A stretch of 64,000 bases of DNA from Thermovibrio ammonificans HB-1. Its GTDB lineage: Bacteria; Aquificota; Aquificia; Desulfurobacteriales; Desulfurobacteriaceae. The stretch is from positions 452,418 through 516,417 of the forward strand of contig NC_014926.1 in the NCBI RefSeq assembly GCF_000185805.1, read 5' to 3'. Below are positions 1-64,000 of this stretch, piece by piece. Within the stretch, counting starts at the first letter, position 1; every line of letters begins with the position of its first letter. The notes beneath the pieces were generated by a model. That model was given only the letters and a program-made list of their open reading frames with translations, did not search any database and was not told where the DNA came from. Both the position numbers and the translations under genes were made by a program.

Positions 1-1498
1 TGACGTACTTTACCTTTGTAAAGTCCACCTTAACTTTGCCCGATTCCCTACCTTTGCTGAAGTATGCCGCTGCGGAGGCTGCGGTTAGAAGCTCTTCCTC
101 CGAAGGCTCTTTTCCCCTTTCAACTTTTAGAATAACGTGGGAGCCCGGAACCTCCCTTGCGTGGAACCAGTAGTCGTGGGGGGAGGCGAGCCTCAGCAGT
201 AGCTCGTTGCCGCTGCTGTTTTTGCCGACGAGCAGCTTCCTGCCCGAAGGTAGGGTATATGCGGCTATGGGTAGCCCTTTGCTACTCTTTTCTTTTTGGG
301 GCTGTTCAAGGAGCAGTAGCTCCTCTCTGTTTTCTGCTTTCTCTACCCTCTCTTTGAGTAGGCTTACAAGGAGGAGCTCCGTTTTGAGCTTCTGAGCCGT
401 TTCCTTTGCCCTTTGGAGCTTCCTGGAGAGTTTCCTGTACTTTTTGAAGTAGTTTTCAAGGTTCTGCCTCGGGCTCAGGGCCGGGTCGAGTTCAACTGTT
501 ACCGTTTCTCCGGTTTCGTAGTCTGTTACGTGGGCTTTCCGGCTTCCCGGCTTTACAAGGTGGAGGTTGTACTTTAGTAGCTCGCCCAGTTTTTTTGCCT
601 TTAGTGCTTCTGCCTCTATTTTCTCCGGGTTTTCATACTCCCGCAGCTCTTCTCTGAGCGCTTTCTCCCTTTTGGCAAGCCTTTTCAGGATTTCCCGCTT
701 TAGGTTCTCGAGTTCCCTCTCCTCTACTGCCTCTTCGAAGAAGGTTCTCCAGCAGTCGCTATAGGGATTATGGCCCGAAAACTCCTTAAACGGCAGCCCT
801 TCGAGTGAGCCGTACCGGAAGGTTGTCATGAACTTGGGTTTGCCGTTTTGGTAGTAGAGGTAGCTCTTGTCGCTTTTTGCGTGCTTTTCCATAAAGGTGG
901 CGTAGGCTACTGTCAGCTTTTTTGTCTCTTTGAAGATGTGGGCAATCTCCTTTGCGTTAAGGGGTGAAAGGCCTGCAACGAACTTGTAGAGCTTCTTCTC
1001 CACCCCTTTGGGGGTAACCTCTCCGAACTTCAGCTCCTCAAAGGGCTTTTTATCGTTGGGGGGGAGCTGGTAGAGCTCTCCCGGTTTGAGTGGGCGGACG
1101 CTGCTTTTAACTTCCTTGAGCTGGTAGATAATTCTCCTCTCCCCGTTCAGAACGAAGAAGTTGGCGTTTTTCCCCGTGAGCTCTATAACCAGGTAGCTGA
1201 CTGTGGGCTGCCCCGACAGAGAGAGTTTAACCAGCTCGATTTCCAGCACCCGGTCTGTTGTTGGGAGGTTTACGCTTTTGATGAAGCTCCCCTCTACCGG
1301 GAGCTTTCTGGTTCCCCTTTTGGCTTTGGGTTCTTCAGATACAAAGGCTGCGTTCGGGTTCCCAAAGTACAGGTTCAGCCAGAGCTTCCCCACCCCTACG
1401 GAAACCAGGTTCCCCTCTACCCTTACCTCTCTGATTTTCCCCTTCCGCAGGAGCCTGTTGAGCTCCCCGGAGAGCTTCTCTATGAAGAGGTAGTCCAT
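1..1498 (-). CDS. rqcH: RqcH/NFACT family ribosome quality control protein (C-terminus off window)
   Basis: The reading frame starts at ATG 1498-1496 and stays open to the left edge, so about 499 residues are visible and the C-terminus is missing. The N-terminal NFACT-N domain carries the Asp-Arg pair (about residues 82-83, in TTDRVLEIEL) that the family needs for alanine tailing. A long charged coiled coil occupies about residues 260-400. The NFACT-R signature HDYWFHAREVPGSHVIL lies near residue 450. Family knowledge: RqcH binds stalled 50S subunits carrying peptidyl-tRNA and adds C-terminal Ala tails; older names are FbpA or fibronectin-binding protein. Its start overlaps the stop of the upstream gene (TGATG), suggesting translational coupling. 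Confidence 0.86.
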   Translation of the reverse strand, partial: MDYLFIEKLSGELNRLLRKGKIREVRVEGNLVSVGVGKLWLNLYFGNPNAAFVSEEPKAKRGTRKLPVEGSFIKSVNLPTTDRVLEIELVKLSLSGQPTVSYLVIELTGKNANFFVLNGERRIIYQLKEVKSSVRPLKPGELYQLPPNDKKPFEELKFGEVTPKGVEKKLYKFVAGLSPLNAKEIAHIFKETKKLTVAYATFMEKHAKSDKSYLYYQNGKPKFMTTFRYGSLEGLPFKEFSGHNPYSDCWRTFFEEAVEERELENLKREILKRLAKREKALREELREYENPEKIEAEALKAKKLGELLKYNLHLVKPGSRKAHVTDYETGETVTVELDPALSPRQNLENYFKKYRKLSRKLQRAKETAQKLKTELLLVSLLKERVEKAENREELLLLEQPQKEKSSKGLPIAAYTLPSGRKLLVGKNSSGNELLLRLASPHDYWFHAREVPGSHVILKVERGKEPSEEELLTAASAAAYFSKGRESGKVKVDFTKVKYV

Positions 1499-2922
1499 CA
1501 GACCGCCTCGGGCTCTACTGCGGCGTAGGGCAGAACGAGCTTTGCGTTTCCGTAGAGGGCCCTTGCGGCCGTTCCGGCGTAGTTCCCTTTCAGCCTAATA
1601 AAGGGTTTACGGAGCTCTGGGTTTTCAGAGAAGGTCCTGTGAACGGCTCCTAATGGAAGGGAGAGTTTCCGGAGGGCCTCCTCGTACTCCCTCTCGGCAG
1701 CCCTTTTGGCCTCAAAGAGCTTCATCTGTATTCGGCTTTTAACGTTGACTTCGCCGTCTCCGGAGGTTTCAACGGATATGAATATTGAATCGGGAAGGTC
1801 GGAAAGCACCTTGGCCTGGGCCCCGTCGCTCTGGGTAGAGGGCATGCACCCGAACGGCTTAACCGAAACAACCATGTGGGTCTTTCTCTTCTTAACGTTG
1901 TAGATATGCTTTGCAACCTCAAGGTGCCCTTCGCCGCCAACTACGAAGTAGTCGAAGTAGGGCTTTGCAAGCTCGGCGAGCTCCCTTTGGGAGGGAAGCT
2001 CCTTCGGCCTGTTATCGAAGGCCGACCTGAAGAGGTTGTAGAGTCCTCTAAAGGTTTTCGCCATTGCCCTTACGGCCAGGAGCTTTTTCACCCTTTCAAC
2101 GGAGAACCCTTTAACTTTAAGGTCCCTCTTGAGCTTCTCCTCCTCTATGAAGAGCTGGTAGTCTATCCATCCCGCTATTGGTTCGGGCCTTACCTCGGCT
2201 CCTTCCTCTTCGAGCCACCGGTGGAGTCTGTAGTTTCCGTCTCCTTCCGTTGTGTGGGCCCAGAACTCCCCTATTACGCTTACCACCGGTTTAACCCTGG
2301 TGTAGTCGAACTCGAGCCTCTCCAGCCGGGAACGGAACCCTTTGAAGAGCCTGAGCATCTCCTTTACGCCGGCTCTTCTCTTTAGGGCTTCGTAGAGTTC
2401 CCAAGAGAAGCTATCAATCTCTGAATCTACGCTGCCCTTTGCGGTTTCGTACGGTCTGAGCTGATATCCCAAGTCTCTGATTATGTCTGCCGCCCAAACG
2501 GCCTTTACCATGTGCCAGATGAGCTTGGGCGTCAGCTCAAACTCCCCTTCCGACGACAGGTCACTCTGGTTGAGAATGGCCACCTTAAAGTTGGGGAAGC
2601 CCGCCTCTTTCAGGGCGTGCCTGTACTCGGTTTCGTACATTCCGAACCTGCACGGCCCGCACGCCCCTACCGTTACAAAGAGGTACTCATCTTCGGGGTT
2701 TACCCCCCTTTCCTTCTCCTCAAGGAGGAACTTGATTAAGTTGCCCACAGTGTAGTAGGTAGGATTGCACATTCCCCTGTTGCAGAACTCCCTACCCACT
2801 GCAAGTGAGCGGTTGTCGGGAGTCGGCAGAAATTTGGCCTTGTAGCCGAAAGCCTCTACCGCTCCCTTCAGGAAGAGCTCGTGGAGGGGGGTAAGGCCGC
2901 CGAAGAGGATGGTTTTAGCCAT
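1498..2922 (-). CDS. 2-hydroxyacyl-CoA dehydratase D-component-like / DUF2229-type protein
   Basis: A 474-residue protein resembling the C-terminal (DUF2229) half of large activators of 2-hydroxyglutaryl-CoA dehydratase. Conserved cysteine motifs are visible: CNRGMC (residues 47-52), GACGPCRFGMYE (about 87-97) and KPFGCMPSTQSDG (about 355). These likely bind an Fe-S cluster. Family knowledge: such proteins take part in radical-type dehydration or ATP-dependent electron activation. No activase (BadF/HgdC) partner is adjacent, so the substrate is unknown. It overlaps hfq by 8 nt upstream and rqcH by 1 nt downstream, in a minus-strand run gltX-miaA-hfq-this gene-rqcH. Confidence 0.7.
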   Translation of the reverse strand: MAKTILFGGLTPLHELFLKGAVEAFGYKAKFLPTPDNRSLAVGREFCNRGMCNPTYYTVGNLIKFLLEEKERGVNPEDEYLFVTVGACGPCRFGMYETEYRHALKEAGFPNFKVAILNQSDLSSEGEFELTPKLIWHMVKAVWAADIIRDLGYQLRPYETAKGSVDSEIDSFSWELYEALKRRAGVKEMLRLFKGFRSRLERLEFDYTRVKPVVSVIGEFWAHTTEGDGNYRLHRWLEEEGAEVRPEPIAGWIDYQLFIEEEKLKRDLKVKGFSVERVKKLLAVRAMAKTFRGLYNLFRSAFDNRPKELPSQRELAELAKPYFDYFVVGGEGHLEVAKHIYNVKKRKTHMVVSVKPFGCMPSTQSDGAQAKVLSDLPDSIFISVETSGDGEVNVKSRIQMKLFEAKRAAEREYEEALRKLSLPLGAVHRTFSENPELRKPFIRLKGNYAGTAARALYGNAKLVLPYAAVEPEAV

Positions 2923-3151
2923 TATCGCTCTCCTGCTGTTCTGTAAAGAGGTTCTTAACAGGCCTTGAGGGCACTATTGTCGCTATTGAGTGTTTATAGA
3001 CCAGCTGTTGGGTTCCGCCGTTCTCTAAAAGGAGCGTGAACTGGTCGAAAAAGGTTATAACTCCCTGAAGCCGCGTTCCCTTCACTAAGAATACGTTTAC
3101 CGGAATTCGCTCCTTCCTCAGCCTGTTGAGGTAGGTGTCCTGCAGGTTCAT
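2915..3151 (-). CDS. hfq: RNA chaperone Hfq
   Basis: A 78-residue Sm-like protein. The Sm1 part is LQDTYLNRLRKERIPVNVFL followed by KGTRLQGVITFFDQF, and the Sm2 motif is YKHSIATIVPSR, matching the conserved YKHAIST motif with Ile for the usual first Ser/Thr position. The length is typical for a tail-less Hfq. Family knowledge: a hexameric ring that pairs small RNAs with mRNAs. It lies 45 nt downstream of miaA, the same miaA-hfq order found in many bacteria, and overlaps the next gene by 8 nt. Its presence makes Hfq-dependent antisense control plausible in this organism. Confidence 0.95.
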   Translation of the reverse strand: MNLQDTYLNRLRKERIPVNVFLVKGTRLQGVITFFDQFTLLLENGGTQQLVYKHSIATIVPSRPVKNLFTEQQESDNG

Positions 3152-3196
3152 CTCTTGCCTCCCTTTTCAGCCCCAAGTTTAAAAATTAATATATGA

Positions 3197-4120
3197 CTAT
3201 ACTTCGCTGTTTGTGTCAACTTTCTTAAGCTCCCGTTTGATGATTTCTAAAAGCTCCTCTTCGGAGATTTCGGAGAGGTTTACCCACTTGAACCCCTTTT
3301 CCTTCCTGAACCAGGTGAACTGGCGCTTGGCAAACTCCTTGGTCCTGCGTTTAAGGAGCCTTTTTGCCTCTTCAAGGGAGGCTTTCCCCTGCAGGAACCC
3401 TGCCATCTCTTTATAGCCAAGGGCCTGAAGGGCCGTTAAGTCCTCGCCGAGGGAGAGGAGCCACTTTGCCTCCTCTAAGAGCCCCCTCCTTACCTGGTCT
3501 TCAACTCTGTTCTCTATGCGTTTGTAGAGCTCATCTCTGTTCCTGAATAGGAAGTAGCCTAAGAACGGATACCTGGGGGTGTCGCTCCACTGTTTGAAGG
3601 CCGTTATCGGTTTGCCTGTGAGCCTAAAAACCTCAACGGCCCTTATGAGCCTTTTCCTGTCGTTGGGACCCACTTTCTCGGCGTACTCGGGACAGACTTT
3701 GAGGGCCTCTTTAAAGAGCTCCTCCGTGGGGACTCTTTTCAGCTCCTCCCTCAGGGCGGGGTCGGAGGGGGGAGTTTGGGGAAGGCCGTAAAGTAGTGCC
3801 TTTATGTAGAGGCCGGTTCCTCCCACAACTATCGGGTATTTTCCCCTCTTCCAAATCTCCTCTACTGCCCGGTCGGCCTCCCTTACAAAGTCGGCCACCG
3901 AGAACTTCTCGGTAGGCTCTACAACGTCTATGAGGTGGTGGGGAATCTCCTCCCTTACCGCTTTGGAGACTTTGTCGGTTCCTACGTCGAGCCCCTTGTA
4001 AACCTGCATGGAGTCGGCAGAGATTACCTCTCCTCCCACTTCCCTTGCCAGTTTGAGGGAGAAGTCGGTTTTTCCCGTTGCCGTTGGTCCTGTTATTACT
4101 ATCAAGGGTTTTTTCTTCAT
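3197..4120 (-). CDS. miaA: tRNA dimethylallyltransferase MiaA
   Basis: A 307-residue enzyme that isopentenylates A37 of tRNAs reading UNN codons. The P-loop GPTATGKTDFSL is at about residues 10-21, followed by SADSMQVYKGLDVGTDK, the GGTGLYIKALLYGL motif near 100 and LTGKPITAFKQW near 165. The C-terminal RTKEFAKRQFTWFRKEKGF is also typical. Length is normal. It sits in the minus-strand order gltX-miaA-hfq with 45-nt gaps on each side. Confidence 0.96.
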   Translation of the reverse strand: MKKKPLIVITGPTATGKTDFSLKLAREVGGEVISADSMQVYKGLDVGTDKVSKAVREEIPHHLIDVVEPTEKFSVADFVREADRAVEEIWKRGKYPIVVGGTGLYIKALLYGLPQTPPSDPALREELKRVPTEELFKEALKVCPEYAEKVGPNDRKRLIRAVEVFRLTGKPITAFKQWSDTPRYPFLGYFLFRNRDELYKRIENRVEDQVRRGLLEEAKWLLSLGEDLTALQALGYKEMAGFLQGKASLEEAKRLLKRRTKEFAKRQFTWFRKEKGFKWVNLSEISEEELLEIIKRELKKVDTNSEV

Positions 4121-4165
4121 CTCTTCCCGGTTTCGGTTGGTTGGGCGGGACCTCTGTCCGGCCTT

Positions 4166-5620
4166 TTATTTAAGCTGCGAGAGGCTGTTTTCGAGCCTTC
4201 TGAGGACTCTCTCTTTCCCCAGTAGCTCTACGAGGACCGGAAGCTCAACTCCGCTTGTTCTTCCCGTTAGGCCGATTCTTACCGGCATAAAAAGGTTCTT
4301 ACCCTTAACGCCGAGCTCTTTCCCTATTTCTTTAACCAGTTTCTTGAAGGTTTCCGACGTTAGTTCTTCTTGGAGCTCTTTCACTTTTTCGTAGAAGAGC
4401 TCAATAACTCTGAGTCTATCGGGGCTCTCCTCTATGAACTTTTTGGCCTCCGGTTCAACTTCAAATTGGTCCTTGAGGAACACCTCCATGTACTCGGGGG
4501 CGTCGGCAAGGACCGTGAAGTACTCCCTGGTTACCTCCACTACCTTCTGGAGCCACTGTTTGTCGAACTCCGACAGGTTAAAGCCTGCCTTTTCGAGGTA
4601 GGGAATCACGAGTTCTGTGAGCTTCTCTATCGGGTAGTTCCTTATGTAGACCTGGTTCATCCAGTTGAGCTTTGTGGTGTCGAACACGGCGGGAGCGCTG
4701 TTAACGTCTTTTATGTCGAACCGCTCTATCAGCTCCTCCATGGAGAGTATTTCTTTGCCGTCTTTGGGGTACCAGCCCAGCAGCGCAAGGAAGTTCGTAA
4801 AGGCTTCTGGTAGGTAGCCTTTCTCTCTAAACTCCTTTACCGAGGTTGAGCCGTGTCTCTTTGAGAGTTTGCTCCTGTCGCTTCCCAGTATCATCGGCAG
4901 GTGGGCAAACTGAGGAGCTTCAAACCCGAGGGCCTCGTAGAGAAGCAGTTGCTTGGGTGTGTTTGATATGTGGTCCTCTCCCCTTATAACGTGGGTAATT
5001 TTCATCAGGGCGTCGTCTACAACCACCACAAAGTTGTAAACGGGCATTCCGTTGGAGCGAACGATTACAAAGTCCCCTCCCAGCTGCCTGCTGTTTATCT
5101 CGATTTCCCCTTTAACGAGGTCTTTAAACTTTACTACCCTGTCTTCGGGGACTTTGAACCTTAAAACGGGCTTTCTCCCCTCGGCTCTCAGCTTCTCCTT
5201 CTCGGCTTCGGTAAGGTGGCGGCACTTCCCCGTGTAGCGGGGCGGCTCTCCCCTCTCCAGCTGCTCTTTCCTCATTTGCTCAAGCTCTTCCTGGGTGCAG
5301 TAGCACTCGTAAACGAGCCCTTTCTCCTTCAGCTTCTCTATGAACTCTTTGTAGATGTTGAGCCTTTCGGACTGCCTGTAGGGGCCGTACGGGCCGCCTC
5401 TGTCGGGGCCTTCGTCCCAGTCGAGGCCCATCCACTTCAGGGCTTCGTAGATTACTTTAACGGCCTCTTCGCTGTGCCTTTCCGTGTCTGTGTCCTCTAT
5501 TCTGAGGATAAATGTGCCGTTGTTGTGCCTTGCAAACAGGTAGTTAAAAAGGGCCGTCCTTGCGTTCCCTACGTGCATGAAGCCGGTTGGGCTCGGTGCA
5601 AACCTCACTCTGACGCTCAT
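4166..5620 (-). CDS. gltX: glutamyl-tRNA synthetase
   Basis: A 484-residue class I aminoacyl-tRNA synthetase. The first signature reads [18 protein letters not shown] (HVGN in place of HIGH, as in many GltX) and the second is [14 protein letters not shown] (KLSKR). A four-cysteine-like zinc site is hinted at by [12 protein letters not shown] and GKCRHL. Besides charging tRNA-Glu for translation, its product feeds the C5 heme pathway through HemA, encoded 2.3 kb away. The gene is divergent from the FlhB-like gene across 54 bp. The start is chosen at [10 protein letters not shown], the usual family N-terminus. Confidence 0.96.
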
Positions 5621-5674
5621 TCTCCAACCTCCAGCTTTTGTGGCCTCTATTTTAAACTTGATAAACTTAAAACG

Positions 5675-5953
5675 ATGGAGAGGAAGAAGGCGGCCGCTTT
5701 AAAGTACGAAAGGGGTAAGATGCGCGCCCCCAGGGTTGTTGCAAAGGGCGAGGGGGTTGTTGCCGAAAAGATTGTAGAGATTGCCAGGCGAAGCGGCGTT
5801 CCCGTTCTTCAGAACAGGGGGCTTGTGGAGTTCCTCCTGCAGGTTGACCTGGGAGCGGAGATTCCTCCGGAGCTCTACAGGGCGGTGGCCGAGCTCCTTG
5901 CCTACGTTTATAGGGTTACGGGGAAGGGCCCTAAAGGCCGAGAAGCTCCTTAA
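5675..5953 (+). CDS. FlhB C-terminal-domain-like protein (FlhB2/FhlB type)
   Basis: A 92-residue protein resembling the cytoplasmic tail of the flagellar export protein Flh[20 protein letters not shown] then a long helix-rich segment ending [18 protein letters not shown]. The NPTH autocleavage motif of true FlhB is absent; APRVVAKG occupies that region. Such short paralogues occur beside flagellar genes in several phyla; the role is unclear, perhaps as a substrate-switch accessory. I chose ATG 5675; there is no clear Shine-Dalgarno before it, so the gene may be leaderless. Its 3' end overlaps that of flgM by 23 nt in a tail-to-tail arrangement. Confidence 0.72.
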
Positions 5954-6203
5954 CGATTGCTTCGGAGATGGCCTCGGGCTTTATCGGATACCTGCCCTCT
6001 GCAATTGCCCGCTTTATGGCCTCTACCTTCTCCTTGGACACGGGCTCAGGCTTGAGGCCCGATATCTCTGCCGTTATCTCAACGGAGACTTCAACTTCGG
6101 AGCTTTCGGAAGCTCCGGCCCTCTTTACCTTGCCGGAGCGCACGCTTGAGCTCTTTCCGGCAAGGAGCTTCATCAGTTCGGAAGAGAGGCTCTCTATCCT
6201 CAA
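5931..6203 (-). CDS. flgM: anti-sigma-28 factor FlgM
   Basis: A 90-residue protein. The C-terminal segment [20 protein letters not shown] followed by [14 protein letters not shown] is the FlgM sigma-28-binding motif. The N-terminal half is Ser/Glu-rich and probably disordered. Family knowledge: FlgM holds FliA inactive until it is exported through the finished hook-basal body. A near-consensus sigma-28 promoter lies upstream (6233-6259), implying the classic feedback in which FliA drives its own inhibitor. No other flagellar structural gene is in the window apart from the convergent FlhB-like gene. Confidence 0.85.
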
Positions 6204-6232
6204 GTTAAACCCCTCCTAAGGTTCGTTAACTA

Positions 6233-6259
6233 TTATCGGCAGTTTCCACGGCCCTTTGA
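6233..6259 (-). promoter_or_regulatory. sigma-28 (FliA) promoter of flgM
   Basis: On the minus strand the -10 element reads GCCGATAA (6240-6233), identical to the enteric FliA consensus. A TCAA element (6259-6256) lies exactly 15 nt upstream where the consensus has TAAA. The flgM start codon is 30 nt downstream, with a GGAGGGG ribosome site between. Confidence 0.8.
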
Positions 6260-6294
6260 GGCGGGTAATATTATCGTTAATGTAGGAATTTTGT

Positions 6295-7017
6295 TTAGCG
6301 GTGCAACTGCTTAAGCAGGCGGTTTACTATCCCCTCTACTGTGTACTCCCGAGGCGGCTCAAGGGGTTTGAACCCGGCCTTCTCTATGGCCTTTTGGGTA
6401 ACGTGGCCTATAGGCAGAAGCTTAACCCCCTTAAGGAGTTCTTCTCTTCCCGTTACGGAGAGGAAGGCCTTAAAGTTGGAAGGGCTTGTAAAGGCTGCGT
6501 AGTCCACCTTTTTCTCGAAGAACCTTTCCAGCTCTTCCTTAACTTCCCGGCGGGGAAGGGTTTCGTAAACGACCGCTTCGAGTAGCTCTGCCCCCTGTGC
6601 CTCTAAGAAATCCTGGACCACGCTTCTTGCCTTCTTGGGCCTTACTATAAGGACTTTTTTCCCTTTTACGCTCAGTTCCTTTAGAAGCTCTACTACCCCT
6701 TCGCCGCTGAAGTTCTCGGGAACAAGGGGAGAGAAGCCGAGCTCCTCTAAGGCTTTTGCCGTTGCAGAGCCTACGGCAACTACCGTAACTCCCTCAAGTT
6801 CCCGGGGGTCAACTCTTGTGAAAAAGTGTTTTACGCCGTTTTTGCTTGAGAAAACGGCAATATCTGGTGAAAAGGCGGTAACTTCCTCTGGTTTAAACTC
6901 AAGGGGAACGGTTTTTATCAGGGGAGTGGCGAGGAACTCCACTCCCTCGCTGCTGAGCCTTTCGGCAAGGTGGGGCGGAAGCTCCTTAGAGATGAAAAGG
7001 CGCGCTTTTACTGGCAT
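6295..7017 (-). CDS. hemD: uroporphyrinogen-III synthase
   Basis: A 240-residue protein of the low-identity HemD family. It cyclises hydroxymethylbilane with inversion of ring D to uroporphyrinogen III. Visible family landmarks are ATPLIKTVP, AVFSSKNGVKHFF, VVAVGSATAKALEELGF and, in the second lobe, VDYAAFTSPSNFKAF and PIGHVTQKAIEKAGF. Its start overlaps hemC by 10 nt and it ends the hemA-hemC-hemD block, which supports the call. Confidence 0.9.
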   Translation of the reverse strand: MPVKARLFISKELPPHLAERLSSEGVEFLATPLIKTVPLEFKPEEVTAFSPDIAVFSSKNGVKHFFTRVDPRELEGVTVVAVGSATAKALEELGFSPLVPENFSGEGVVELLKELSVKGKKVLIVRPKKARSVVQDFLEAQGAELLEAVVYETLPRREVKEELERFFEKKVDYAAFTSPSNFKAFLSVTGREELLKGVKLLPIGHVTQKAIEKAGFKPLEPPREYTVEGIVNRLLKQLHR

Positions 7018-7943
7018 TTCAGAAGCTCTTCCAGTATCGTTTTACCGCCGGCAGAGAGCAGTCTCTCTGCAACGGCCACCCCTATGGAGTCTGCCTCCCT
7101 CAGGTCTTTAAACCTGAAAACCCCCTCCTCTTTGTGGTAAAACCTGCCGTTGAGGTCGGAGATAAAGGCCCTTACAAGGATTCTGTCCTCGTTAACAACT
7201 GCGTAGCAGCCCAGAGGAACCTGACATCCTCCCTCAACCGTCCTCAAAAAGGCCCTCTCCACCGTTGCGGCAACTTCAGACTCGTAAGAGTTAACGGCTT
7301 CCCTCACTATCCTCTCAACCTCGCTGTCTCCTTCCCTGCCTTCTATTCCCAGTATGCCCTGACACACCGAGGGAATCATCCTCTCGGGTGAGAGGATTTC
7401 GTCTATCTCCTCCTCCCAGCCCAGCCTTTTAACTCCTGCGGCTGCAAGGATTATTGCGTCATACTGACCCTCTTTGAGCTTCCTTATCCGTGTATCCACG
7501 TTGCCCCTTAGGTCTTTAATCTGGAGGTCGGGCCTTAAAATCCTCAGCTGGGCCTTTCTCCTCAAGGAGCTGGTTCCTACAACGGCCCCTTCCGGAAGGG
7601 TCTCAAGGGTGTACCTGCCGCAGGAGAGAAGTGCGTCTCTGGGGTCTTCCCTGTCGGAGAAGGCAATGAGCTTCAACCCTTTGGGGAGCTTACTCGGAAC
7701 GTCCTTAAGGCTGTGAACCGCAATGTCCACTTCTCCCCTGAGCATCGCCTCTTCAATCTCTTTGGTAAAGAGCCCCTTATCTCCGATTTTTGCCAGAGGA
7801 ACGTCCAGAATCTTATCCCCCTTCGTTGTTATCTTTACAAGCTCAACTTCAACGTCGGGGAACTTCTTCTCTATCTGAGCCTTTACCCACTCAGACTGCC
7901 ACAGGGCCAGCTTACTCTTCCTCGTGCCTATCCTTATCTTCAT
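7008..7943 (-). CDS. hemC: porphobilinogen deaminase (hydroxymethylbilane synthase)
   Basis: A 311-residue enzyme that links four porphobilinogens into hydroxymethylbilane. The N-terminus KIRIGTRKSKLALWQ and motif DIAVHSLKDVP are typical. The cysteine in EGGCQVPLGCYA (about residue 240) is the dipyrromethane cofactor attachment site. It is 3 nt from hemA upstream and overlaps hemD by 10 nt, so the three are probably one mRNA. Confidence 0.97.
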   Translation of the reverse strand: MKIRIGTRKSKLALWQSEWVKAQIEKKFPDVEVELVKITTKGDKILDVPLAKIGDKGLFTKEIEEAMLRGEVDIAVHSLKDVPSKLPKGLKLIAFSDREDPRDALLSCGRYTLETLPEGAVVGTSSLRRKAQLRILRPDLQIKDLRGNVDTRIRKLKEGQYDAIILAAAGVKRLGWEEEIDEILSPERMIPSVCQGILGIEGREGDSEVERIVREAVNSYESEVAATVERAFLRTVEGGCQVPLGCYAVVNEDRILVRAFISDLNGRFYHKEEGVFRFKDLREADSIGVAVAERLLSAGGKTILEELLKCQ

Positions 7944-7946
7944 TCC

Positions 7947-9218
7947 CTACTCCTTGCTCAGTCCGAAAATCTCCCTGAATATCTGAACAACCTGGCTTGT
8001 GCTCTCCTCAACGGCCTTCTTCTTCACGTTGGTAATCGGCTGGTGGAGGAGCTTGTTTATGATTATCCTCGTTATATTGTCGACTTCCGCCTCCTGCTCC
8101 GGCGTCAGGCCAAGCTTGGGAAGCCTCTTCTCTAAAACCTCCTTCCTTATGGCCTCGGCCTTCTCTTTAAGCTCGGCTATAAGCGGGGCAACCTCAAGCT
8201 CCCTCAACCACTTTATGAAACGCTGAACGTACCCTTCAATAATCTCCTTGGCTACCTCCGCCTCCCTGAGCCTCTCTTTAATGTTTGCCTCTACAACGTG
8301 CTGCAGGTCGTCTATGTCGTAAAGGTAGAGGCCTTCGTGGTCGTTCAGGGCCGGGTCTATGTCCCTTGGGACGGCTATATCTATGAGGAACATCGGTCTG
8401 TCGGGCCTTGCCTTAAGGGCCGGGAGAACGTTTTTGGGAGTAAGCACGTATCCCGGGGCTCCCGTTGAGCTGATTACTATGTCGGCGAGCTTCAGAACCG
8501 TTTCAAGCTCTGTAAGGGGAAAGGCCTTGCCCCCGAACTCCTCTGCCAGCTTTTGGGCCTTCTCGAGGGTTCTGTTAACAACGAACACCTCCGAGGCACC
8601 GTTGGAGATGAGGTGTTTAACCGCAAGCTCTGCCATCTCGCCGGCGCCTATTATGGCAACCTTTTTGCCGTTTAAATCTCCGAATATCTTCTTGGCGAGC
8701 TCAACGGCGGCAAAACTTATCGAAACGGCGTTCCTTGAGATTCCCGTCTCGGTCCTTACCCTCTTCGAGACCTTCAGGGCCGTTTCGCAGAACCTACACA
8801 GAACCGTGCCTACGGTTCCCAGCTCTTTTGCTGTGTAGAAGGCGTCTTTAAACTGGCCTACTATCTGGGGCTCGCCGACAATCATGGAATCGAGGCTGGA
8901 AGCAACGTAGAACCCGTGCCTTACGGCGTCTTGGTCGCTTTTGCGGTAGAAGAACTTTGTTATCTCCTCTACCGAAGCCCCTTTATGGGCAACGAGGAAC
9001 TCTATCACCCCTTTAAAAGGGGTCTGTGAGCGGGTTGTGAAGTATATCTCCACCCTGTTGCAGGTTGATAGTATGAAACACTCGTCAACGTCGGGAAGGG
9101 CGTTGAGCCTCAGAAGGGCGTTTTCGAGTTCCTCCCCCTTAAACGAGAACTTCTCCCTTACGCTAACGGGAGCCGTTTTGTGACTCACCCCCAGACAGCA
9201 CAGCGTCAGCTCTCCCAT
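7947..9218 (-). CDS. hemA: glutamyl-tRNA reductase
   Basis: A 423-residue enzyme that reduces Glu-tRNA to glutamate-1-semialdehyde, the first step of the C5 tetrapyrrole route. The catalytic cysteine lies in ILSTCNRVEIY (about residue 51). The NADPH-binding domain starts with KKVAIIGAGEMAELAVKHL near residue 185, and a long C-terminal dimerisation helix follows. Two nucleotides separate it from the HemX/CcsA-like gene upstream, an association also seen in Bacillus hemAX. Confidence 0.97.
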   Translation of the reverse strand: MGELTLCCLGVSHKTAPVSVREKFSFKGEELENALLRLNALPDVDECFILSTCNRVEIYFTTRSQTPFKGVIEFLVAHKGASVEEITKFFYRKSDQDAVRHGFYVASSLDSMIVGEPQIVGQFKDAFYTAKELGTVGTVLCRFCETALKVSKRVRTETGISRNAVSISFAAVELAKKIFGDLNGKKVAIIGAGEMAELAVKHLISNGASEVFVVNRTLEKAQKLAEEFGGKAFPLTELETVLKLADIVISSTGAPGYVLTPKNVLPALKARPDRPMFLIDIAVPRDIDPALNDHEGLYLYDIDDLQHVVEANIKERLREAEVAKEIIEGYVQRFIKWLRELEVAPLIAELKEKAEAIRKEVLEKRLPKLGLTPEQEAEVDNITRIIINKLLHQPITNVKKKAVEESTSQVVQIFREIFGLSKE

Positions 9219-9220
9219 GG

Positions 9221-10039
9221 TTACCCCTTAAACGAGTGGATATCTTTAGAAGATAATAAATTTACTCCGATAAAGTTTAACATTATTACAGATAATCCTG
9301 CCAACGAGAGGTAGCAGAGCCTTTTGCCCTTCCAGTTTCCGTAGAGGTACAGGTGGATTATCCCCGCGTATACGAACCACGATATCAGCGTTGCAACCTG
9401 CTTAGGGTGCCAGCTCCAGTAGGTACCGAACAGCCTCTCCGACCAAACGGCGCCTGCAAACATCGAAACGGTTATGAACATAAAGCCGACCGTTATTGCG
9501 TGGTAAATTACCGACTCCAGCAGGTTCAGTGAGGGGAGTTTGTGGAAGAAGACCGAGAACTTCTTCTTCTTCAGGTGCCTCTCAAATATCAGGTAGATAA
9601 CCGAGAGCACCGCGGCAAAGATGAACGCACTGTATCCTAAGAAGGCTGTAACTATGTGGACCATTCCAACCGTTCCCACCGGCAGAACCACCTTCGGCGT
9701 GCCCGAGGCGAGCGACGCAACTATCAGCGAAACGGTGGCCCAGGGCATGAGAAAGGCCCCAGACAGGGAGAGCCTGTGTTTTGTTGAGAAGTAGAGGAAC
9801 ACCGTAACTACGCTTATGCCCAAAAGCAGAAAGGCCCCTTTGGGTGTAAACAGGCTTATGGCTCCTGCCTTTACAACGAGGGCGACTACTGCTGCAAGGT
9901 TTGTGAGGAACCCTACCCGTGCCGAGTAGAGCCCGACTACCGCCAACTTCTCCTTCTGGAATATGAGGTACAGCAGGTAGTGAACCGTAGAGATAGCGTA
10001 GAGAACGGTTGTAGAGTAGATGAGAACTTCCGGGCTCAT
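9221..10039 (-). CDS. HemX/CcsA-like cytochrome c assembly membrane protein
   Basis: A 272-residue protein with about eight hydrophobic segments, matching the HemX/CcsA (cytochrome C assembly, PF01578) family. The Trp-rich heme-handling loop reads GTYWSWHPKQVATLISW near residue 210, where most relatives have WSWDPKE: Asp is His and Glu is Gln here. Placement directly upstream of hemA suggests the HemX role (influence on HemA level) as well as possible heme handling for cytochrome c maturation. Which of the two applies cannot be settled from sequence alone. Confidence 0.8.
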   Translation of the reverse strand: MSPEVLIYSTTVLYAISTVHYLLYLIFQKEKLAVVGLYSARVGFLTNLAAVVALVVKAGAISLFTPKGAFLLLGISVVTVFLYFSTKHRLSLSGAFLMPWATVSLIVASLASGTPKVVLPVGTVGMVHIVTAFLGYSAFIFAAVLSVIYLIFERHLKKKKFSVFFHKLPSLNLLESVIYHAITVGFMFITVSMFAGAVWSERLFGTYWSWHPKQVATLISWFVYAGIIHLYLYGNWKGKRLCYLSLAGLSVIMLNFIGVNLLSSKDIHSFKG

Positions 10040-10047
10040 GGCTGAGA

Positions 10048-10797
10048 TTATATCACCGGCTCCGCTTGGAGCTTCAGCTTCTCTTTTGCGTAGTCGGGGT
10101 AGAAGTCCGATATGAGCCTTACCAGCTCCTCCGCCTCTATCTGGCCCGGGGCAACGGGCCTGCCGAAAAAGGTGTAGGTGAGCAGTGAGCCGAAGCTAAA
10201 GCCCACAACTCGGGTGAACTTCCCCGCTTCCCCCATAACCATAAACACCTTGGGCTCCTTAAACTTCGAGAGCGTGCAGCATACCCTCGCCGCGTCTGCG
10301 TGGGTTTTGCCCGCGAAGGCGAGCTTAACTATGTCGGCCTGTTTTTTTAAGCACGCTTTAAACAGCTCCTCTATCTCTTCCTCTCTGGGCGTTTTCTCAA
10401 AGTCGTGGTAGGAGACTATGAGCTTCTTGCCGGCCTCTTTTGTGATTTGCCTCACCGGCTCTGTCAGCTTAGAGCGTAGCTCCACGTCTACGGCGGCGGT
10501 TGCCGGGTGGTTTACCGCAAGTTCAAGGAGCTTGAGCCTCTCCTCCTCGCTCCCTTCAAACCTTCCCCCTTCCCACACCGGCCTTAAGGTTGTTACTGCG
10601 TAAAAGCCGTAGTCTGCAACGGTATCGAGGAACTCCCTTACCGTTTCCGGCTTTACCTCCTCGAGCAGGTCGAGCCTTGCCTCTACAAGGTCTATTCTGA
10701 GCCGCCTGGCCCTTTCAAGGTTCTCTTTGAGGTTTTTACCGTTCAGGGCTACGATTACCCTCGGAATCTCTCCCAGCTTTACGGTTCCCAGCAGCAT
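10048..10797 (-). CDS. aroD: 3-dehydroquinate dehydratase, type I
   Basis: A 249-residue TIM-barrel enzyme of the shikimate pathway. The catalytic His is in VSYHDFEKTP (about residue 130) and the Schiff-base Lys in ADIVKLAFAG (about 155). The C-terminal motif GFSFGSLLTYTFFGRPVAPG followed by QIEAEEL is diagnostic of type I. aroA is 4 kb away on the other strand. The gene lies one nucleotide from DUF190 and 8 nt from the HemX-like gene, inside the long heme/pilus run. Confidence 0.95.
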   Translation of the reverse strand: MLLGTVKLGEIPRVIVALNGKNLKENLERARRLRIDLVEARLDLLEEVKPETVREFLDTVADYGFYAVTTLRPVWEGGRFEGSEEERLKLLELAVNHPATAAVDVELRSKLTEPVRQITKEAGKKLIVSYHDFEKTPREEEIEELFKACLKKQADIVKLAFAGKTHADAARVCCTLSKFKEPKVFMVMGEAGKFTRVVGFSFGSLLTYTFFGRPVAPGQIEAEELVRLISDFYPDYAKEKLKLQAEPVI

Positions 10798-10798
10798 C

Positions 10799-11143
10799 TT
10801 ACTCCCCTTTCCTGTGTCTGTAGGAGATAACCTCTACATCTTCAAGGACAACGAGTCCCTCCTCTATAACCTGGTCGAGCTTCTCAAGGAAGGGTTTTAT
10901 CTTCTCCTCGGAGTCTATTATCTCTATTACCACGGGAAGGTCCTGAGCCAGCCTCCACACGGTAAAGGTTCTCAGCTCCGAGTGGGCTCCTATGCCTGCA
11001 GCCGCCTTGAAAACGGTGGCACCGGCAAGCCCTTCCTCCTTTACCATACGGAGGATATACTCCCACAGCGGTTTACCCTTGAACTTATCGTCGAGGCTTA
11101 TGAAAATCCTCAGCAGCTTCCTCTTTCCCACAAGACCTTTCAT
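10799..11143 (-). CDS. DUF190 family protein (PII-like fold)
   Basis: A 114-residue protein matching the DUF190 family: LLRIFISLDDKFKGKPLWEY, EEGLAGATVFKAAAGIGAHS, LPVVIEIIDSEEKIKPFLEK and a closing LEDVEVISYRH. Relatives adopt a PII-like ferredoxin fold and often sit next to CrcB fluoride channels, but no CrcB is present here. The molecular role is unknown. It overlaps the pilB stop by 1 nt (TGATG), so translation is probably coupled. Confidence 0.85.
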   Translation of the reverse strand: MKGLVGKRKLLRIFISLDDKFKGKPLWEYILRMVKEEGLAGATVFKAAAGIGAHSELRTFTVWRLAQDLPVVIEIIDSEEKIKPFLEKLDQVIEEGLVVLEDVEVISYRHRKGE

Positions 11144-12849
11144 CAGTAGCTCCTCGTTACCCTCAGAACTTCTTCGGGTGTTGTAACGCCCTTGGCAATT
11201 TTAATTTTGCCGATTTCCCTTAGGGTCCTCATTCCGTACTTTTTGGCTATCTCTCTTATTCTGTCTGCGTTTTCTCCCTTTACTATTGCGTCTCTGATTT
11301 CAGGAACGAGCTCCATTACCTCGTAAAGGGCCACCCTGCCTTTGTAGCCGGTGTAGTCACACTTTTCGCACCCCTTGCCCTTGTAGGTTTTTATCTTCTC
11401 TATCTCCTCGGGCGTGAAGCCCACCTCTTCGAGTACCTCTTTAGGGTACTTAAACTCCTCCTTGCAGTAGGGGCAGATTTTCCTCGCAAGCCTCTGGGCG
11501 ATTACGAGAATTACCGAGGATGAAACGAGGAACGGCTCTATTCCCATATCTACGAGCCTTGTTACGGTGCTCGGGGCGTCGTTTGTGTGAAGGGTCGAGA
11601 GAACCAGGTGACCTGTAAGGGCGGCCTCAACTGCAATTTCGGCGGTTTCGGTGTCCCTGATTTCTCCGACCATTATGATGTCTGGGTCTTGCCGGAGAAA
11701 GGCCCTCAGTGCCCTTGCGAACGTGAGGCCTATTTCCGGGTTCACCTGAACCTGGTTTATGCCGTAGAGGTTGTACTCAACCGGGTCCTCTACGGTCATT
11801 ATGTTGACTTCCGGTTTGTTCACCTCGAGGAGCGACGAGTAGAGGGTTGTGGTTTTACCGGAGCCCGTGGGGCCGGTTACTAAAACCATGCCGTAGGGCG
11901 AGTGTATCGCTTTTTTTAGGAGGTTGTACTCCCTCTCTTCAAAGCCCAGCTCCTCTAAGTTCAGCTTCAGGGCCCCTTTGTCCAGTATCCTTAGAACAAC
12001 TTTCTCACCGTAAACGGTGGGAACCGTTGAGACCCTGAAGTCTATGTCTCTGCCCTGGAAGCGGGCCCTCATTCGGCCGTCTTGGGGCAGGCGCTTCTCT
12101 GCTATGTCGAGTCCGCTCAGGACTTTGATTCTCGCCACTACGGCGTCTTTTATGTCGGGCTGGTACTTGGCTACAACGTGGAGGACGCCGTCTATACGGT
12201 AGCGGATTCGAAGCTCCTTCTCAAAGGGCTCTATGTGGATGTCGCTTGCGCCCTTCTTGAGGGCTTCGAGTATAACTGCGTTTACCAGCTTTACAATCGG
12301 GGTTTGTGAGGCGAGGCTCTTCAGGTCGTCCAGCGACAGAACTTGCTGGGATATCTGAACCTCTTCAAGGGTCTCCTCCTTAGAGGAGCTCTCTTTCATT
12401 ATCTCGCTTTTGAGCCTCGAGAAGAACTCCTCCTCGGCCTTTCCGTAAACCTCCTCCAGTTTCTCCTTTATCCTGAAGGGGAGGGCAACGAAAGGCTGTA
12501 TCTTGAAGCCGGTGGTGAACCTTATCCGCTCCCTCGTTTGGACGTCGGAGGGGTCTGCCATTGCAAGCCGGAGAATCGGCCCCCTCTTTTCAAAGGGGAG
12601 TATGAGCTGTTTCTCTGCGGTTACCCTCGGAACGATTTTTACAACGTCCGGCGGGATTTCCACTTTCCTTAGGTCTACGTAGGGAACGCCGAAGAACTCG
12701 GAAAGGAGGGAGAGGAGCTTCTCCTCCGAAACAATCTTCTTCTCTATGAGCTCCTTCTCCCATTCTTTCCCCTGGAGCAGTTGTAGCGGGAGTCCCAACC
12801 TGTCTGCGATAAAGCTTTTAAGCTTGTTTTCATCTGCTCTAACCGGCAT
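11143..12849 (-). CDS. pilB: type IV pilus / type II secretion assembly ATPase PilB/GspE
   Basis: A 568-residue secretion ATPase. An N-terminal T2SSE_N-like domain (about 1-150) precedes the ATPase core with Walker A GPTGSGKTTTLYSSL (about 330), the Asp box, LRQDPDIIMVGEIRDTETAE (Walker B) and the His box LVLSTLHTNDAP. A four-cysteine zinc motif CPYCKEEF...CEKCDYTG is present near 465-500. It powers extension of type IV pili at the inner membrane. A prepilin peptidase is encoded at 38329-39096, but no other pilus structural genes are in view. Confidence 0.92.
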   Translation of the reverse strand: MPVRADENKLKSFIADRLGLPLQLLQGKEWEKELIEKKIVSEEKLLSLLSEFFGVPYVDLRKVEIPPDVVKIVPRVTAEKQLILPFEKRGPILRLAMADPSDVQTRERIRFTTGFKIQPFVALPFRIKEKLEEVYGKAEEEFFSRLKSEIMKESSSKEETLEEVQISQQVLSLDDLKSLASQTPIVKLVNAVILEALKKGASDIHIEPFEKELRIRYRIDGVLHVVAKYQPDIKDAVVARIKVLSGLDIAEKRLPQDGRMRARFQGRDIDFRVSTVPTVYGEKVVLRILDKGALKLNLEELGFEEREYNLLKKAIHSPYGMVLVTGPTGSGKTTTLYSSLLEVNKPEVNIMTVEDPVEYNLYGINQVQVNPEIGLTFARALRAFLRQDPDIIMVGEIRDTETAEIAVEAALTGHLVLSTLHTNDAPSTVTRLVDMGIEPFLVSSSVILVIAQRLARKICPYCKEEFKYPKEVLEEVGFTPEEIEKIKTYKGKGCEKCDYTGYKGRVALYEVMELVPEIRDAIVKGENADRIREIAKKYGMRTLREIGKIKIAKGVTTPEEVLRVTRSY

Positions 12850-12861
12850 CAGATGCTCTCT

Positions 12862-13515
12862 TTACTGGTTGGCCTTTGCAGCCTCGGCCAGTTTGTGCAG
12901 GAGCTCGGCCGGGCTGTCAATCGGGTATTTTATCCTATCCAGAAGCTCGCCGGCTTCAACTCCTTTAATCTTAATACCCTTCAGCCGCTCCTTCAGCTCC
13001 TCTTTCAGCCCTTCATCTACGGGGAAGTCGAGCCCTTTGATGGCCTTCAGAACCAGAACGGGCCACACCAGGTTAACGTCGGGGCAGGTCTCTGCCGTCT
13101 CCATGTGCTTCTTAACGTAGTCTTCGCACACGGAGGCAACAAAGGCAACGTAGTCGTTACCCCTTTTAACTTCCCTGTAGGCGAGTTTTGCAAGCCCTCC
13201 TGCCGTGTGGACCTTTATCTCCTTGCTCTCAAGCTCCCCTTGGAGCTTCTTCATAACCAGCTCCGGGTCGGCAGAGAGCATGTTCCTAACGGTCTGCTTG
13301 GTCAGTCCGAGGAACTCGGCGATTTCGTCTTCGGTTTTCATCGCCTCTTCCCTCAGAACCACTGCATAAGAGGCCTCTATGAGGCTCGGAACCCAGGTGA
13401 GGTTTCTATACTCAAACAGCTTCCTCGGTCCGCCGAGTATCTCAAGGGCCTTCAGGAATACCCTGAGGGCAAGTGCGTCGTAGTCCACCTCCCTCGGCTC
13501 TACCTGGATGACCAT
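12862..13515 (-). CDS. HTH-containing probable regulator
   Basis: A 217-residue soluble protein. A helix-turn-helix is apparent in MKTEDEIAEFLGLTKQTVRN (about residues 62-81), resembling a 'probable regulatory domain' family found in Aquificota and Archaea. The C-terminal half (about 95-217) is helical and of unknown function. A strong ribosome site (GGAGGGAGCG) precedes ATG 13515. It lies 12 nt upstream of pilB and may head the long pilB-aroD-hem transcription unit, so control of those genes is possible but unproven. Confidence 0.55.
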   Translation of the reverse strand: MVIQVEPREVDYDALALRVFLKALEILGGPRKLFEYRNLTWVPSLIEASYAVVLREEAMKTEDEIAEFLGLTKQTVRNMLSADPELVMKKLQGELESKEIKVHTAGGLAKLAYREVKRGNDYVAFVASVCEDYVKKHMETAETCPDVNLVWPVLVLKAIKGLDFPVDEGLKEELKERLKGIKIKGVEAGELLDRIKYPIDSPAELLHKLAEAAKANQ

Positions 13516-13646
13516 CGCTCCCTCCTTAAAAAAGCTTTTTACATTACTTGCTACTTTAATTATTAACCTTACGTAAAAGGTAAAGCAAGCGCTTCCAGAT
13601 TAAGTTATTATTTAAACTTCAGGAAACGGCAAAGAGAGAGCCTGCC

Positions 13647-14810
13647 ATGCTGGGAAGAAGGGAAGCTTTGAAGCTCCTGCTGACATCGCCGCTCCTCCTT
13701 GTAGGTGAGGCGGTTGCAAGGAGCAGACCGGTAATACTGAGGGTTCGCTACTCTGCAACCAGGGAGAGAACCCGTATAGTCCTTGATTGCACCGGAAAAG
13801 TAGAGAGGAGCTGGATAAAGGAGCACTTCTCCGGCAATACTCTCTGGCTAACCTTTAAGGGAGTGGGAGCTTCCCGCCGCATGGCCCGTCTTTTAAGGCG
13901 CAGCCCCCTTGTGAGGGAAGTTGAGGTCATTCCGGTTACCCACACGAAGGCCCGTGTAAAAGTGGTAATGCGGGAGCCCCACAAGTTCAAAATATTCGGC
14001 CTGAGGCCCTGCGGAAGGCGGCCCTTCAGGGTAGTTATAGACGTTTTCCCCGACTACCTCCCCATAGAGTGTGCCGTTAGGAAGGTGCCCCAGCGGATAG
14101 TGGTTATAGACCCGGGCCACGGCGGAAAGGACCCCGGGGCCGTTTGGCCGATTGGCTCAAAGCACCCAAGGATAGAGGAGAAGTGGATAACTCTTGCCAT
14201 AGCCCTGAAGGTTAGGAAGTACTTGAGCCGCAACCCCAACATAAAGGTTGTTATGACCAGAACGAGGGACGTTTACGTCCCCCTTCTAAAGCGGGCCGAA
14301 ATTGCCGCAAAGGTGTGTGCCGACGCCTTCGTCAGCATCCACGCCGACTCTATGCCCAACTACCCCAACTGGAGCGGCGTTACCGTGTTTAAGGCCTCTC
14401 CTGCGCTCTTTGCAAAGGCCCAACAGATGGCCAGGAAGGTTGCCAAGAACGTTAGGATGTGTAGTGATACCATGTGTTGGAGCATAAGCCCCCTCCTTAT
14501 AAACCTCTCCACAACCGTTACTTTCGCCGAGAGTGCAAAACTCGCAAGGGCGATAGTGGAGAGCCTGAAGGCCCACGTTAACGACGAGCTCATAAACGGC
14601 ATAAAGGACATGCGCCGCAACATAGTTGTCCTTAAAACGCCGGGCAGACCGGCGGTTCTTATAGAGTCTGGCTTCATCACCAACCCCCTTGACAGGAAGC
14701 GCCTTGTTGAGCCCTGGTACCAAGACGAAATTGCAAGGGGTATAGCCCGAGGAATAGAGCACTACCTGGACTCTCTCAACGCCGTTGCATACCTTGAGAG
14801 GAGGCGTTAA
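13647..14810 (+). CDS. N-acetylmuramoyl-L-alanine amidase (AmiC type) with AMIN domain
   Basis: A 387-residue exported cell-wall amidase. The N-terminus MLGRREALKLLLTSPLLLVG resembles a Tat signal (RR at 4-5). An AMIN-like domain (about 30-145) is followed by Amidase_3: VVIDPGHGGKDPGA with the zinc His, the zinc Glu in PRIEEKWITLA, AFVSIHADS and the catalytic Glu in LIESGFITNP. It splits the amide between MurNAc and the stem peptide during daughter-cell separation. The stop overlaps the aroA start (TAATG). Confidence 0.92.
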   Translation: MLGRREALKLLLTSPLLLVGEAVARSRPVILRVRYSATRERTRIVLDCTGKVERSWIKEHFSGNTLWLTFKGVGASRRMARLLRRSPLVREVEVIPVTHTKARVKVVMREPHKFKIFGLRPCGRRPFRVVIDVFPDYLPIECAVRKVPQRIVVIDPGHGGKDPGAVWPIGSKHPRIEEKWITLAIALKVRKYLSRNPNIKVVMTRTRDVYVPLLKRAEIAAKVCADAFVSIHADSMPNYPNWSGVTVFKASPALFAKAQQMARKVAKNVRMCSDTMCWSISPLLINLSTTVTFAESAKLARAIVESLKAHVNDELINGIKDMRRNIVVLKTPGRPAVLIESGFITNPLDRKRLVEPWYQDEIARGIARGIEHYLDSLNAVAYLERRR

Positions 14811-16102
14811 TGGTTACGCTGCACTTTAAGGGCAAAAAGCTTAAAGGGGAGCTTCGGGTCCCTTCCGATAAATCCATCTCCCACCGCTGCATTATGCTCG
14901 GCAGCCTCAACAGGGGAGAGGTTGTTGTAAAGCACTTCCTCCGCTCTGAAGACTGCCTGAACACCCTGAAAGCCTTTGTGGAGCTCGGCGCCGACGTAAC
15001 AGATACCGGCACCGAACTTATCATTAAGGGAAAGGGTAAAAGGAGCCTTAAAGAGCCCTTTAACGTTATAGACCTCGGGAACTCCGGAACTTCCATAAGG
15101 CTGATGGCCGGAATACTTGCCGGCCAGCCTTTCTACTCCGTTCTCACAGGCGACAGGTACCTCAGGCGCAGGCCTATGGACAGGGTTGCCGTTCCCTTGA
15201 GGATGATGGGGGCCCAAATCTACGGAAGGGAAGGGGGTAAGTACCCTCCCCTTACGATTATCGGCAAGGAGAAGTTGAGAGGGATATCCTACAAGAGCCC
15301 CAAGGCTTCTGCCCAGGTGAAGTCCTCTATACTCCTTGCGGGCCTCTTTACCGACGAAACCGTTGAGGTAACCGAGCCTGCCAAGAGCCGCGACCACACC
15401 GAGAGGATGCTCAGGGCTTTCGGCGTAGACGTTGAAGAAAACGGCCTTACCGTTAGGCTCGGTAAGAACCGAGAGCTTGCTGCCGACCTCGAGATAGACG
15501 TTCCCGCCGATATCTCCTCTGCGGCCTTCTTCATAGTGGGAGCCCTTATAACCCCCGGCTCTGAGGTGCTCCTTAAGAGCGTAATCCTCAACCCCACCAG
15601 AACCGGAATTCTCGACGTTGCAAGCCGAATGGGGGCAGATATTACCGTTTTAAACAGGCGCTCCGTTTCCGGTGAAGAGGTGGGAGACCTGCTGGTAAGG
15701 TTCACCCCCCACCTTAAGGCCACCGTGATAGAGGGTGAGGAGATTCCCCGCCTTATAGACGAGCTTCCCGTTATAGCCCTCCTTGCGACTCAGGCCGAGG
15801 GGGAGACTGTAATAAGAGACGCCGCAGAGCTGAGGGTGAAAGAGAGCGACCGGATAAAGAGCACCGTTGAGAACTTAAACGCCATCGGCGCTTGCGTTGA
15901 GGAGCTCCCCGACGGCATGGTGATAAGGGGTAAAACGCCCTTAAAGGGCGGCACCGTCTCCTCCTTCGGAGACCACCGGATAGCCATGACCCTTGCGGTT
16001 GCCTCCTTAATTACCGAAGAGCCGGTTGTTATAGATGAAGTAGACTCCGTTTCCACCTCCTACCCGTCTTTCTTCGACGACTTATCCCGTCTGCTTTCGT
16101 AG
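14810..16102 (+). CDS. aroA: 3-phosphoshikimate 1-carboxyvinyltransferase (EPSP synthase)
   Basis: A 430-residue enzyme joining PEP to shikimate-3-phosphate. Visible motifs are PSDKSISHRCIMLGSL (about 18-33), LGNSGTSIRLMAG (about 90), LRRRPMDRVAVPLRMMGA and the C-terminal ESDRIKSTVENL and FGDHRIAMTLA. It is translationally coupled to the amidase gene. The 3' end overlaps the convergent coiled-coil gene by 43 nt. Confidence 0.97.
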   Translation: MVTLHFKGKKLKGELRVPSDKSISHRCIMLGSLNRGEVVVKHFLRSEDCLNTLKAFVELGADVTDTGTELIIKGKGKRSLKEPFNVIDLGNSGTSIRLMAGILAGQPFYSVLTGDRYLRRRPMDRVAVPLRMMGAQIYGREGGKYPPLTIIGKEKLRGISYKSPKASAQVKSSILLAGLFTDETVEVTEPAKSRDHTERMLRAFGVDVEENGLTVRLGKNRELAADLEIDVPADISSAAFFIVGALITPGSEVLLKSVILNPTRTGILDVASRMGADITVLNRRSVSGEEVGDLLVRFTPHLKATVIEGEEIPRLIDELPVIALLATQAEGETVIRDAAELRVKESDRIKSTVENLNAIGACVEELPDGMVIRGKTPLKGGTVSSFGDHRIAMTLAVASLITEEPVVIDEVDSVSTSYPSFFDDLSRLLS

Positions 16103-16320
16103 TTCCGGAGCCCTGCGGGCTCCAGCATCTTCAGTGCGGCCTCTACTTTCTCTATTACCTTTTTGAGCTTCTGCTGATTTGACAGAAGCTCCCTCTCTAT
16201 CTCCTTAACCTGCTGCTCTATTCTCCGCAGCCTCGACTCGCACCTCTGGATGCCGTCGAGGGCGCTCCTGCCGACTCCGTAGTACCTCCTCCCCACTTTG
16301 TACTTCTTCTCCCGCTCCAT
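16060..16320 (-). CDS. small coiled-coil protein, unknown function
   Basis: An 86-residue protein from ATG 16320, which has a G-rich ribosome site (GAGGGGG). A TTG start at 16371 would add 17 residues but lacks a better site. It is mostly one helix with heptad-like spacing (IQRCESRLRRIEQQVKEIER onwards to about residue 70) and a basic tail. No family is recognised. It overlaps the end of aroA by 43 nt tail to tail, so it could be spurious, although codon use and ribosome site look real. Confidence 0.5.
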   Translation of the reverse strand: MEREKKYKVGRRYYGVGRSALDGIQRCESRLRRIEQQVKEIERELLSNQQKLKKVIEKVEAALKMLEPAGLRNYESRRDKSSKKDG

Positions 16321-16371
16321 CCCCGCCCCCTCGGTGGCTACTCTTAAATAGCCCCCCTTTTGCCCCTCCAA

Positions 16372-16527
16372 GAACCAATATAACAGATTTTAAATTTCTA
16401 TCGCAACGGATTATGAATGTTTATTTAATACAAGATTAAAAATTCTAAATTGATACATCAATCAAATGGTTGCCCTATTAGTTAGTATAACCTAAATTTC
16501 TTCTTAGAACCTATTCGGAGGTGCGGT
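16372..16527. other. AT-rich intergenic stretch
   Basis: 156 bp that is much richer in A+T than its flanks, between the coiled-coil gene and the zinc-ribbon gene. It ends in a CGGAGGTG ribosome site for the latter. A TATAAC box at about 16487 could be a -10 element, but no convincing -35 lies 16-18 nt upstream. No structured RNA was recognised. Confidence 0.4.
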
Positions 16528-16791
16528 ATGGAAGCCCTTCCCAAGAGGAAGTTTCAGTGTCTCGACTGCGGCTACGAGTTTGAGGAGCCCTTCGGTAAGC
16601 CCCGCTGGATGGTGAAGTGCCCCAAGTGCGGCAGCGAAAACGTTGTAAGGGCCGACGCTCAGGGCGGTTGGTGCAGGGGCGGCCGCGGCTGGGGTTGGCG
16701 CTTTAGGGGCGGCCAGCCGGAGAGGGGATTCGGCAGAGGAAGAGGCGGCTGCGGAAGGGGTAGAGACTGGGGTTGGGGCTGGAGGGGTTAA
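16528..16791 (+). CDS. zinc-ribbon protein with Gly/Arg/Trp-rich tail
   Basis: An 87-residue protein. Residues 1-43 form a two-knuckle zinc ribbon of the FmdB type: CLDCGYEF (C11, C14) and CPKCGSENVV (C31, C34). Residues 45-87 are almost only Gly, Arg and Trp (GGRGWGWRFRGGQPERGFGR and similar), like an RGG box that binds RNA or drives condensation. Zinc-ribbon heads of this type are common; this tail is not. The ribosome site CGGAGGTG is strong. It ends 4 nt inside the convergent trhP-like gene. Confidence 0.75.
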   Translation: MEALPKRKFQCLDCGYEFEEPFGKPRWMVKCPKCGSENVVRADAQGGWCRGGRGWGWRFRGGQPERGFGRGRGGCGRGRDWGWGWRG

Positions 16792-18020
16792 ACTCCGGCC
16801 CCAACGGGGGCCTCTTCCCTCCGTAGAATGGTTCTCTCCGTAACCGGAACCTCTTTGTCGAACCGGATTTTTGCCCTCTGGTTCGGGTGGGCCTCCTCGG
16901 CCCTTATTATCCGGCCCTTTTTCTCCACTTCTATGGCCGTTACTTTGGCTTTGAAGCTCTCGGCCGTTGGCAGGAATAGCTCAACCTCTTGGCCTACCCG
17001 GATGGGGTTCCTCACCTGCCACACTCCATCTCTATAGATGCCGAGGAACTTGTAGTTCCTTATGTAGGAGCTCGTTTCGTAGTGCTGAAGGGAGCCGTTT
17101 TCCCCTTTGAGGAATCCGGTTGTGTAGGGCCTATGGCTCACCTTCTCGAGCTCTGCCATAAGTTTGGGAAGCTCTCTGTAGAAGGCTTCCCTGTTTTCCG
17201 TCAGAAGGTCTACTGCCCTTCTGTAAACGCTTGTTGTAACTGCAACGTAGTAGGCGCTCTTTACCCTCCCCTCTATCTTAAGGGAATCGACACCCGCCTC
17301 TATTAGCTCCTCGAGCAGCGGGAGTGCGCACAGGTCCTTGGAGTTTAAAATGTAGGTGCCGTGCTGGTCTTCCTCTATCGGCATGAACTCTCCGGGTCTT
17401 GTCTCCTCAACCAGGTAGAACTTCCACCGGCAGCTCTGGGAGCACGCTCCCTTGTTGCTCTCCCTGTAGGAGAGGTAGTTAGACAGCAGACACCTGCCCG
17501 AGTAGGCCATACACATTGCCCCGTGGACGAACACTTCAAGCTCAACGTCTGGAACCCGCTCTTTTATCTCCCTTATCTCTTCTATTGAGAGCTCACGGGC
17601 AAGAACCACCCTGCTGACGCCTGCAGAGCGGTAGAAGTTCACCGCCCTGTAGTTTGTAACGTTGGCCTGTGTGGAAAGGTGGAGCTCAACTTCCGGGGCC
17701 AGCTCCTTTACCGTTGTTATAACGCCCGGGTCGGATACTATGAAGGCGTCGGGTTTGAGCTGCCTTACCTCTTTTACAAACTCCTCTACTGCCGGAAAAT
17801 CGCCGTTCCTGACGAACGCGTTGAGGGTAACGTACACTTTAACGCCCCTTTTGTGGGCGTAGTCTATGGCTTCTGCCATCTCCTCCAGGGTGAAGTTGGC
17901 CGCCTTTGCCCTCAGGTTAAAGAGCTTCCCCCCCAAGTAAACGGCGTCTGCCCCGAAATCTACCGCAAACTTCAGCTTTTCAAGGCTTCCCGCCGGTGCG
18001 AGAACTTCTGGTTTTCCCAT
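16788..18020 (-). CDS. trhP: U32 peptidase family protein, TrhP/YegQ-like tRNA hydroxylation protein
   Basis: A 410-residue protein of the U32 family. It opens with PEVLAPAGSLEKLKFAVDFG and ADAVYLGG, and the signature ELEVFVHGAMCMAYSGRCLL leads to NKGACSQSCRWKFYL; these four cysteines probably hold an Fe-S cluster. A beta-barrel U32 C-terminal domain follows. Family knowledge: TrhP (YegQ) supports prephenate-dependent 5-hydroxyuridine formation at U34 of tRNA; the 'peptidase' name is historical. The exact subfamily (TrhP rather than RlhA or UbiU/V) rests on length and C-terminal domain. Confidence 0.8.
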   Translation of the reverse strand: MGKPEVLAPAGSLEKLKFAVDFGADAVYLGGKLFNLRAKAANFTLEEMAEAIDYAHKRGVKVYVTLNAFVRNGDFPAVEEFVKEVRQLKPDAFIVSDPGVITTVKELAPEVELHLSTQANVTNYRAVNFYRSAGVSRVVLARELSIEEIREIKERVPDVELEVFVHGAMCMAYSGRCLLSNYLSYRESNKGACSQSCRWKFYLVEETRPGEFMPIEEDQHGTYILNSKDLCALPLLEELIEAGVDSLKIEGRVKSAYYVAVTTSVYRRAVDLLTENREAFYRELPKLMAELEKVSHRPYTTGFLKGENGSLQHYETSSYIRNYKFLGIYRDGVWQVRNPIRVGQEVELFLPTAESFKAKVTAIEVEKKGRIIRAEEAHPNQRAKIRFDKEVPVTERTILRREEAPVGAGV

Positions 18021-18065
18021 TTCCTCTCCCGTAAACTGTTGACTCTATTAAAATATGCACCCTTT

Positions 18066-18911
18066 TCAAGGCCGCTCCTCTCTGTTCCCGGCCTTATGGA
18101 AAATTAAAGTTTTGTTCCTCCCCTCTCTTTTCCCCTTTGTTATTTTGATTTGGTAGGGAAGCTCCTTCATGCCGTTTAAAGCGTTAACGGCCTTTTTCAG
18201 CCTTTGGAAAGTTATCTTCTCCTTAAACCACTTGTAGCAGAAGTTCTCATCTAAAATGCCACCCCTTTCTACGTACCCTATGTTGAGAAAGTGGTTGTTG
18301 TTTTGGAAGAAGTAAAACCCCAAAAGTAAGAGTTTGAGGTAGAACCCTTTTACTTTAGAGTCCATAAGGGCGTGAATCGGAACGGAAAAGCTTTCTCCCA
18401 GGCTCTTGTTCAGAAACTCTTCGTTGAGCTTCACAACCAGGGGCGACGTTCTCTCCTTTGGCCAGCAGACTTCGTCTATTAGGGAGTAGGCCGTAGAGAA
18501 GGAGAAGATTTCGTCTCTGAACTTGCTTTGAAGCTCCACCTCAACGTGGACGGAAGTGTTTTTAAGAACTTTTAAAGACTCTTTTAGGGAGCTATAAGAC
18601 TCCCTGGAGCTTCCCCTCCCCAACAACTTAAGGAGCTTCAAGTAGCTTACTCTTACCTCCGGGCTTTCTGTGGTTTGGGCCAGAAACATCAGTGCCAAAA
18701 GGACCTTTGCGTCTCCCCAAAAGGGGACGGGATTGCCCTTTACCGTGATTGTGGTTTTCAGGTTCTTATTTCCGCGGTAGTAGCTGAGGGATATCCTCCC
18801 GCTTTTCTCCCTTTCTCTGCCCGACAGCCAAAAGATGTTGTAGATGAACTGTTTAGACAGGTTCAGCGTGCTGGGCGCCTGCGATGTTTCCTTTAAATCA
18901 TTGATTCTCAT
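18066..18911 (-). CDS. plasmid-type replication initiator (RepA-like) protein
   Basis: A 281-residue protein resembling replication initiator protein A (RPA, PF10134). The winged-helix part has VPFWGDAKVLLALMFLA (about 62-78), YLKLLKLLGRGSSRESYSSL (about 90-109) and KESLKVLKNTSVHVEVE. A second winged helix is plausible around residues 195-260. Ribosome site GGAGAAGG. Plasmid Reps bind origin iterons and repress their own promoter at an inverted repeat; a perfect 13-bp inverted repeat lies 21 bp upstream (18932-18962). The gene is AT-richer than neighbours and divergent from the AAA+ gene, suggesting a plasmid-derived pair. No iterons are obvious. Confidence 0.6.
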   Translation of the reverse strand: MRINDLKETSQAPSTLNLSKQFIYNIFWLSGREREKSGRISLSYYRGNKNLKTTITVKGNPVPFWGDAKVLLALMFLAQTTESPEVRVSYLKLLKLLGRGSSRESYSSLKESLKVLKNTSVHVEVELQSKFRDEIFSFSTAYSLIDEVCWPKERTSPLVVKLNEEFLNKSLGESFSVPIHALMDSKVKGFYLKLLLLGFYFFQNNNHFLNIGYVERGGILDENFCYKWFKEKITFQRLKKAVNALNGMKELPYQIKITKGKREGRNKTLIFHKAGNREERP

Positions 18912-18931
18912 AGCCTTCTCCGAATTTTTGT

Positions 18932-18962
18932 TTTAGATTGCGAATGTATTTCGCAATCTAAA
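18932..18962. promoter_or_regulatory. 13-bp inverted repeat, likely Rep operator
   Basis: TTTAGATTGCGAA (18932-18944), a 5-bp centre TGTAT, then the perfect reverse complement TTCGCAATCTAAA (18950-18962). It is in the AT-rich divergent region between the Rep-like and AAA+ genes. The position just upstream of a Rep gene is typical of an autoregulatory operator. It could also act as an RNA hairpin. Confidence 0.7.
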
Positions 18963-19123
18963 TATATGCTATTTCCTGTTAGTTCAAACTATAACGAGAG
19001 TTTCTCTCTTTCTCCAAATACTTATAGAATTTCCAATAAAGGGTTTAGCGGGAAGGCGGCGAGACTGCCGGCTTCTCCCTGGGGCCACAGATTAAGCTCA
19101 AACCGATTTGAAAGGAGGTGGAA

Positions 19124-20806
19124 ATGGCTTTTAAATTCCTGACTTTAGCTTCAGACATTATATCTGCCGAGATTTCAAAAGAGCTTGTGGGCCAAGATGA
19201 AGGAGTCAAGAAAGTTGTTACGGCCATATGCGAGAACCTGGAGAGTTACCTCTCTGGCAACTCCCGAAAAACGGCCAAGAACAACATCCTCCTGGTGGGG
19301 CCTACAGGCAGCGGTAAAACTGAGCTGGCAAGGAGAATCTCCGAGCTCCTTGACCTCCCCTTCGTTAGAGTCAACATTACCGATTACACCTTAACCGGGT
19401 ACAAGGGTAGGGACCCTCAGAGTATAGTCTTAGAAGACTTTGACCGGGTTCTCCAAAAAGGTGCCTATCGAGCAGCGGAGGTTTTGGAGGAGAAGCGGCG
19501 GAAGTACTGCGGTGCTGTTTACCTGCTTAAAAACTTAAAGGAAGAGCTCCTTAAAAGGGGTAAAGGGAGAGACTCCCTCCTCTTTTACCTAAAGGTGACT
19601 GCTGAGCTCTTTGCCTCTATGCTCTTTTTCGAAAAGGACCGCGTTGTTGAGTTCCTCTTGTCGAAGTACAGTTTTAAAAACCCCAAGCACAGGGATAGGC
19701 TTAAATCGCTTCTTGAGCAGCTTGCCCGTAAATTCGAGGGCATGAAGAAACTTACACCCCTTTTAGATGGGTGTTCCGGCAAGGTTGAGAAAAGGCAGTT
19801 CTCCCATAAACCTTTCGGGATAGTTTTCATAGACGAGATAGACAAAATCCTCATACAGGAATCTGAAAACAGCTTCTACACCTGGCTTCAGAACTTCCTG
19901 CTTACAATGGTTGAAGGGACGGTTGTAACCGGTGAAACGGAAAGAGAGGTTAAGACTATGGACACCTCCCACCTGACCTTCATTTTTGCGGGGGCCTTCT
20001 CCCAGACCTCTCCCGACGACTTTTTCCCCGAATTTAGAGGAAGGTTGAACGTTACCGTTAAGTTCAACGAGTTGGGGCTTGAAGAGCTTGAGCAGATAGC
20101 CCGTTTAAAGGACTTTGCCGGCTTTATGGGGGACCTTTTCGTTAAAGTTGAGCCTGATGCTTACAAGGCCGTTGCCGAAGAGGCCTTCCGCTTAAATAGA
20201 GACTGTTACCTTGGGGCAAGAAGAGTTGATGAGGTTATAAGTAAGGTAAATGCCGCTTTGAGCCGCGAGCTCGCCTTGGGCCGTTTAAGCCTACCGGTGG
20301 TGGTGGACTACAGCTACGTAAAGTGGGCCTGTAGCCTGAAGTTTGAGGGAAGGAGCGAGGCTGCTTTTGTGGAGCTTCCGGTAACCGGAAAGGAGGAACT
20401 ACTGGCCAAAGAGCTGGAAGAGTGTTTAGACAAGGAGCTGGATGGGGAGTTTGATATTGTTGAGAGGGCCGTTTTTAAGTCTCTTCACGCTTCTGAAGTT
20501 CTTGGAAAGATTGAGAGACAAATCAGGGAGGAACTTGAAGAGAATATGGCTCTGAGCATCGGGCTTTTCAACTACTACCTGGAAGCCGTGCGGGTTTTCA
20601 AGGGGAGCAGGTCTGAAGGGTTGGTTCGTTTGGCGAACCTGCTTTTGGAGTTCGGCCCCTGGAACTTGGAGCCCGACTTTGCCCAGTATTTCCTTGAGGA
20701 GGTAGAGAGGGCCGCGGTTAAAGACAGGATTCCCGACGAAGTTATAAAGGCACTGGAGAGCTTACGTGAAAACGACGACCTGGACGATAGGTTGATGCTG
20801 CTTTAA
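19124..20806 (+). CDS. HslU/ClpX-like AAA+ ATPase with extended C-terminus
   Basis: A 560-residue AAA+ protein, starting at ATG 19124 (AGGAGG 19113-19118 fits it; the GTG at 19118 does not). LVGQDEGVKKVV, Walker A GPTGSGKTELAR (59-70) and VNITDYTLTGYKGRDPQS (about 83-100) follow the HslU/ClpX pattern, with GYKG where HslU has GYVG. A roughly 130-residue insert precedes Walker B GIVFIDEIDKI (about 228-238), like the HslU I-domain but unrelated in composition. The sensor/arginine-finger FRGRLNVTVKF and sensor 2 LGARRVDEVISKV follow. About 170 residues beyond the usual end are helical and unknown. No HslV or ClpP is adjacent. Confidence 0.75.
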   Translation: MAFKFLTLASDIISAEISKELVGQDEGVKKVVTAICENLESYLSGNSRKTAKNNILLVGPTGSGKTELARRISELLDLPFVRVNITDYTLTGYKGRDPQSIVLEDFDRVLQKGAYRAAEVLEEKRRKYCGAVYLLKNLKEELLKRGKGRDSLLFYLKVTAELFASMLFFEKDRVVEFLLSKYSFKNPKHRDRLKSLLEQLARKFEGMKKLTPLLDGCSGKVEKRQFSHKPFGIVFIDEIDKILIQESENSFYTWLQNFLLTMVEGTVVTGETEREVKTMDTSHLTFIFAGAFSQTSPDDFFPEFRGRLNVTVKFNELGLEELEQIARLKDFAGFMGDLFVKVEPDAYKAVAEEAFRLNRDCYLGARRVDEVISKVNAALSRELALGRLSLPVVVDYSYVKWACSLKFEGRSEAAFVELPVTGKEELLAKELEECLDKELDGEFDIVERAVFKSLHASEVLGKIERQIREELEENMALSIGLFNYYLEAVRVFKGSRSEGLVRLANLLLEFGPWNLEPDFAQYFLEEVERAAVKDRIPDEVIKALESLRENDDLDDRLMLL

Positions 20807-20864
20807 AAGATGTAGCTGGTTTATACTTTACTGACAGGTGAAATTTCCGCTCAGGAGGGCTCTT

Positions 20865-21860
20865 ATGTTAACCGGGAGGTTCCCCCAGCTGAGACTCAGG
20901 CGTTTGAGGAAAAACGAAAACGTAAGGCGTATGGTCAGGGAGACCGTTCTCACCCCCAACGACTTTATATACCCGATATTCGTTGTAGACGGTGAGAATA
21001 AGAAAGAGGAGATTCCCTCTATGCCCGGCCAGTTCCGCTACTCTGTGGACAGGCTTCCCGAAATGGTTGAGGAGGTTGAGAAGGCGGGTATTCCGGCGGT
21101 AATCCTCTTTGGAATTCCCTCCCACAAGGACGAGCTCGGAACGGACTCCTACTCCGAGGAGGGCATAATCCAGAGGGCTCTGAGAAAAATAAAGGGGGAG
21201 GGTTCGAAGCTCTACCTTATTACCGACGTCTGCTTCTGTGAGTACACAAGCCACGGCCACTGCGGCTACCTTGAGTGCCACGGAGAGGTGTGTGACGTTG
21301 ATAACGACAGAACCCTCGAGCTCCTGAAGAAGCAGGTGGTTTCCCACGCCCAGGCCGGGGCCGATATGGTGGCCCCCTCGGGAATGATGGACGGTATGAT
21401 TGCGGCAATCAGGGAAGCCCTCGATGCTGCAGGCTTTACAGACATTCCGATTATGTCTTACGCCGCCAAGTACGCCTCTGCATACTACGGACCCTTCAGG
21501 GATGCCGCAGAGTCCACCCCCGCTTTCGGCGACAGGCGCTCCTACCAGATGGACCCTGCAAACTTCAACGAGGCCCTGAGAGAGGTGGCCCTCGACATTC
21601 AAGAGGGTGCCGACATAGTTATGGTAAAGCCCGCCCTTGCCTACCTTGACGTTATCAGGGCCGTTAAGGAGACCTTTAAGTACCCGACTGCCGCCTACAA
21701 CGTTAGCGGCGAGTACTCTATGGTGAAGGCTGCGGCCCTTAAGGGCTGGATAGACGAAAAGCGGGTAGTGCTCGAAACCCTTACCTCTATGAAGAGGGCG
21801 GGAGCCGACCTGATTCTCACCTACCACGCCCTTGAGGCGGCGAGGTGGTTAAACGAATAG
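20865..21860 (+). CDS. hemB: porphobilinogen synthase (5-aminolevulinate dehydratase)
   Basis: A 331-residue enzyme condensing two aminolevulinates. ATG 20865 is preferred because AGGAGG (20853-20858) sits 6 nt upstream; a GTG 27 nt earlier lacks a site. Both Schiff-base lysines are visible in [19 protein letters not shown] and [12 protein letters not shown]. The metal site is cysteine-rich ([14 protein letters not shown]), indicating a zinc-type enzyme. It is separated from hemA-C-D by about 11 kb. It is followed 9 nt later by the roadblock-like gene. Confidence 0.96.
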
Positions 21861-21869
21861 GGAGGAGCT

Positions 21870-22220
21870 ATGGGAGCTGTTGCCCAGAAGGCCAAAAAGG
21901 ATATCCCCTACCTTAAGGGGTATGCCGCTTTAAAGTTCTCCGGAGAGGTTCTCGACTCCGTTGCCGAGGGTATTCCCCTTGAGCAGGTGGTTTCTAAGGT
22001 TAAGCCGATAGTTGAAAACTACCTTGAAATTTACAGGGCCCTCGGGGGCCTTTCCGCCGGAGTTCCCAAGGAGATACTTATGAGCACCACCAAGTACTTT
22101 ATCTTGGTGAGGCTCTTTTACAGGACCGAAACCTACCACGTTGCGGTTCTGGACAGTAAGGCGAACCTCGGCTATACCAGGTTCGTCCTCTTTCAACTGA
22201 ACAAGGAATTGAAGGGGTAA
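21870..22220 (+). CDS. roadblock/LC7-like small protein
   Basis: A 116-residue protein with an alpha/beta layout like roadblock/LC7: KGYAALKFSGEVLDS, a helix EQVVSKVKPIVENYLEIYRA, then YFILVRLFYRTETYHVAVLD and a final helix FVLFQLNKELK. The strand KYFILVRLFYRTETYHVAVL would be the central sheet. The match is by pattern, not by a fixed motif. It is sandwiched between hemB (9 nt) and the MBL-fold gene (3 nt), so it may be a sensor or scaffold partner of the latter. Confidence 0.5.
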   Translation: MGAVAQKAKKDIPYLKGYAALKFSGEVLDSVAEGIPLEQVVSKVKPIVENYLEIYRALGGLSAGVPKEILMSTTKYFILVRLFYRTETYHVAVLDSKANLGYTRFVLFQLNKELKG

Positions 22221-22223
22221 GTT

Positions 22224-23051
22224 ATGGGCCTTCTCGTCAGTGAGCTTAAAGGGGCGGCTGTAGATTACAGTAAACCGGTTCCCCTCTTTAAGGAGGAGGG
22301 ACACGAGGTATACTGGGTCGGGAGCTACGAGGAGTATATCTTCAGGTGTAACGCCTACCTTATAGTCTCCGGAGATAAGAGGGTTTTACTCGACCCGGGG
22401 GGAATCCAGCACTTTGAACAGGTAAAGGCCAGGGTTTCTCAGCTGATAGAGCCTTCAGAGGTCACCCATATCGTTGCCCACCACCAAGACCCAGACGTTA
22501 TAGGCTCCCTTCCCCTGTGGCTGAAGTTGAACCCCAATGTAACCGTGGTTACAACCCCGAGAACTCAGGTACTCATACCCTACTACGGCTTCGACCGCTC
22601 TAAGGTTAACTGGCTCGACGTCAGTCCCCTCGACGACACTATGCTCGAGCTCGAAGAGGGGGCATTGGTCTTCCTCAGTGCTCCTTTTCTGCACTTCCCC
22701 GACGCTTTTGTGACTTACGACAGCCGCTCCAAGATACTCTTCACCGGCGATATATTCGCCGCCATTCAGCAGAGGTGGGAGCTGGTTGTTTCGGACTTTG
22801 AAGAGCATAAGAACGAGCTCACCTACTTCCACGTTTACTACATGGCCTCCAATAAGGCCTTAAGGCACTTTGTTGAGAAGGTGCGCCCCTTCCCCGTAGA
22901 CGCCATAGCCCCGCAACACGGCTCCATAATACCGAAGGAGTTTGTGGGAGAGGCCCTCGACTTTTTGGAGGAGCTTAAGTGCGGCATAGACCTGCTTGAG
23001 GAGGAATCTCCGGCGAGGGCTTTGATAGGCAGGATACTGAAAAACAGGTAG
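22224..23051 (+). CDS. MBL-fold (flavodiiron-type) oxygen-binding di-iron protein
   Basis: A 275-residue metallo-beta-lactamase-fold protein. Metal ligands follow the flavodiiron pattern: HHQDPDVIG (about 91-99, H-x-x-D with Gln in the usual Glu place), FLHFPDAFVTYD (about 157), LFTGDIFA (about 176) and IAPQHGSIIP (about 232). There is no flavodoxin domain, so it is not a complete FprA. Similar stand-alone ODP-type proteins are proposed oxygen or NO sensors. The roadblock-like gene upstream, 3 nt away, is probably co-translated. Confidence 0.75.
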   Translation: MGLLVSELKGAAVDYSKPVPLFKEEGHEVYWVGSYEEYIFRCNAYLIVSGDKRVLLDPGGIQHFEQVKARVSQLIEPSEVTHIVAHHQDPDVIGSLPLWLKLNPNVTVVTTPRTQVLIPYYGFDRSKVNWLDVSPLDDTMLELEEGALVFLSAPFLHFPDAFVTYDSRSKILFTGDIFAAIQQRWELVVSDFEEHKNELTYFHVYYMASNKALRHFVEKVRPFPVDAIAPQHGSIIPKEFVGEALDFLEELKCGIDLLEEESPARALIGRILKNR

Positions 23052-23053
23052 CC

Positions 23054-23082
23054 TTGCCCTTTAGGGCGTTTGTTCATATAAT
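23054..23082 (+). promoter_or_regulatory. sigma-70-type promoter of rpsU, overlapping an upstream hairpin
   Basis: TTGCCC (23054-23059), 17 bp, then a perfect TATAAT (23077-23082), 35 bp before the rpsU start codon. The -35 overlaps a short hairpin GCCCT-TT-AGGGC (23056-23067), followed by GTTTGTT, that may end the preceding gene. Confidence 0.7.
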
Positions 23083-23117
23083 ATGGCGGCAAAATCAGCA
23101 AAAGGAGGCGATGCTTA

Positions 23118-23345
23118 ATGGCTACAGTATACGTCCGCGACGGCGAGCCTTTTGAGAAGGCGCTTAAGAGGTTTAAGAAGCTCTGTGAAAGGGAAGGAAT
23201 CCTCACGGAGATTAAAAGGAGGGAGTACTACGAGAAACCCTCCGAAAAGCGCAAGAGAAAGGCTATGGCCGCCAGGAAGAGGCTGATTAAGGCCCTCAAG
23301 AAGCGCGGACTTTTACCTCCCAAGGGTAAGAAGAAGAAAAAGTAA
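23118..23345 (+). CDS. rpsU: 30S ribosomal protein bS21
   Basis: A 75-residue basic protein matching bS21: [20 protein letters not shown], then [20 protein letters not shown] and a Lys/Arg-rich C-terminus ending in five lysines. The ribosome site AAAGGAGG precedes it. bS21 helps the small subunit pair with the Shine-Dalgarno sequence. A YqeY-domain gene follows 13 nt later, an order seen in many bacteria. Confidence 0.96.
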
Positions 23346-23358
23346 GTTAGGAGCCGAT

Positions 23359-23814
23359 ATGGGGCTTAAAGAGAGGCTTAAGGCCGATATGAAGGAGGCC
23401 TTAAAGGCCAAGGATAAGGTGAAGCTCTCTACCATCAGGATGATTAACTCTCTCATTAAGAACGCCGAGATAGAGAAGAGGGGCGAGCTTACAGACGACG
23501 AGATAGTTCAGCTCCTTATGCGCTACGCCAAGCAGAGGCGTGAGGCCATAGAGATGTACGAAAAGGGCGGCAGGCCCGACCTTGTAGAGAAGGAGAAGGC
23601 CGAGCTTGCCGTTGTCGAGTCTTACCTTCCCAAGCAGCTTTCCGAGGAGGAGCTTGTAGAGCTTGTAAAGCAGGTTATAGCCGAAGTCGGCGCTTCCTCC
23701 CCTAAGGATATGGGCAAGGTGATGAAGGCGGTTATGCCTAAGGTAAAGGGGCGGGCCGACGGTTCCCTCGTTAACCGTATAGTTAAGGAGCTTCTTGCGG
23801 GAAGCGGCTCCTAA
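23359..23814 (+). CDS. yqeY: GatB/YqeY domain protein
   Basis: A 151-residue protein of the YqeY family: MGLKERLKADMKEALKAKDK, IRMINSLIKNAEIEKRGELT, a central EKAELAVVESYLPKQLSEEE and the C-terminal GKVMKAVMPKVKGRADGSLV. The fold is the helical tail domain of GatB, which contacts tRNA. The stand-alone protein's role is not defined. It is in the same transcription unit as rpsU. Confidence 0.93.
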   Translation: MGLKERLKADMKEALKAKDKVKLSTIRMINSLIKNAEIEKRGELTDDEIVQLLMRYAKQRREAIEMYEKGGRPDLVEKEKAELAVVESYLPKQLSEEELVELVKQVIAEVGASSPKDMGKVMKAVMPKVKGRADGSLVNRIVKELLAGSGS

Positions 23815-23848
23815 GTTTATAATTAATGTTGAATACAGCCTTTGGAAC

Positions 23849-23935
23849 ACAATCCTGGCACCCTGCTCCTTTGGGTGATTAGGAGGGGGGTCTTTATACT
23901 ATTCGTTCAAAGGGGTGGGGTGCCGATAGGATTGT
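23849..23935 (+). ncRNA. structured RNA candidate upstream of mutS2
   Basis: A long-range stem pairs ACAATCCT (23849-23856) plus GGCACCC (23857-23863) with GGGTGCC (23918-23924) plus AGGATTGT (23928-23935), i.e. 15 base pairs interrupted by a 3-nt bulge. Inside lies a second stem CTCCT/AGGAG (23866-23870 with 23881-23885). CTTTGGAAC just upstream (about 23840-23848) could pair with GTTCAAAG (23905-23912), which would be a competing or pseudoknot pairing. It does not fit tRNA, 4.5S or T-box consensus. It may be a free small RNA or a leader element of mutS2. Confidence 0.45.
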
Positions 23936-23998
23936 CTCCCTTCCACTTTCCCCGCCGAAAGACTATCTTTTCTTCCAACTTCACCCCGAGGTTTTCCG

Positions 23999-26269
23999 AT
24001 GTCCGTTTTGGAGCTTCTCGAGTTTGACAAGCTCCTGGAGAGAGCTGCCGCTTACGCAAAGAGCGAAGAGGGAAGGAAGAGGGTCCTCGAGCTTAAACCC
24101 TCTACAAGGTCCGAGGAGGTTAAAGAGAACCTCTCCCAAACGGAGCTCTTCTGTAAGCTGATGGGGGAGAAGAGCCTCCCCGTTGAGTTTTTTCCGAACC
24201 TGTCGGAAACCCTTAGGCGGCTCCGGATAGAAGGGGCTGTTCTCTCTCAGGAGGAGCTCCACTCCCTTTTAAAGGCTCTCAACCTTGCCAGCAGGCTCAG
24301 CCGCTTTTTCGGCTCCCTTGAGGGAGAGCGCTTTAGACCTTTTGAGAGTTACGCCAGGAGGCTCTCCGTTCCGGCAGAGCTCCTGAAGCGCTTTAACAAG
24401 GTCTTCGACGACTACGGAGCCGTTCAGGATTCTGCTTCTCCCACTTTAAGGTCCGTGAGGCGCTCCATCCGCTCGGTTTCTGCAAAGATAAGGGAGAAGC
24501 TCCACTCCATAGTGAACCGCCACGACGATGTCTGCCCCGATAGGGTGGTTACGGAAAGGGACGGCCGGTACGTGATACTTGCCAAGCCCGCCTTCAAGAG
24601 CCGTTTCCACGGCGTTGTTCACGACCGTTCCTCCAGCGGCCAGACCCTTTACGTTGAGCCTATGGCTGTTGTTGAACTTAACAACCGGCTCAGGGAGCTG
24701 CGCTCCCTTGAGGAGAAAGAGGTAAAGCGGATTCTCGCAGAGCTTTCAGACCTTGCACGGGAGCACTACGAGAGCGTGGCGAGGGCCTACAACGCCCTTG
24801 TAGAGGTGGACTTCCGTCAGGCCCTTGCCTCTTTGAGCCTTGCCCTTAACGGAACCCTCCCGGAGTTTGGCTCTTCGTTTAAGCTCAAGGACGCCCGCCA
24901 CCCCCTCCTTGCCCTTTCGGGTAAAGAGGTTGTCCCCGTGGATATCCTCCTTGAGAGGGGACTGGTTATCACCGGCCCCAACACCGGCGGTAAAACCGTT
25001 GCCCTGAAAACTTTGGGGCTGATATCTATGATGGCTCAGTCGGGTTTCCTTGTTCCTGCCGGCGAGGGCAGCACCCTCCGTTTTGTTAGGAAGTGGTTTG
25101 CCGACCTGGGAGACGAGCAGAGCATAGAGCAGTCTCTATCTACCTTTAGTGGCCACATAAAGAGGGTGGCTCAGATACTCAAGGAAGCCGACGAGCACTC
25201 CCTCGTTCTCCTCGACGAGCTCGGTTCCGGCACCGACCCCGTTGAGGGTTCTGCCCTTGCGGTTGCGATACTCAACTACCTGAAGGAGAAGAGGGCTTTA
25301 ACCGTTGTTACAACCCACTTTTCGCCGGTGAAGCTCTTTGCCTACAAAGACGACTACTTCCAGGTGGCCTCTGTTCTCTTCGACGAGGAGAGCCTGAAAC
25401 CCCTCTATAAGCTCATCTACGGTGTTATAGGAAAGAGCTACGCTCTTGTTGTTGCAGAGCGCTTTGGAGTGCCGAAGGAGGTTATCCGCTCTGCCCTCTC
25501 TCTCCTTGGAGCCGAGGAGCAGATGGCCCAGGAGCTGATTTCGGCATTAGAGAAGGAGTTTAAACGCCTCCAGAGCCAGCGGGAGGAGGTGGAGCGCCTT
25601 AAGGAGGAGCTGAACCGTCAGAGGCGGCTCCTTCGGGAGAGGGAGGAGAAGCTCAGGAAGGAGTTTGAAGAGAGGCTGAACGCCTCGATTGCAGAGCTTC
25701 AGTCCCAGCTTGAAAAGTCCCTTAAGGAGAAAAACGCCTCTAAAGCCAGAGAAGACTTTAAGAAGCTGGTTGTTTCCATAAAGAACAGGAACGCCCTTGA
25801 GCCCGAGCTTGCCCCCTCCAGGGAGCCTAAGCCGGGCGATACCGTTAAGGTTGAGCCCGGAGGCAGGAAGGGGAAAGTGGTTTCCGTAGATGCCGGCAGG
25901 AAGCGAGCCAAGGTCCAGATAGGGGCCGTTACCGTTGAGGTGAAGCTCGGCCAGCTGAGGGTTGTTGAAGAAGAGGTTAAGAGAGAGCGGCCCGAAGTAG
26001 TTGTTAACGCTCCTAAGCCTTCTCGCTTTTTCCCGGAGCTGAAGCTCCTGGGTATGAGGGGCGAAGAGGCCCTTAGGGCCGTAGAGAAGTTCCTCGACGA
26101 GGCCAATTTGGTTGGGGTTAAGCGGGTTCGCATAGTCCACGGCTACGGAGAGGGAATACTGAAGCGGCTCGTGAGAGACTACCTCGCAAACTCCCCTTAC
26201 GTTAAGAGCTTCCGTCCCGGAAAGCCCGAAGAGGGCGGTGACGGCGCCACTGTTGTTGAGCTTTACTGA
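23999..26269 (+). CDS. mutS2: endonuclease MutS2 with Smr domain
   Basis: A 756-residue protein. The core has Walker A GPNTGGKTVALKTLGL (about 328), SLSTFSGHIKRVAQIL and Walker B VLLDELGSGTDPVEGSALA (about 405). A coiled coil follows (about 515-595), then a KOW-like part and a C-terminal Smr domain with HGYGEG (about 720). The usual LDL at the start of Smr reads LKL here, losing an acidic residue implicated in cleavage. Family roles are suppression of recombination or rescue of collided ribosomes. No Shine-Dalgarno better than CCCGAGG is seen before ATG 23999. Confidence 0.94.
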   Translation: MSVLELLEFDKLLERAAAYAKSEEGRKRVLELKPSTRSEEVKENLSQTELFCKLMGEKSLPVEFFPNLSETLRRLRIEGAVLSQEELHSLLKALNLASRLSRFFGSLEGERFRPFESYARRLSVPAELLKRFNKVFDDYGAVQDSASPTLRSVRRSIRSVSAKIREKLHSIVNRHDDVCPDRVVTERDGRYVILAKPAFKSRFHGVVHDRSSSGQTLYVEPMAVVELNNRLRELRSLEEKEVKRILAELSDLAREHYESVARAYNALVEVDFRQALASLSLALNGTLPEFGSSFKLKDARHPLLALSGKEVVPVDILLERGLVITGPNTGGKTVALKTLGLISMMAQSGFLVPAGEGSTLRFVRKWFADLGDEQSIEQSLSTFSGHIKRVAQILKEADEHSLVLLDELGSGTDPVEGSALAVAILNYLKEKRALTVVTTHFSPVKLFAYKDDYFQVASVLFDEESLKPLYKLIYGVIGKSYALVVAERFGVPKEVIRSALSLLGAEEQMAQELISALEKEFKRLQSQREEVERLKEELNRQRRLLREREEKLRKEFEERLNASIAELQSQLEKSLKEKNASKAREDFKKLVVSIKNRNALEPELAPSREPKPGDTVKVEPGGRKGKVVSVDAGRKRAKVQIGAVTVEVKLGQLRVVEEEVKRERPEVVVNAPKPSRFFPELKLLGMRGEEALRAVEKFLDEANLVGVKRVRIVHGYGEGILKRLVRDYLANSPYVKSFRPGKPEEGGDGATVVELY

Positions 26270-26330
26270 GCCCTTTGCCGTTTGCGCTATATTTAGGCAA
26301 ACACCATCGGCCGTTTAGAGGAGTTGAGAA

Positions 26331-27521
26331 ATGGAGACCTTTGAGAAAACCGAGAAGTTCGTAATGAGGACCTACAACCGCTACCCGGTTTCTTTCGTTA
26401 GGGGAGAAGGGTGCTGGCTCTACGATGAAAGCGGAAAAAAGTACCTTGACATGCTTGCGGGTATTGCCGTTTGCAACTTGGGCCACTGCCACCCGAGGGT
26501 TTCTGAAGCCATTTGTGAGCAGGCAAAAACCCTAATCCACACCTCGAACCTCTTCCACATAGGGCCCCAGGCGGAGCTGGCCAGGCTCCTCTGCGAGAAC
26601 TCCTTCGGCGAGAAGGTCTTTTTCTGTAACAGCGGGGCCGAGGCGAACGAGGGGGCTATAAAGCTGGCAAGGCGCTACGGAACCGAGTTAAATCCGGAAA
26701 AGTACGAGATAGTTGCCTTTAAAAACTCCTTCCACGGCCGGACGGTGGCTTCCGTATCGGTTACCGGCCAGGGCAAGTACAGTCAGGGCTTCGGCCCCAT
26801 GCTGGAGGGGGTTAAGTTCGCCGAGTTCAACAACCTTGAGTCGGTAGAGGAGGTGGTTTCGGAGAGGACCGCCGCCATAATTGTGGAGCCCGTTCAGGGT
26901 GAAGGGGGCGTTGTTCCCGCCGAGCCCGACTTCCTTAAGGGGCTCAGGGAAATTGCCGATAGGGTAAACGCCCTCCTGATATTCGACGAAGTCCAAACCG
27001 GTATAGGTAGAACGGGCAGACTCTTTGCCTACCAGCACTACGGGGTTGAGCCCGACGTTATGACGCTCGCCAAGGCCTTGGGTAACGGCGTTCCCATAGG
27101 GGCGGTTGTTGCAAAGGGAAGGGCGGCCGGTGTTTTAAAGCCGGGCCTTCATGCCTCTACCTTCGGCGGCAACTTCCTCTCTACGAGGGCCGGGGTGGAG
27201 GTGTTGAAGGTTATGACTGCTCCCGGGTTTTTCGATAGGGTGAACGCGGTTGCCGCCTACCTGAGGAAGGGGCTGGAGAGTATTGTTGAGGAGTTCCCCG
27301 GGCGTTTTGAGGCCGTTAGGGGACTGGGTATGATGTTGGGGCTTGTGTGCCGTTTTGAGTGCGGGGAGCTTGTGGGCAAGCTCCTTGAGGCCGGTGTTAT
27401 AGTTAACTGCACCGCCGGCAGGGTTTTAAGATTCCTACCGCCCCTTGTGATAACCGAGGAAGAGGTGGACTACGGCCTCTCGGTTCTGAGAGAGGTGCTG
27501 AGGGGTTATGGAGGCAGGTAG
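26331..27521 (+). CDS. argD: acetylornithine aminotransferase
   Basis: A 396-residue PLP enzyme, class III. Motifs: LDMLAGIAVCNLGHCHPRV, FFCNSGAEANEGAIKLAR, NSFHGRTVASVSVTGQ, LLIFDEVQTGIGRTGRLFAY and the PLP lysine in DVMTLAKALGNGVPIGA (about 245), then TFGGNFLSTRAG. It converts N-acetylglutamate semialdehyde to N-acetylornithine and may also serve lysine synthesis. Ribosome site AGAGGAG is upstream. The last 14 nt overlap the next gene. Confidence 0.93.
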   Translation: METFEKTEKFVMRTYNRYPVSFVRGEGCWLYDESGKKYLDMLAGIAVCNLGHCHPRVSEAICEQAKTLIHTSNLFHIGPQAELARLLCENSFGEKVFFCNSGAEANEGAIKLARRYGTELNPEKYEIVAFKNSFHGRTVASVSVTGQGKYSQGFGPMLEGVKFAEFNNLESVEEVVSERTAAIIVEPVQGEGGVVPAEPDFLKGLREIADRVNALLIFDEVQTGIGRTGRLFAYQHYGVEPDVMTLAKALGNGVPIGAVVAKGRAAGVLKPGLHASTFGGNFLSTRAGVEVLKVMTAPGFFDRVNAVAAYLRKGLESIVEEFPGRFEAVRGLGMMLGLVCRFECGELVGKLLEAGVIVNCTAGRVLRFLPPLVITEEEVDYGLSVLREVLRGYGGR

Positions 27522-29214
27522 CCTTACCCTCTTTGAGTCCGGTGAGTTCGGCAGGGAAGTGCTTGTTGAGGCTCTTGAGGAGTTTGCCTCCCTCCTTAAG
27601 GGTTTAAAGGTAAACGTGGATGCCCTTTACCCGGCCGACCCTTTTGTTCTGCCCTTTGCCGTTTACCTTTCGGATAGAAGCTCTATTCCCTTAAAGTCGG
27701 AGCTTTTCCTGAGGGAGGAGAGTAGGGTCCTTCTCCTCTTTTCGGCCGTCCCCTTTGAGGGTGTTACTGCCGGCTACTTGGCTGAAAAAGTGCAGAGCTT
27801 CAGGCAGCTCTTCCCCCGCTCTCCATCGGTTGTTCTTGTTTCCCCTGCCGACCTTCCCCAGGCAGATTTCCTCCTGCTCCGCTCTCGGTTCACGGGGCTG
27901 CTCAGGAAAGGGTTCCTGGAGGTGGCCGGCAACTACTTCTTCTGGCCGGTTGAAGGGGACTTCTTGGAGCTTCCCCCCGAGCTCCTCTCCCTCGCCCGGG
28001 AGGAGGCAAAGGAGCTTCACCGCTACCGCAGGGTTCTCGAGTCGCTGAAGCGCTACGAGGACTTTAAATCCCCCCTAAAGCCGGTAGGTGCCGACGCCGA
28101 GTTGACCTTCTGGGAGAAGCTGGAGAAGGGCCTTTTGGTTAACCCGGAGCTCCCTTGTCTGGAGCCTCAGCCGATTAACTTGAAGTTCGAGCCCCTCTTT
28201 CAGGTTGAGGATAAAAAGCTCAGCTCCGCCGTAACCGCCCTCTTGGAGTTCCTTGCCCAGACCCTCGAGAGGCACTTCTCCACCTACCTTGCCTACACGG
28301 CCGGAGAAGTAGTAGATAGAGAAGGCGTTCTGATAGTTCCCAGGGCCCTGGAGAGAAAGGAGCTTCGGGGAGTTGAGCTGAACCTTGAGATTGTTCTCAG
28401 GGAGCCTAAGAGCTTTAAAGCTTCTTTTAAGAAGCTCCTCTCCCTTGTGGAGAGGGCTTTCGGTGAGTTCCGCAGGGCCAAGTTTAAGGGCGTTAGCCTC
28501 GGCCCGGTTGTTGATGCTACGGCAGACGAAAGGCTGGGCAAGGGGGTACTCTACCTGAGCTGGTTCATCGACTACCGTATGGTGGAGGATATCTACTCTA
28601 AGGTCAACAGGAGTTGGCTCGTTTCAAGGCTCCTTGCAAGGAAGGAGGCCAAGAAAGGGGTTTTGGCCTTTTTCAGGTTTTTAAAGGAGTTCTCCTTTGA
28701 GCCGGGGGAGCTCGAAGAGTTCGCCTCAAGGCTTAACGGCCTCTGGGGGAGGGGAGAGCCCTTTTTCAGGGCAAAGTCGGCAGAGCTTAAGGAGCTCCTT
28801 ACAGAGAAAGAGCTCTGGCCCCTTGTGGCCTACTACGCCGTTAAGGGAAAGCTGGTTAAGGGGCTGAAGGAGTTTCTCCTCTCCCTTGCGGGAGTTGAAA
28901 GCGGCCACCAGCTCATTGCTAAAAGCGATAAGCTCTACTTCCCGGTAGAGAGCCTCAGGCTCTACAGGTCCAACTGGGAGCGGCTTGAAAACGGCGGAGC
29001 CGGAGTGGTTTTAAAGGGTGAGCTGCTCACAGGCGAGAGCATCTATAGGGTCTTTACAGACGACGGCCACTACTTGGGAAGGGTCCCGCAGCCCTTCTCC
29101 CACTATCTGGCCGCCGCCGAAAGGGCGGGAAGGAGGTTTTCCGTAAGGCCTCTCTCTTTGCGCCACTCGGTTTTCACAGAGACCTCTTACTGGCTTCAGG
29201 TTCAGCTCTTGTAG
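27508..29214 (+). CDS. 568-residue protein of unknown function, HIRAN-like C-terminus
   Basis: No family is recognised for most of this soluble 568-residue protein. It is rich in Leu, Glu and Lys, has no signal or membrane segment and no obvious catalytic motif. The last ~65 residues (GELLTGESIYRVFTDDGHYL through GRVPQPFSHYLAAAERAGRR) resemble the second half of a HIRAN domain, which binds DNA ends or stalled forks. The gene overlaps argD by 14 nt, with ATG 27508, so they are probably co-translated, though no functional link to arginine synthesis is apparent. It converges on the thioredoxin-like gene with a 13-nt overlap. Confidence 0.6.
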   Translation: MEAGSLTLFESGEFGREVLVEALEEFASLLKGLKVNVDALYPADPFVLPFAVYLSDRSSIPLKSELFLREESRVLLLFSAVPFEGVTAGYLAEKVQSFRQLFPRSPSVVLVSPADLPQADFLLLRSRFTGLLRKGFLEVAGNYFFWPVEGDFLELPPELLSLAREEAKELHRYRRVLESLKRYEDFKSPLKPVGADAELTFWEKLEKGLLVNPELPCLEPQPINLKFEPLFQVEDKKLSSAVTALLEFLAQTLERHFSTYLAYTAGEVVDREGVLIVPRALERKELRGVELNLEIVLREPKSFKASFKKLLSLVERAFGEFRRAKFKGVSLGPVVDATADERLGKGVLYLSWFIDYRMVEDIYSKVNRSWLVSRLLARKEAKKGVLAFFRFLKEFSFEPGELEEFASRLNGLWGRGEPFFRAKSAELKELLTEKELWPLVAYYAVKGKLVKGLKEFLLSLAGVESGHQLIAKSDKLYFPVESLRLYRSNWERLENGGAGVVLKGELLTGESIYRVFTDDGHYLGRVPQPFSHYLAAAERAGRRFSVRPLSLRHSVFTETSYWLQVQLL

Positions 29215-29459
29215 CGCCGAAGGAACTCTCTGACCGACTCTACCGAAAAGACCCCCGACCACCGCCTTAACTCCCTTCCCTCCTCTTCTGCAACCACCGT
29301 GGGGGCGCTGAAGATGAGCCTCTGGGCGGCCTCCTGGGGGAACTGCTCGAGGGGAAGCTCTTTAAACTCTACTCCGAACTCCTCTGCCGCCGCTTTTACC
29401 TTCTCTTTAAGGGGCTCACACACCGAACACCTTGCCGACGAGAAAAAGAGCAGCCTCAT
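29202..29459 (-). CDS. thioredoxin/glutaredoxin-like protein
   Basis: An 85-residue thioredoxin-fold protein: MRLLFFSSARCSVCEPLKEK with the redox pair Cys-Ser-Val-Cys (11-14), and the cis-proline strand IFSAPTVVAEEEGRELRRWS (P at about 54). No signal peptide, so cytoplasmic. Its start overlaps the stop of the permease gene by 4 nt (ATGA) and its end overlaps the convergent unknown gene by 13 nt. Probable thiol-disulfide reductant; partner unknown. Confidence 0.85.
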   Translation of the reverse strand: MRLLFFSSARCSVCEPLKEKVKAAAEEFGVEFKELPLEQFPQEAAQRLIFSAPTVVAEEEGRELRRWSGVFSVESVREFLRRYKS

Positions 29460-31012
29460 CTTCCCTCCACCTTCACTACAACCGGGTGGTGTTCCTTCGC
29501 TCCGGCTTTCTTCAGGAGCTCCTTGAGATGCTTTTTAACCTCTTCAGGTTTGGAAGAGAGCACTTTTATCGTTAAGAAGCCGGCCTTCTCTTTGCCCTCC
29601 TTTATGTTCCCGTCCAGCTCAACTTCTGCCGAGCTGTCGAGCTTCTTAAGGAGCTTTACGAACCTGCTCAGGAACTTCTCGTGGTTTTTTATGAACTCCT
29701 CTCCCTCCTTCAGCCGCCAGTCTATATACTCTTTAAGCCTTCTGCCCTTAACCGTTGTGTAGATGAGCTCGAATATGAACGTACCAACGAGCACAACCGT
29801 AACCGACTTCAGGGCTTCTGGGTTCGTCTTTAGGTTGTAGCTTAAAAGCACCGCCCCCGAAACGATGCACAGGATAAAGGCGATGAACGATATCCACCTG
29901 TTTGAATTTGTAAACCTGTAGAGCTTAAAGTTCGTGAAGTTTACAGCTGCAAATATTGCGAGGAAGCCGAAGCTCCCCGCAACCGATATGTTCTCAAGGT
30001 TAAACGTTGTTGCAAATAAAATGGTGAGAATTGTCAGAATGAGCAGCCCCTCCGTTCCCTCCTTCCACACTTTTTTGCTGAAGGATTTTGGGAGGGCCCC
30101 CAGCTTGGCAACGAGGTAGCTCACCCTTGCGCTGCCGTAGAGGGTTGCGTTTATTGCCGACGCCGTTGAGAGGAGTGCGGCAATTCCTATGAGGAAAAAT
30201 CCGAGCTTCCCCAAAAACGGCTCTGCGGCCACGGCCAGGGCGTAGTCTTTGTACTTTACAACCTGCTGGTAGGTGAGGTTTGCCACCGCCACGGCGGAAA
30301 CCACAACGTAAACGAGTATAACCGTTGAAACGCTTGCGTAGTAAGCCTTGGGTAGGGTCTTCTCCGGGTCTTTTACGTCCCGGGCGGTGTTGGCTATGAG
30401 CTCAAACCCCTCGTAGGCCAGAAATATTATGAGGCCCCCCACCATGATTTTCAAAATGCTCTCCCAGTGCTCTGGAGAGAGCCTGGAGAAGTCCCCTGTG
30501 AGGAAACCCAGTGCCGAGAAGAACAGTAGTATTCCGAGCTTTGCAAACACCATAATGTCTTCGGCTTTACCGCTCACGTAGGCTCCCAGGAAGTTTATGA
30601 AGGCGAAAAACGAAACCACTCCAACTATCAGCGCCTTTTTAACGAGCGTTACCTCGTGGCCCAGCAGCAGGGCGGAGCCGTAGCTGCCGAAGGCGTAAGA
30701 GTAGAGGGAGAGCATTATTACGTAGCTCGCAAGGAGCAGCGTGTTCAGGTAAGAGGAGAATAGGTTGTTCCCGAATCCCCTAACGAGGAACTCTACGGTG
30801 CCACCCTCGCTGGGGTACCTTACTGAGAGCTTCGCGTAGGAGTAAGAGGTGAGCAGGGCTATCAGGCCGGAGAAGAGGAATGCTACCGGTGCGGCCCCCT
30901 TTGCAAGGAGAATCGTTAAGCCGAGAACGGCGAAGATACCTCCGCCTATCATTCCGCCCACTCCTATGGAGTAGACCTCCCAGAAACCTATCTTCTTTTT
31001 GGCCTCCATCAC
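29456..31012 (-). CDS. APC-family amino acid permease with cytoplasmic C-terminal domain
   Basis: A 518-residue membrane protein with about 12 hydrophobic segments. The N-terminus KIGFWEVYSIGVGGMIGGGI carries the APC motif GGMIGGGIF in TM1, and FLAYEGFELIANTARDVKDP is the TM6-loop signature. About 110 cytoplasmic residues follow the last TM and are charged and helical, perhaps a regulatory domain. The substrate cannot be told from sequence. It is in the operon mobB-panE-permease-thioredoxin, each start overlapping the preceding stop. Confidence 0.87.
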   Translation of the reverse strand: MMEAKKKIGFWEVYSIGVGGMIGGGIFAVLGLTILLAKGAAPVAFLFSGLIALLTSYSYAKLSVRYPSEGGTVEFLVRGFGNNLFSSYLNTLLLASYVIMLSLYSYAFGSYGSALLLGHEVTLVKKALIVGVVSFFAFINFLGAYVSGKAEDIMVFAKLGILLFFSALGFLTGDFSRLSPEHWESILKIMVGGLIIFLAYEGFELIANTARDVKDPEKTLPKAYYASVSTVILVYVVVSAVAVANLTYQQVVKYKDYALAVAAEPFLGKLGFFLIGIAALLSTASAINATLYGSARVSYLVAKLGALPKSFSKKVWKEGTEGLLILTILTILFATTFNLENISVAGSFGFLAIFAAVNFTNFKLYRFTNSNRWISFIAFILCIVSGAVLLSYNLKTNPEALKSVTVVLVGTFIFELIYTTVKGRRLKEYIDWRLKEGEEFIKNHEKFLSRFVKLLKKLDSSAEVELDGNIKEGKEKAGFLTIKVLSSKPEEVKKHLKELLKKAGAKEHHPVVVKVEGR

Positions 31013-31938
31013 TTTCTCCTCTTTTCGTCTAAGAACTTAACCGTGGCGTAAACGCACCTGTTGAACGGAACCTCTACTCCCTTTGCTTGGGCCTTTCTGA
31101 TGAGGGCTCCGGTTATCCCCTCTATCTCTATTGGTTTGCCCTTCTCAAAGTCTAAGAGCATGCTCGTTTTGTAGTTTTTCAGGTCGGGGGAGGACTTGAG
31201 GTAGTTCTCCATAATTTTCGGTTTTAGCCTAACTCCGTAGCTTTCGGCTACTTTGTAACACTCCTCCATGAGCTTCTTAAGGACTTCAAAAGTGAGGGGG
31301 TTCTCCAGGAGCTCCCCTACCGTTGCGCCGGTTATTACCGAGTAGGGGTTGAAGGCAACGTTCCAGACCAGTTTCTTCCAAAGGGTGTAGTTGATGTCCT
31401 TTGATGCCCTTGCCTCTATGCCGCAGGAGCGAAGCTCCTCTACCAGTCTCTCTACCCTTTCAGAGGGCTTGCCGCTCAGCTCCCCTATCTCGAGCAGCCC
31501 GGCGGCCTCGTGAACAACAACTCCCGGCCGCTCAACGTACGTGCCTACAAAGGCCGTTGCCCCCAGCACCCGCTCCTTTCCTACGAACTTTGCCAGTATC
31601 TCCTCGTTCTCTATGCCGTTTTGGACCGAAACAACAACGGAGTTCTCCTTGAGCATCTGGGGGATATGGGGAGCTACCTTTTCGGTGTCGTAGGACTTAA
31701 CGCAGACGAGAACCACATCGGCTTTTCCGGCCTCCTCGGGGCTCGATACGAACTTTACTTTGTCGCTCTCTTTAACGGTGAAGGTGCCGTACTTGAAGCT
31801 CTTTACGGTGAGCCCCTTTTCCTTCATTGCCTTTAGGTGTTCGCCTCTGCCTATGAAAACGACCTCTTTTCCGCACTTTGCGAGTAATCCGCCGTAGAGG
31901 GAGCCTACGCCTCCCGCCCCGTATATTACGAACCTCAC
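31009..31938 (-). CDS. panE: 2-dehydropantoate 2-reductase
   Basis: A 309-residue NADPH-dependent reductase of the PanE/ApbA family in CoA synthesis. Rossmann motif MRFVIYGAGGVGSLYGGLLA, then VVLVCVKSYDTEKV, SVQNGIENEE and the catalytic lysine region LWKKLVWNVAFNPYSVITG (about 185-200). The C-terminal MLLDFEKGKPIEIEGITGAL is also typical. It overlaps the mobB and permease genes by 4 nt on each side. Confidence 0.9.
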   Translation of the reverse strand: MRFVIYGAGGVGSLYGGLLAKCGKEVVFIGRGEHLKAMKEKGLTVKSFKYGTFTVKESDKVKFVSSPEEAGKADVVLVCVKSYDTEKVAPHIPQMLKENSVVVSVQNGIENEEILAKFVGKERVLGATAFVGTYVERPGVVVHEAAGLLEIGELSGKPSERVERLVEELRSCGIEARASKDINYTLWKKLVWNVAFNPYSVITGATVGELLENPLTFEVLKKLMEECYKVAESYGVRLKPKIMENYLKSSPDLKNYKTSMLLDFEKGKPIEIEGITGALIRKAQAKGVEVPFNRCVYATVKFLDEKRRK

Positions 31939-32600
31939 TTTTCCCTCCTTTTTACGCAGACCTCTATGAGCTCTACCGGCTCCTCTATGCCTTTTAGGGG
32001 TTTCAGGAATCCGCCGAGTAGCTCAGCGAGCATGTGTCTTATGAAGGGTTTCATCTCTACCTCTTTGCCGTTTACGCTTAAGGTTACGGTGAAAGGTTCC
32101 TCTTCACTTTTAATAATTTCCGACTCTATAAATTCTGCAACTTCCTCGGGGCTGTTTAGGGGGAGGTTTGTTATACCTTCAACTTTAAAGTCGGTTGCCA
32201 CTGCTACAACGTTTTCCACCCTTTTAAACAGAGGCTCTGTTTTCTGCTCTTTTCGGAGGACCTCTATTTTGGGCAGGGAGTAGTTTTTAAAGCCTTCACA
32301 GATGACCACGTCGAAGTTGGAAAAGTGCCTGTTCAGGAAGGTTTGAAGCTCGAGCTCTTCTTTATTTTTAAAAATTCTGATGATGCTCTGGTGCGGCTCT
32401 ACCAAGGCTACCGCTTCGGCTCCGACTTTGGCCAGTTTGTAGGTGTCGGTTCCCTCTTTTTCCGGCAGTACGTTTTCATGTTTTGTCGATTTAACGGCGG
32501 CAACCTTGTAGCCCTTTTCCTTGAGGATTTTTATAACTTGGGCGGCAAGGGTGGTCTTACCGCTGTTGTGGTAGCCTATGAAAGAGATAGCTTTCACCAT
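31935..32600 (-). CDS. mobB: molybdopterin-guanine dinucleotide biosynthesis adaptor MobB
   Basis: A 221-residue protein. The first ~160 residues are MobB: P-loop FIGYHNSGKTTLAAQV (about 7-22), AAVKSTKHENVLPEKEGTDT and VVICEGFKNYSLPKIEV. The final ~55 residues (FTVTLSVNGKEVEMKPFIRH onwards) form an additional small domain sometimes found fused to MobB, unknown in function. MobB delivers GTP or Mo cofactor during MGD synthesis; no other molybdenum genes are in the window. It heads the minus-strand operon at 29202-32600. Confidence 0.85.
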   Translation of the reverse strand: MVKAISFIGYHNSGKTTLAAQVIKILKEKGYKVAAVKSTKHENVLPEKEGTDTYKLAKVGAEAVALVEPHQSIIRIFKNKEELELQTFLNRHFSNFDVVICEGFKNYSLPKIEVLRKEQKTEPLFKRVENVVAVATDFKVEGITNLPLNSPEEVAEFIESEIIKSEEEPFTVTLSVNGKEVEMKPFIRHMLAELLGGFLKPLKGIEEPVELIEVCVKRREK

Positions 32601-32637
32601 TTGGCTCTCCTTCTACTCCCCGGATTTGGGAAGAATC

Positions 32638-32667
32638 TTGACATGTGATTCTACAGTAGAATAAACT
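32638..32667 (+). promoter_or_regulatory. probable promoter with palindromic operator, lipoprotein/protease operon
   Basis: A perfect TTGACA (32638-32643) followed 18 bp later by TAAACT (32662-32667). A 15-bp palindrome ATTCTAC-A-GTAGAAT (32648-32662) fills the spacer, where a repressor would block the polymerase. About 45 bp upstream of the lipoprotein start. Confidence 0.5.
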
Positions 32668-32713
32668 TATTCATAACTAAAGAGCGATAACGCGCCTTTT
32701 CAGGAGGGGGGAG

Positions 32714-33157
32714 TTGTCCCGCAGGTTGCTGTTTCTGGCTTTTGCCGTTTTTTTGGCCTCTTGCGGCTCAACTACAGTCTCTTCCGAAAAAACTTTAAAA
32801 ACATTTAAAGAAGAAGCTGCTGGCGTGAAGGGCAAAGAGAAAAAGTACCGTATGGGTTACATTCCTACGCCGCCCTCGTACGTTGAGGGTAAGAAGACCT
32901 GTTCTTCTATTTACGTTGAAGTGGGTAAAAGGCGCTTGAAGCTCTGTAACATAACCAGAGCTGTAGTTGAGTTTACGGTGCTCTCCAACTGTTCTAAGAA
33001 GAAGGTTACCGGCAGTTTAAAACCCCTTTCCTGTGAAGAGATAGCGGTTGAAGAACTTGTGGGAAGGGGGAACCGCTGCATCTTTACCGTTGAGGCAAGA
33101 AATCGCAAAAACGGCTGCCTTCAGAAAATAAATGTGGTATGGGAGGGGATGAAATGA
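32714..33157 (+). CDS. small lipoprotein, partner of the downstream protease
   Basis: A 147-residue protein with a TTG start behind AGGAGGGGG. A lipoprotein signal peptide ends in FLASC, with Cys17 as the lipidated residue. The mature part contains GYIPTPPSYVEG, which echoes GYKPTPASFAEK near the start of the mature protease, and five further cysteines. The stop overlaps the protease start (ATGA), indicating co-translation. No known family; a surface anchor or inhibitor/chaperone for the protease is conceivable. Confidence 0.7.
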   Translation: MSRRLLFLAFAVFLASCGSTTVSSEKTLKTFKEEAAGVKGKEKKYRMGYIPTPPSYVEGKKTCSSIYVEVGKRRLKLCNITRAVVEFTVLSNCSKKKVTGSLKPLSCEEIAVEELVGRGNRCIFTVEARNRKNGCLQKINVVWEGMK

Positions 33158-35385
33158 GCGGCTACAGGTCTTTGATTGCGGTGCTCTCACTGGCGCTGCT
33201 TACCTCCTCTGCAAGCGGGGCTACTACAAAGCTCAAGTGGAAACTCGGTTATAAGCCGACACCTGCTTCCTTTGCAGAGAAACACATGCTTAAACCGCCT
33301 AAGGTGAAGGCTTCTCAGCTTCCCACTTCGGTGGACTTGTGTCAGTACCTTCCCCCGGTCGGTAACCAAGGGTATCAGGGCTCCTGTGTTGCGTGGGCCG
33401 TTGGTTACTACTACAAGACCTTCCAGGAAGGAAGGGAGCACGGCTGGGATGTTTCAAACGAGACCCACATCTGCAGCCCGGCCTTTATCTACAACCAGAT
33501 AAACAACGGTGAAGACCAAGGCTCTATTATTGCCGACGCCCTTACACTCCTTACCCGTGAGGGGTGTGACAACCTTGCAGATATGCCCTACAACGACCAA
33601 GACTACACAACTCTTCCCACTAAAGAGCAGATGCTCAACGCCCTGCCCTGGAGGGCAGACTCTTTCGGCTTCTTCTACGAGTACGACAACGACTGTGACT
33701 ATAACAACTGTAAGAGGGACGTTCCCCTTACCGATACGCAGATTGAGGAGCTTAAAGCTCACCTTGCAAGCGGCGACGTTTTCGTTATGGCAATTCCGGT
33801 TTTCGACGGATTCGTGAGCCTTAACTCAACCAACTACTTCTACAACGGTCCGACCGCAAATGAGACCTACTTGGGCGGCCACGCCATCATCATTTGCGGT
33901 TACGACGACTCCATCGGTAACGGCACCGGAGGCTTTAAGATAAGGAACTCCTGGGGAACCGATTGGGGTAACAACGGCGAAGCTTACATCTCCTACGACT
34001 TCGTTAAGAACTACTCTTTTGAAGCTGCTGCTATGGTAGACCGCATCGGCTACAACTGGAACGTTGTTGCCGATATAGACATAGACAACCTCTACAGGGC
34101 CGATGCGGGAATAGCCTTTAACGGAACCAACAACCAAACCTTTATTTTCATGGGTGACTATATCTGGCAGGAGTATGCCTCCTACTGGCCCAACGGAGGC
34201 GACCAAAGGAGGGGAATCCATGCGGTTGTAGACTTAACCGATTTGGGTCTTCCACCCTACTACACGGCAATACTGGGGGACCTTAACTACAGCGTAAACG
34301 GGTATGGAAATACGGGAACTCTTACCTCCCTTGTTATTAGGGATGCTTCCGGAAACAGCGTTTCTTATTCTGGCGTTCCCCTTGATATCCCCGACGGCGA
34401 TGTAATCTCTTTCAGAGTTCCCGGTCTCGGGGTTGGAATTAACTACTTTAAGGCATCTCCTACAAGCGGTTACTATCCGCTTGATGTCGCCTTCGACTAC
34501 TCCGTTACGGGCGAGAATGTAACCTGTAGCTTTGACTTTAACGGAGACGGCAAGCCCGAGCAGGTTATTCAGAACTGCTCCAACGGAACCGTTAGCTACA
34601 CCTACACTGCAGCCGGCAACTACACTGCCACACTAACGGTTACAGACGGTGCTACTACAGCTTCAAGGAGCGTTATCGTTTCTGCCCTTAATGCACCGCC
34701 TTACGTTGATAGCTTTACGGCTTCTCCCACCAGCGGTTACTACCCCCTAAACGTGAGCTTCAGCTACTCGGTAGGCGATATCAACGGAGACAGTCTTCTG
34801 TGTAGCTTTGACTTCAACGGAGACGGTAAGCCCGACCAGGTTATTCAGAACTGTTCCAACGGAACTGTTAGCTACACCTACACTGCAGCCGGCAACTACA
34901 CTGCCACACTAACGGTTACAGACGGCAACGCTACGGCCAATGCAACAACCGACGTTCAGGTTTACAACGGAGCTCCCACAATAGGAAGCTTCAGCGCTTC
35001 GCCCACCTCCGGAGATGCGCCTTTAACCGTGAGGTTCGACTTTAACGTGAGCGACCCCGACCACGACAGCCTCACCTGTAAGTTTGATTTCGACGGCGAC
35101 GGTTCTGTGGATAGGGTTATCTATAACTGTGTAAGCGGTTCTACTTCCTACACTTACCAGGATGCCGGTAACTACACTGCAACTTTAGTGGTTACAGACG
35201 GCGTAAACGAGGCCAAGAGCTCTGTAGGTGTTACCGTTTCCTCTTCGGAGTCCGGCGTTACTACAAACTCTACAAGCTGTTCTCTCTCTCCGGCGGTTCC
35301 TGCATCTACCGGAGCCGTTAACTTCCTCTTTATGCTTGCGCCTCTGTTTGGGCTTGCCGGTTTAAGAAGGGGAAGGAAGGAGTAA
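33154..35385 (+). CDS. secreted papain-like (C1) cysteine protease with PKD repeats and C-terminal sorting tail
   Basis: 743 residues from ATG 33154 (an ATG 15 nt upstream has no better site). Signal peptide about 1-22. The C1 papain-like domain has Gln/Cys in NQGYQGSCVAW (C78), His in GGHAIIICGYDD (H243) and Asn in NSWGTDWGNN (N265). A beta-rich part about 290-430 precedes three PKD domains starting near 430, 523 and 612 (each with SPTSG, FDFNGDG or similar, and TVTDG). The end resembles a CTERM sorting signal: a lone Cys in SCSLSP, a hydrophobic stretch LFMLAPLFGLAGL and RRGRKE. Probably a cell-surface protease, coupled to the lipoprotein gene. Confidence 0.85.
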   Translation: MSGYRSLIAVLSLALLTSSASGATTKLKWKLGYKPTPASFAEKHMLKPPKVKASQLPTSVDLCQYLPPVGNQGYQGSCVAWAVGYYYKTFQEGREHGWDVSNETHICSPAFIYNQINNGEDQGSIIADALTLLTREGCDNLADMPYNDQDYTTLPTKEQMLNALPWRADSFGFFYEYDNDCDYNNCKRDVPLTDTQIEELKAHLASGDVFVMAIPVFDGFVSLNSTNYFYNGPTANETYLGGHAIIICGYDDSIGNGTGGFKIRNSWGTDWGNNGEAYISYDFVKNYSFEAAAMVDRIGYNWNVVADIDIDNLYRADAGIAFNGTNNQTFIFMGDYIWQEYASYWPNGGDQRRGIHAVVDLTDLGLPPYYTAILGDLNYSVNGYGNTGTLTSLVIRDASGNSVSYSGVPLDIPDGDVISFRVPGLGVGINYFKASPTSGYYPLDVAFDYSVTGENVTCSFDFNGDGKPEQVIQNCSNGTVSYTYTAAGNYTATLTVTDGATTASRSVIVSALNAPPYVDSFTASPTSGYYPLNVSFSYSVGDINGDSLLCSFDFNGDGKPDQVIQNCSNGTVSYTYTAAGNYTATLTVTDGNATANATTDVQVYNGAPTIGSFSASPTSGDAPLTVRFDFNVSDPDHDSLTCKFDFDGDGSVDRVIYNCVSGSTSYTYQDAGNYTATLVVTDGVNEAKSSVGVTVSSSESGVTTNSTSCSLSPAVPASTGAVNFLFMLAPLFGLAGLRRGRKE
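34525..34649 (+). repeat. PKD DNA direct repeat, copy 1
   Basis: 125 bp nearly identical to 34801-34925 (only a handful of silent or single substitutions). It encodes the core of the first PKD domain, from CSFDFNGDGKPE to TLTVTDG. The identity at third positions points to recent duplication or gene conversion. Confidence 0.85.
34801..34925 (+). repeat. PKD DNA direct repeat, copy 2
   Basis: Second copy of the 125-bp segment at 34525, in the second PKD domain. The third PKD domain (about 35060-35190) is clearly diverged at DNA level, so only the first two are recent. Confidence 0.85.
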
Positions 35386-35413
35386 TTTCTGCTTTAGCGG
35401 GGTTGTTGGTAGT

Positions 35414-35440
35414 GGCGGGGCCGAAGGCCCCGCCATTTTT
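35414..35440 (+). terminator. rho-independent terminator after the protease gene
   Basis: GGCGGGGCC (35414-35422), loop GAA, GGCCCCGCC (35426-35434), then ATTTTT. A 9-bp GC stem with a T-run on the plus strand, 28 bp after the protease stop and just before the convergent ilvD stop. There is no T-run on the minus-strand side. Confidence 0.9.
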
Positions 35441-35442
35441 AT

Positions 35443-37095
35443 TTACACGTCTTGAATTGCCCCTTTTGAGGCAGATGTGACCAGTTTTGCGTACTTGCGC
35501 AAGAATTTGGACTTAATCTCTTTCTGTTTGGGTTTAAAGCTCTTCAGGCGGTTTTGGAGCTCCTCTTCGCTTATCAGCAGCTCAAGGCGCCTCTCGGGAA
35601 CGTTTATGTGGATTTTGTCTCCGTCTTGAACAACTCCTATCGGGCCGCCCTCTGCCGCTTCCGGGGAGATGTGGCCTATGCAGGGGCCGTGGGTTCCTCC
35701 GGAGAACCTGCCGTCTGTTATGAGGGCCACCGACTCTCCGAGTCCCATTCCCATTACTGCTGCCGTTACTGCAAGCATTTCCCTCATTCCGGGGCCGCCT
35801 TTGGGGCCTTCGTAGCGGATTACTATTATGTCGCCGGCCTTGATTTGGCCGTTCATTACCGCCTTCATCGCCTCTTCTTCGCTGTCGAAGACCCTGGCGG
35901 TTCCGGTGAATACTTTCATCTTCTCGGATACCGCCCCCTGCTTTATCACGGCCCCTTCCGGTGCAAGGTTGCCGTAGAGTATCGCTATGCCGCCTTCAGG
36001 GCTGTAGGGGTTGTCTGTGGGTCTTATTACGTCGTCGTCCCAGATTTTTGCGGCTGCGGCTATCTCTTTGATGTCTGTGCCTAAAACTGTCGGGTTGCTC
36101 TCCAGCTTGTCGTACAGTCGTTTCATCACTCCGGGTATGCCGCCGGCGTAGTGGAGGTCTTCCATCAGGTACTTGCCTCCCGGCCTCATTGAGCAGATTT
36201 TAGGGGTTTCCCTGCTGAGCTGGTCGAAGAGCTTTATCTCAAACGGAACGCCTGCCTCGTGGGCTATGGCGGGCAGGTGTAAAACGGTGTTTGTTGAGCC
36301 TCCCAGGGCCAGGTCTACCCTTATGGCGTTTCTGAATGCCTGGGGGGTGAGTATGTCCCTGGGGCGGATGTTCTTTTTAACGAGCTCTACGATTTTCTCT
36401 CCGGAGGCTTCCGCTATGCGTTTTTTCTCTGCAAGGGGGGCCGGGGAAGTTCCACAGTAGGGGAGCGACATTCCCAGGGCCTCTGTAAGGCAGGCCATTG
36501 TGTTTGCGGTAAACATCCCCTGACAGGAGCCCGATGAGGGGCATGCGGCGCCTTCGAGCTCGAGGAGCTCTTCGAGGGTTATCTCTCCGGCCTTGTAGCG
36601 GCCGATTGCTTCAAACGTGTGGGTAACAAGGTCGAGTCTCTCTTTTCCCCGCCTACCGGCGAGCATCGGACCGGCCGTTACCACTATGGCCGGGACGTTT
36701 ACCCGGGCGGCTCCCATGAGCATTCCCGGGGTTATTTTGTCGCACGCTGTAAGGAGGACTATTCCGTCGAGTTGGTGGGCGTTAACTACATCTTCTATCG
36801 CGTCTGCAATGAGCTCCCTGAGGGGAAGGGAGAAGCGCATCCCTTCGTGTCCCATTGCTATACCGTCGCATATGGCAGGAACCCTTACTATGAAGGGGGT
36901 TCCTCCTGCCGCTGCAACTCCCCGCTCTATGAACCTCTCGAGGGAGAACATGTCTGCGTGACCGGGAACCAGGTCGGTCCAGCTGGAGATTATTCCGATG
37001 AGCGGTTTGTCTATGTCTTTCCTCTGGAGGCCCGTTGCCATCATCAGGGCCCTTGCGGGGAGTTTTTCAAACTCTCTGAGAACGTCACTTCTCAT
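35443..37095 (-). CDS. ilvD: dihydroxy-acid dehydratase
   Basis: A 550-residue Fe-S enzyme of branched-chain amino acid synthesis. The cluster cysteines are visible in [16 protein letters not shown] (about 118) and [20 protein letters not shown] (about 190). The C-terminal motifs [20 protein letters not shown] and [13 protein letters not shown] are typical. Length is normal. Its start overlaps the DUF465 gene by 11 nt. Confidence 0.97.
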
Positions 37096-37318
37096 TTGCT
37101 TCCTCCTGGGCCTTCTTCATGAGTGCCAGCATTTCGTCTCTGAGGCGGAGCCTTTCGGCTTTGAGTTTTTTGAGTTCAACCTCTTCCTGAGGGGTGAGAA
37201 CCGCCTTTTTCTCCATTTTGTCTATGATGTCGTCGAGCTCCTGGTGTTTCCTTTCAAGGGTTTTGAAGTGGTGGAACTTCTCCCTTGCGAGGGCTTTGAG
37301 GTTTTCGTCTCTGAGCAT
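37085..37318 (-). CDS. DUF465/YdcH-like small coiled-coil protein
   Basis: A 77-residue helical hairpin protein. [40 protein letters not shown] and [13 protein letters not shown] follow the DUF465 (YdcH/SlyX-like) pattern, where LTP-x-EE-x-ELK-x-LK is the hallmark. Function is unknown for the family. It is 9 nt downstream of rimI and overlaps ilvD by 11 nt. Confidence 0.8.
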
Positions 37319-37327
37319 AACTCCTCC

Positions 37328-37765
37328 TTATAGGGTTAGTTTGAGGATTAGGGCGTCTTCGTCGCCGTAGTAGTTTTTTCTCACTGAGATTTGTTTGAAC
37401 CCCATCTTTTTGTAGAGGTTAATGGCGGGGGTGTTGGATTTCCTGACTTCAAGGAAGACCTCTTCTACTTTTCTCGCCCTACACTCTTCAAGGAGACGGT
37501 TTATGAGCTTTCGGGCTACTCCCTGTTTTCTGTATCGGGGGATGACTGCGATTCTGTTAAGCTCGCAGGTCGGACCGGTTATCCAGGCCATCAGGTAGCC
37601 TATCACCTCCCCTTGGTGGAGAGCTACTACGTTAAACCCGACGGGAAGCGTCAGCTCCCGCCGGAGGAGCTCTTCTGTGTAGGGCTCTTTGAAGAGTTCC
37701 CTCTCTATCTTTAGTATATCCGATAGGTGGTGCTCCTTAAAGGCCTCCAGCCTGAGGTTTTGCAT
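37328..37765 (-). CDS. rimI: ribosomal-protein-alanine N-acetyltransferase RimI
   Basis: A 145-residue GNAT acetyltransferase. The acetyl-CoA site is RIAVIPRYRKQGVARKLINR (about 73-92), and FLEVRKSNTPAINLYKKMGF is the RimI signature. It acetylates the N-terminus of bS18 or related targets. Its start lies within the end of tsaB (29-nt overlap); rimI and tsaB are neighbours in many genomes. Confidence 0.9.
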   Translation of the reverse strand: MQNLRLEAFKEHHLSDILKIERELFKEPYTEELLRRELTLPVGFNVVALHQGEVIGYLMAWITGPTCELNRIAVIPRYRKQGVARKLINRLLEECRARKVEEVFLEVRKSNTPAINLYKKMGFKQISVRKNYYGDEDALILKLTL

Positions 37766-38327
37766 CGTGGTCTCTCACGTAGTTGGGGGTGAGGGGAAGG
37801 CTTTCTGCTGTGAGAAGTGCCTTTACCGCAAGGGGAGTAAGGTCTTTTACGCAGGGAAAGGTTTGGAGGGGGGGCGGAAGTTCTCCCTTGTAAATTAGGG
37901 GGCGCTGAGATTTTTCAAGCTGTGCGGCAAGCTCTTGGGGTGAGATGTCGAGCTCCCGGTTGCCTACTCTTGCGTACACTTTTCCCCTCATTGCGGGTAT
38001 AACGGCCACGGCCCCTTCGGGAGCTCCCGTTAGCAGGGCAGACAGGGTGGAGACCCCTCTGACTTTTACGCCGCAGGCTTTGAACGCCTTTCCCACGGTA
38101 ACCGAAAGCCTTACGCCTGTGAAGGAGCCCGGCCCCGTTGTAACTGTGCACTCGTCTATCTCCTGGGGGCTCAGGTTGAAGGTTTTCAGCAGTGAAAGGA
38201 GCTCAGCATAGACTATTTCGGCGTGGAGTCTTGGCCTGTTCCAGCACCTGCAGCCGACAACCTCTCCGTTTACCTCAAGGGCTACGCTCCCCTCGGGGAG
38301 GGTAAGGTCAACGGCCACTTTTACCAT
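37737..38327 (-). CDS. tsaB: tRNA threonylcarbamoyladenosine biosynthesis protein TsaB
   Basis: A 196-residue ASKHA-fold protein: VDLTLPEGSVALEVNG, LHAEIVYAELLSLLKTFNLS, VTTGPGSFTGVRLSVTVGKA and LTGAPEGAVAVIPAMRGKVY. TsaB scaffolds TsaD/TsaE in forming t6A37 on ANN-reading tRNAs. It is one nucleotide from the prepilin peptidase gene. MtaB, which thiomethylates t6A, is encoded at 59922-61247. Confidence 0.92.
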   Translation of the reverse strand: MVKVAVDLTLPEGSVALEVNGEVVGCRCWNRPRLHAEIVYAELLSLLKTFNLSPQEIDECTVTTGPGSFTGVRLSVTVGKAFKACGVKVRGVSTLSALLTGAPEGAVAVIPAMRGKVYARVGNRELDISPQELAAQLEKSQRPLIYKGELPPPLQTFPCVKDLTPLAVKALLTAESLPLTPNYVRDHDAKPQAGGL

Positions 38328-38328
38328 G

Positions 38329-39096
38329 TTAACCTCTGAGTAGGTGGAGATACCAGTTTAGGAGCTTGTCTCCTGCAAGCAGTGTTGCGAGTGCTCCGGC
38401 TGCGAGGAAGGGGCCGAAGGGTAGGGGCTGTTCCTTGGAGCTCTTTCTCAGTGCCATTAGGGTAACGCCTAATACGGCTCCGGTAAGGGAGGCAAAGAAG
38501 AGCGTCAGTAGGACTTTTTTCCACCCGAGGAAGGCCCCTATTACCGCCATGATGTTGGCGTCTCCGTAGCCCATGCCCTCTTTACCGGTGAATACGTAGT
38601 AGGTTTCTATGATGAACAGGATAACTCCGGCTCCGAACGAGGCTCCGAGCATGGAGTCTACGAACTTTATTGAGGCGGGAATTGACAGGAAGAGCCCTGC
38701 CAGCAGTGCAAAGTAGCTGAGCTTCACGGGCACTTCCATGGTGTCCAGGTCTATGAAGGCCACCACAATCAGGTAGTAGATGAGTACGAGGTAGTAGAGG
38801 GTGTCAAAGGTCGGTCCGAATTTGCAGGTTACGGCCGCCGTTGTCGCCCCTGTGAGCAGTTCGACTATCGGGTAGCGAAGGGGTATCGGGCTCTTGCAAT
38901 GTCTGCACTTGCCCTTCAGTAGGATGTAGCTTACAACGGGAACGTTGTCGTACCACTTTATGGGCCGTTTGCAGCTGGGGCAGAAGGAGGGCGGGTAAAC
39001 GATGGACTTGCCCTTTGGAATTCTGTAGATGCAGACGTTCAGGAAGCTCCCTATAACTGTTCCGAGAACAAAGGCAAACAGGCACTCTACTCCCAT
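38329..39096 (-). CDS. pilD: type IV prepilin peptidase PilD
   Basis: A 255-residue polytopic membrane aspartic protease/N-methylase. The N-terminal cytoplasmic zinc loop has two CxxC pairs, CPSCKRPIKWYDNVP and KCRHCKSPIPLRYP (about 40-75). The catalytic Asp pair lies in FIDLDTMEVP (about 120) and GMGYGDANIMA (about 180). It removes leader peptides of type IV prepilins and pseudopilins, complementing pilB in the window. Start overlaps the preceding stop by 1 nt. Confidence 0.94.
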   Translation of the reverse strand: MGVECLFAFVLGTVIGSFLNVCIYRIPKGKSIVYPPSFCPSCKRPIKWYDNVPVVSYILLKGKCRHCKSPIPLRYPIVELLTGATTAAVTCKFGPTFDTLYYLVLIYYLIVVAFIDLDTMEVPVKLSYFALLAGLFLSIPASIKFVDSMLGASFGAGVILFIIETYYVFTGKEGMGYGDANIMAVIGAFLGWKKVLLTLFFASLTGAVLGVTLMALRKSSKEQPLPFGPFLAAGALATLLAGDKLLNWYLHLLRG

Positions 39097-39716
39097 TAGT
39101 GGGTATCCTTGGGGGCTTCTCTTATGAACTTAACAACTTTTCCTAAGAAGTCTCTCCACCGCTCTATCGCCTGCTTCAGCTCTCCGGTTAGAACCTGCAG
39201 GGCTTCTTCCTCTCTGCCTTCGTACATGAGGTCGTCGAGTTTAAAGACGGCATCTTCCAGCTTTGCTATCTCTTCCTCTATGCCGTCTACTATAGGGATT
39301 ATCCTTGAGCCGTTTTCAACCACTTTGACCGACCAGTCGAGGGAGTCCAGTAGGTTGTGGAGCATTAGCTTGGCAAGCTCCGGGCGCTCCTGCCAGTCGG
39401 AGGCTATCTGCTCTATTGCGTTGGCCATTCCTTCAAGGGCAAGGACCGAAAGCTCGAGCTGCTTTCTCACCATGTTTGCAGAGGGCTCGGTAACTATGTT
39501 GAGCTCCTCCAGCTCTTTTATGAAGTCCACCTTAGAGGGGTGGAGCTTCTCCCCCTTAAACTCTACGTACTTTATAGACCTCTCCGGGTAGAGGTACCTG
39601 TACTCTATGAGGCGCAAGAGTCCGGTGTTCGGTGTGTTGTCGAACTCCTTCCCCACCTCGAACTCTAAGGGTTTGCCGTCAACTTTTATCCTGAGTCGCC
39701 TTCTCTCCTGTGACAT
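39096..39716 (-). CDS. unknown helical protein between helicase and pilD
   Basis: A 206-residue soluble, acidic, largely helical protein. No family is recognised. The first ~75 residues look like a small alpha/beta domain (LRIKVDGKPLEFEVGKEFDN); the rest, from about 85, is a helical bundle (LELSVLALEGMANAIEQIAS and on). It overlaps the upstream helicase gene by 38 nt and the pilD start by 1 nt. A role with pili is suggested only by position. Confidence 0.65.
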   Translation of the reverse strand: MSQERRRLRIKVDGKPLEFEVGKEFDNTPNTGLLRLIEYRYLYPERSIKYVEFKGEKLHPSKVDFIKELEELNIVTEPSANMVRKQLELSVLALEGMANAIEQIASDWQERPELAKLMLHNLLDSLDWSVKVVENGSRIIPIVDGIEEEIAKLEDAVFKLDDLMYEGREEEALQVLTGELKQAIERWRDFLGKVVKFIREAPKDTH

Positions 39717-41967
39717 TTCTGTAGAGCACCTCCAGCGCTTCTTCTTTGGTTAACTTCAGCGCGTTTCGCCTTCCGACGAAGAGAGAGGCTAAGAACTTAA
39801 GCAGTTTAGGGTTCCCAAGGGGAAATTTAATCCTCTCAACCGCCTTAACAACGGCTGTCGCCTCTTTCTCTACGCTCTTTACGGAGCTGTACCTCTCCGA
39901 GAGTGCCTCCTTTACGGCCTCGAGGGCCTCTCCTCTACCCTCCTTAATGGCGTTTATGAGTGCTATCTCGTTGGGGTAGTTGAGGAGCTTTCCGGCCCGG
40001 GCAAGGGCGTTTCCCCTCATGTAGCCCAAGCCCTCAACGCTTCCCAGAAGGGCAAATTTGTAGGGTATGCCGCTCCTTACCATCATAACGGTTCTGTGGA
40101 CCGTTTCAAAGGGCATAACGTTTAGCCTGCATAGCAGCTGCCCGAGCAGGGAGCTTTCAAGGGGTAGGCTGGAGAGCTCTCCCGGCGGTCGGGCAACCTG
40201 TTTGAAGGGGAAGAAGCCCCCTTGGGCGTAGAATATGAGAACCTCGGAGTTGTCTGTAACCTCGTGGGCCGTTTCTCTGTAGATGGTTTCTGCTATTTTC
40301 AGCGACTCCCGCCTGAAGGCCTCTCCGGTGAAGAGCTCTACGCTTTTGGGGTTCAGCTCCCTCCTTATGAAGGGCCTCACCGCGTAAAGGTAGGCTGTGG
40401 TGGGCTCCCTCTGGGCCAGGCCGGTTACCTTCTGTAGCCTCTCGGTGAACTCTTCGTAGCAGTAGGGGGAGACGAAGGAGGCTACGAGGAGCTTCGCAAG
40501 GTGGGTGGGTTTACCGTCTGTAATGTATCCCATCTGTTGAAGCTCTTGCTCAATCTCTTTCAGCTCCCTTAGGAGCAGCGGGTTTTTCTTAACGCTGAAA
40601 GTCGCAGAGAGGGCCCTTTCCCAGTCGCTTCCGTATCTGATTAACGGCCCGAGGAGCATGAGGCTCAGCACCGACTTTTCCCGGTTTGGGCAGGCAACAG
40701 CTCCCCTGAAGGAGAGCCCTTGGGAGAGTGCAGTTTGGAACGGTTTGTCGAGCTCGGACTGAAGCTCCCTCTCCAGGGCCTTCTCGCTTGCCCCCGAAAC
40801 CACTATGAAGGAGTAGCCTTTCTCCGAAAGGCCGAACCTGCCCGCCCTACCCTCCATCTGCATAACCGTTAAAAGGTCGGGGAAGAAACGGTACTCCATT
40901 GTGAGCCTGTCGAACCTTCCCCTTACGAATATCACCACGGAGTCTGCCGGCAGGTTCACTCCGTAGGCGAGGGTTTGGGTTGCGTAGAGCCTGTGGAGCT
41001 TCTCTCCCCCCTTGAACTCCCTCTCTATAGCCTCCCTCTCCTCTTGGGGAACGTCGGCGTTATGGAAGGCAACCCCTTCGCCCTCTTTTTCTTCCTTCTC
41101 GAACGGAAGCGTTTCGTTGAAGACGCTCCTTCCGTAAAGGGCGTTCTCCACCTGTAGTGCCTGCCAGCCCAAATCTTTCCTCGGAACGAACACGAGGGTT
41201 TTCCCCTCTGTTTTCAGCTCCTCTACAGCCGCAACCAGTTTCTCTTCGGGGGTGGCTTTCGGGAGCTTGCTCCTTTTCAGTAGTTTACTCATGTTTACCA
41301 CTTTCCTCTCCAGCGGAACGGGGCGCCACTCCGACTCTATAAACAGCTCTGCCTCTATCCACTTTGCAAGCTCAACGGCTCCCGGTATGGTAGCCGAAAG
41401 GGCAAGAAGGGGTATCCCTTCGTTTATTGCGTAGCTCACAACCTCTTCAATCACCGCTCCCCGTGAGGGGTCTCTTATAACGTGAACTTCATCTATTACA
41501 AGGGCTCCTGCCTCCTCAAACCACCTGCTCCTGCTCCTTGAGGCCGCAAGCAGGCTCTCGTAGGTGCAGACAACCGCCTCTTGGGTTATCTCTTCGAGCT
41601 CCTCTACTACGTCTCCGCTCCTTACCCCTACAGAGGGGAAGAACTGCCTGAACTCTTTGAACTTCTCCCAGATGAGGGCCCGTGTGGGGGCGGTGTAGAT
41701 GAACTTGCCTTTTCTGTTTTTAAGCCAGAACAGCAGCGCCGTTAGGCTTTTACCTGAACTTGTGGGAGAGGAGATGAGGGCGTTTCCTCCTCTGTAGAAC
41801 AGGTGAAACGCCGTTTGAAGGGGGTTGAGGGTTTTAAACGGTAGGGGGAGGGGAAGCTCCTCTGCCGGCGTCAACCCGAGCTTTTTAACCTCTCCCTCTT
41901 TGAGTACCTCTAAAACGCCCGACTCGCCGTCGAACTGGGAAGATTCTAATATCTTAATGGTTTCCAT
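39679..41967 (-). CDS. Ski2/Hel308-type DEAD/DEAH-box helicase
   Basis: A 762-residue superfamily 2 helicase. Motif I ISSPTSSGKSLTA (about 64-76), Ia APTRALIWEK, motif II LVIDEVHVIRDPSRGA (DEVH, about 157), motif III ALSATIPGAVELAKW, and motif VI MQMEGRAGRFGLSEKG (about 368). A Hel308-like winged-helix and ratchet-like C-terminal part follows, with an HhH-like LLGSVEGLGYMRGNALARAG near 655. Archaeal Hel308 helps at stalled forks; bacterial relatives are less studied. Divergent from the small zinc-ribbon gene over about 50 bp. Confidence 0.85.
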   Translation of the reverse strand: METIKILESSQFDGESGVLEVLKEGEVKKLGLTPAEELPLPLPFKTLNPLQTAFHLFYRGGNALISSPTSSGKSLTALLFWLKNRKGKFIYTAPTRALIWEKFKEFRQFFPSVGVRSGDVVEELEEITQEAVVCTYESLLAASRSRSRWFEEAGALVIDEVHVIRDPSRGAVIEEVVSYAINEGIPLLALSATIPGAVELAKWIEAELFIESEWRPVPLERKVVNMSKLLKRSKLPKATPEEKLVAAVEELKTEGKTLVFVPRKDLGWQALQVENALYGRSVFNETLPFEKEEKEGEGVAFHNADVPQEEREAIEREFKGGEKLHRLYATQTLAYGVNLPADSVVIFVRGRFDRLTMEYRFFPDLLTVMQMEGRAGRFGLSEKGYSFIVVSGASEKALERELQSELDKPFQTALSQGLSFRGAVACPNREKSVLSLMLLGPLIRYGSDWERALSATFSVKKNPLLLRELKEIEQELQQMGYITDGKPTHLAKLLVASFVSPYCYEEFTERLQKVTGLAQREPTTAYLYAVRPFIRRELNPKSVELFTGEAFRRESLKIAETIYRETAHEVTDNSEVLIFYAQGGFFPFKQVARPPGELSSLPLESSLLGQLLCRLNVMPFETVHRTVMMVRSGIPYKFALLGSVEGLGYMRGNALARAGKLLNYPNEIALINAIKEGRGEALEAVKEALSERYSSVKSVEKEATAVVKAVERIKFPLGNPKLLKFLASLFVGRRNALKLTKEEALEVLYRNVTGEKATQDKS

Positions 41968-42016
41968 TTTCAGAAAAACTCCTAAATTTACCTTAACACC
42001 TTACCGGAGGTTTAGA

Positions 42017-42172
42017 ATGCAAATATACATCTTCGAGTGCAACGACTGCGGGGCCGAGTTTGAGGAGGCCATCTACTCTCCCCTGCAACTTATGGAGATT
42101 AAGTGCCCCCACTGCGGCTCCGAGAACGTAGAGGTTATAGACATAGCCAACTTCTGCTCTCCGTTTGGCTGA
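42017..42172 (+). CDS. FmdB-type zinc-ribbon mini-protein
   Basis: A 51-residue protein from ATG 42017, with GGAGG 7 nt upstream. IFECNDCGAEFEEAIYSP (C8, C11) and IKCPHCGSENVEV (two more Cys) make a zinc ribbon closely like the head of the 87-residue protein at 16528. A third element, NFCSPFG, ends it. Function unknown. The stop lies inside the start of the next small gene. Confidence 0.75.
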   Translation: MQIYIFECNDCGAEFEEAIYSPLQLMEIKCPHCGSENVEVIDIANFCSPFG

Positions 42173-42389
42173 GGCTAAGGAGCGGGGCCGGTTCGGCCCT
42201 TTAACCTTTATCACGAGGTGGAGTGTGCTCTTTAAGATTCTTCTGCTGCTGGTTGTTGTAGGCGTGATTTTCGGCTGGGACAAGATAGTGAACCTGATTA
42301 AAGCCTTTTTCCAGGTCAAAGAGGAGTTCAAGAAGGGTTTGGAAGGGGAGGAAGAGGAGAAACCCAAGATTAAGGTCGTTGATAAGTAA
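42165..42389 (+). CDS. small single-span membrane protein
   Basis: 74 residues if the TTG at 42165 is used, which would overlap the preceding stop by 8 nt. A GTG at 42225 preceded by GAGGTGG is an alternative start that keeps the membrane span. One TM segment (WSVLFKILLLLVVVGVIFGW) and a charged tail FFQVKEEFKKGLEGEEEEKP. No family recognised. The start is uncertain. Confidence 0.5.
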   Translation: MAEAKERGRFGPLTFITRWSVLFKILLLLVVVGVIFGWDKIVNLIKAFFQVKEEFKKGLEGEEEEKPKIKVVDK

Positions 42390-42392
42390 GAA

Positions 42393-42444
42393 CCCTGTCC
42401 CTTTTTGATAACATTTCCCTCAGACTCAGAGAGGAGGGACAGGG
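42393..42444 (+). promoter_or_regulatory. hairpin that hides the ribosome site of the FadL-type gene
   Basis: CCCTGTCCC (42393-42401) pairs perfectly with GGGACAGGG (42436-42444). The helix can continue inward with TTTTT (42402-42406) against GAGGA (42431-42435) using G-U pairs, so the whole GAGGAGGG ribosome site before ATG 42448 would be base-paired. Loop about 24 nt. A translational switch or thermosensor is possible. There is no T-run after it, so it is not a simple terminator. Confidence 0.6.
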
Positions 42445-42447
42445 ACT

Positions 42448-43734
42448 ATGCGTAAATTTCTGCTTTCCCTTTTGGCCTTCTCGCTCTCTTCCACAGCTCT
42501 TGCCGGAAACGTTGACACCTTTGGCATAGGGGCAAAGGCAACCGCCCTCGGAGGAGCCTTTTCCGCCTACGCCGACGACCCTTCGGCTGTTTACTACAAC
42601 CCCGCCGGACTCACTCAGATTGAAAAGCCGATAGTTTCGGTAGGTGCCGAGTACCTGGTACCTACCATAAAGGTTCACGACTACAGGGCCGTAGACGGCG
42701 ACGGCAACAAGGTTCAGCCCTACGGCGCTTCGTTTACCGACGACTCAGACGCCCTTACGGTTCCCTACCTCGGGTTTGCCACCCCGGTTTTCGGTGGCCT
42801 TTACTTCGGAGTAGCCGCTTACGTTCCCTACGGACTCCATATAAAGTGGGATTCGGACCCTGCAAAGAACCCGGCTGCGTATAACGGCTTTGAGTCCTAC
42901 TACGTTAGGGGCGTTGTTACCCCCACCCTGGCCTTTAAGCTCAACGATAAGTGGGCGTTCGGTTTCGGAATTTCCTTCGGCCGCTCCGATGCCGGAACTC
43001 AGCGCCGTATCTACGCACCTTCTATTCCTTCGATTCATAACAGGATAATCAAGGGAGACCTCCACGACGACTTCAACGTTTCGTTTAACGTAGGTCTCCT
43101 TTATAAGCCTTACGACAACTTCTCCATAGGTGTAACCTACCGCTCTCGGACCAATACCAACTTCAGGGGAACCGTTGAGGTTGTTGGAGTCGATAAGGTA
43201 GGGGCTGAAACGAAGATAGACCACCCGGACCAGCTTCAGGTGGGCCTTAAGTACAGGCCCAACAAGAGGCTCACCCTTACTGCCGACGTTGTTTGGACCA
43301 ACTGGAGCCTCATTCACGGTTACACCGTTAAGTTCGACAGGCCCCTTCTGGGGAAAACTCAGGAGTACTTCCCCAGGGACTGGAAGGATACCCGTCAGCT
43401 GAGGCTCGGTATAGAGTACAAGTGGAGTGAAATCCTTACCCTTAGGGCCGGTTACTTTTACGACCCCTCTCCCATCCCCGACCACACCTTCGATATGCTG
43501 TGGCCCGACGCCGATAAGAAAACCTACTCTGTAGGTGCAGGTTTGAAGTTCGGCAGACTCAGGATAGATACGGTTGTTCAGTACATAATAGCCGAGTACA
43601 AGCGGGAAATCGGCGGTGAGAGTGTGAACCTTAACAACAGCTACCCGGGGGTTAACGGTAACCCGGGAACGGTTGCGACCTCTGCCGACGGTCACCTGTG
43701 GGGTTACGGCTTAACCGTCAGTTACCTCTTTTAG
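42448..43734 (+). CDS. FadL/OMPP1/TodX-type outer-membrane transport protein
   Basis: A 428-residue protein with signal peptide (cleavage after STALA, about residue 19). The N-terminal hatch motif is GIGAKATALGGAFSAYADDP followed by SAVYYNPAGL, the FadL signature. The rest alternates polar and aromatic residues as expected for a 14-strand barrel and ends in the aromatic LTVSYLF. FadL proteins pass fatty acids or other hydrophobic molecules across the outer membrane. The lipase-like lipoprotein gene follows after 18 nt. Confidence 0.9.
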   Translation: MRKFLLSLLAFSLSSTALAGNVDTFGIGAKATALGGAFSAYADDPSAVYYNPAGLTQIEKPIVSVGAEYLVPTIKVHDYRAVDGDGNKVQPYGASFTDDSDALTVPYLGFATPVFGGLYFGVAAYVPYGLHIKWDSDPAKNPAAYNGFESYYVRGVVTPTLAFKLNDKWAFGFGISFGRSDAGTQRRIYAPSIPSIHNRIIKGDLHDDFNVSFNVGLLYKPYDNFSIGVTYRSRTNTNFRGTVEVVGVDKVGAETKIDHPDQLQVGLKYRPNKRLTLTADVVWTNWSLIHGYTVKFDRPLLGKTQEYFPRDWKDTRQLRLGIEYKWSEILTLRAGYFYDPSPIPDHTFDMLWPDADKKTYSVGAGLKFGRLRIDTVVQYIIAEYKREIGGESVNLNNSYPGVNGNPGTVATSADGHLWGYGLTVSYLF

Positions 43735-43752
43735 GTTTGAGGAGGAAGCGGT

Positions 43753-45783
43753 ATGAGAAGGTTCTTAGGAGTTGTTTTGGCCTCTGTTTTGCTCTTTTCC
43801 TGCGGAAGCTCCCTCCAGAGCAACTCGGGGGCTCCCGAGCAGGTTTCGTATAACCCTGTTGAGAGGAGTTACCTGGTGTTTGACCCGTTCTCTACAAAGG
43901 CAAGCGAACCTTTGGGAATCCCTTTTCCCAACGACCTATTCTGGCTTCAGAGCTCCACTAAGGAGGGTGTGGAGCCGGTTGTTCAGTTTGATACTGCTTC
44001 CGTTTCGGACCCGGCCCAGAAAGCGCTCCTCGAAGCTGTTAACCAGCTTCGGGTTAAGGGGCTCAGCCCCAATACGCCGATTTTCGTTCCCCTTTCGGCA
44101 GATACCCCTTTGAACCTTTCAACGGTTAGGGGCCGTTTTAAACTCATAGACGTTACGGCCCTGGGCGAGCTCCTTGCGGGTAACCAGGCCGCTTTACCCC
44201 TTGTTGACCAGACGGACAGGCTCTTTGTGAGGCAGGAGGGGAGGTTTTTAAAGTTTTACCCCGTTAAACCCCTTGAGGCCGGCCACCACTATCTCTTTGT
44301 TCTGATTAACGGAATAGAGGACTCTAACGGAGAGGCTGTTCTGCCTCCGCAAGTTTACAACGAGCTTGAGTCTCAAACTCCCCTTTCCGACCCCCAGCTT
44401 GAGCAGCTGAGGGAGCTGTACCAGAGTGAGATTTACGGGAAGCTCTTTCCCGCCCTTGACTCCCTTTACGAAAAAGGTTTGATATCTTTGCCTTCTCCCT
44501 TAAATGCCGATACGGTTCTTGAGTCTTTCACTTTCTACACTGCAGATAAAACCCTCTCTCTGGCAGATTTGGGGGCGATAAAGGCCTACCTGGAAGGGGA
44601 AGTTCCGGCTCTCTCTGTTACCGGATTGCCCTACTCTTCCGTTGGGGCAGACTACGGCTCCCTGGACCCTGATAACGCTACGGCTTCGCCCCTTTACGCC
44701 GTTTTCAACCTGGTTCAGGGCTTAGTGGCGGCAAACCCTCAGTTTAAGGCCCTTGTAGAGCAGGGTTACTTCCCCGCTTTCTCCATCTCTAAGCTGAAGG
44801 AGCTTCTCACCCTCCTTCAGGAAGGCAAAAAGCCCGGAGTGGACTTCGACCTTAACGACTACTACAAGCTCATACCGGTTTACTTCGGCAACGGTGAGCT
44901 CTTTAACGGAACTTTATACATCTTCCAGCACGGCCTTGGCGGAGATAGAACCCGCGCTCAGGCCCTACTTGAAGACGTTCAGTTCCCCGTTGCCGCCATA
45001 GACCTCCCCTATCATGGGGCTTACACCTCCATGACCAACAACCAGCAGCCCAACCCGGCTTGCCTCAACGACGAAGGGGAGGCCACCGGCAAGTGCTTCC
45101 TTACCGGCAACGTTGCGGCCGATAGGGTTAACATCTACCAGGCCGTTTTCAACCTGAGGCTTCTGGAGCTTATGCTTAAAGCCGGCCTATACGACGTTAA
45201 CGGCGACGGAACCCCAGACCAGGTTCAACACCTCTACTTTGTTGGCCAATCTATGGGGGCTATAACGGGCTCCATATTTGCCGCCTACGGCGCTCCGGAG
45301 AAGACCGTTCTGAACGTAGGCGGAGCCAACTACGTTTCGATTATAGATGCAGCTTTAAACGAGCTTATAGAGGGGCTGCTCACCTCTACGGGCCTGAAGA
45401 AGAACACAAACGGCTATGCGGTAACCTTGGGGCTCTTCCAGATGGTTCTTGACCCTGCCGACCCTGCCTACATCGGAACGGAGAACTCCAACTCAACCAT
45501 TATCCAGAGCGCCTACGGCGATACAGTTGTTCCCTACGTTTCAAACCTTTCCCTTGCCGTTAGAACGGGCTTTTCTGCCTACCGGGAAGCCGACCTCGAC
45601 AACCCTCAGGCCCTTCCCGGCTGGTATATGTTCGGCAACGAGACCAACTGGGTTACCCACAGCTTCCTCACCAGACCCACCCTCGACGGCTACCCGGAAG
45701 TGGAGGGCCATACAACAGAGGAGTTTGTTCTGAAGGCAGAAAAAGCTGCCCGCCTGCAGATAGAGAGGTTTTTCTCTCAGTAA
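43753..45783 (+). CDS. lipoprotein alpha/beta-hydrolase (extracellular lipase-like)
   Basis: A 676-residue protein with a lipoprotein signal (LLFSC, Cys17). The N-terminal ~250 residues resemble the virulence-factor lipase N-domain (VFDPFSTKASEPLGIPFPND near the start). The hydrolase core has an oxyanion-type YIFQHGLGGDRTRA (about 390) and nucleophile elbow VGQSMGAITG (Ser500), and a candidate His in NWVTHSFLTRP (about 635). It likely cleaves an ester or lipid at the outer membrane, with FadL taking up the product. Overlaps the convergent oppD by 7 nt. Confidence 0.78.
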   Translation: MRRFLGVVLASVLLFSCGSSLQSNSGAPEQVSYNPVERSYLVFDPFSTKASEPLGIPFPNDLFWLQSSTKEGVEPVVQFDTASVSDPAQKALLEAVNQLRVKGLSPNTPIFVPLSADTPLNLSTVRGRFKLIDVTALGELLAGNQAALPLVDQTDRLFVRQEGRFLKFYPVKPLEAGHHYLFVLINGIEDSNGEAVLPPQVYNELESQTPLSDPQLEQLRELYQSEIYGKLFPALDSLYEKGLISLPSPLNADTVLESFTFYTADKTLSLADLGAIKAYLEGEVPALSVTGLPYSSVGADYGSLDPDNATASPLYAVFNLVQGLVAANPQFKALVEQGYFPAFSISKLKELLTLLQEGKKPGVDFDLNDYYKLIPVYFGNGELFNGTLYIFQHGLGGDRTRAQALLEDVQFPVAAIDLPYHGAYTSMTNNQQPNPACLNDEGEATGKCFLTGNVAADRVNIYQAVFNLRLLELMLKAGLYDVNGDGTPDQVQHLYFVGQSMGAITGSIFAAYGAPEKTVLNVGGANYVSIIDAALNELIEGLLTSTGLKKNTNGYAVTLGLFQMVLDPADPAYIGTENSNSTIIQSAYGDTVVPYVSNLSLAVRTGFSAYREADLDNPQALPGWYMFGNETNWVTHSFLTRPTLDGYPEVEGHTTEEFVLKAEKAARLQIERFFSQ

Positions 45784-46715
45784 TTGGGAAAGAAGCACCT
45801 TACTCCCCTCCCGTTAACTTCCCTGACGGGAGGGGTTTTCTTTTTGCAGACCTCTTTTGCCTTGTAACACCTGGAGTGGAACGGACACCCTGAAGGCCTT
45901 TGGGAAGGGTCTGGAACCGAGCCGGGAATAGCCCGGAGCTTTCCTTTGCCCGAGCACTTGAGTTCCGGTGTGCAGTTTATTAGTCCTTCGGTGTAAGGGT
46001 GTAAGGGGGAGCCCAGAACCTCTGAGGTTCTCCCCCACTCAACCGTGTATCCGGCGTACATGACGAATACCTTTTGGGCAACCTCTTTAACAACGCCCAT
46101 GTCGTGTGTAATGAGCGCCAGCCCGAGCCTTTGCTCCCTTACCAGCCTTTTAAAGAGCCTGAGAATTCGGGCTTGAACGGTTACGTCGAGGGCGGTTGTG
46201 GGCTCGTCGGCTATCAGGTAGCCGGGAGAGCAGGCAAGGGCCATGGCTATTGCTACCCTCTGTTTTAACCCCCCTGAGAGCTGGTGGGGGTAGGCGTGGT
46301 ATACCCTTTCGGGGTCGGGTATTTCGCACAGCTCGAAGAGCTCCACTACCCTTTTGAAGAAGTCCCCTTTAAAGCCGTGGAACTTCAGGGCTTCTGCCAC
46401 CTGCTCTCCCACCTTCATAAGGGGGTTGAGGCTTGATGAGGGGTCTTGAAAGACCATTGAGACCTTCTCCCAGCGGAAGCGCCTCAACCGCTCCCCTTGA
46501 AGGGAGAGAACGTCTGTTCCGTCGACTTCTACTTTGCCCTTTACTTTTAGGTTTTCCGGCAAGAGCTTCAAAACGGCAAGCGCCGTTAAAGACTTACCGC
46601 TTCCGCTTTCGCCTACAACGGCTACAGACTCCCCAGGAGCCGCTTTCACTTTGGCGTCGCATACGAGCTTAACGGGTCCTTTCTCTATGGAGAGGGATTC
46701 AACTGTGAGGCTCAA
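45777..46715 (-). CDS. oligopeptide/dipeptide-type ABC transporter ATP-binding protein (OppD-like), orphan
   Basis: A 312-residue ABC ATPase: Walker A VVGESGSGKSLTALAV (about 36-51), Q-loop MVFQDPSSSLNPLMKVG, signature HQLSGGLKQRVAIAMALA, Walker B YLIADEPTTALDVT and the OppD/DppD C-terminal cysteine region CPFHSRCYKAKEVC (about 285). The family normally works with OppB, OppC, OppF and a binding protein, none of which is in the neighbourhood. It overlaps the GGCT-fold gene by 4 nt upstream. Confidence 0.85.
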   Translation of the reverse strand: MSLTVESLSIEKGPVKLVCDAKVKAAPGESVAVVGESGSGKSLTALAVLKLLPENLKVKGKVEVDGTDVLSLQGERLRRFRWEKVSMVFQDPSSSLNPLMKVGEQVAEALKFHGFKGDFFKRVVELFELCEIPDPERVYHAYPHQLSGGLKQRVAIAMALACSPGYLIADEPTTALDVTVQARILRLFKRLVREQRLGLALITHDMGVVKEVAQKVFVMYAGYTVEWGRTSEVLGSPLHPYTEGLINCTPELKCSGKGKLRAIPGSVPDPSQRPSGCPFHSRCYKAKEVCKKKTPPVREVNGRGVRCFFPNY

Positions 46716-47170
46716 GGTTTCTCCCGAAAGAGGCTCTCTATTTTCTTACAGTAACTTTTGGAGAGAAGGCCAAGCTGACACGCCTTGAGTAGGTGTTTCA
46801 GGTAGTTGGGGTGGGGTTTAAGGCCCTCTTTGATAAATGCGGGCTGAGCTACATAACAGACAGCCTTTACCTTTTCCCCCGATGGGGTTTCCACCTCGAC
46901 CTCCCTTCGGCCGTAGTGGCGGGGGTAGCCTTCGTAGGAGTCGAGGCTCTCGAGCCCTTCCAGAACTTCGTACAGGACCCCCTCTACAACCCCGTTTGGG
47001 TCGGGCTCTACGTTTGCGCACCCGTAACCGGGGAAGGTGTAGCAGGCCTTGTTGAAGGCGAGCCTGTAGCCTTTGAGTTTGGCGGGGCGGAAGCTCTTAA
47101 ACTTCACGCCCCGCTCCCTCATTCTCTCCGGGTTCATGTTGGAGCCGTAAGCGAAGTAGAGAACCATCAT
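46712..47170 (-). CDS. gamma-glutamylcyclotransferase-fold (GGCT/AIG2-like) protein
   Basis: A 152-residue protein. FAYGSNMNPERMRERGVKFK is the GGCT nucleotide-pocket motif (YGSN), and LESLDSYEGYPRHYGRREVE holds the catalytic-type Glu. Two ATGs are adjacent (47170 and 47167); the second gives the usual MVLYFAYGSN start. The segment immediately upstream is one copy of CCCTGAAAGGGAT, leaving a poorly spaced ribosome site. May cleave gamma-glutamyl amine or peptide bonds. The mRNA leader probably contains the antisense-like element described separately. Confidence 0.85.
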   Translation of the reverse strand: MMVLYFAYGSNMNPERMRERGVKFKSFRPAKLKGYRLAFNKACYTFPGYGCANVEPDPNGVVEGVLYEVLEGLESLDSYEGYPRHYGRREVEVETPSGEKVKAVCYVAQPAFIKEGLKPHPNYLKHLLKACQLGLLSKSYCKKIESLFREKP

Positions 47171-47181
47171 CCCTTTCAGGG
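47169..47181 (-). repeat. CRISPR-repeat-like motif copy 2
   Basis: ATCCCTTTCAGGG on the plus strand (CCCTGAAAGGGAT on minus), an imperfect palindrome CCCT-GAA-AGGG. Identical over 13 nt to the copy at 47236, 67 bp away. This copy abuts the GGCT start codon. It lacks the TGAC that follows copy 1. Confidence 0.7.
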
Positions 47182-47255
47182 CATTACAGTTCTTTTAGAA
47201 AAAGTAGCTGCCTTTCCAATTTGGTAAAGGCGTCAATCCCTTTCAGGGGAATTTT
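47170..47255 (-). ncRNA. CreA-like / antisense RNA candidate bracketed by CRISPR-repeat-like motifs
   Basis: Minus-strand RNA inferred to start about 47250, just after a perfect TATAAT (47261-47256). Order: CCCTGAAAGGGATTGAC (47248-47232), a 37-nt spacer-sized segment (47231-47195), then the second repeat-like motif at 47181-47169. The spacer begins with a hairpin (GCCTTT/AAAGGC) and ends in GCAGCTACTTTTTCTAA, complementary to the neighbouring mini-protein mRNA at codons 4-9; adding GAAA and one G-U pair gives 22 continuous pairs. CRISPR-derived antitoxin RNAs (CreA) have this repeat-spacer-repeat form. No cas gene is in the window. Transcription and direction are unproven. Confidence 0.5.
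47236..47248 (-). repeat. CRISPR-repeat-like motif copy 1
   Basis: CCCTGAAAGGGAT on the minus strand, followed by TGAC. The whole CCCTGAAAGGGATTGAC resembles the 3' half of type I/III repeats that end in GGGATTGAAAC, whose last eight bases form the crRNA 5' handle. Only two copies exist here, so it is not an array. Confidence 0.6.
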
Positions 47256-47270
47256 ATTATAGCTGAAAAG

Positions 47271-47291
47271 TGAGCCGCGAGCCGCGGCTCA
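47271..47291 (-). terminator. GC hairpin at the end of the mini-protein gene
   Basis: Minus strand TGAGCCGCG (47291-47283), loop GCT, CGCGGCTCA (47279-47271), then CTTTTC. The stem starts with the TGA stop of the mini-protein. Nine GC-rich pairs with a weak T-run; plausible terminator separating the mini-protein from the downstream TATAAT. Confidence 0.6.
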
Positions 47292-47444
47292 ACCGAGAAG
47301 TCCAGGTGGAGGGGTGGTATAAATGATATCTACAGAGATGTGAATAACCACCCAAATTTTTTGGAGAAGTAAGGGAGCTAGGAGCGTAATCCCGAGTCTG
47401 ATAGCGCCGAGCAGAAAAGCAGCTACTTTTTCTAAGAATTTCAT
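47289..47444 (-). CDS. 51-residue hydrophobic mini-protein, toxin candidate (CreT-like)
   Basis: ATG 47444 with AAAGGAGGG ending 3 nt before it, stop TGA 47291-47289. The protein starts MKFLEKVAAFLLGAIRLG and continues with a long apolar stretch (ITLLAPLLLQKIWVVIHISV), then a short polar tail ending TTPPPGLLG: a one-span or amphipathic membrane peptide like many type I toxins. Its mRNA codons 4-9 are complementary to the spacer-like part of the neighbouring RNA candidate (47195-47211). Below common annotation length limits. The surroundings are AT-rich, unlike neighbours. Function is inferred from size, hydrophobicity and the antisense match only. Confidence 0.6.
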   Translation of the reverse strand: MKFLEKVAAFLLGAIRLGITLLAPLLLQKIWVVIHISVDIIYTTPPPGLLG

Positions 47445-47464
47445 TTTCCCTCCTTTAATTTGGT

Positions 47465-47476
47465 TTAAGCTGTCAT
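47465..47476 (-). CDS. three-codon mini-ORF (Met-Thr-Ala) upstream of the mini-protein
   Basis: ATG ACA GCT TAA on the minus strand, with a perfect AAGGAGGT (47489-47482) 5 nt upstream. It ends 20 nt before the mini-protein start codon. So strong a ribosome site on so short a frame is unlikely by chance. It could be a leader peptide coupling translation, or a minigene that traps ribosomes or tRNA. Confidence 0.5.
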   Translation of the reverse strand: MTA

Positions 47477-47491
47477 TTTTTACCTCCTTAT

Positions 47492-47509
47492 GCTTAATTT
47501 TGATTAAGC
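47492..47509. promoter_or_regulatory. palindromic operator-like site 1
   Basis: GCTTAATTTTGATTAAGC: 7-bp arms GCTTAAT/ATTAAGC around TTTG, overlapping a further palindrome GATTAAGCTTAATC (47502-47515). Directly upstream of the mini-ORF ribosome site. Shares the core TTAATTTTGATTAA with site 2. Confidence 0.55.
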
Positions 47510-47565
47510 TTAATCTGTTGAATCACTGTTCAATATGAAATATCGGTCGAAATCCTGAAGTTTTC

Positions 47566-47581
47566 ATTAATTTTGATTAAT
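47566..47581. promoter_or_regulatory. palindromic operator-like site 2
   Basis: ATTAATTTTGATTAAT, again 6-bp arms around TTTG, flanked on both sides by TTTTC. It is 74 bp from site 1, about seven helical turns, so one dimeric regulator could bind both. No regulator gene is adjacent. Confidence 0.5.
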
Positions 47582-47624
47582 TTTCATGGATTTAGAGAAG
47601 GGAGCGAAGGCTACCTTTTAATGG

Positions 47625-47648
47625 ACGGAGGGGGATACCCCCCTCCGT
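47625..47648 (-). terminator. strong hairpin after acs
   Basis: ACGGAGGGGG (47625-47634) and CCCCCTCCGT (47639-47648) with a 4-nt loop, 13 bp after the acs stop. A 10-bp GC-rich stem; on the minus strand it is followed by CCATTAAAAG without a T-run, so termination may need help from other factors. Confidence 0.6.
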
Positions 47649-47661
47649 ATTTTGAAGAGTT

Positions 47662-49557
47662 TCAGTCCTCCAGCGTTGAGAGGTCTCCCGGGTCTATTCC
47701 GAGCTCCCTTGCCTTTAGGACCCTTCTCATTATCTTTCCGCTCCTTGTTTTGGGGAGCTTCTCAACAAACTCTATCTCGCTGGGAACGGCAAGGGCTCCC
47801 AGCTCCATCTTTACGTGGTACTTAAGGTCCTCTACCAGCTTATCGCTGGGCTCAACGCCGGCTTTCAGTATAACGAAGGCCTTTATTGCCTCTCCCTTAA
47901 CCGGGTCGGGTTTTCCTATAACTGCCGCCTCTGCTACCGCCGGGTGGGAAACCAGTGCCGACTCAACCTCCATCGTTCCTATTCTGTGGCCGGAAACGTT
48001 TATAACGTCGTCGGCACGGCCGAGAATCATTATGTAGCCGTCTTTATCTTTAACTGCTACGTCTCCCGCCGTGTAGCAGTTGGGGATTGTATTCCAGTAC
48101 TGCTCGTAGCGCTGAGGATTCTTCCAGATGGTTCTCATCATAGAGGGCCACGGGAACTTTATTACCAGGAAACCGCCTTTTTCGGGCTCTACCGGGTTGC
48201 CCTCTTTGTCGACAACGTCTGCAATTACTCCGGGGACGGGCTTACCGGCCTTACCGGGTTTCATGGGCAGCCCGTCTATCGTTGTTATCATCACGGCGCC
48301 GGTTTCGGTCTGCCACCAGGTATCAACTATCGGGCACCGCTCCTTACCTATTACCCTGTAGTACCAGAGCCAGGCTTCGGGGTTTATGGGTTCTCCCACC
48401 GAGCCCAGGAGCCTCAGCGACGAAAGGTCGTACTTGTTGGGCCACTCCTCTCCGGCCCTCATGAACATCCTGATTGCAGTGGGCGCCGTGTAGAAGATGT
48501 TCACACCGTACTTCTCTACTATCCTCCACCACCTTCCGAAGTCCGGGTAGTTGGGAGCTCCCTCGGCTATAACCTGGGTTGCCCCGGCAACTAAGGGGCC
48601 GTAAACGATGTAGCTGTGGCCTGTAATCCAGCCCGGGTCGGCGGTGCACCAGTAAACATCGTCTTCTTTAAGGTCGAAAACGGTTTTTACCGAGTAGTAG
48701 GTTCCCACCATGTAGCCGCCGGTTGTGTGGAGCACCCCTTTGGGCTTTCCGGTTGAGCCGGAGGTGTAGAGTATGAACAGCGGGTCTTCTGCGTCCATCT
48801 CCTCCGGTTCGCAGTAGTCGGGCTCGTTCTCTATGAAGCTGTAGAAGTCAACCTCCTTTTCGCCGATGAGGTCTACCAGGGGCCTGAGCCTCCTCAGGAC
48901 GACAACCTTTTCAACTGTGGGAAGGTCGAGGATTGCCTGGTCTACTATCTGTTTTAGGGGAATGGCCCTGCCGCGTCTTATGGTAACGTCGGCGGTTATG
49001 ACCATTTTGGCCTCTGCGTCCTCTATCCTGTGGCGGAGGGCAGATGCACTGAAGCCGGCGTAAACTACCGAGTGAATCGCCCCTATTCGGGCGCACGCAA
49101 GCATTGCAGCTACTTGTTCTATTACGAGGGGCATGTAGATTACTACCCTGTCTCCCTTCTTTATGCCTGCCCTTTTCAGGGCGTTTGCGAGTTTGTTAAC
49201 GAGCCTGTAGAGCTCTCCGTAGGTAACAACTTTCTCGTTTCCCAGCTCGTCTTCCCAGAAGAAGGCTACCTTGTTCCTCTTGTCCCCCTTGACGTGGCGG
49301 TCGAGGGCGTTAACCGTTATGTTGGTTTTGCCCCCTACGAACCATTTGGCGTAAGGGTAGTTCCACTCTAAAACTTTTTCCCACTTCTTGAACCAGATTA
49401 GCTGCTGGGCCACTTCCTCCCAGAACTTTTCAGGGTTTTCGAGAAAACGCTTGTACTCGGCTTCGTAGTCTTTTACGTTTGCGTTTTTGACGAACTCCTC
49501 CGGCGGGGGAATTACGAGCTCTTTTTTTAGGAGGTGGTCGAGCTGTTCTTTGGACAT
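47662..49557 (-). CDS. acs: acetyl-CoA synthetase
   Basis: 631 residues from ATG 49557 (GGGAGG site); a frame extension to 49674 is not needed and would run into the uvrB 3' end. AMP-forming enzyme: [20 protein letters not shown] (about 265), [20 protein letters not shown] (about 415), [20 protein letters not shown] (about 525) and the regulatory acetyl-lysine site [11 protein letters not shown] (about 605). Converts acetate, ATP and CoA into acetyl-CoA. Single gene, followed by a hairpin. Confidence 0.96.
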
Positions 49558-49609
49558 GGCGGCCTCCCTGAAAGCGGGTTTGTTATAGAGTTTACAACAA
49601 CTCCTTCCT

Positions 49610-51601
49610 TTACTCCGGAAGGAGAAGGCGGCGAAGCTCTCTGATTTTGTCCCTAAGCTCGGCCGCCCGCTCAAACTCCCAGTTCTTGGCCGCCTCTTTC
49701 ATCTCCTTTTCCAGTTTCTCTATGAGCTCGAAGAGCTCCTCTTCGTTTTTGGGAACTTCCTCTATCCCTTTTCTCTTTATCCTTTCGAGTGCAGATAGGC
49801 CGGCGTCTTCCAGGATTGAGGGTTCGAGCTCCCTTTTTACCGTTTGGGGGGTTATGTTGTGTTCTCTGTTGTACGCCTCCTGGATTTTTCTGCGCCTTTG
49901 GGTCTCTTCGATTGCCCTCTTCATTGATGGGGTTACGCGGTCGGCAAAGAGGATAACTTTACCGTTTACGTTCCTTGCGGCCCTCCCCATCGTTTGAATC
50001 AGGGAGGTTGTGGACCTTAAAAAACCCTCCTTGTCGGCGTCCAGTATGGCAACCAGCGAAACTTCCGGGAGGTCGAGCCCCTCCCTGAGGAGGTTAACGC
50101 CCACCAGCACGTCGAACTCTCCCTGGCGGAGCCCTCTGATTATCTCCACCCGCTCCACCGAATCTATTTCGGAGTGGAGGTACTTGGCTTTTACCCCCTT
50201 TTCGAGCAGGTAGTTGGTGAGCTCTTCGGCGCTTTTCTTCGTTAGAGTTGTGATTAGAACCCTCTCGTTCCTCTTTACCCTCTCTCTGATTTGGGAGAGG
50301 AGGTAGTCTATCTGACCTTGGGTGGGCCTTACCTCCACTTCCGGGTCGAGGAGGCCTGTGGGCCTTATTATCTGCTCTACAACTCTTTCGGAGACTTCGA
50401 GTTCGAAGGGACCCGGGGTTGCCGAGACGAAGATGGCCTGGGGCACCCTTTTGAGGAACTCCTCAAAGGTTAGGGGCCGGTTGTCGTAGGCCGATGGGAG
50501 CCTGAAGCCGTGCTCTACGAGGTTGAACTTCCGGGCCCTGTCTCCTCTGTACATCGCTTTTATCTGGGGGATTGTAACGTGGGACTCGTCTACGATTACG
50601 AGGAAGTCGTCAGGGAAGTAGTCGAGGAGTGTAAACGGCGGCTCTCCCGGCTTCCTTCCCTCAAGGTGGCGGGAGTAGTTTTCGATTCCCTTGCAGTGGC
50701 CTATCTCGAGCAGGAGCTCCATGTCGTAGCGGGTTCGCTGCTCCAGCCTCCTCGCCTCTAACTCTTTCCCTTGGCTGAGGAAGTACTGCAGGCGCTCTTG
50801 AAGCTCTTCCTCTATGGACCGGACGGCCCTTACTATTCGGGAGTGGGGGGTTGCATAGTGGGAGGCCGGGTAAACGGTATAGGTGTTTAGCTCTTTAACC
50901 GTTTCGTGGTTGAAGTAGGTCAGCATGGTTATGGAGTCGACTTCGTCGCCGAAGAGCTCAACCCTTATGAAGTGTTCTTCGGTGTCTGCAGGGTAGATGT
51001 CTATTACGTCGCCGCGGACTTTGAAGATTCCGGGCCTTACTTCAAAGTCGTTCCTCTCGTAGCCGAGGCTGACCAGTTTTCTTATGACTTCTTCCCTCTC
51101 TACAATCTCTCCCACCTCGAACCGGAGGGCGAGCTTCTTGTAGTGCTCCGGCGAGCCCAAGCCGTAGATACAGGAGACCGAGGCCACAACTATGGTGTCG
51201 GGCCGGGTCAGGAGGGATACCGTTGCTGAGTGGCGCATCCGCTCTATTACCGGGTTTATGGAGCAGTCTTTCTCTATGTAGAGGTCGCGGCTGGGTATGT
51301 AGGCCTCGGGCTGGTAGTAGTCGTAGTAGCTTATGAAGTACTCTACGGCGTTTTCTGGGAAGAAGTTTTTAAGCTCGTGGTAGAGCTGTGCGGCCAGGAC
51401 TTTGTTGTGGGAGATGACGAGTGTGGGCTTTTGAACCTCTTCTATGACTTTGGCTATTGTGTAGGTTTTGCCGCTTCCCGTGATGCCCAGGAGGGTTTGG
51501 TACTTTAGGCCCTCTTTTACCCCTTCGGAAAGGGCCTTTATGGCTTTGGGTTGGTCTCCCCTTGGCTTGAAGGGTGAAACTACTTTAAAGCGCCTCTCCA
51601 T
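49610..51601 (-). CDS. uvrB: excinuclease ABC subunit B
   Basis: A 663-residue nucleotide excision repair helicase. Walker [18 protein letters not shown] (about 38), beta-hairpin region [20 protein letters not shown] (about 95), the DEAD-like [16 protein letters not shown] (about 335) and the UVR motif at the C-terminus ([20 protein letters not shown], then [10 protein letters not shown]). Upstream, a 15-bp palindrome (51608-51622) overlaps the 5' leader. No UvrA or UvrC gene in the window. Confidence 0.97.
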
Positions 51602-51607
51602 ATCGGT

Positions 51608-51622
51608 AGCCTAATATAGGCT
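51608..51622. promoter_or_regulatory. palindrome upstream of uvrB
   Basis: AGCCTA-ATA-TAGGCT, perfect 6-bp arms, 6 bp before the uvrB start codon. The region has no evident ribosome site for uvrB, so the palindrome may be a damage-response operator or an mRNA hairpin. No similar site was noticed elsewhere in the window. Confidence 0.45.
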
Positions 51623-51685
51623 GAGTTGGGTTGCCGAGGAAGTGCTATTTTTAGGTTGCACAAATCCTGTAGCGGGAGTTTAATA

Positions 51686-51830
51686 GTCAACTACCCCCGA
51701 CTAAAGTCGGAGGCTTGTAGCTGATGCTACGCAGTGGTAGCACCGCTACATTAGGACGGTTGACAACGCCCCACTGGAGCGGATATACCAGCTCCAGTCC
51801 TGACTTCTCCCCTGTGGAGAGAAGTCAGAT
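51686..51830 (-). ncRNA. TnpB guide RNA (omega-RNA) candidate
   Basis: Overlaps the 3' end of tnpB and continues past it. The minus strand shows repeated small stems with GTAGC/GCTAC arms, then AGCCTCCGACTTTAGTCGGG and GGTAGTTGAC at the element end. By analogy with known TnpB systems, the guide would be the flanking sequence TATTAAACTCCCGCTACAGG (51685-51666). The 5' limit is approximate. Confidence 0.6.
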
Positions 51831-52923
51831 AGTTCTTGACTATGTTCCTGCTGGCGTTAAGGTCAGCATTAAGAGAGAAACCGCAATGCTTACAAACAAA
51901 GTGAGACTGGTCAATTCGATTAGAGCGGGAAATGTATCCGCACCTACTACACTTTTGAGAGGTGTAGCGTGCATCTACGTAGACAACCCTTATTCCCTTA
52001 GCCTGTGCTTTATACTCTATAAACTGCTGAAGCTGTGCAAAGTTCCAGCTGTGTATCCAGCGTCTATTCTGCTTGTTAACCTTAATCCTTTGCCTGATTC
52101 CCTTGAGCTTCTCAAGAACAATTACTCCACCAGCAGGAACGAGGGCAACTATTTCCTTAGCTATTTTGTGGTTAACAGCAGTCCGAAACCGTTTCTCCTT
52201 CTGCGAAAGTTTCTTAAGGTGTCTTTTAGCAGAAGGAGTGCCTTTGGACTGCAGTCTCTTGCGAAGTGCAAAGTATCTTTCAGATACGGTTCTAATGTGT
52301 CCACCGTTAAAGAACCTATTGATTTTTCCGTCGGGAGTGGAGACAACTGCAAGTTTTCGGAGTCCCAAGTCCACTCCAACACAGAAGTCAACAGGTTCTA
52401 CATCTGGAAAGTCTTTCTCAACGGTAATGTTGAGGAAAAACTTTTTGAGCTTTTTGTCATATTTGAGGTTAGTAGAGGTAACCTTCCAGTCCAAATACTG
52501 CTTGAAGTAATCAGGAATTTTTACTTTAAACTTCTGTCTTCCACCGACAGTAGCAAGGGACACTTCTTCTCTGTTGAGCCAAACGGTATAAGAACGCTTA
52601 TCGTAGCGAATAACAGGATTTTTGCTCTCTGGACACCTGCTTTTGAGTCCCTTTTTCTTTCTCTTGATTGCAGATTTGAGACTTTCAGTAGCTACGACTC
52701 TTGCAGAGATTACAAGCTGGGAAGGGAGAGAAGTTTTGTTTCTGACGGTGTAGTAGGTGAGTTTGTGGAGCTGGACTCCGTTCCAAGTTTCGGCTTCCCA
52801 CCCGATTCTGCAAGTGTAGTTGTAAGCGAACTTATACTGTTCAAGCGTTTCAAGGAGTATTTGCTTTTGTTCTTCGGTAGGTTTAAGGACGAGTTTGAGA
52901 GTTCGTTGCAGTTTCATATTCAT
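51751..52923 (-). CDS. tnpB: RNA-guided endonuclease TnpB
   Basis: A 390-residue TnpB (OrfB). The RuvC-like Asp lies in CVGVDLGLRKLAVV (about 185), Glu in GGVIVLEKLKGIRQ (about 275) and Asp in LNADLNASRNIV (about 357), all present. The zinc finger CSRCGYIS...CKHCGFS is intact, and the N-terminal helix-turn-helix MKLQRTLKLVLKPTEEQKQI is typical. So the nuclease looks functional: it would use the omega-RNA to cut DNA matching the flank of the donor site, favouring retention of the element. Start ATG 52923; a second ATG follows two codons later. Confidence 0.92.
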   Translation of the reverse strand: MNMKLQRTLKLVLKPTEEQKQILLETLEQYKFAYNYTCRIGWEAETWNGVQLHKLTYYTVRNKTSLPSQLVISARVVATESLKSAIKRKKKGLKSRCPESKNPVIRYDKRSYTVWLNREEVSLATVGGRQKFKVKIPDYFKQYLDWKVTSTNLKYDKKLKKFFLNITVEKDFPDVEPVDFCVGVDLGLRKLAVVSTPDGKINRFFNGGHIRTVSERYFALRKRLQSKGTPSAKRHLKKLSQKEKRFRTAVNHKIAKEIVALVPAGGVIVLEKLKGIRQRIKVNKQNRRWIHSWNFAQLQQFIEYKAQAKGIRVVYVDARYTSQKCSRCGYISRSNRIDQSHFVCKHCGFSLNADLNASRNIVKNYLTSLHRGEVRTGAGISAPVGRCQPS

Positions 52924-52953
52924 ATACTACTTCGATACCCGCGAAATTTCAAG

Positions 52954-52996
52954 TGCGGTCTCCTCCCTGCTTTGAAAAGCAGGGTTTCCGACCGCA
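52954..52996. repeat. nested inverted repeat at the IS left end / TPR gene leader
   Basis: Outer arms TGCGGTC (52954-52960) and GACCGCA (52990-52996); inner arms CCCTGCTTT (52965-52973) and AAAGCAGGG (52976-52984). Together a long hairpin ending one base before the ribosome site AGGGAGG of the TPR gene. Consistent with the subterminal hairpin of an IS605-type left end. Confidence 0.7.
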
Positions 52997-53008
52997 AGGG
53001 AGGTTTCT

Positions 53009-55753
53009 ATGAAAAAGGGAATTTCGACCGGACTCGTTGCCCTTCTTCTGAGCGCTTCTGCCGCCTTTGCTTCCGACCTCAATCTCGGGGTGAAGCTCTA
53101 CAGAGACGGCCTTTACTCTCTGGCCGCGAAAACTTTCAAGGAAAATATGGAAACCCTTGAGGGCAAGGAGTTTACGAAGTTTTACAGGGTTGCCTACCTC
53201 TCTTTTCTCAAGGCCCGCGACTACGCCGCCCTTAAGAAGCTGGTTGACTTTTGGCAGAGCCGATATCCGAACTTCCACAGGGGTGAGCTTCTCGCCCTCC
53301 AGACGGTTCTCGCCCTGAAAAACGGTATTCCGATTGAGAAGGCCTTTCCCGCCAAAGAGCTTCAATCCCTCCCCATATCGGAAAAGGTGGGCTTTTTCTA
53401 CGCCCTGTCGCAGGCAGACCTTCCCCCCGAGGCCGTTTACTACCTCCTTAAGGTGGCCTCAAAGAGCGTAGACCTTAAAGGTGCCGTTAAGGAGAGCGGC
53501 TTTTTAAAGAGCGCCCTTGAGAGGGCTACGAAGTCTAACGACTACACCCTCATAGACCTCATCTTCGACAACTACGGCAGGTGGTTTTCGAGCCCCGAGG
53601 CCACCTTGCAGTTCATCAGGTACCTTGAGAGGAAGGGGCGCTTTGTAGATGCCCTGGTTGAGGCCCAGAAGCTCTACAAACGTTACCCCAACCAGAGGAC
53701 GCGTTTGGAGCTTGCAAGGGCCTACTACCTTAACGGTAAGTACGACCGGGTGCTGAAGCTCCTTAAAAACCCCTCTACCCCTCAGGAGCGTTACCTGATT
53801 GCCTGGACCTACTTTAAGATGGGGAAGGCCCGCCTAATTCCGAGCGTTATAGGGATGGACGTTTCAAAACCGGCCGTTCCCCAAAGGCTGAAGGTTCTTG
53901 AAAACTTTTACGCCGGCTACTTTAACCTGCCCGAGCTTAAAAAGTTCTACCCCGACCTCTACGTTAAGGCCCTCATCTTCTCCTTCTCCACTGCTCCCCT
54001 TGAGGGCTCTGTCGGCTCCCCCCACGATAGGGGCTACTACCTTTACGAAAGGGGTCGGTTCTCCGAGGCCTCTAAGGCCTTAGAGGAGGCTCTCCAGTCG
54101 GCCGCCAACTCCTACCTGACCCCGAGGAGCCTCTACCTTTTGGGTAGGGTCGGAACCGTTAACACTTCGGTTGGTAACGTTGTCTATACTCAGCTGATGA
54201 ACAGCTACCAGAACACCCCTTACTACAGGGAGTCGGTTGTTCCGGCCGCTAAAGTTTACCTGCTGTCGGGGAACCCGGCCCTTGCCGTGAAGCTCCTCGA
54301 CTACGCAAGGAGGGAGCTCGGCTACGATACAGACAGGGTAAAGGAGCTTGAAGCCAAGGCCTTCGTTCAGCTGGGAGACTATAGAAGGGCTGTGAAGCTG
54401 CTTGGCGACTGCAGACACCTCTCCGGAGAGGGCTACACGCTGCTTGCCTTTTCTCTCTACCAGCTGGGCAAGGGTAAGGAGGCCCTTTCCGTTCTGAGGA
54501 AGGAGCTGAAAAGTAGCGGCCTTTTCCCCGAGGTTAACGGAGGCAGGGCCCTCTTTGTTGCAAGGGCCGTTAGGGCAAAAGACCCGCTAAAAGGGATTAG
54601 AGTGAACTCGCCGGTTGTTGAGGCTATGGAGGCGGTAGCTTTCGGGAACGTGAAGCTCGCCGAGCAGGTTTACCAGAGGCTTCCCCAGAGGGAGCGGCTC
54701 GCCCTTGCCCTCTTCCTGGCCCGCTACTACGAGAACAGAGACCCTAAAAAGGCCTTTTTCTACATTGCCGAGCTTATGAACCTTGCTTCTACCGACGATG
54801 TTGAGTCTTTCGCAAAGCACTACCTCAACTACCTGGCCTACAAGACCGGAGACTTTACGCCCGTTCTCTTTAACGACCCATACTTTATAGCCTACAACCC
54901 CGAGAACGCCGTGACCAGCATCTCCACCCTTGTGGCGAAAGCAGAAGATTACGCCTCTGCGGGTCAGTTCGGGAAGGCCTACGGACTGCTGAAGCTTGCC
55001 CTTGAGCGAACCACCTCTCCCGACCTGCGCCGGGAGATTGTCTACAGGCTGGTTGAGCTCGACCTTAAGCAGAAGAACTACTCAAGGGCCTTAAAGGACG
55101 CTTCGCTCCTTCCGGAGGAGAGCCAGAAGGATAGGGACTTAAAGAACTACCTGCTCTTTAGAACGTACCTTGCGATGGGTAGGCTGGTTGATGCCTACTC
55201 TGCGGCTCAAAAAGTTAAAGACGTTGATAACCTGCCCGAAGGGGTAAGGGCCTCTTTCCTTGCGAAGCTCGCCCGCTACTACAAGCTTACCGGCAACAAG
55301 GAGAGGGCCGTTGAGCTTACCCGTGAGCTTATAGAGAGGTTCGGCCTTAAAGGGGTTGACTACGATGACCTTGTCAGCCTTGCGATACTCGCTCAGGAGA
55401 GCGGGAAGCTGGACCTTGCCAAGAAGCTGATACTTCAGGCTCGGAAGAAGGCCGTTAAGCCCGAGCAGGTTGTTGAGTCTACCTTCTGGAAGGCGGCCAT
55501 AGAGGCTCAGCAGGGCGATATCGACGACGCCATAATAGACTATCTGAAGATTGCCTACGACTACTCCAAGTATGAGCCTTGGGCCTCTACTGCCCTTTAC
55601 AGGGCGGCTCAGCTCTTTGAGCAGAAAGGGGATTACAGGCAGGCCTTGAAGCTCTACGAGAAGGTGGCCAAGCTGAAGAGGGGGACAAAAGAGGGAGAGA
55701 TTGCGGCTAAAAAGGTAAAATCTCTCCTGCAAAGACTGAACGAGGAGGAGTGA
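53009..55753 (+). CDS. large exported TPR-repeat protein
   Basis: A 914-residue protein with signal peptide (MKKGISTGLVALLLSASAAF, cleavage after about residue 21). The mature part is helical repeats of TPR type throughout: e.g. LGVKLYRDGLYSLAAKTFKE (about 25), LARAYYLNGKYDRVLKLLKN (about 240) and AAQLFEQKGDYRQALKLYEK at the end. No catalytic motif. A periplasmic or outer-membrane scaffold is likely. ATG 53009 follows AGGGAGG. The stop overlaps the DUF507 start (TGATG), and four more genes follow in coupled order. Confidence 0.8.
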   Translation: MKKGISTGLVALLLSASAAFASDLNLGVKLYRDGLYSLAAKTFKENMETLEGKEFTKFYRVAYLSFLKARDYAALKKLVDFWQSRYPNFHRGELLALQTVLALKNGIPIEKAFPAKELQSLPISEKVGFFYALSQADLPPEAVYYLLKVASKSVDLKGAVKESGFLKSALERATKSNDYTLIDLIFDNYGRWFSSPEATLQFIRYLERKGRFVDALVEAQKLYKRYPNQRTRLELARAYYLNGKYDRVLKLLKNPSTPQERYLIAWTYFKMGKARLIPSVIGMDVSKPAVPQRLKVLENFYAGYFNLPELKKFYPDLYVKALIFSFSTAPLEGSVGSPHDRGYYLYERGRFSEASKALEEALQSAANSYLTPRSLYLLGRVGTVNTSVGNVVYTQLMNSYQNTPYYRESVVPAAKVYLLSGNPALAVKLLDYARRELGYDTDRVKELEAKAFVQLGDYRRAVKLLGDCRHLSGEGYTLLAFSLYQLGKGKEALSVLRKELKSSGLFPEVNGGRALFVARAVRAKDPLKGIRVNSPVVEAMEAVAFGNVKLAEQVYQRLPQRERLALALFLARYYENRDPKKAFFYIAELMNLASTDDVESFAKHYLNYLAYKTGDFTPVLFNDPYFIAYNPENAVTSISTLVAKAEDYASAGQFGKAYGLLKLALERTTSPDLRREIVYRLVELDLKQKNYSRALKDASLLPEESQKDRDLKNYLLFRTYLAMGRLVDAYSAAQKVKDVDNLPEGVRASFLAKLARYYKLTGNKERAVELTRELIERFGLKGVDYDDLVSLAILAQESGKLDLAKKLILQARKKAVKPEQVVESTFWKAAIEAQQGDIDDAIIDYLKIAYDYSKYEPWASTALYRAAQLFEQKGDYRQALKLYEKVAKLKRGTKEGEIAAKKVKSLLQRLNEEE

Positions 55754-56337
55754 TGCCTAAGAAAAACCGCTTCCTGAAGCTCCTGGCCGACAGGATTGTC
55801 GATAACCTCCTTGAGCGGGAGTTGGTTATAGCCGACAACCCCGAGGAGTTTAAAGAGAAGGTTTACACAATCCTCTACGAGGACTACAAAACCGAGAAGG
55901 AGCTTGAAGAGGAGGCGGAGAGGATAATCCAGGAGAACAGCGAAGAGGTGCTCTACAGGGGGGTCTCTTTAACCAAGGCCAGGAAGCTCGTTAAGGAGAA
56001 GCTGGCAAAGGAGAGGGGGATTCCCGTTATAGGGAGTCCGTTTTCACGGGAGAAGGCCAACTACCTTGCCGGGAAGATTCTGAGGCTGATACTTACCGAC
56101 GATACCCTTGACTACACCGAGGAGCGGGGGGTTATAAGGGGAGCCATAGTTCGTTCCTTCGACGAGGTTGCCAAGCTCCGTAAGGAGATAGACCAGAAAG
56201 TTAGGGAGAAGATTGCCTCCCACTCAAGGCCCATTTACGAGGGCACTCCCGAGTGGTACGCCCTTTACAGGCGTTACTACAACGAAGAGCTCATAGAGAG
56301 GGGACTGATTGAGCCGGAGTCGGAGTCTGAGGTGTAG
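55753..56337 (+). CDS. DUF507 family protein (tandem domain)
   Basis: 194 residues. The family pattern shows in LADRIVDNLLERELVIADNP, FKEKVYTILYEDYKTEKELE and again in the second half as LAGKILRLILTDDTLDYTEE and VRSFDEVAKLRKEIDQKVRE, i.e. two copies of the DUF507 unit. Function unknown; common in Aquificota and Deltaproteobacteria. ATG 55753 is chosen over the GTG one codon earlier because GAGGAGG spaces better. It overlaps the next gene by 29 nt. Confidence 0.8.
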   Translation: MPKKNRFLKLLADRIVDNLLERELVIADNPEEFKEKVYTILYEDYKTEKELEEEAERIIQENSEEVLYRGVSLTKARKLVKEKLAKERGIPVIGSPFSREKANYLAGKILRLILTDDTLDYTEERGVIRGAIVRSFDEVAKLRKEIDQKVREKIASHSRPIYEGTPEWYALYRRYYNEELIERGLIEPESESEV

Positions 56338-56611
56338 TTTTACCCTCCTTGTTGTCTTCTGGGCCCTTTTCGGGCCCTGGGCCTTCTATAGCTACTTCTA
56401 CGGTGAGAACTCCGTTTCTACCCTGAAGGGCCTTAAAGAGACCTACAGCCGCCTGAAGAAGGAGAGGGACTACTGGGCCGACAGGAACGAGCTTCTCAGG
56501 GAGAGGCTCCAGTCTTTTAAGGAGAACAAAGACTTCTACTACAAGAAGCTCGCCCGTGAGATGTTCGTAAAGGGCAAGGACAACGAAGATGTTATCCTCT
56601 TTGTTAAGTAA
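56309..56611 (+). CDS. FtsB/DivIC-like septum formation protein
   Basis: A 100-residue protein from TTG 56309, with GAGGGG 6 nt upstream, inside the end of the DUF507 gene. A short cytoplasmic head precedes one TM span (FTLLVVFWALFGPWAFYSYF), a coiled coil (LKETYSRLKKERDYWADRNE to about 78) and the FtsB-type end YKKLAREMFVKGKDNEDVIL. FtsB links FtsL and FtsQ in the divisome. Overlaps the next gene by 23 nt. Confidence 0.8.
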   Translation: MSRSRSLRCSFTLLVVFWALFGPWAFYSYFYGENSVSTLKGLKETYSRLKKERDYWADRNELLRERLQSFKENKDFYYKKLAREMFVKGKDNEDVILFVK

Positions 56612-57077
56612 CCTGAAGGCCTTCTTCTCTGCCTACGGCAGCTGGAAGGAGCCTTTCGGCAACTTCTCCTTCCTCGGCTCTGTTGTTCAGAAAACGGTTC
56701 ACACCACCTTTTTCATGAAAGACTACGAGCTCGTTAACCCTTTTTACCTGCTGGGCGTTTACGCGGACTCACCTCCGGTAAAGGGCGAGCTTCGGCGCCT
56801 TTTCAACCTGTTGAAGGTTGAGAGCAGGAAGCTCCTCACCCTTCCTCCGGACCACTACATCTCCACCTTCGCCCTTCTCATTTTGCCTCGGCAGGAGTTT
56901 GATATCTCCCCGGAGGAGCTTGAAGAGTTCTATCTCAGGGAATCCCTCTGGTTAGGGTTTAAAGGGTTTTACAGGTGTGGCCTTATCGTCTTTAACGGCA
57001 GGGAGTTTGTGGCTCCTAGAAAACTTGCAGACGTTTCGGCTTTCCTGAAAGGGGTAAGCGGTGAAACAGTTACTTGA
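56589..57077 (+). CDS. unknown 162-residue protein in the FtsB-like operon
   Basis: Soluble, moderately hydrophobic alpha/beta protein with no recognised family. It starts at ATG 56589 within the FtsB-like gene and ends 17 nt inside the next gene. Features such as LLKVESRKLLTLPPDHYIST and SPEELEEFYLRESLWLGFKG are not diagnostic. Tight overlaps on both sides argue that it is real and co-expressed. Confidence 0.6.
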   Translation: MLSSLLSNLKAFFSAYGSWKEPFGNFSFLGSVVQKTVHTTFFMKDYELVNPFYLLGVYADSPPVKGELRRLFNLLKVESRKLLTLPPDHYISTFALLILPRQEFDISPEELEEFYLRESLWLGFKGFYRCGLIVFNGREFVAPRKLADVSAFLKGVSGETVT

Positions 57078-57342
57078 GGCCCTCTTACTGCTTTTTCTGC
57101 TCTTTTACTACTCCGTGAAGCTCAGGAGCTTCTGCAGGGAAGCCCCCTACGGCGTGGCCCTCTCCTTCCTCTCCTTTTTCTTCTGGCCCTTTAAGGCTGC
57201 CGTTGCCGTTTTTGTAAGCCTTACCGTTACCGTTTTCCTGCTTTCTGCCTTCTCGGCCTGCAGGAAGAGCACTTTCCTGCTCCTCTACTCGGTGCTCCTT
57301 TTCCTTGTGGGGCAGCTGCTTGTGAGGCTGAAGCTCCCGTGA
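57061..57342 (+). CDS. small integral membrane protein
   Basis: 93 residues from GTG 57061, with three hydrophobic stretches (about 4-18, 33-63 and 71-88). A Lys/Arg-bearing loop LRSFCREAPYG separates the first two. No family recognised. Last gene of the plus-strand TPR-DUF507-FtsB-like run; its end is 8 nt from the convergent DUF6394 gene. Confidence 0.6.
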   Translation: MKQLLEALLLLFLLFYYSVKLRSFCREAPYGVALSFLSFFFWPFKAAVAVFVSLTVTVFLLSAFSACRKSTFLLLYSVLLFLVGQLLVRLKLP

Positions 57343-57349
57343 GAAGCTC

Positions 57350-57697
57350 CTACCACCACTCCTCCTCCCGGGCTTCAATCACCGTTTCCACTATCAGGAT
57401 GATAACCGAGAAAACGTTTGCAACCAGCGCTCCCCAGGCAAGGGCCTCTACAAGGGTGTGTCTCGTTCCCATCTCGTAGAAAATGAGTGCCGGTATAAGG
57501 TGGAGGTCTGCCGCAAGGCTCGTTGCAAGGAGCTCTGCGCTTAAGGTCTTTTTACTGCCGAGCTTTAAAAGCGTTGCTATCAGGTTGAAGGTAACCGAGG
57601 CGATTAGCTCAAAGGGGTCGCCGTCGTAAACGAAGCCGACCGTTGTTGTCAGCGACATCATAACGAAGAACGCCGTACCCACTTTACTCCAGTCCAT
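57350..57697 (-). CDS. DUF6394 family membrane protein
   Basis: A 115-residue protein with about four membrane spans: VGTAFFVMMSLTTTVGFVYD at the start, LIASVTFNLIATLLKLGSKK and a final ANVFSVIILIVETVI. The start pattern MDWSKVGTAFFVMMSLTTTV matches DUF6394, which often neighbours potassium-channel genes. Here too it follows the TrkA-N channel by 4 nt, so a role with the channel is likely. Confidence 0.75.
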   Translation of the reverse strand: MDWSKVGTAFFVMMSLTTTVGFVYDGDPFELIASVTFNLIATLLKLGSKKTLSAELLATSLAADLHLIPALIFYEMGTRHTLVEALAWGALVANVFSVIILIVETVIEAREEEWW

Positions 57698-57701
57698 TAC
57701 C

Positions 57702-58847
57702 TTAACCTCCGAGTCTCTCTTTCAGTTTCCTCTTGAGCATTGCAGAGCGGGAGGCTATCTTGCCCTTGAACAGCACCCTTACCGCCTCCTCCAGCCGCTT
57801 CCTGGGGCCCACAACAACTAAAATGTCGAGGGCGTCGATTTTTGTGTCGCCTCCGGGGGTGAATATCACTTTACCGTCGGGCTTTTTAACCGCTATAACG
57901 GTGATGCCGAACCTCCGCCGGAGGTCGAGCTCCTTCAGGGTCTTGCCCACTACGGGGGAGTCGGGCTGAACCACGAGCTCCTCTATGTCTATGAAGGTGT
58001 GCTCCCCGAAGAGTATCTCCTCCAGCAGCGATTTCTCTCCGAAAATGGGAGGCTTTCTCGCGAGTATCGCAACCCTCTTTGAGATTATGTCGGGGATGGT
58101 CTCAACGTAGTCGGCCCCTACGAGCTTTAACTTCTCCTTGAACTCCTTCCTCTTTACCAGGCCGATTGTGAAAAACGGGTAGATGTTGTTCTTGTTTACC
58201 ACGTTCTTAACCGTTAGGGTAATCGCCAAGTTCTTGTAGTCGTCGGCGGTTGCCACCACCGCTCCCACTGCGCTCTCTATGTTGGCAAGGTAGAGGGTGT
58301 TCTCCTCTGTTGGTGGCAAGTTCAGGTAGTAGCGTATCTGGTGTTTCTGGGCCAGCTCTTCCAGCTTTTCGTTTTCGTCTACCACCACAACGGGGATTTT
58401 GTAGTAGTGGAGCTCTCTTATCAGGTTTAAGGTGTAGTCGTTGAGTCCGAACACTATGTAGTGCCCCTTTAGGGCGGAGATGTCGTTAACCATCTTCCTG
58501 AACCTCAGAATTTTTTTTACCTCTCCGCTGGTTACGATGTTTATGAGAACGGCCAGGGAGTAGCCCATTACGGCTCCCACGCCTATTGTCATAACGGCCA
58601 GGTTGAAAACCCTATCCTTGGCCGTCATGTTCCACATCTCACCGTAGCCTATGGTGGTAACCGTTAAAACGGTCATGTAAAAGGCCTTGAGGAGCCCCAC
58701 CCCCGATATGACCATGTAGCCGATTGTCGATACCATGATGGTTATCAGGGCTATGATGAGGGGGGCCCTGAACTTCATTACAACTTCGAGGATTTTCTCC
58801 TGGCCGAACTGAGGAGGGATTCGCTTTTTAATCTCTCTCTTCCCCAC
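57702..58847 (-). CDS. two-TM potassium channel with RCK (TrkA-N/TrkA-C) domains
   Basis: A 381-residue channel protein. Two TM spans (about 30-52 and 82-105) flank the pore loop with selectivity filter TVTTIGYGEMW (TIGYGE). The RCK-N Rossmann domain starts GHYIVFGLNDYTLNLIRELH (GLNDYT in place of GFGRVG) with acidic VVVDENEK (about 155), and a TrkA-C domain occupies about 290-365. MthK/Kch-like; gates K+ in response to a ligand bound by RCK. Probably an operon with DUF6394. Confidence 0.9.
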   Translation of the reverse strand: MGKREIKKRIPPQFGQEKILEVVMKFRAPLIIALITIMVSTIGYMVISGVGLLKAFYMTVLTVTTIGYGEMWNMTAKDRVFNLAVMTIGVGAVMGYSLAVLINIVTSGEVKKILRFRKMVNDISALKGHYIVFGLNDYTLNLIRELHYYKIPVVVVDENEKLEELAQKHQIRYYLNLPPTEENTLYLANIESAVGAVVATADDYKNLAITLTVKNVVNKNNIYPFFTIGLVKRKEFKEKLKLVGADYVETIPDIISKRVAILARKPPIFGEKSLLEEILFGEHTFIDIEELVVQPDSPVVGKTLKELDLRRRFGITVIAVKKPDGKVIFTPGGDTKIDALDILVVVGPRKRLEEAVRVLFKGKIASRSAMLKRKLKERLGG

Positions 58848-58858
58848 TCCTTCCTTCC

Positions 58859-59968
58859 CTACCTGAGGTAGCTGTAAAGGCGTTCAAGGGCTTCCAGTAT
58901 CTTCTCCGTTTCCGTGCAGAAGGAGAACCTAACGAATTTCTCGGTTCCATTATAGCCGAAGTCCCTTCCGGGCGTTACTGCAACGCTTGTTCTCTCAAGG
59001 AGTTCAAACGCAAACTTGAAGGAGTCTTCGGTGAAGGGAGAGGCGTCTGCCCAGATGTAGAAGGCCCCTTTGGGCTCTACCGGAACCTTAAAGCCAATCT
59101 CTTTCAGGCCGTTTAGGAGTATCTCCTTGCGCTTTCTGAATACCTTAACGTTTTCCTGAAGCTCGCTTAATACCTCTTCACTGAAGCACTCAACGGCCGC
59201 CAGCTGGGAGAGGGTTGGAGGTGCTATCACCGTGTTCTGGAGGATTGCGTTTATCGGTTCAACCATATCCGGGGACGCGATTAGCCAGCCCACCCGCCAG
59301 CCGGTCATCAGGAAGAACTTTGAAAAGCCGTTAACAACTATACAGTTCCTCGTTACCTCAAGGGCCGACGGAGCTTCCTCCCCGTAGGTGAGCCCGTGGT
59401 ATATCTCGTCTGAAATGAGGAAGGCCCTTTTGGAGAGCTTCTCCAGCTCCCTTTTGGTGTAAACGGCTCCGGAGGGGTTTGCGGGCGAGTTCACTATCAG
59501 GGCCGGGGTGTTTACCTGAAACGGCCTGACCTTGAAGGAGTTTTCGGGGCCTACCGGAAGGGCAACCCCCTCTTCCCCGAGAACCTTCAAGATGTTCTTG
59601 TAGCACGGATATCCGGGGTCTGTAAACGATATTTCCCCTACAAGGCGTGAAACGGTTTTGAGGGCCGCAACTAATCCCGGCGAGCTTCCCGGCGTTACAA
59701 CAACCTGCTCGGGCTCAACAACAACCCTGTAGCGGCTGTAGTAGAACTCGGCTATCGCCTCCTTTAGTTTGGGTATACCGGTTGCCGGCGTGTACTTGAG
59801 CTCCGTTTCCGTAAGAAGCTCGGCGGCTTTTCTCTTGACCCTTTCAGGAACCGGGAGGTCGGGCTCACCGATTTCGAGGTGGATAACCTCCCTGCCCCTC
59901 TTTTCAAGCTCCTTTGCCCTTTCAAGAACCTGCATTACGTAGAAGGGCTCTATCTGAAACTTCTCCAT
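58859..59968 (-). CDS. class I/II pyridoxal-phosphate aminotransferase
   Basis: A 369-residue fold-type I aminotransferase. IHLEIGEPDLPVPERVKRKA (about 30), VTPGSSPGLVAAL (PLP phosphate site, about 92), VNSPANPSGAVYTKRELEKL and the PLP lysine in VVNGFSKFFLMTGWRVGWLI (about 225) are present. Substrate cannot be set from sequence; aspartate/aromatic or alanine transaminase are candidates. Overlaps mtaB by 47 nt, an unusually long coupling. Confidence 0.88.
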   Translation of the reverse strand: MEKFQIEPFYVMQVLERAKELEKRGREVIHLEIGEPDLPVPERVKRKAAELLTETELKYTPATGIPKLKEAIAEFYYSRYRVVVEPEQVVVTPGSSPGLVAALKTVSRLVGEISFTDPGYPCYKNILKVLGEEGVALPVGPENSFKVRPFQVNTPALIVNSPANPSGAVYTKRELEKLSKRAFLISDEIYHGLTYGEEAPSALEVTRNCIVVNGFSKFFLMTGWRVGWLIASPDMVEPINAILQNTVIAPPTLSQLAAVECFSEEVLSELQENVKVFRKRKEILLNGLKEIGFKVPVEPKGAFYIWADASPFTEDSFKFAFELLERTSVAVTPGRDFGYNGTEKFVRFSFCTETEKILEALERLYSYLR

Positions 59969-61247
59969 AGTTCTCCTCTCTCTTTCTGCCCACCTTTGTG
60001 AGTGTAAACTTCACCGTTGAGCCGGTTGGGACTTCCCCGTTCAGTATCGTCTGGATGTAGTTTCCCGTTAGGGCAACGCTGCCGTAGGGGCTCTGTTTTA
60101 TCACGAGCCCTTCCAGCTCTTTCCCGAGGAACCGTTTCCTGAACTCTACGCTCTTTTCGGTGCCTACCTCCCTGAGCAGCTCGCCCCTCCTCCTCTTCTC
60201 CTGGGGCGTAACCGAATTTCTGAGCCTTGCCGCCACCGTTCCCCTACGCCTTGAGTAGGGGAAAACGTGGAGGTAGCCCAGGGGCAGCGATTTTATGAAC
60301 TCTAAGGTCTCGTTGAACTCCTCCTCGCTTTCGCCGGGAAAGCCCACCATAACGTCGGTTCCTACGCAGCACTCGGGCCTTCGCTTTACGAGCTCTTCGA
60401 TTACTCTTTCGTAGTCCGAGGGGGTATAGCGCCTTCCCATCCGCTCAAGGACGCTTTTGCTGCCGCTCTGAAGGGGAACGTGGTAGTGGGGGGCCACCTT
60501 CTCCGAGCCAGTTATCACCTCTATCAGGTGGGGAGTGAACTCTACCGGCTCTACGGAGCTCAACCTGAGCCTGTAGAGGCCGGGGATTTTAACGGCCTCT
60601 TCAACGAGCCTTGCAAGGCTCCACCCTTCAAACTCTCTGCCGTATGCCCCAAGGTGCGTTCCTGTTAGAACTATCTCCTTGTATCCGGCCTCTACCAGCC
60701 GTTTTATCTGGGAGAGGGCCTCCTGGGGCGGTAGGCTTACCATCGGGCCCCGGGCCTTCGGGATTATGCAGTAAGTACAGAAGAGCTGGCACCCCTGCTG
60801 TACCTTTACGAAGGCCCGTGTTCGGCCCTCGAAGCTCTCTATTGTGAGGCGCTGAAATGTTCCGTCTCTCCACACTCCCTTTACAACGGTGCGGGGAAGC
60901 TCTCCCCTGAGCCTGGCCTCAACCAGCTCAACAAGGTTCTGCTTTTCTACGTTGCCGGTTATAAGGTCGGCCTCTTTCACTTTTTCCACGTCTTCGGGGT
61001 ACACTTCGCTGTAGCACCCGGTTACAACCACCAGTGCTTTTGGGTTCCTCTGTTTCGCCCGCCTTATCGCCTTCCTGGACTTTGCGTCTGCAGTGTGGGT
61101 TACGGTGCAGGTGTTTATAACGTAAACGTCTGCCTCCTCTTCAAAGGGCACTACCCTGTATCCGGCCCCTTTGAACTGCTCCTCTAAGTAGGCCGTTTCG
61201 TGGAAGTTCATCTTACAGCCCAAGGTGTAAAAGGCCACTCTCTTCAA
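59922..61247 (-). CDS. mtaB: tRNA t6A37 C2-methylthiotransferase MtaB
   Basis: A 441-residue radical SAM enzyme. N-terminal UPF0004 cysteines in FYTLGCKMNFHE, INTCTVTHTAD and VVTGCYSEVYP bind the auxiliary cluster; radical SAM cysteines in VQQGCQLFCTYCIIPKARG (about 150-165). A TRAM-like C-terminus has ELEGLVIKQSPYGSVALTGN. It forms ms2t6A on tRNA-Lys; TsaB in the window belongs to the t6A step before it. Confidence 0.93.
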   Translation of the reverse strand: MKRVAFYTLGCKMNFHETAYLEEQFKGAGYRVVPFEEEADVYVINTCTVTHTADAKSRKAIRRAKQRNPKALVVVTGCYSEVYPEDVEKVKEADLITGNVEKQNLVELVEARLRGELPRTVVKGVWRDGTFQRLTIESFEGRTRAFVKVQQGCQLFCTYCIIPKARGPMVSLPPQEALSQIKRLVEAGYKEIVLTGTHLGAYGREFEGWSLARLVEEAVKIPGLYRLRLSSVEPVEFTPHLIEVITGSEKVAPHYHVPLQSGSKSVLERMGRRYTPSDYERVIEELVKRRPECCVGTDVMVGFPGESEEEFNETLEFIKSLPLGYLHVFPYSRRRGTVAARLRNSVTPQEKRRRGELLREVGTEKSVEFRKRFLGKELEGLVIKQSPYGSVALTGNYIQTILNGEVPTGSTVKFTLTKVGRKREENYGEVSDRALLRNAGS

Positions 61248-61328
61248 GTGTTCTCTCCGGCTAAACGGTTATCGTTCTCAGTTAAGGGTAGGCCCCGGGG
61301 AGCGGGAAGGCAAGGAGGGCTGCAGGGG

Positions 61329-61433
61329 TTACCTGCAGCGGTGGCACGGACAGTTGCAGCACCTGTGGAGGCAGCAGGAAGGTGCCGTGAATCCCAGGAG
61401 AGCGGCTATGAGGGCTGCGGTTAGCCGTTTCAT
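61329..61433 (-). CDS. 34-residue Cys-rich secreted or lipidated peptide
   Basis: ATG 61433 with TAAGGAGGGG ending 2 nt before it. The product begins MKRLTAALIAALLGFTAPS (signal peptide) and then has seven Cys in the last 15 residues, CCLHRCCNCPCHRCR. If the first Cys is lipidated this is a lipopeptide; otherwise a tiny secreted metal binder. A TATAAT (61467-61462) lies 28 bp upstream. An 8-bp stem (GCTGCAGG/CCTGCAGC) spans the TAA stop. No family recognised. Confidence 0.65.
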   Translation of the reverse strand: MKRLTAALIAALLGFTAPSCCLHRCCNCPCHRCR

Positions 61434-61461
61434 CGCCCCTCCTTAGATGGTTGACGAACTA

Positions 61462-61467
61462 ATTATA
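61462..61467 (-). promoter_or_regulatory. -10 box for the Cys-rich peptide gene
   Basis: Perfect TATAAT on the minus strand; GTAACA 18 bp upstream is the best -35 candidate (four of six matches). It falls between arsA and the peptide start, so the peptide may be expressed on its own. Confidence 0.5.
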
Positions 61468-61487
61468 TTCTTTTGGGCTCTGTTTTG

Positions 61488-62360
61488 TTACAGGAGGGAC
61501 TCAAACTGCTCTATCAGAGGTTCAAGGGCTTTGGTCCCTATCGGTTCCCTGTCTAAGGGTGGGAAGCAGGCCGCAGGTTTGCCAAACAGCTCTTTTACCT
61601 CTTCTTTGAACCTGTTGGCGAATACGGCTTTTACCGGAACTCCGGCGCTCTCGAGCTCTTTAACGGTTCTTCGGCCTATTTCAAGGGGGAGCTTCCCCGG
61701 GTTGACCACAACCGCAAACAGGGTTGAGGGGCTTTTAAAGAGCTTCCCCAGGAAGCTGTACTCCTCCCTGCGCCTCTTCAGGGCCTCTACTACCGGGTCT
61801 TCCTCCTCCCTTTTGCCGGCCATCGCTCTGTACTTGAGGGCCTCCTCTCTTAGGGTTATGAGGGAGTTTACCCAGTTAACGAGCTTCCCCGTTGAGGCCG
61901 TAAGCCTCACCGTGTAGCCCGAGGGAGCCGTATCGAACACCAGCCTGTCGAACTGCTCGCTTTCCCGGGAAACTATTTTGTAGATGGCGTCCAGTGCGGC
62001 CAGCTCAAGGGCTCCCGGCGAAAGGTAGGCGAGCTCTATCTGATCCTTTACCTGTTGAATTACCGCAGGGCTCACGAGCTTCTCTGCTTCCCTTTCAACC
62101 CGCTTCAGGTACTCCCTCATCTCCCTCTCGAGGTCAACCTCCAGACAGAAGAGTCCCGGTAGAACTTCCGTAGGCTCCGCCCCTATCTTCCGCTCAAAGA
62201 GGGGAGAGAGGGAGTGGGCAGGGTCGAGGGAGACGAGCAGCGTTTTAAAGCCCTTCCTCGATAGGGCCGCCGCCAGCGCCGCAGAGAGGGTGGACTTCCC
62301 CACGCCCCCCTTACCGGACAGGAAAAATGTCTTGAACTCTTTAAGGTTCACCGCACTCAC
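61488..62360 (-). CDS. ArsA/GET3-family ATPase
   Basis: 290 residues from GTG 62360, chosen because GGGAGG is about 7 nt upstream; a longer frame to 62423 has no site. P-loop FFLSGKGGVGKSTLSAALAA (about 11-30), switch LLVSLDPAHSLSPLFERK (about 40), FDTAPSGYTVRLTASTGK (about 145) and VVVNPGKLPLEIGRRTVKEL. Only one ATPase half, as in GET3 and many bacterial forms. No arsR, arsB or arsenate reductase is near, so a role in membrane protein or envelope targeting is as likely as arsenite export. Confidence 0.85.
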   Translation of the reverse strand: MSAVNLKEFKTFFLSGKGGVGKSTLSAALAAALSRKGFKTLLVSLDPAHSLSPLFERKIGAEPTEVLPGLFCLEVDLEREMREYLKRVEREAEKLVSPAVIQQVKDQIELAYLSPGALELAALDAIYKIVSRESEQFDRLVFDTAPSGYTVRLTASTGKLVNWVNSLITLREEALKYRAMAGKREEEDPVVEALKRRREEYSFLGKLFKSPSTLFAVVVNPGKLPLEIGRRTVKELESAGVPVKAVFANRFKEEVKELFGKPAACFPPLDREPIGTKALEPLIEQFESLL

Positions 62361-62604
62361 CGAGGGCCCTCCCCAGTATCGTCTCCTTTTCGCTTCTCCT
62401 CCAGACCTCAAGCTGTGGGGCAAGGTAGGGCAGAAGCTCTACCGTGTGGTAGAAGAGGGGGTTGGGGATTCCGAGCTCGTGGCTCAGCACTACGCTCAGG
62501 AGATCCAGGTTGAGGTAGTGGGCCCTTTTTTCGAGCTTCTCCGTTGCGCCCTCGGCCACGGCGCCTTTGAAGAACAGCTTAACTCCGTTGAGGAACTTTC
62601 TCAC
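62341..62604 (-). CDS. 87-residue unknown between LpxL-like and ArsA-like genes
   Basis: A small soluble helical protein without recognised family: MRKFLNGVKLFFKGAVAEGA then YLNLDLLSVVLSHELGIPNP and YHTVELLPYLAPQLEVWRRS. It overlaps the upstream acyltransferase by 26 nt and the ArsA-like start by 20 nt, so it is embedded in a translationally linked set. The position suggests partnership with the ATPase. Confidence 0.6.
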   Translation of the reverse strand: MRKFLNGVKLFFKGAVAEGATEKLEKRAHYLNLDLLSVVLSHELGIPNPLFYHTVELLPYLAPQLEVWRRSEKETILGRALGECGEP

Positions 62605-63451
62605 CTTTCCACTCCTTAAACTCGGGGGAGTTTTTCCACCGGCGGTGGAACCAGAACCACTGCTCCGGGTGTTTCCTCACCGCCCTCTCTATGGCTTCGG
62701 TGTAGAGCTGTGTGAGCTCCTCTACCGAGCGGTTTTGGGGGTATATGGGCTCGTAAACTTCTATGCGGTACCTCTCCCCTTCTGCAAAGCAGAAGGCCGG
62801 TATTACCGGTTTTCCGGTTTTCACCGATATGAGGGCGGCCCCTTTGTTGGTGTAGGTTTTCCTGCCGAGAAACGTTGTGAGCACCCCTTCTTTGACTTTC
62901 GGCCGCTGGTCCAGGAGTATCCCTACAAACCGCTTCTTCTTGAGCTCCCTGATAATCTCTATCCCCCTGCCTGTGGGTATCACTTTCACGCCCCACTTCT
63001 GCCTTATGCCGTTTATGAGGCGGTCGACTCTTTTGTTCTTCATGGGCTTTGCCACAACCGAGAGCCTTCCCCCCGAGAGTTTTGAAAAGAGCGCTCCCAT
63101 AAGCTCCCAGTTGCCTATGTGGGCCGTGAGGAGTATTCCCCCTTCCCGGGGCACAACTGAGGGGTCTACCGGGAGGAAGAGCTCTTTTAGCTCCTGGAAG
63201 GTGTAGGTTTTGAGCCGAAGGAAGTCTGCTGCGCAGGCGAGGAAGTTTTTGAAGCTCTCCTTCCCGACCGAGGGGGGAAAGCCTGTGAACTTTAAGTTCT
63301 CCTCGGTTACCCTCTTTACACGGGGAACGTTGTAAAAGAGCTCGCCCAAGCCCCTTGCCGTTTTGAGGGCCAAGCTCCTGGGAAGGGCGTTTACCAACTC
63401 AACCGAGCCTCTCATAAGTAGATATTCCAGAAGGTGCAAGCTCTCCTTCAA
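62579..63451 (-). CDS. LpxL/HtrB-type lysophospholipid/lipid A acyltransferase
   Basis: A 290-residue acyltransferase. The HX4E-type catalytic motif is TAHIGNWELMGALF (about 108-121), followed by RFVGILLDQRPKVKEG (about 172) and PAFCFAEGERYRIEVYEPIY. Ends in EQWFWFHRRWKNSPE, the LpxL/LpxM signature. Adds a secondary acyl chain to Kdo-lipid A. Overlaps lpxK by 53 nt, consistent with a lipid A operon. Confidence 0.9.
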   Translation of the reverse strand: MKESLHLLEYLLMRGSVELVNALPRSLALKTARGLGELFYNVPRVKRVTEENLKFTGFPPSVGKESFKNFLACAADFLRLKTYTFQELKELFLPVDPSVVPREGGILLTAHIGNWELMGALFSKLSGGRLSVVAKPMKNKRVDRLINGIRQKWGVKVIPTGRGIEIIRELKKKRFVGILLDQRPKVKEGVLTTFLGRKTYTNKGAALISVKTGKPVIPAFCFAEGERYRIEVYEPIYPQNRSVEELTQLYTEAIERAVRKHPEQWFWFHRRWKNSPEFKEWKGEKVPQRS

Positions 63452-64000
63452 CTTCCTCCTCTGGCGCCTTCTCTACGTTCTTTATGTTTGCCAGAATAAA
63501 CTCCTTAAGGCCGTAAGCGTCAAGCCTTAAAACCGGGGCCTTTACGCCCTTTAGTTTACCTTTAAGCTTTATGAGGTCCTTTTCGGTTGTTACGGGGTTC
63601 CGGAGCCGTGATAGCTCTTTTAAGTCCTCCTCGGTGTAGGTGTGGTGGTCGTTGAAAACCCTCACGCTCCGTATTTTGTAGCCGAGGCTCTGAACCATCT
63701 TGATGAACTGGGACGGGTTGCCTATGCCGCAGAAGAGGTCCACCTCCCCTTCCGGCGGTTGGGTGGGTTTAAACTCCTCGTTTACCCACCCTTTGAAGCT
63801 CTGTTCCGCCAGGAAAACGGGTTTTTTGAAGCTCCTTAAGTAGAGCTCGATGGATTCGACCCTTTTGGGGTTTACCAAGTTGCTCCTTGTTATGACGAAG
63901 GCGTCGGCCCTGTTAAAGCCTCTGAGGGGCTCTCTCAACAGGCCTAAGGGGAGGCAGTGGCCGTCGCCGAAGGGGTTAAAGGGGTCAACTGCAACTATGT
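63399..64000 (-). CDS. lpxK: tetraacyldisaccharide 4'-kinase LpxK (N-terminus off window)
   Basis: The frame is open to the right edge, so only about the last 200 residues are seen. The visible segment VDPFNPFGDGHCLPLGLLRE and PLRGFNRADAFVITRSNL matches the LpxK region after the conserved DGFQHR motif. Further on, LFCGIGNPSQFIKMVQSLGY and FNDHHTYTEEDLKEL (FPDHHxYT motif) confirm it. It phosphorylates the lipid A disaccharide at 4'. A TTG at 63938 is internal, not the start. Confidence 0.92.
   Translation of the reverse strand, partial: IVAVDPFNPFGDGHCLPLGLLREPLRGFNRADAFVITRSNLVNPKRVESIELYLRSFKKPVFLAEQSFKGWVNEEFKPTQPPEGEVDLFCGIGNPSQFIKMVQSLGYKIRSVRVFNDHHTYTEEDLKELSRLRNPVTTEKDLIKLKGKLKGVKAPVLRLDAYGLKEFILANIKNVEKAPEEEVEGELAPSGISTYERLG

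Follow-up and report, generated by a model that had tools for sequence, protein, structure and literature searches.

The closest described relatives of the locus analysed here are, on the one hand, the double winged-helix replication initiators, such as the RPA proteins, RepE of plasmid F and RctB of Vibrio chromosome 2, and, on the other hand, the AAA+ proteins HslU and ClpX. In plasmid F, dimers of RepE bind to inverted repeats located between the promoter and repE and repress the gene (PMC13028717). ATP-dependent chaperones, ClpX and ClpA among them, activate Rep proteins from the dimeric state (PMC4980987). Homologues of both kinds of protein stand back to back on the chromosome of Thermovibrio ammonificans HB-1, whose genome of 1,759,526 bp comprises a chromosome of 1,682,965 bp and a plasmid of 76,561 bp (PMC3570795). 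The locus lies in a chromosomal stretch of 64,000 nucleotides, called the window throughout, and has the following features:

18911-18066, minus strand: rep, intact ORF of 281 aa, Rep/RPA-type replication initiator homologue with a predicted double winged-helix fold
19118-20806, plus strand: AAA+ ORF, intact, 562 aa from GTG, member of a separate, HslU-like family of AAA+ ATPases
18932-18962, no strand: inverted repeat of 31 bp with 13-bp arms and a 5-bp spacer, proposed autorepression operator
18912-19123, no strand: divergent intergenic region of 212 bp, AT-rich (40.8% GC for 18912-19117)
20330-20806, plus strand: C-terminal extension of the AAA+ protein, without a Pfam match and different from the C-terminal domain that the other family members share

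The AAA+ gene probably starts at the ATG at 19124 rather than at the GTG at 19118, because a GGAGG precedes the ATG; the protein would then have 560 aa. Counted from this ATG, the two divergent and intact reading frames are separated by the 212-bp AT-rich gap with its 13-bp perfect inverted repeat, just as an earlier note on this DNA had described them. The note also placed the pair between the housekeeping genes trhP and hemB. The flanks are indeed ordinary genes, a trhP-like gene of the U32 peptidase family and hemB, but a search of the 1.5 kb upstream of hemB in 19 relatives revealed no trhP in any of them; the two genes are thus not a conserved pair that the locus has split. An empty-site comparison at hemB-trhP was ruled out for the same reason, as the order of the two genes is not kept among relatives. 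The GC content of the locus (47.5%) falls into the lowest 1% of same-size segments within the window. No repeat of at least 8 bp that could represent an att site is common to both edges, and none of the ORFs flanking the locus encodes an integrase, mobilisation, partition or other plasmid function; a mobile origin at this site therefore rests on composition and on the comparison with relatives. The ORF with the lowest GC content of the window (45.2%) spans positions 51724-53160 and encodes 478 aa without a Pfam match.

The 281-aa protein is, by profile and predicted fold, a homologue of the Rep/RPA-type initiators with two winged-helix domains, in agreement with the RepA-like winged-helix protein that the earlier note had recognised. 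The assignment rests on these two lines. Like known members, the protein passes the cut-off of the Pfam family RPA (PF10134; 28.5 bits, E = 1.4e-6, cut-off 27), by a narrow margin, and its AlphaFold (AF2) model, which was built from two sequences and reached a pLDDT of 69 and a pTM of 0.71, shows the double winged-helix fold. Foldseek hits of this model in the PDB at ranks 1-10 are all RctB, RepE54 or Rep initiators (E = 8.5e-7 to 1.6e-3), with RctB domains 2-3 as the best structural matches; the next rank is an unrelated protein with a 40-fold weaker E-value (6.5e-2). A search of the Rep profile against the sequences of solved structures gave no match.

In contrast to RPA initiators, RepE and RctB, the T. 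ammonificans Rep has one detectable homologue among sequenced species. The family occurs in 2/136 Aquificota genomes, and a scan of 84,980 species genomes, from which that of T. ammonificans was possibly left out, returned a match in G002 alone. This relative, from the Desulfurobacteriaceae MAG G002 (JAMOTD01), is 33% identical and scores 20.4 bits against PF10134, below the cut-off. Relatives of Rep were found neither in plasmids (tblastn) nor in viral contigs, and the T. ammonificans plasmid encodes no member of the RPA family. An intact rep reading frame in two species at such a low identity suggests that the gene is still under selection.

The inverted repeat between the two genes, TTTAGATTGCGAA-tgtat-TTCGCAATCTAAA, has its arms at 18932-18944 and 18950-18962, paired at 13/13 positions; it precedes the rep ATG by 20 bp and is 161 bp away from the AAA+ start. 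An arm of 13 bp occurred in 0/3000 dinucleotide shuffles of the intergenic region (largest arm 11), so the palindrome is beyond chance. It is present as a single copy in the T. ammonificans genome (BLAST), and its half-site is absent from the plasmid. A diverged palindrome with 11-bp arms precedes the G002 rep gene by 15 bp (L210), and the two palindromes, read on the rep strand, have the core TAGATT(G/A)CGAAA in common. As in the repE gene of plasmid F, the T. ammonificans repeat would lie between the promoter region and the start of rep. Because RepE dimers repress repE through such repeats, and because a palindrome with the same core occupies the same place before the G002 gene, the element is most likely an autorepression operator of rep, a prediction drawn from sequence and analogy. 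A Rep dimer would bind between promoter and start codon and repress its own transcription.

It is conceivable that Rep controls the divergent AAA+ gene through the same palindrome as well, given that the two genes diverge from a common intergenic region that contains a single palindrome without a second copy in the genome. The distances to the two starts, 20 bp against 161 bp, argue otherwise, and in G002 the palindrome is equally near to rep while the divergent neighbour is unrelated to the ATPase gene. A palindrome next to rep in both genomes points to autoregulation only, and such a dual regulator is judged quite improbable.

Other hallmarks of a replication origin were searched for around rep. 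The T. ammonificans gene differs from those of RPA initiators, RepE and RctB in being chromosomal and in having no iteron-like direct repeats (17.5-21.5 kb scanned) or DnaA boxes (18-21 kb scanned) around it, and a sparsely sampled GC skew gave no clear signal or turning point at the locus. The origin role contemplated in the earlier note thus found no backing. An active second origin of the chromosome at this locus, or a vestige here of a chromid that fused with it, would fit RctB domains 2-3 as top structural matches; in view of the missing repeats and boxes, the featureless skew and the absence of Rep from all relatives but one, this is scarcely credible. Since no origin repeats are in sight, Rep is probably a remnant of a plasmid- or integrative-element-type initiator, or an autoregulated DNA-binding protein, rather than an active initiator of the chromosome. 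The locus suggests a way for an initiator of plasmid type to survive on a chromosome along with its probable autorepression operator, even where no origin can be recognised.

The AAA+ protein resembles HslU both in sequence and in its predicted model, and the earlier note's description as an unusual HslU-like ATPase holds, although it is not HslU itself. Identity as HslU was rejected for three reasons: the score against the NCBIfam hslU profile (140.7 bits) is well under the cut-off of 362.45; the HslV-docking tail (LSRYIL type), present in the true HslUs of Aquificota, is absent from the T. ammonificans ATPase and all members of its family; and the family forms a clade of its own (support 100/100), whose exact placement is uncertain owing to long branches. 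A family profile gives 649 bits for the T. ammonificans protein and 710-865 bits for its seven relatives, and at most 199 bits for every true HslU, ClpX and viral homologue scanned. By these measures the ATPase is a member of a separate HslU-like AAA+ family; elsewhere, the T. ammonificans genome encodes a true HslU and a ClpX.

With HslU and ClpX the ATPase has in common a core comprising Walker A and B motifs, a GY pore loop, an arginine finger and sensor 2, as well as an insertion between Walker A and B. It departs from them in its pore motif, GYKG versus GYVG, and in an extra C-terminal domain. The motifs GPTGxGKT, GYxG, FIDExDK, GRL and RR are invariant in 7 aligned members. Because catalytic and pore motifs are invariant, the protein is likely to form an ATP-driven unfolding or remodelling ring, that is, a Clp/HslU-type unfoldase that would work without docking to HslV. 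HslU-like proteins of jumbo phages are related as well. Their family phrog_4339 is the best PHROG match of the ATPase (2.6e-49), and both have an HslU-like core that carries a large insertion; the jumbo-phage proteins aligned are only 24-28% identical to the ATPase and fall on separate branches of the tree.

The ATPase family was found in 8/136 Aquificota genomes, all of them Desulfurobacteriaceae (8/22 genomes of that family); outside Aquificota, the ATPase was searched for in viral, phage and plasmid collections. In 6/8 carriers, the gene directly upstream of the ATPase gene is a conserved partner of about 430-540 codons; the two carriers without it are T. ammonificans and G006. The partner protein gave nothing significant against Pfam, NCBIfam, PADLOC and PDB sequences, was not found in viral contigs and has no remote homology to Rep (hhalign 0.2%). 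The GC content of the cassette is lower than that of its flanks in the genomes compared with their local surroundings.

An instructive case is the 11.7-kb low-GC island of G021, a member of genus g6 (L040, about 6940-18628), which is inserted between serA and a gene for 350 aa, and the same junction is empty in the sister species G016 (L262) and G008 (L263). Besides partner and ATPase, the island contains genes for proteins of 107 aa and 300 aa, AbiEii-type nucleotidyltransferases and an NgoFVII-type nuclease. The partner gene of G021 is broken into two ORFs. In G006 (L044, 8492-12992), about 0.8 kb separates the ATPase gene from an upstream gene of the PIWI/pAgo family, whose 687-aa product has PprPIWI as its best PADLOC match; a small gene between the two looks ribbon-helix-helix-like by eye. 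The relatives' cassettes resemble those of defence islands, with AbiEii, PIWI and restriction nucleases, in their patchy occurrence, low GC content and variable sites. Such a pattern is that of a mobile cassette, and to judge from its gene neighbourhood the partner-ATPase cassette is probably related to defence. What emerges is a protease-free HslU-like ATPase family, set apart from HslU, that has a conserved unannotated partner and resides in defence-type islands of deep-branching thermophiles.

The T. ammonificans copy differs from such cassettes in lying outside any such island. Its C-terminus is unrelated to the C-terminal domain of five relatives (hhalign probability 0.6%), which is consistent with a lost partnership, and the partner itself would have been lost. 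This reading is weakened by G006, whose ATPase keeps the usual C-terminal domain although the partner is absent there too. A more far-reaching proposal regards ATPase and partner as a previously uncharacterised system by which vent Aquificota would ward off phages (or plasmids), with a protease-free HslU-like ring coupled to interchangeable partners; in T. ammonificans, Rep would have taken the partner's slot and the ATPase could remodel or remove the Rep proteins of invaders. ATPase and partner matched no PADLOC system and gave only weak generic ATPase matches. The proposal as a whole appears decidedly doubtful.

The earlier note had treated rep and the ATPase gene as a pair. As far as current genomes go, this pairing is seen in one genome only, that of T. 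ammonificans. In G002 the two genes occupy the interior of two separate contigs, of 128,902 and 133,172 bp, and the ATPase gene stands beside the usual partner. Both Rep genomes (2/2) carry the ATPase gene, and so the two genes do co-occur, the opposite of what the note had named as evidence against a pair; with the ATPase in 8/22 genomes of the family, such a co-occurrence has a chance of about 0.12 and is weak. A conserved regulator-ATPase pair is not supported, in view of the single case of adjacency, the separate genes of G002 and the link of 6/8 ATPase genes to the other partner.

Initiator and ATPase could nevertheless belong to a cryptic integrated replicon and function together there, in such a way that the Clp-like protein remodels Rep dimers to active monomers, or destroys Rep. 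The initiator would then have a private chaperone, as ClpX serves TrfA and ClpA serves RepA of P1, and the activation of Rep dimers by such chaperones offers a precedent. The retained pore loop, Walker A and B motifs, arginine finger and sensor 2 would suit this task, the genes adjoin, the C-terminal domain differs from that of the partner-carrying relatives, and the ATPase is present in both Rep genomes. Adjacency in 1 genome and the arrangement in G002 weigh against it, as do the six other ATPase genomes that lack Rep and the origin repeats that were not found; we regard this pairing, the main rival reading, as unlikely.

On balance, the fairly probable explanation is an autoregulated Rep stranded on the chromosome beside an ATPase orphaned from a mobile cassette, their co-location being incidental. 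Two horizontally acquired genes of mobile elements would have been brought together once on the T. ammonificans chromosome. The ATPase would stem from a Desulfurobacteriaceae cassette that normally works with its upstream partner in variable low-GC islands of defence type; in T. ammonificans, it would have lost the partner, and it carries a different C-terminal domain. The domesticated plasmid module of the earlier note survives in broad terms as an origin from mobile elements, but not as a single conserved module.

A mobile-element ancestry of the Rep lineage is favoured by the position of the G002 gene, which terminates 3 bp downstream of ssrA, the gene for tmRNA. Genomic islands frequently integrate at the 3' end of this tmRNA gene (PMC3146451). 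The sequence that follows ssrA in G002 differs from that in T. ammonificans and in G001; no att duplication was detected at the G002 ssrA/rep junction in the region examined. Judged by eye, ORFs that follow ssrA in G001 (L238, L267) resemble phage genes (endolysin, DNA adenine methylase), which suggests that, in the genus of G001, the 3' end of ssrA is a hot spot for integration.

One observation on the two G002 loci speaks against a merely incidental co-location. The ATPase gene is beside a zinc-ribbon gene and rep is near a PHP gene, and these two flanking genes are neighbours in G001. Because both loci abut the two sides of one G001 junction, rep and ATPase may once have been at one site in G002, or the site may be a hot spot of rearrangement. 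The G001 junction itself (L231, 8162-9330) contains a decayed stretch of 1.1 kb between the zinc-ribbon and PHP-domain genes, with multi-frame fragments like a decayed IS256-type transposase and what remains of the C-terminal part of a 158-aa gene, the one adjoining rep in G002.

A search of the whole 64-kb window against Rfam at gathering thresholds gave no match, and a single miRNA match in the intergenic region was judged to be a chance hit. The leader of the AAA+ gene contains a long GC-rich hairpin at 19041-19086, GCGGGAAGGCGGCGAGACTGCCGGCTTCTCCC, of which no convincing copy was seen in relatives. A known riboswitch was rejected as its identity, since it has no Rfam match; its fold is only mildly better than that of shuffled sequences (z = -1.7).
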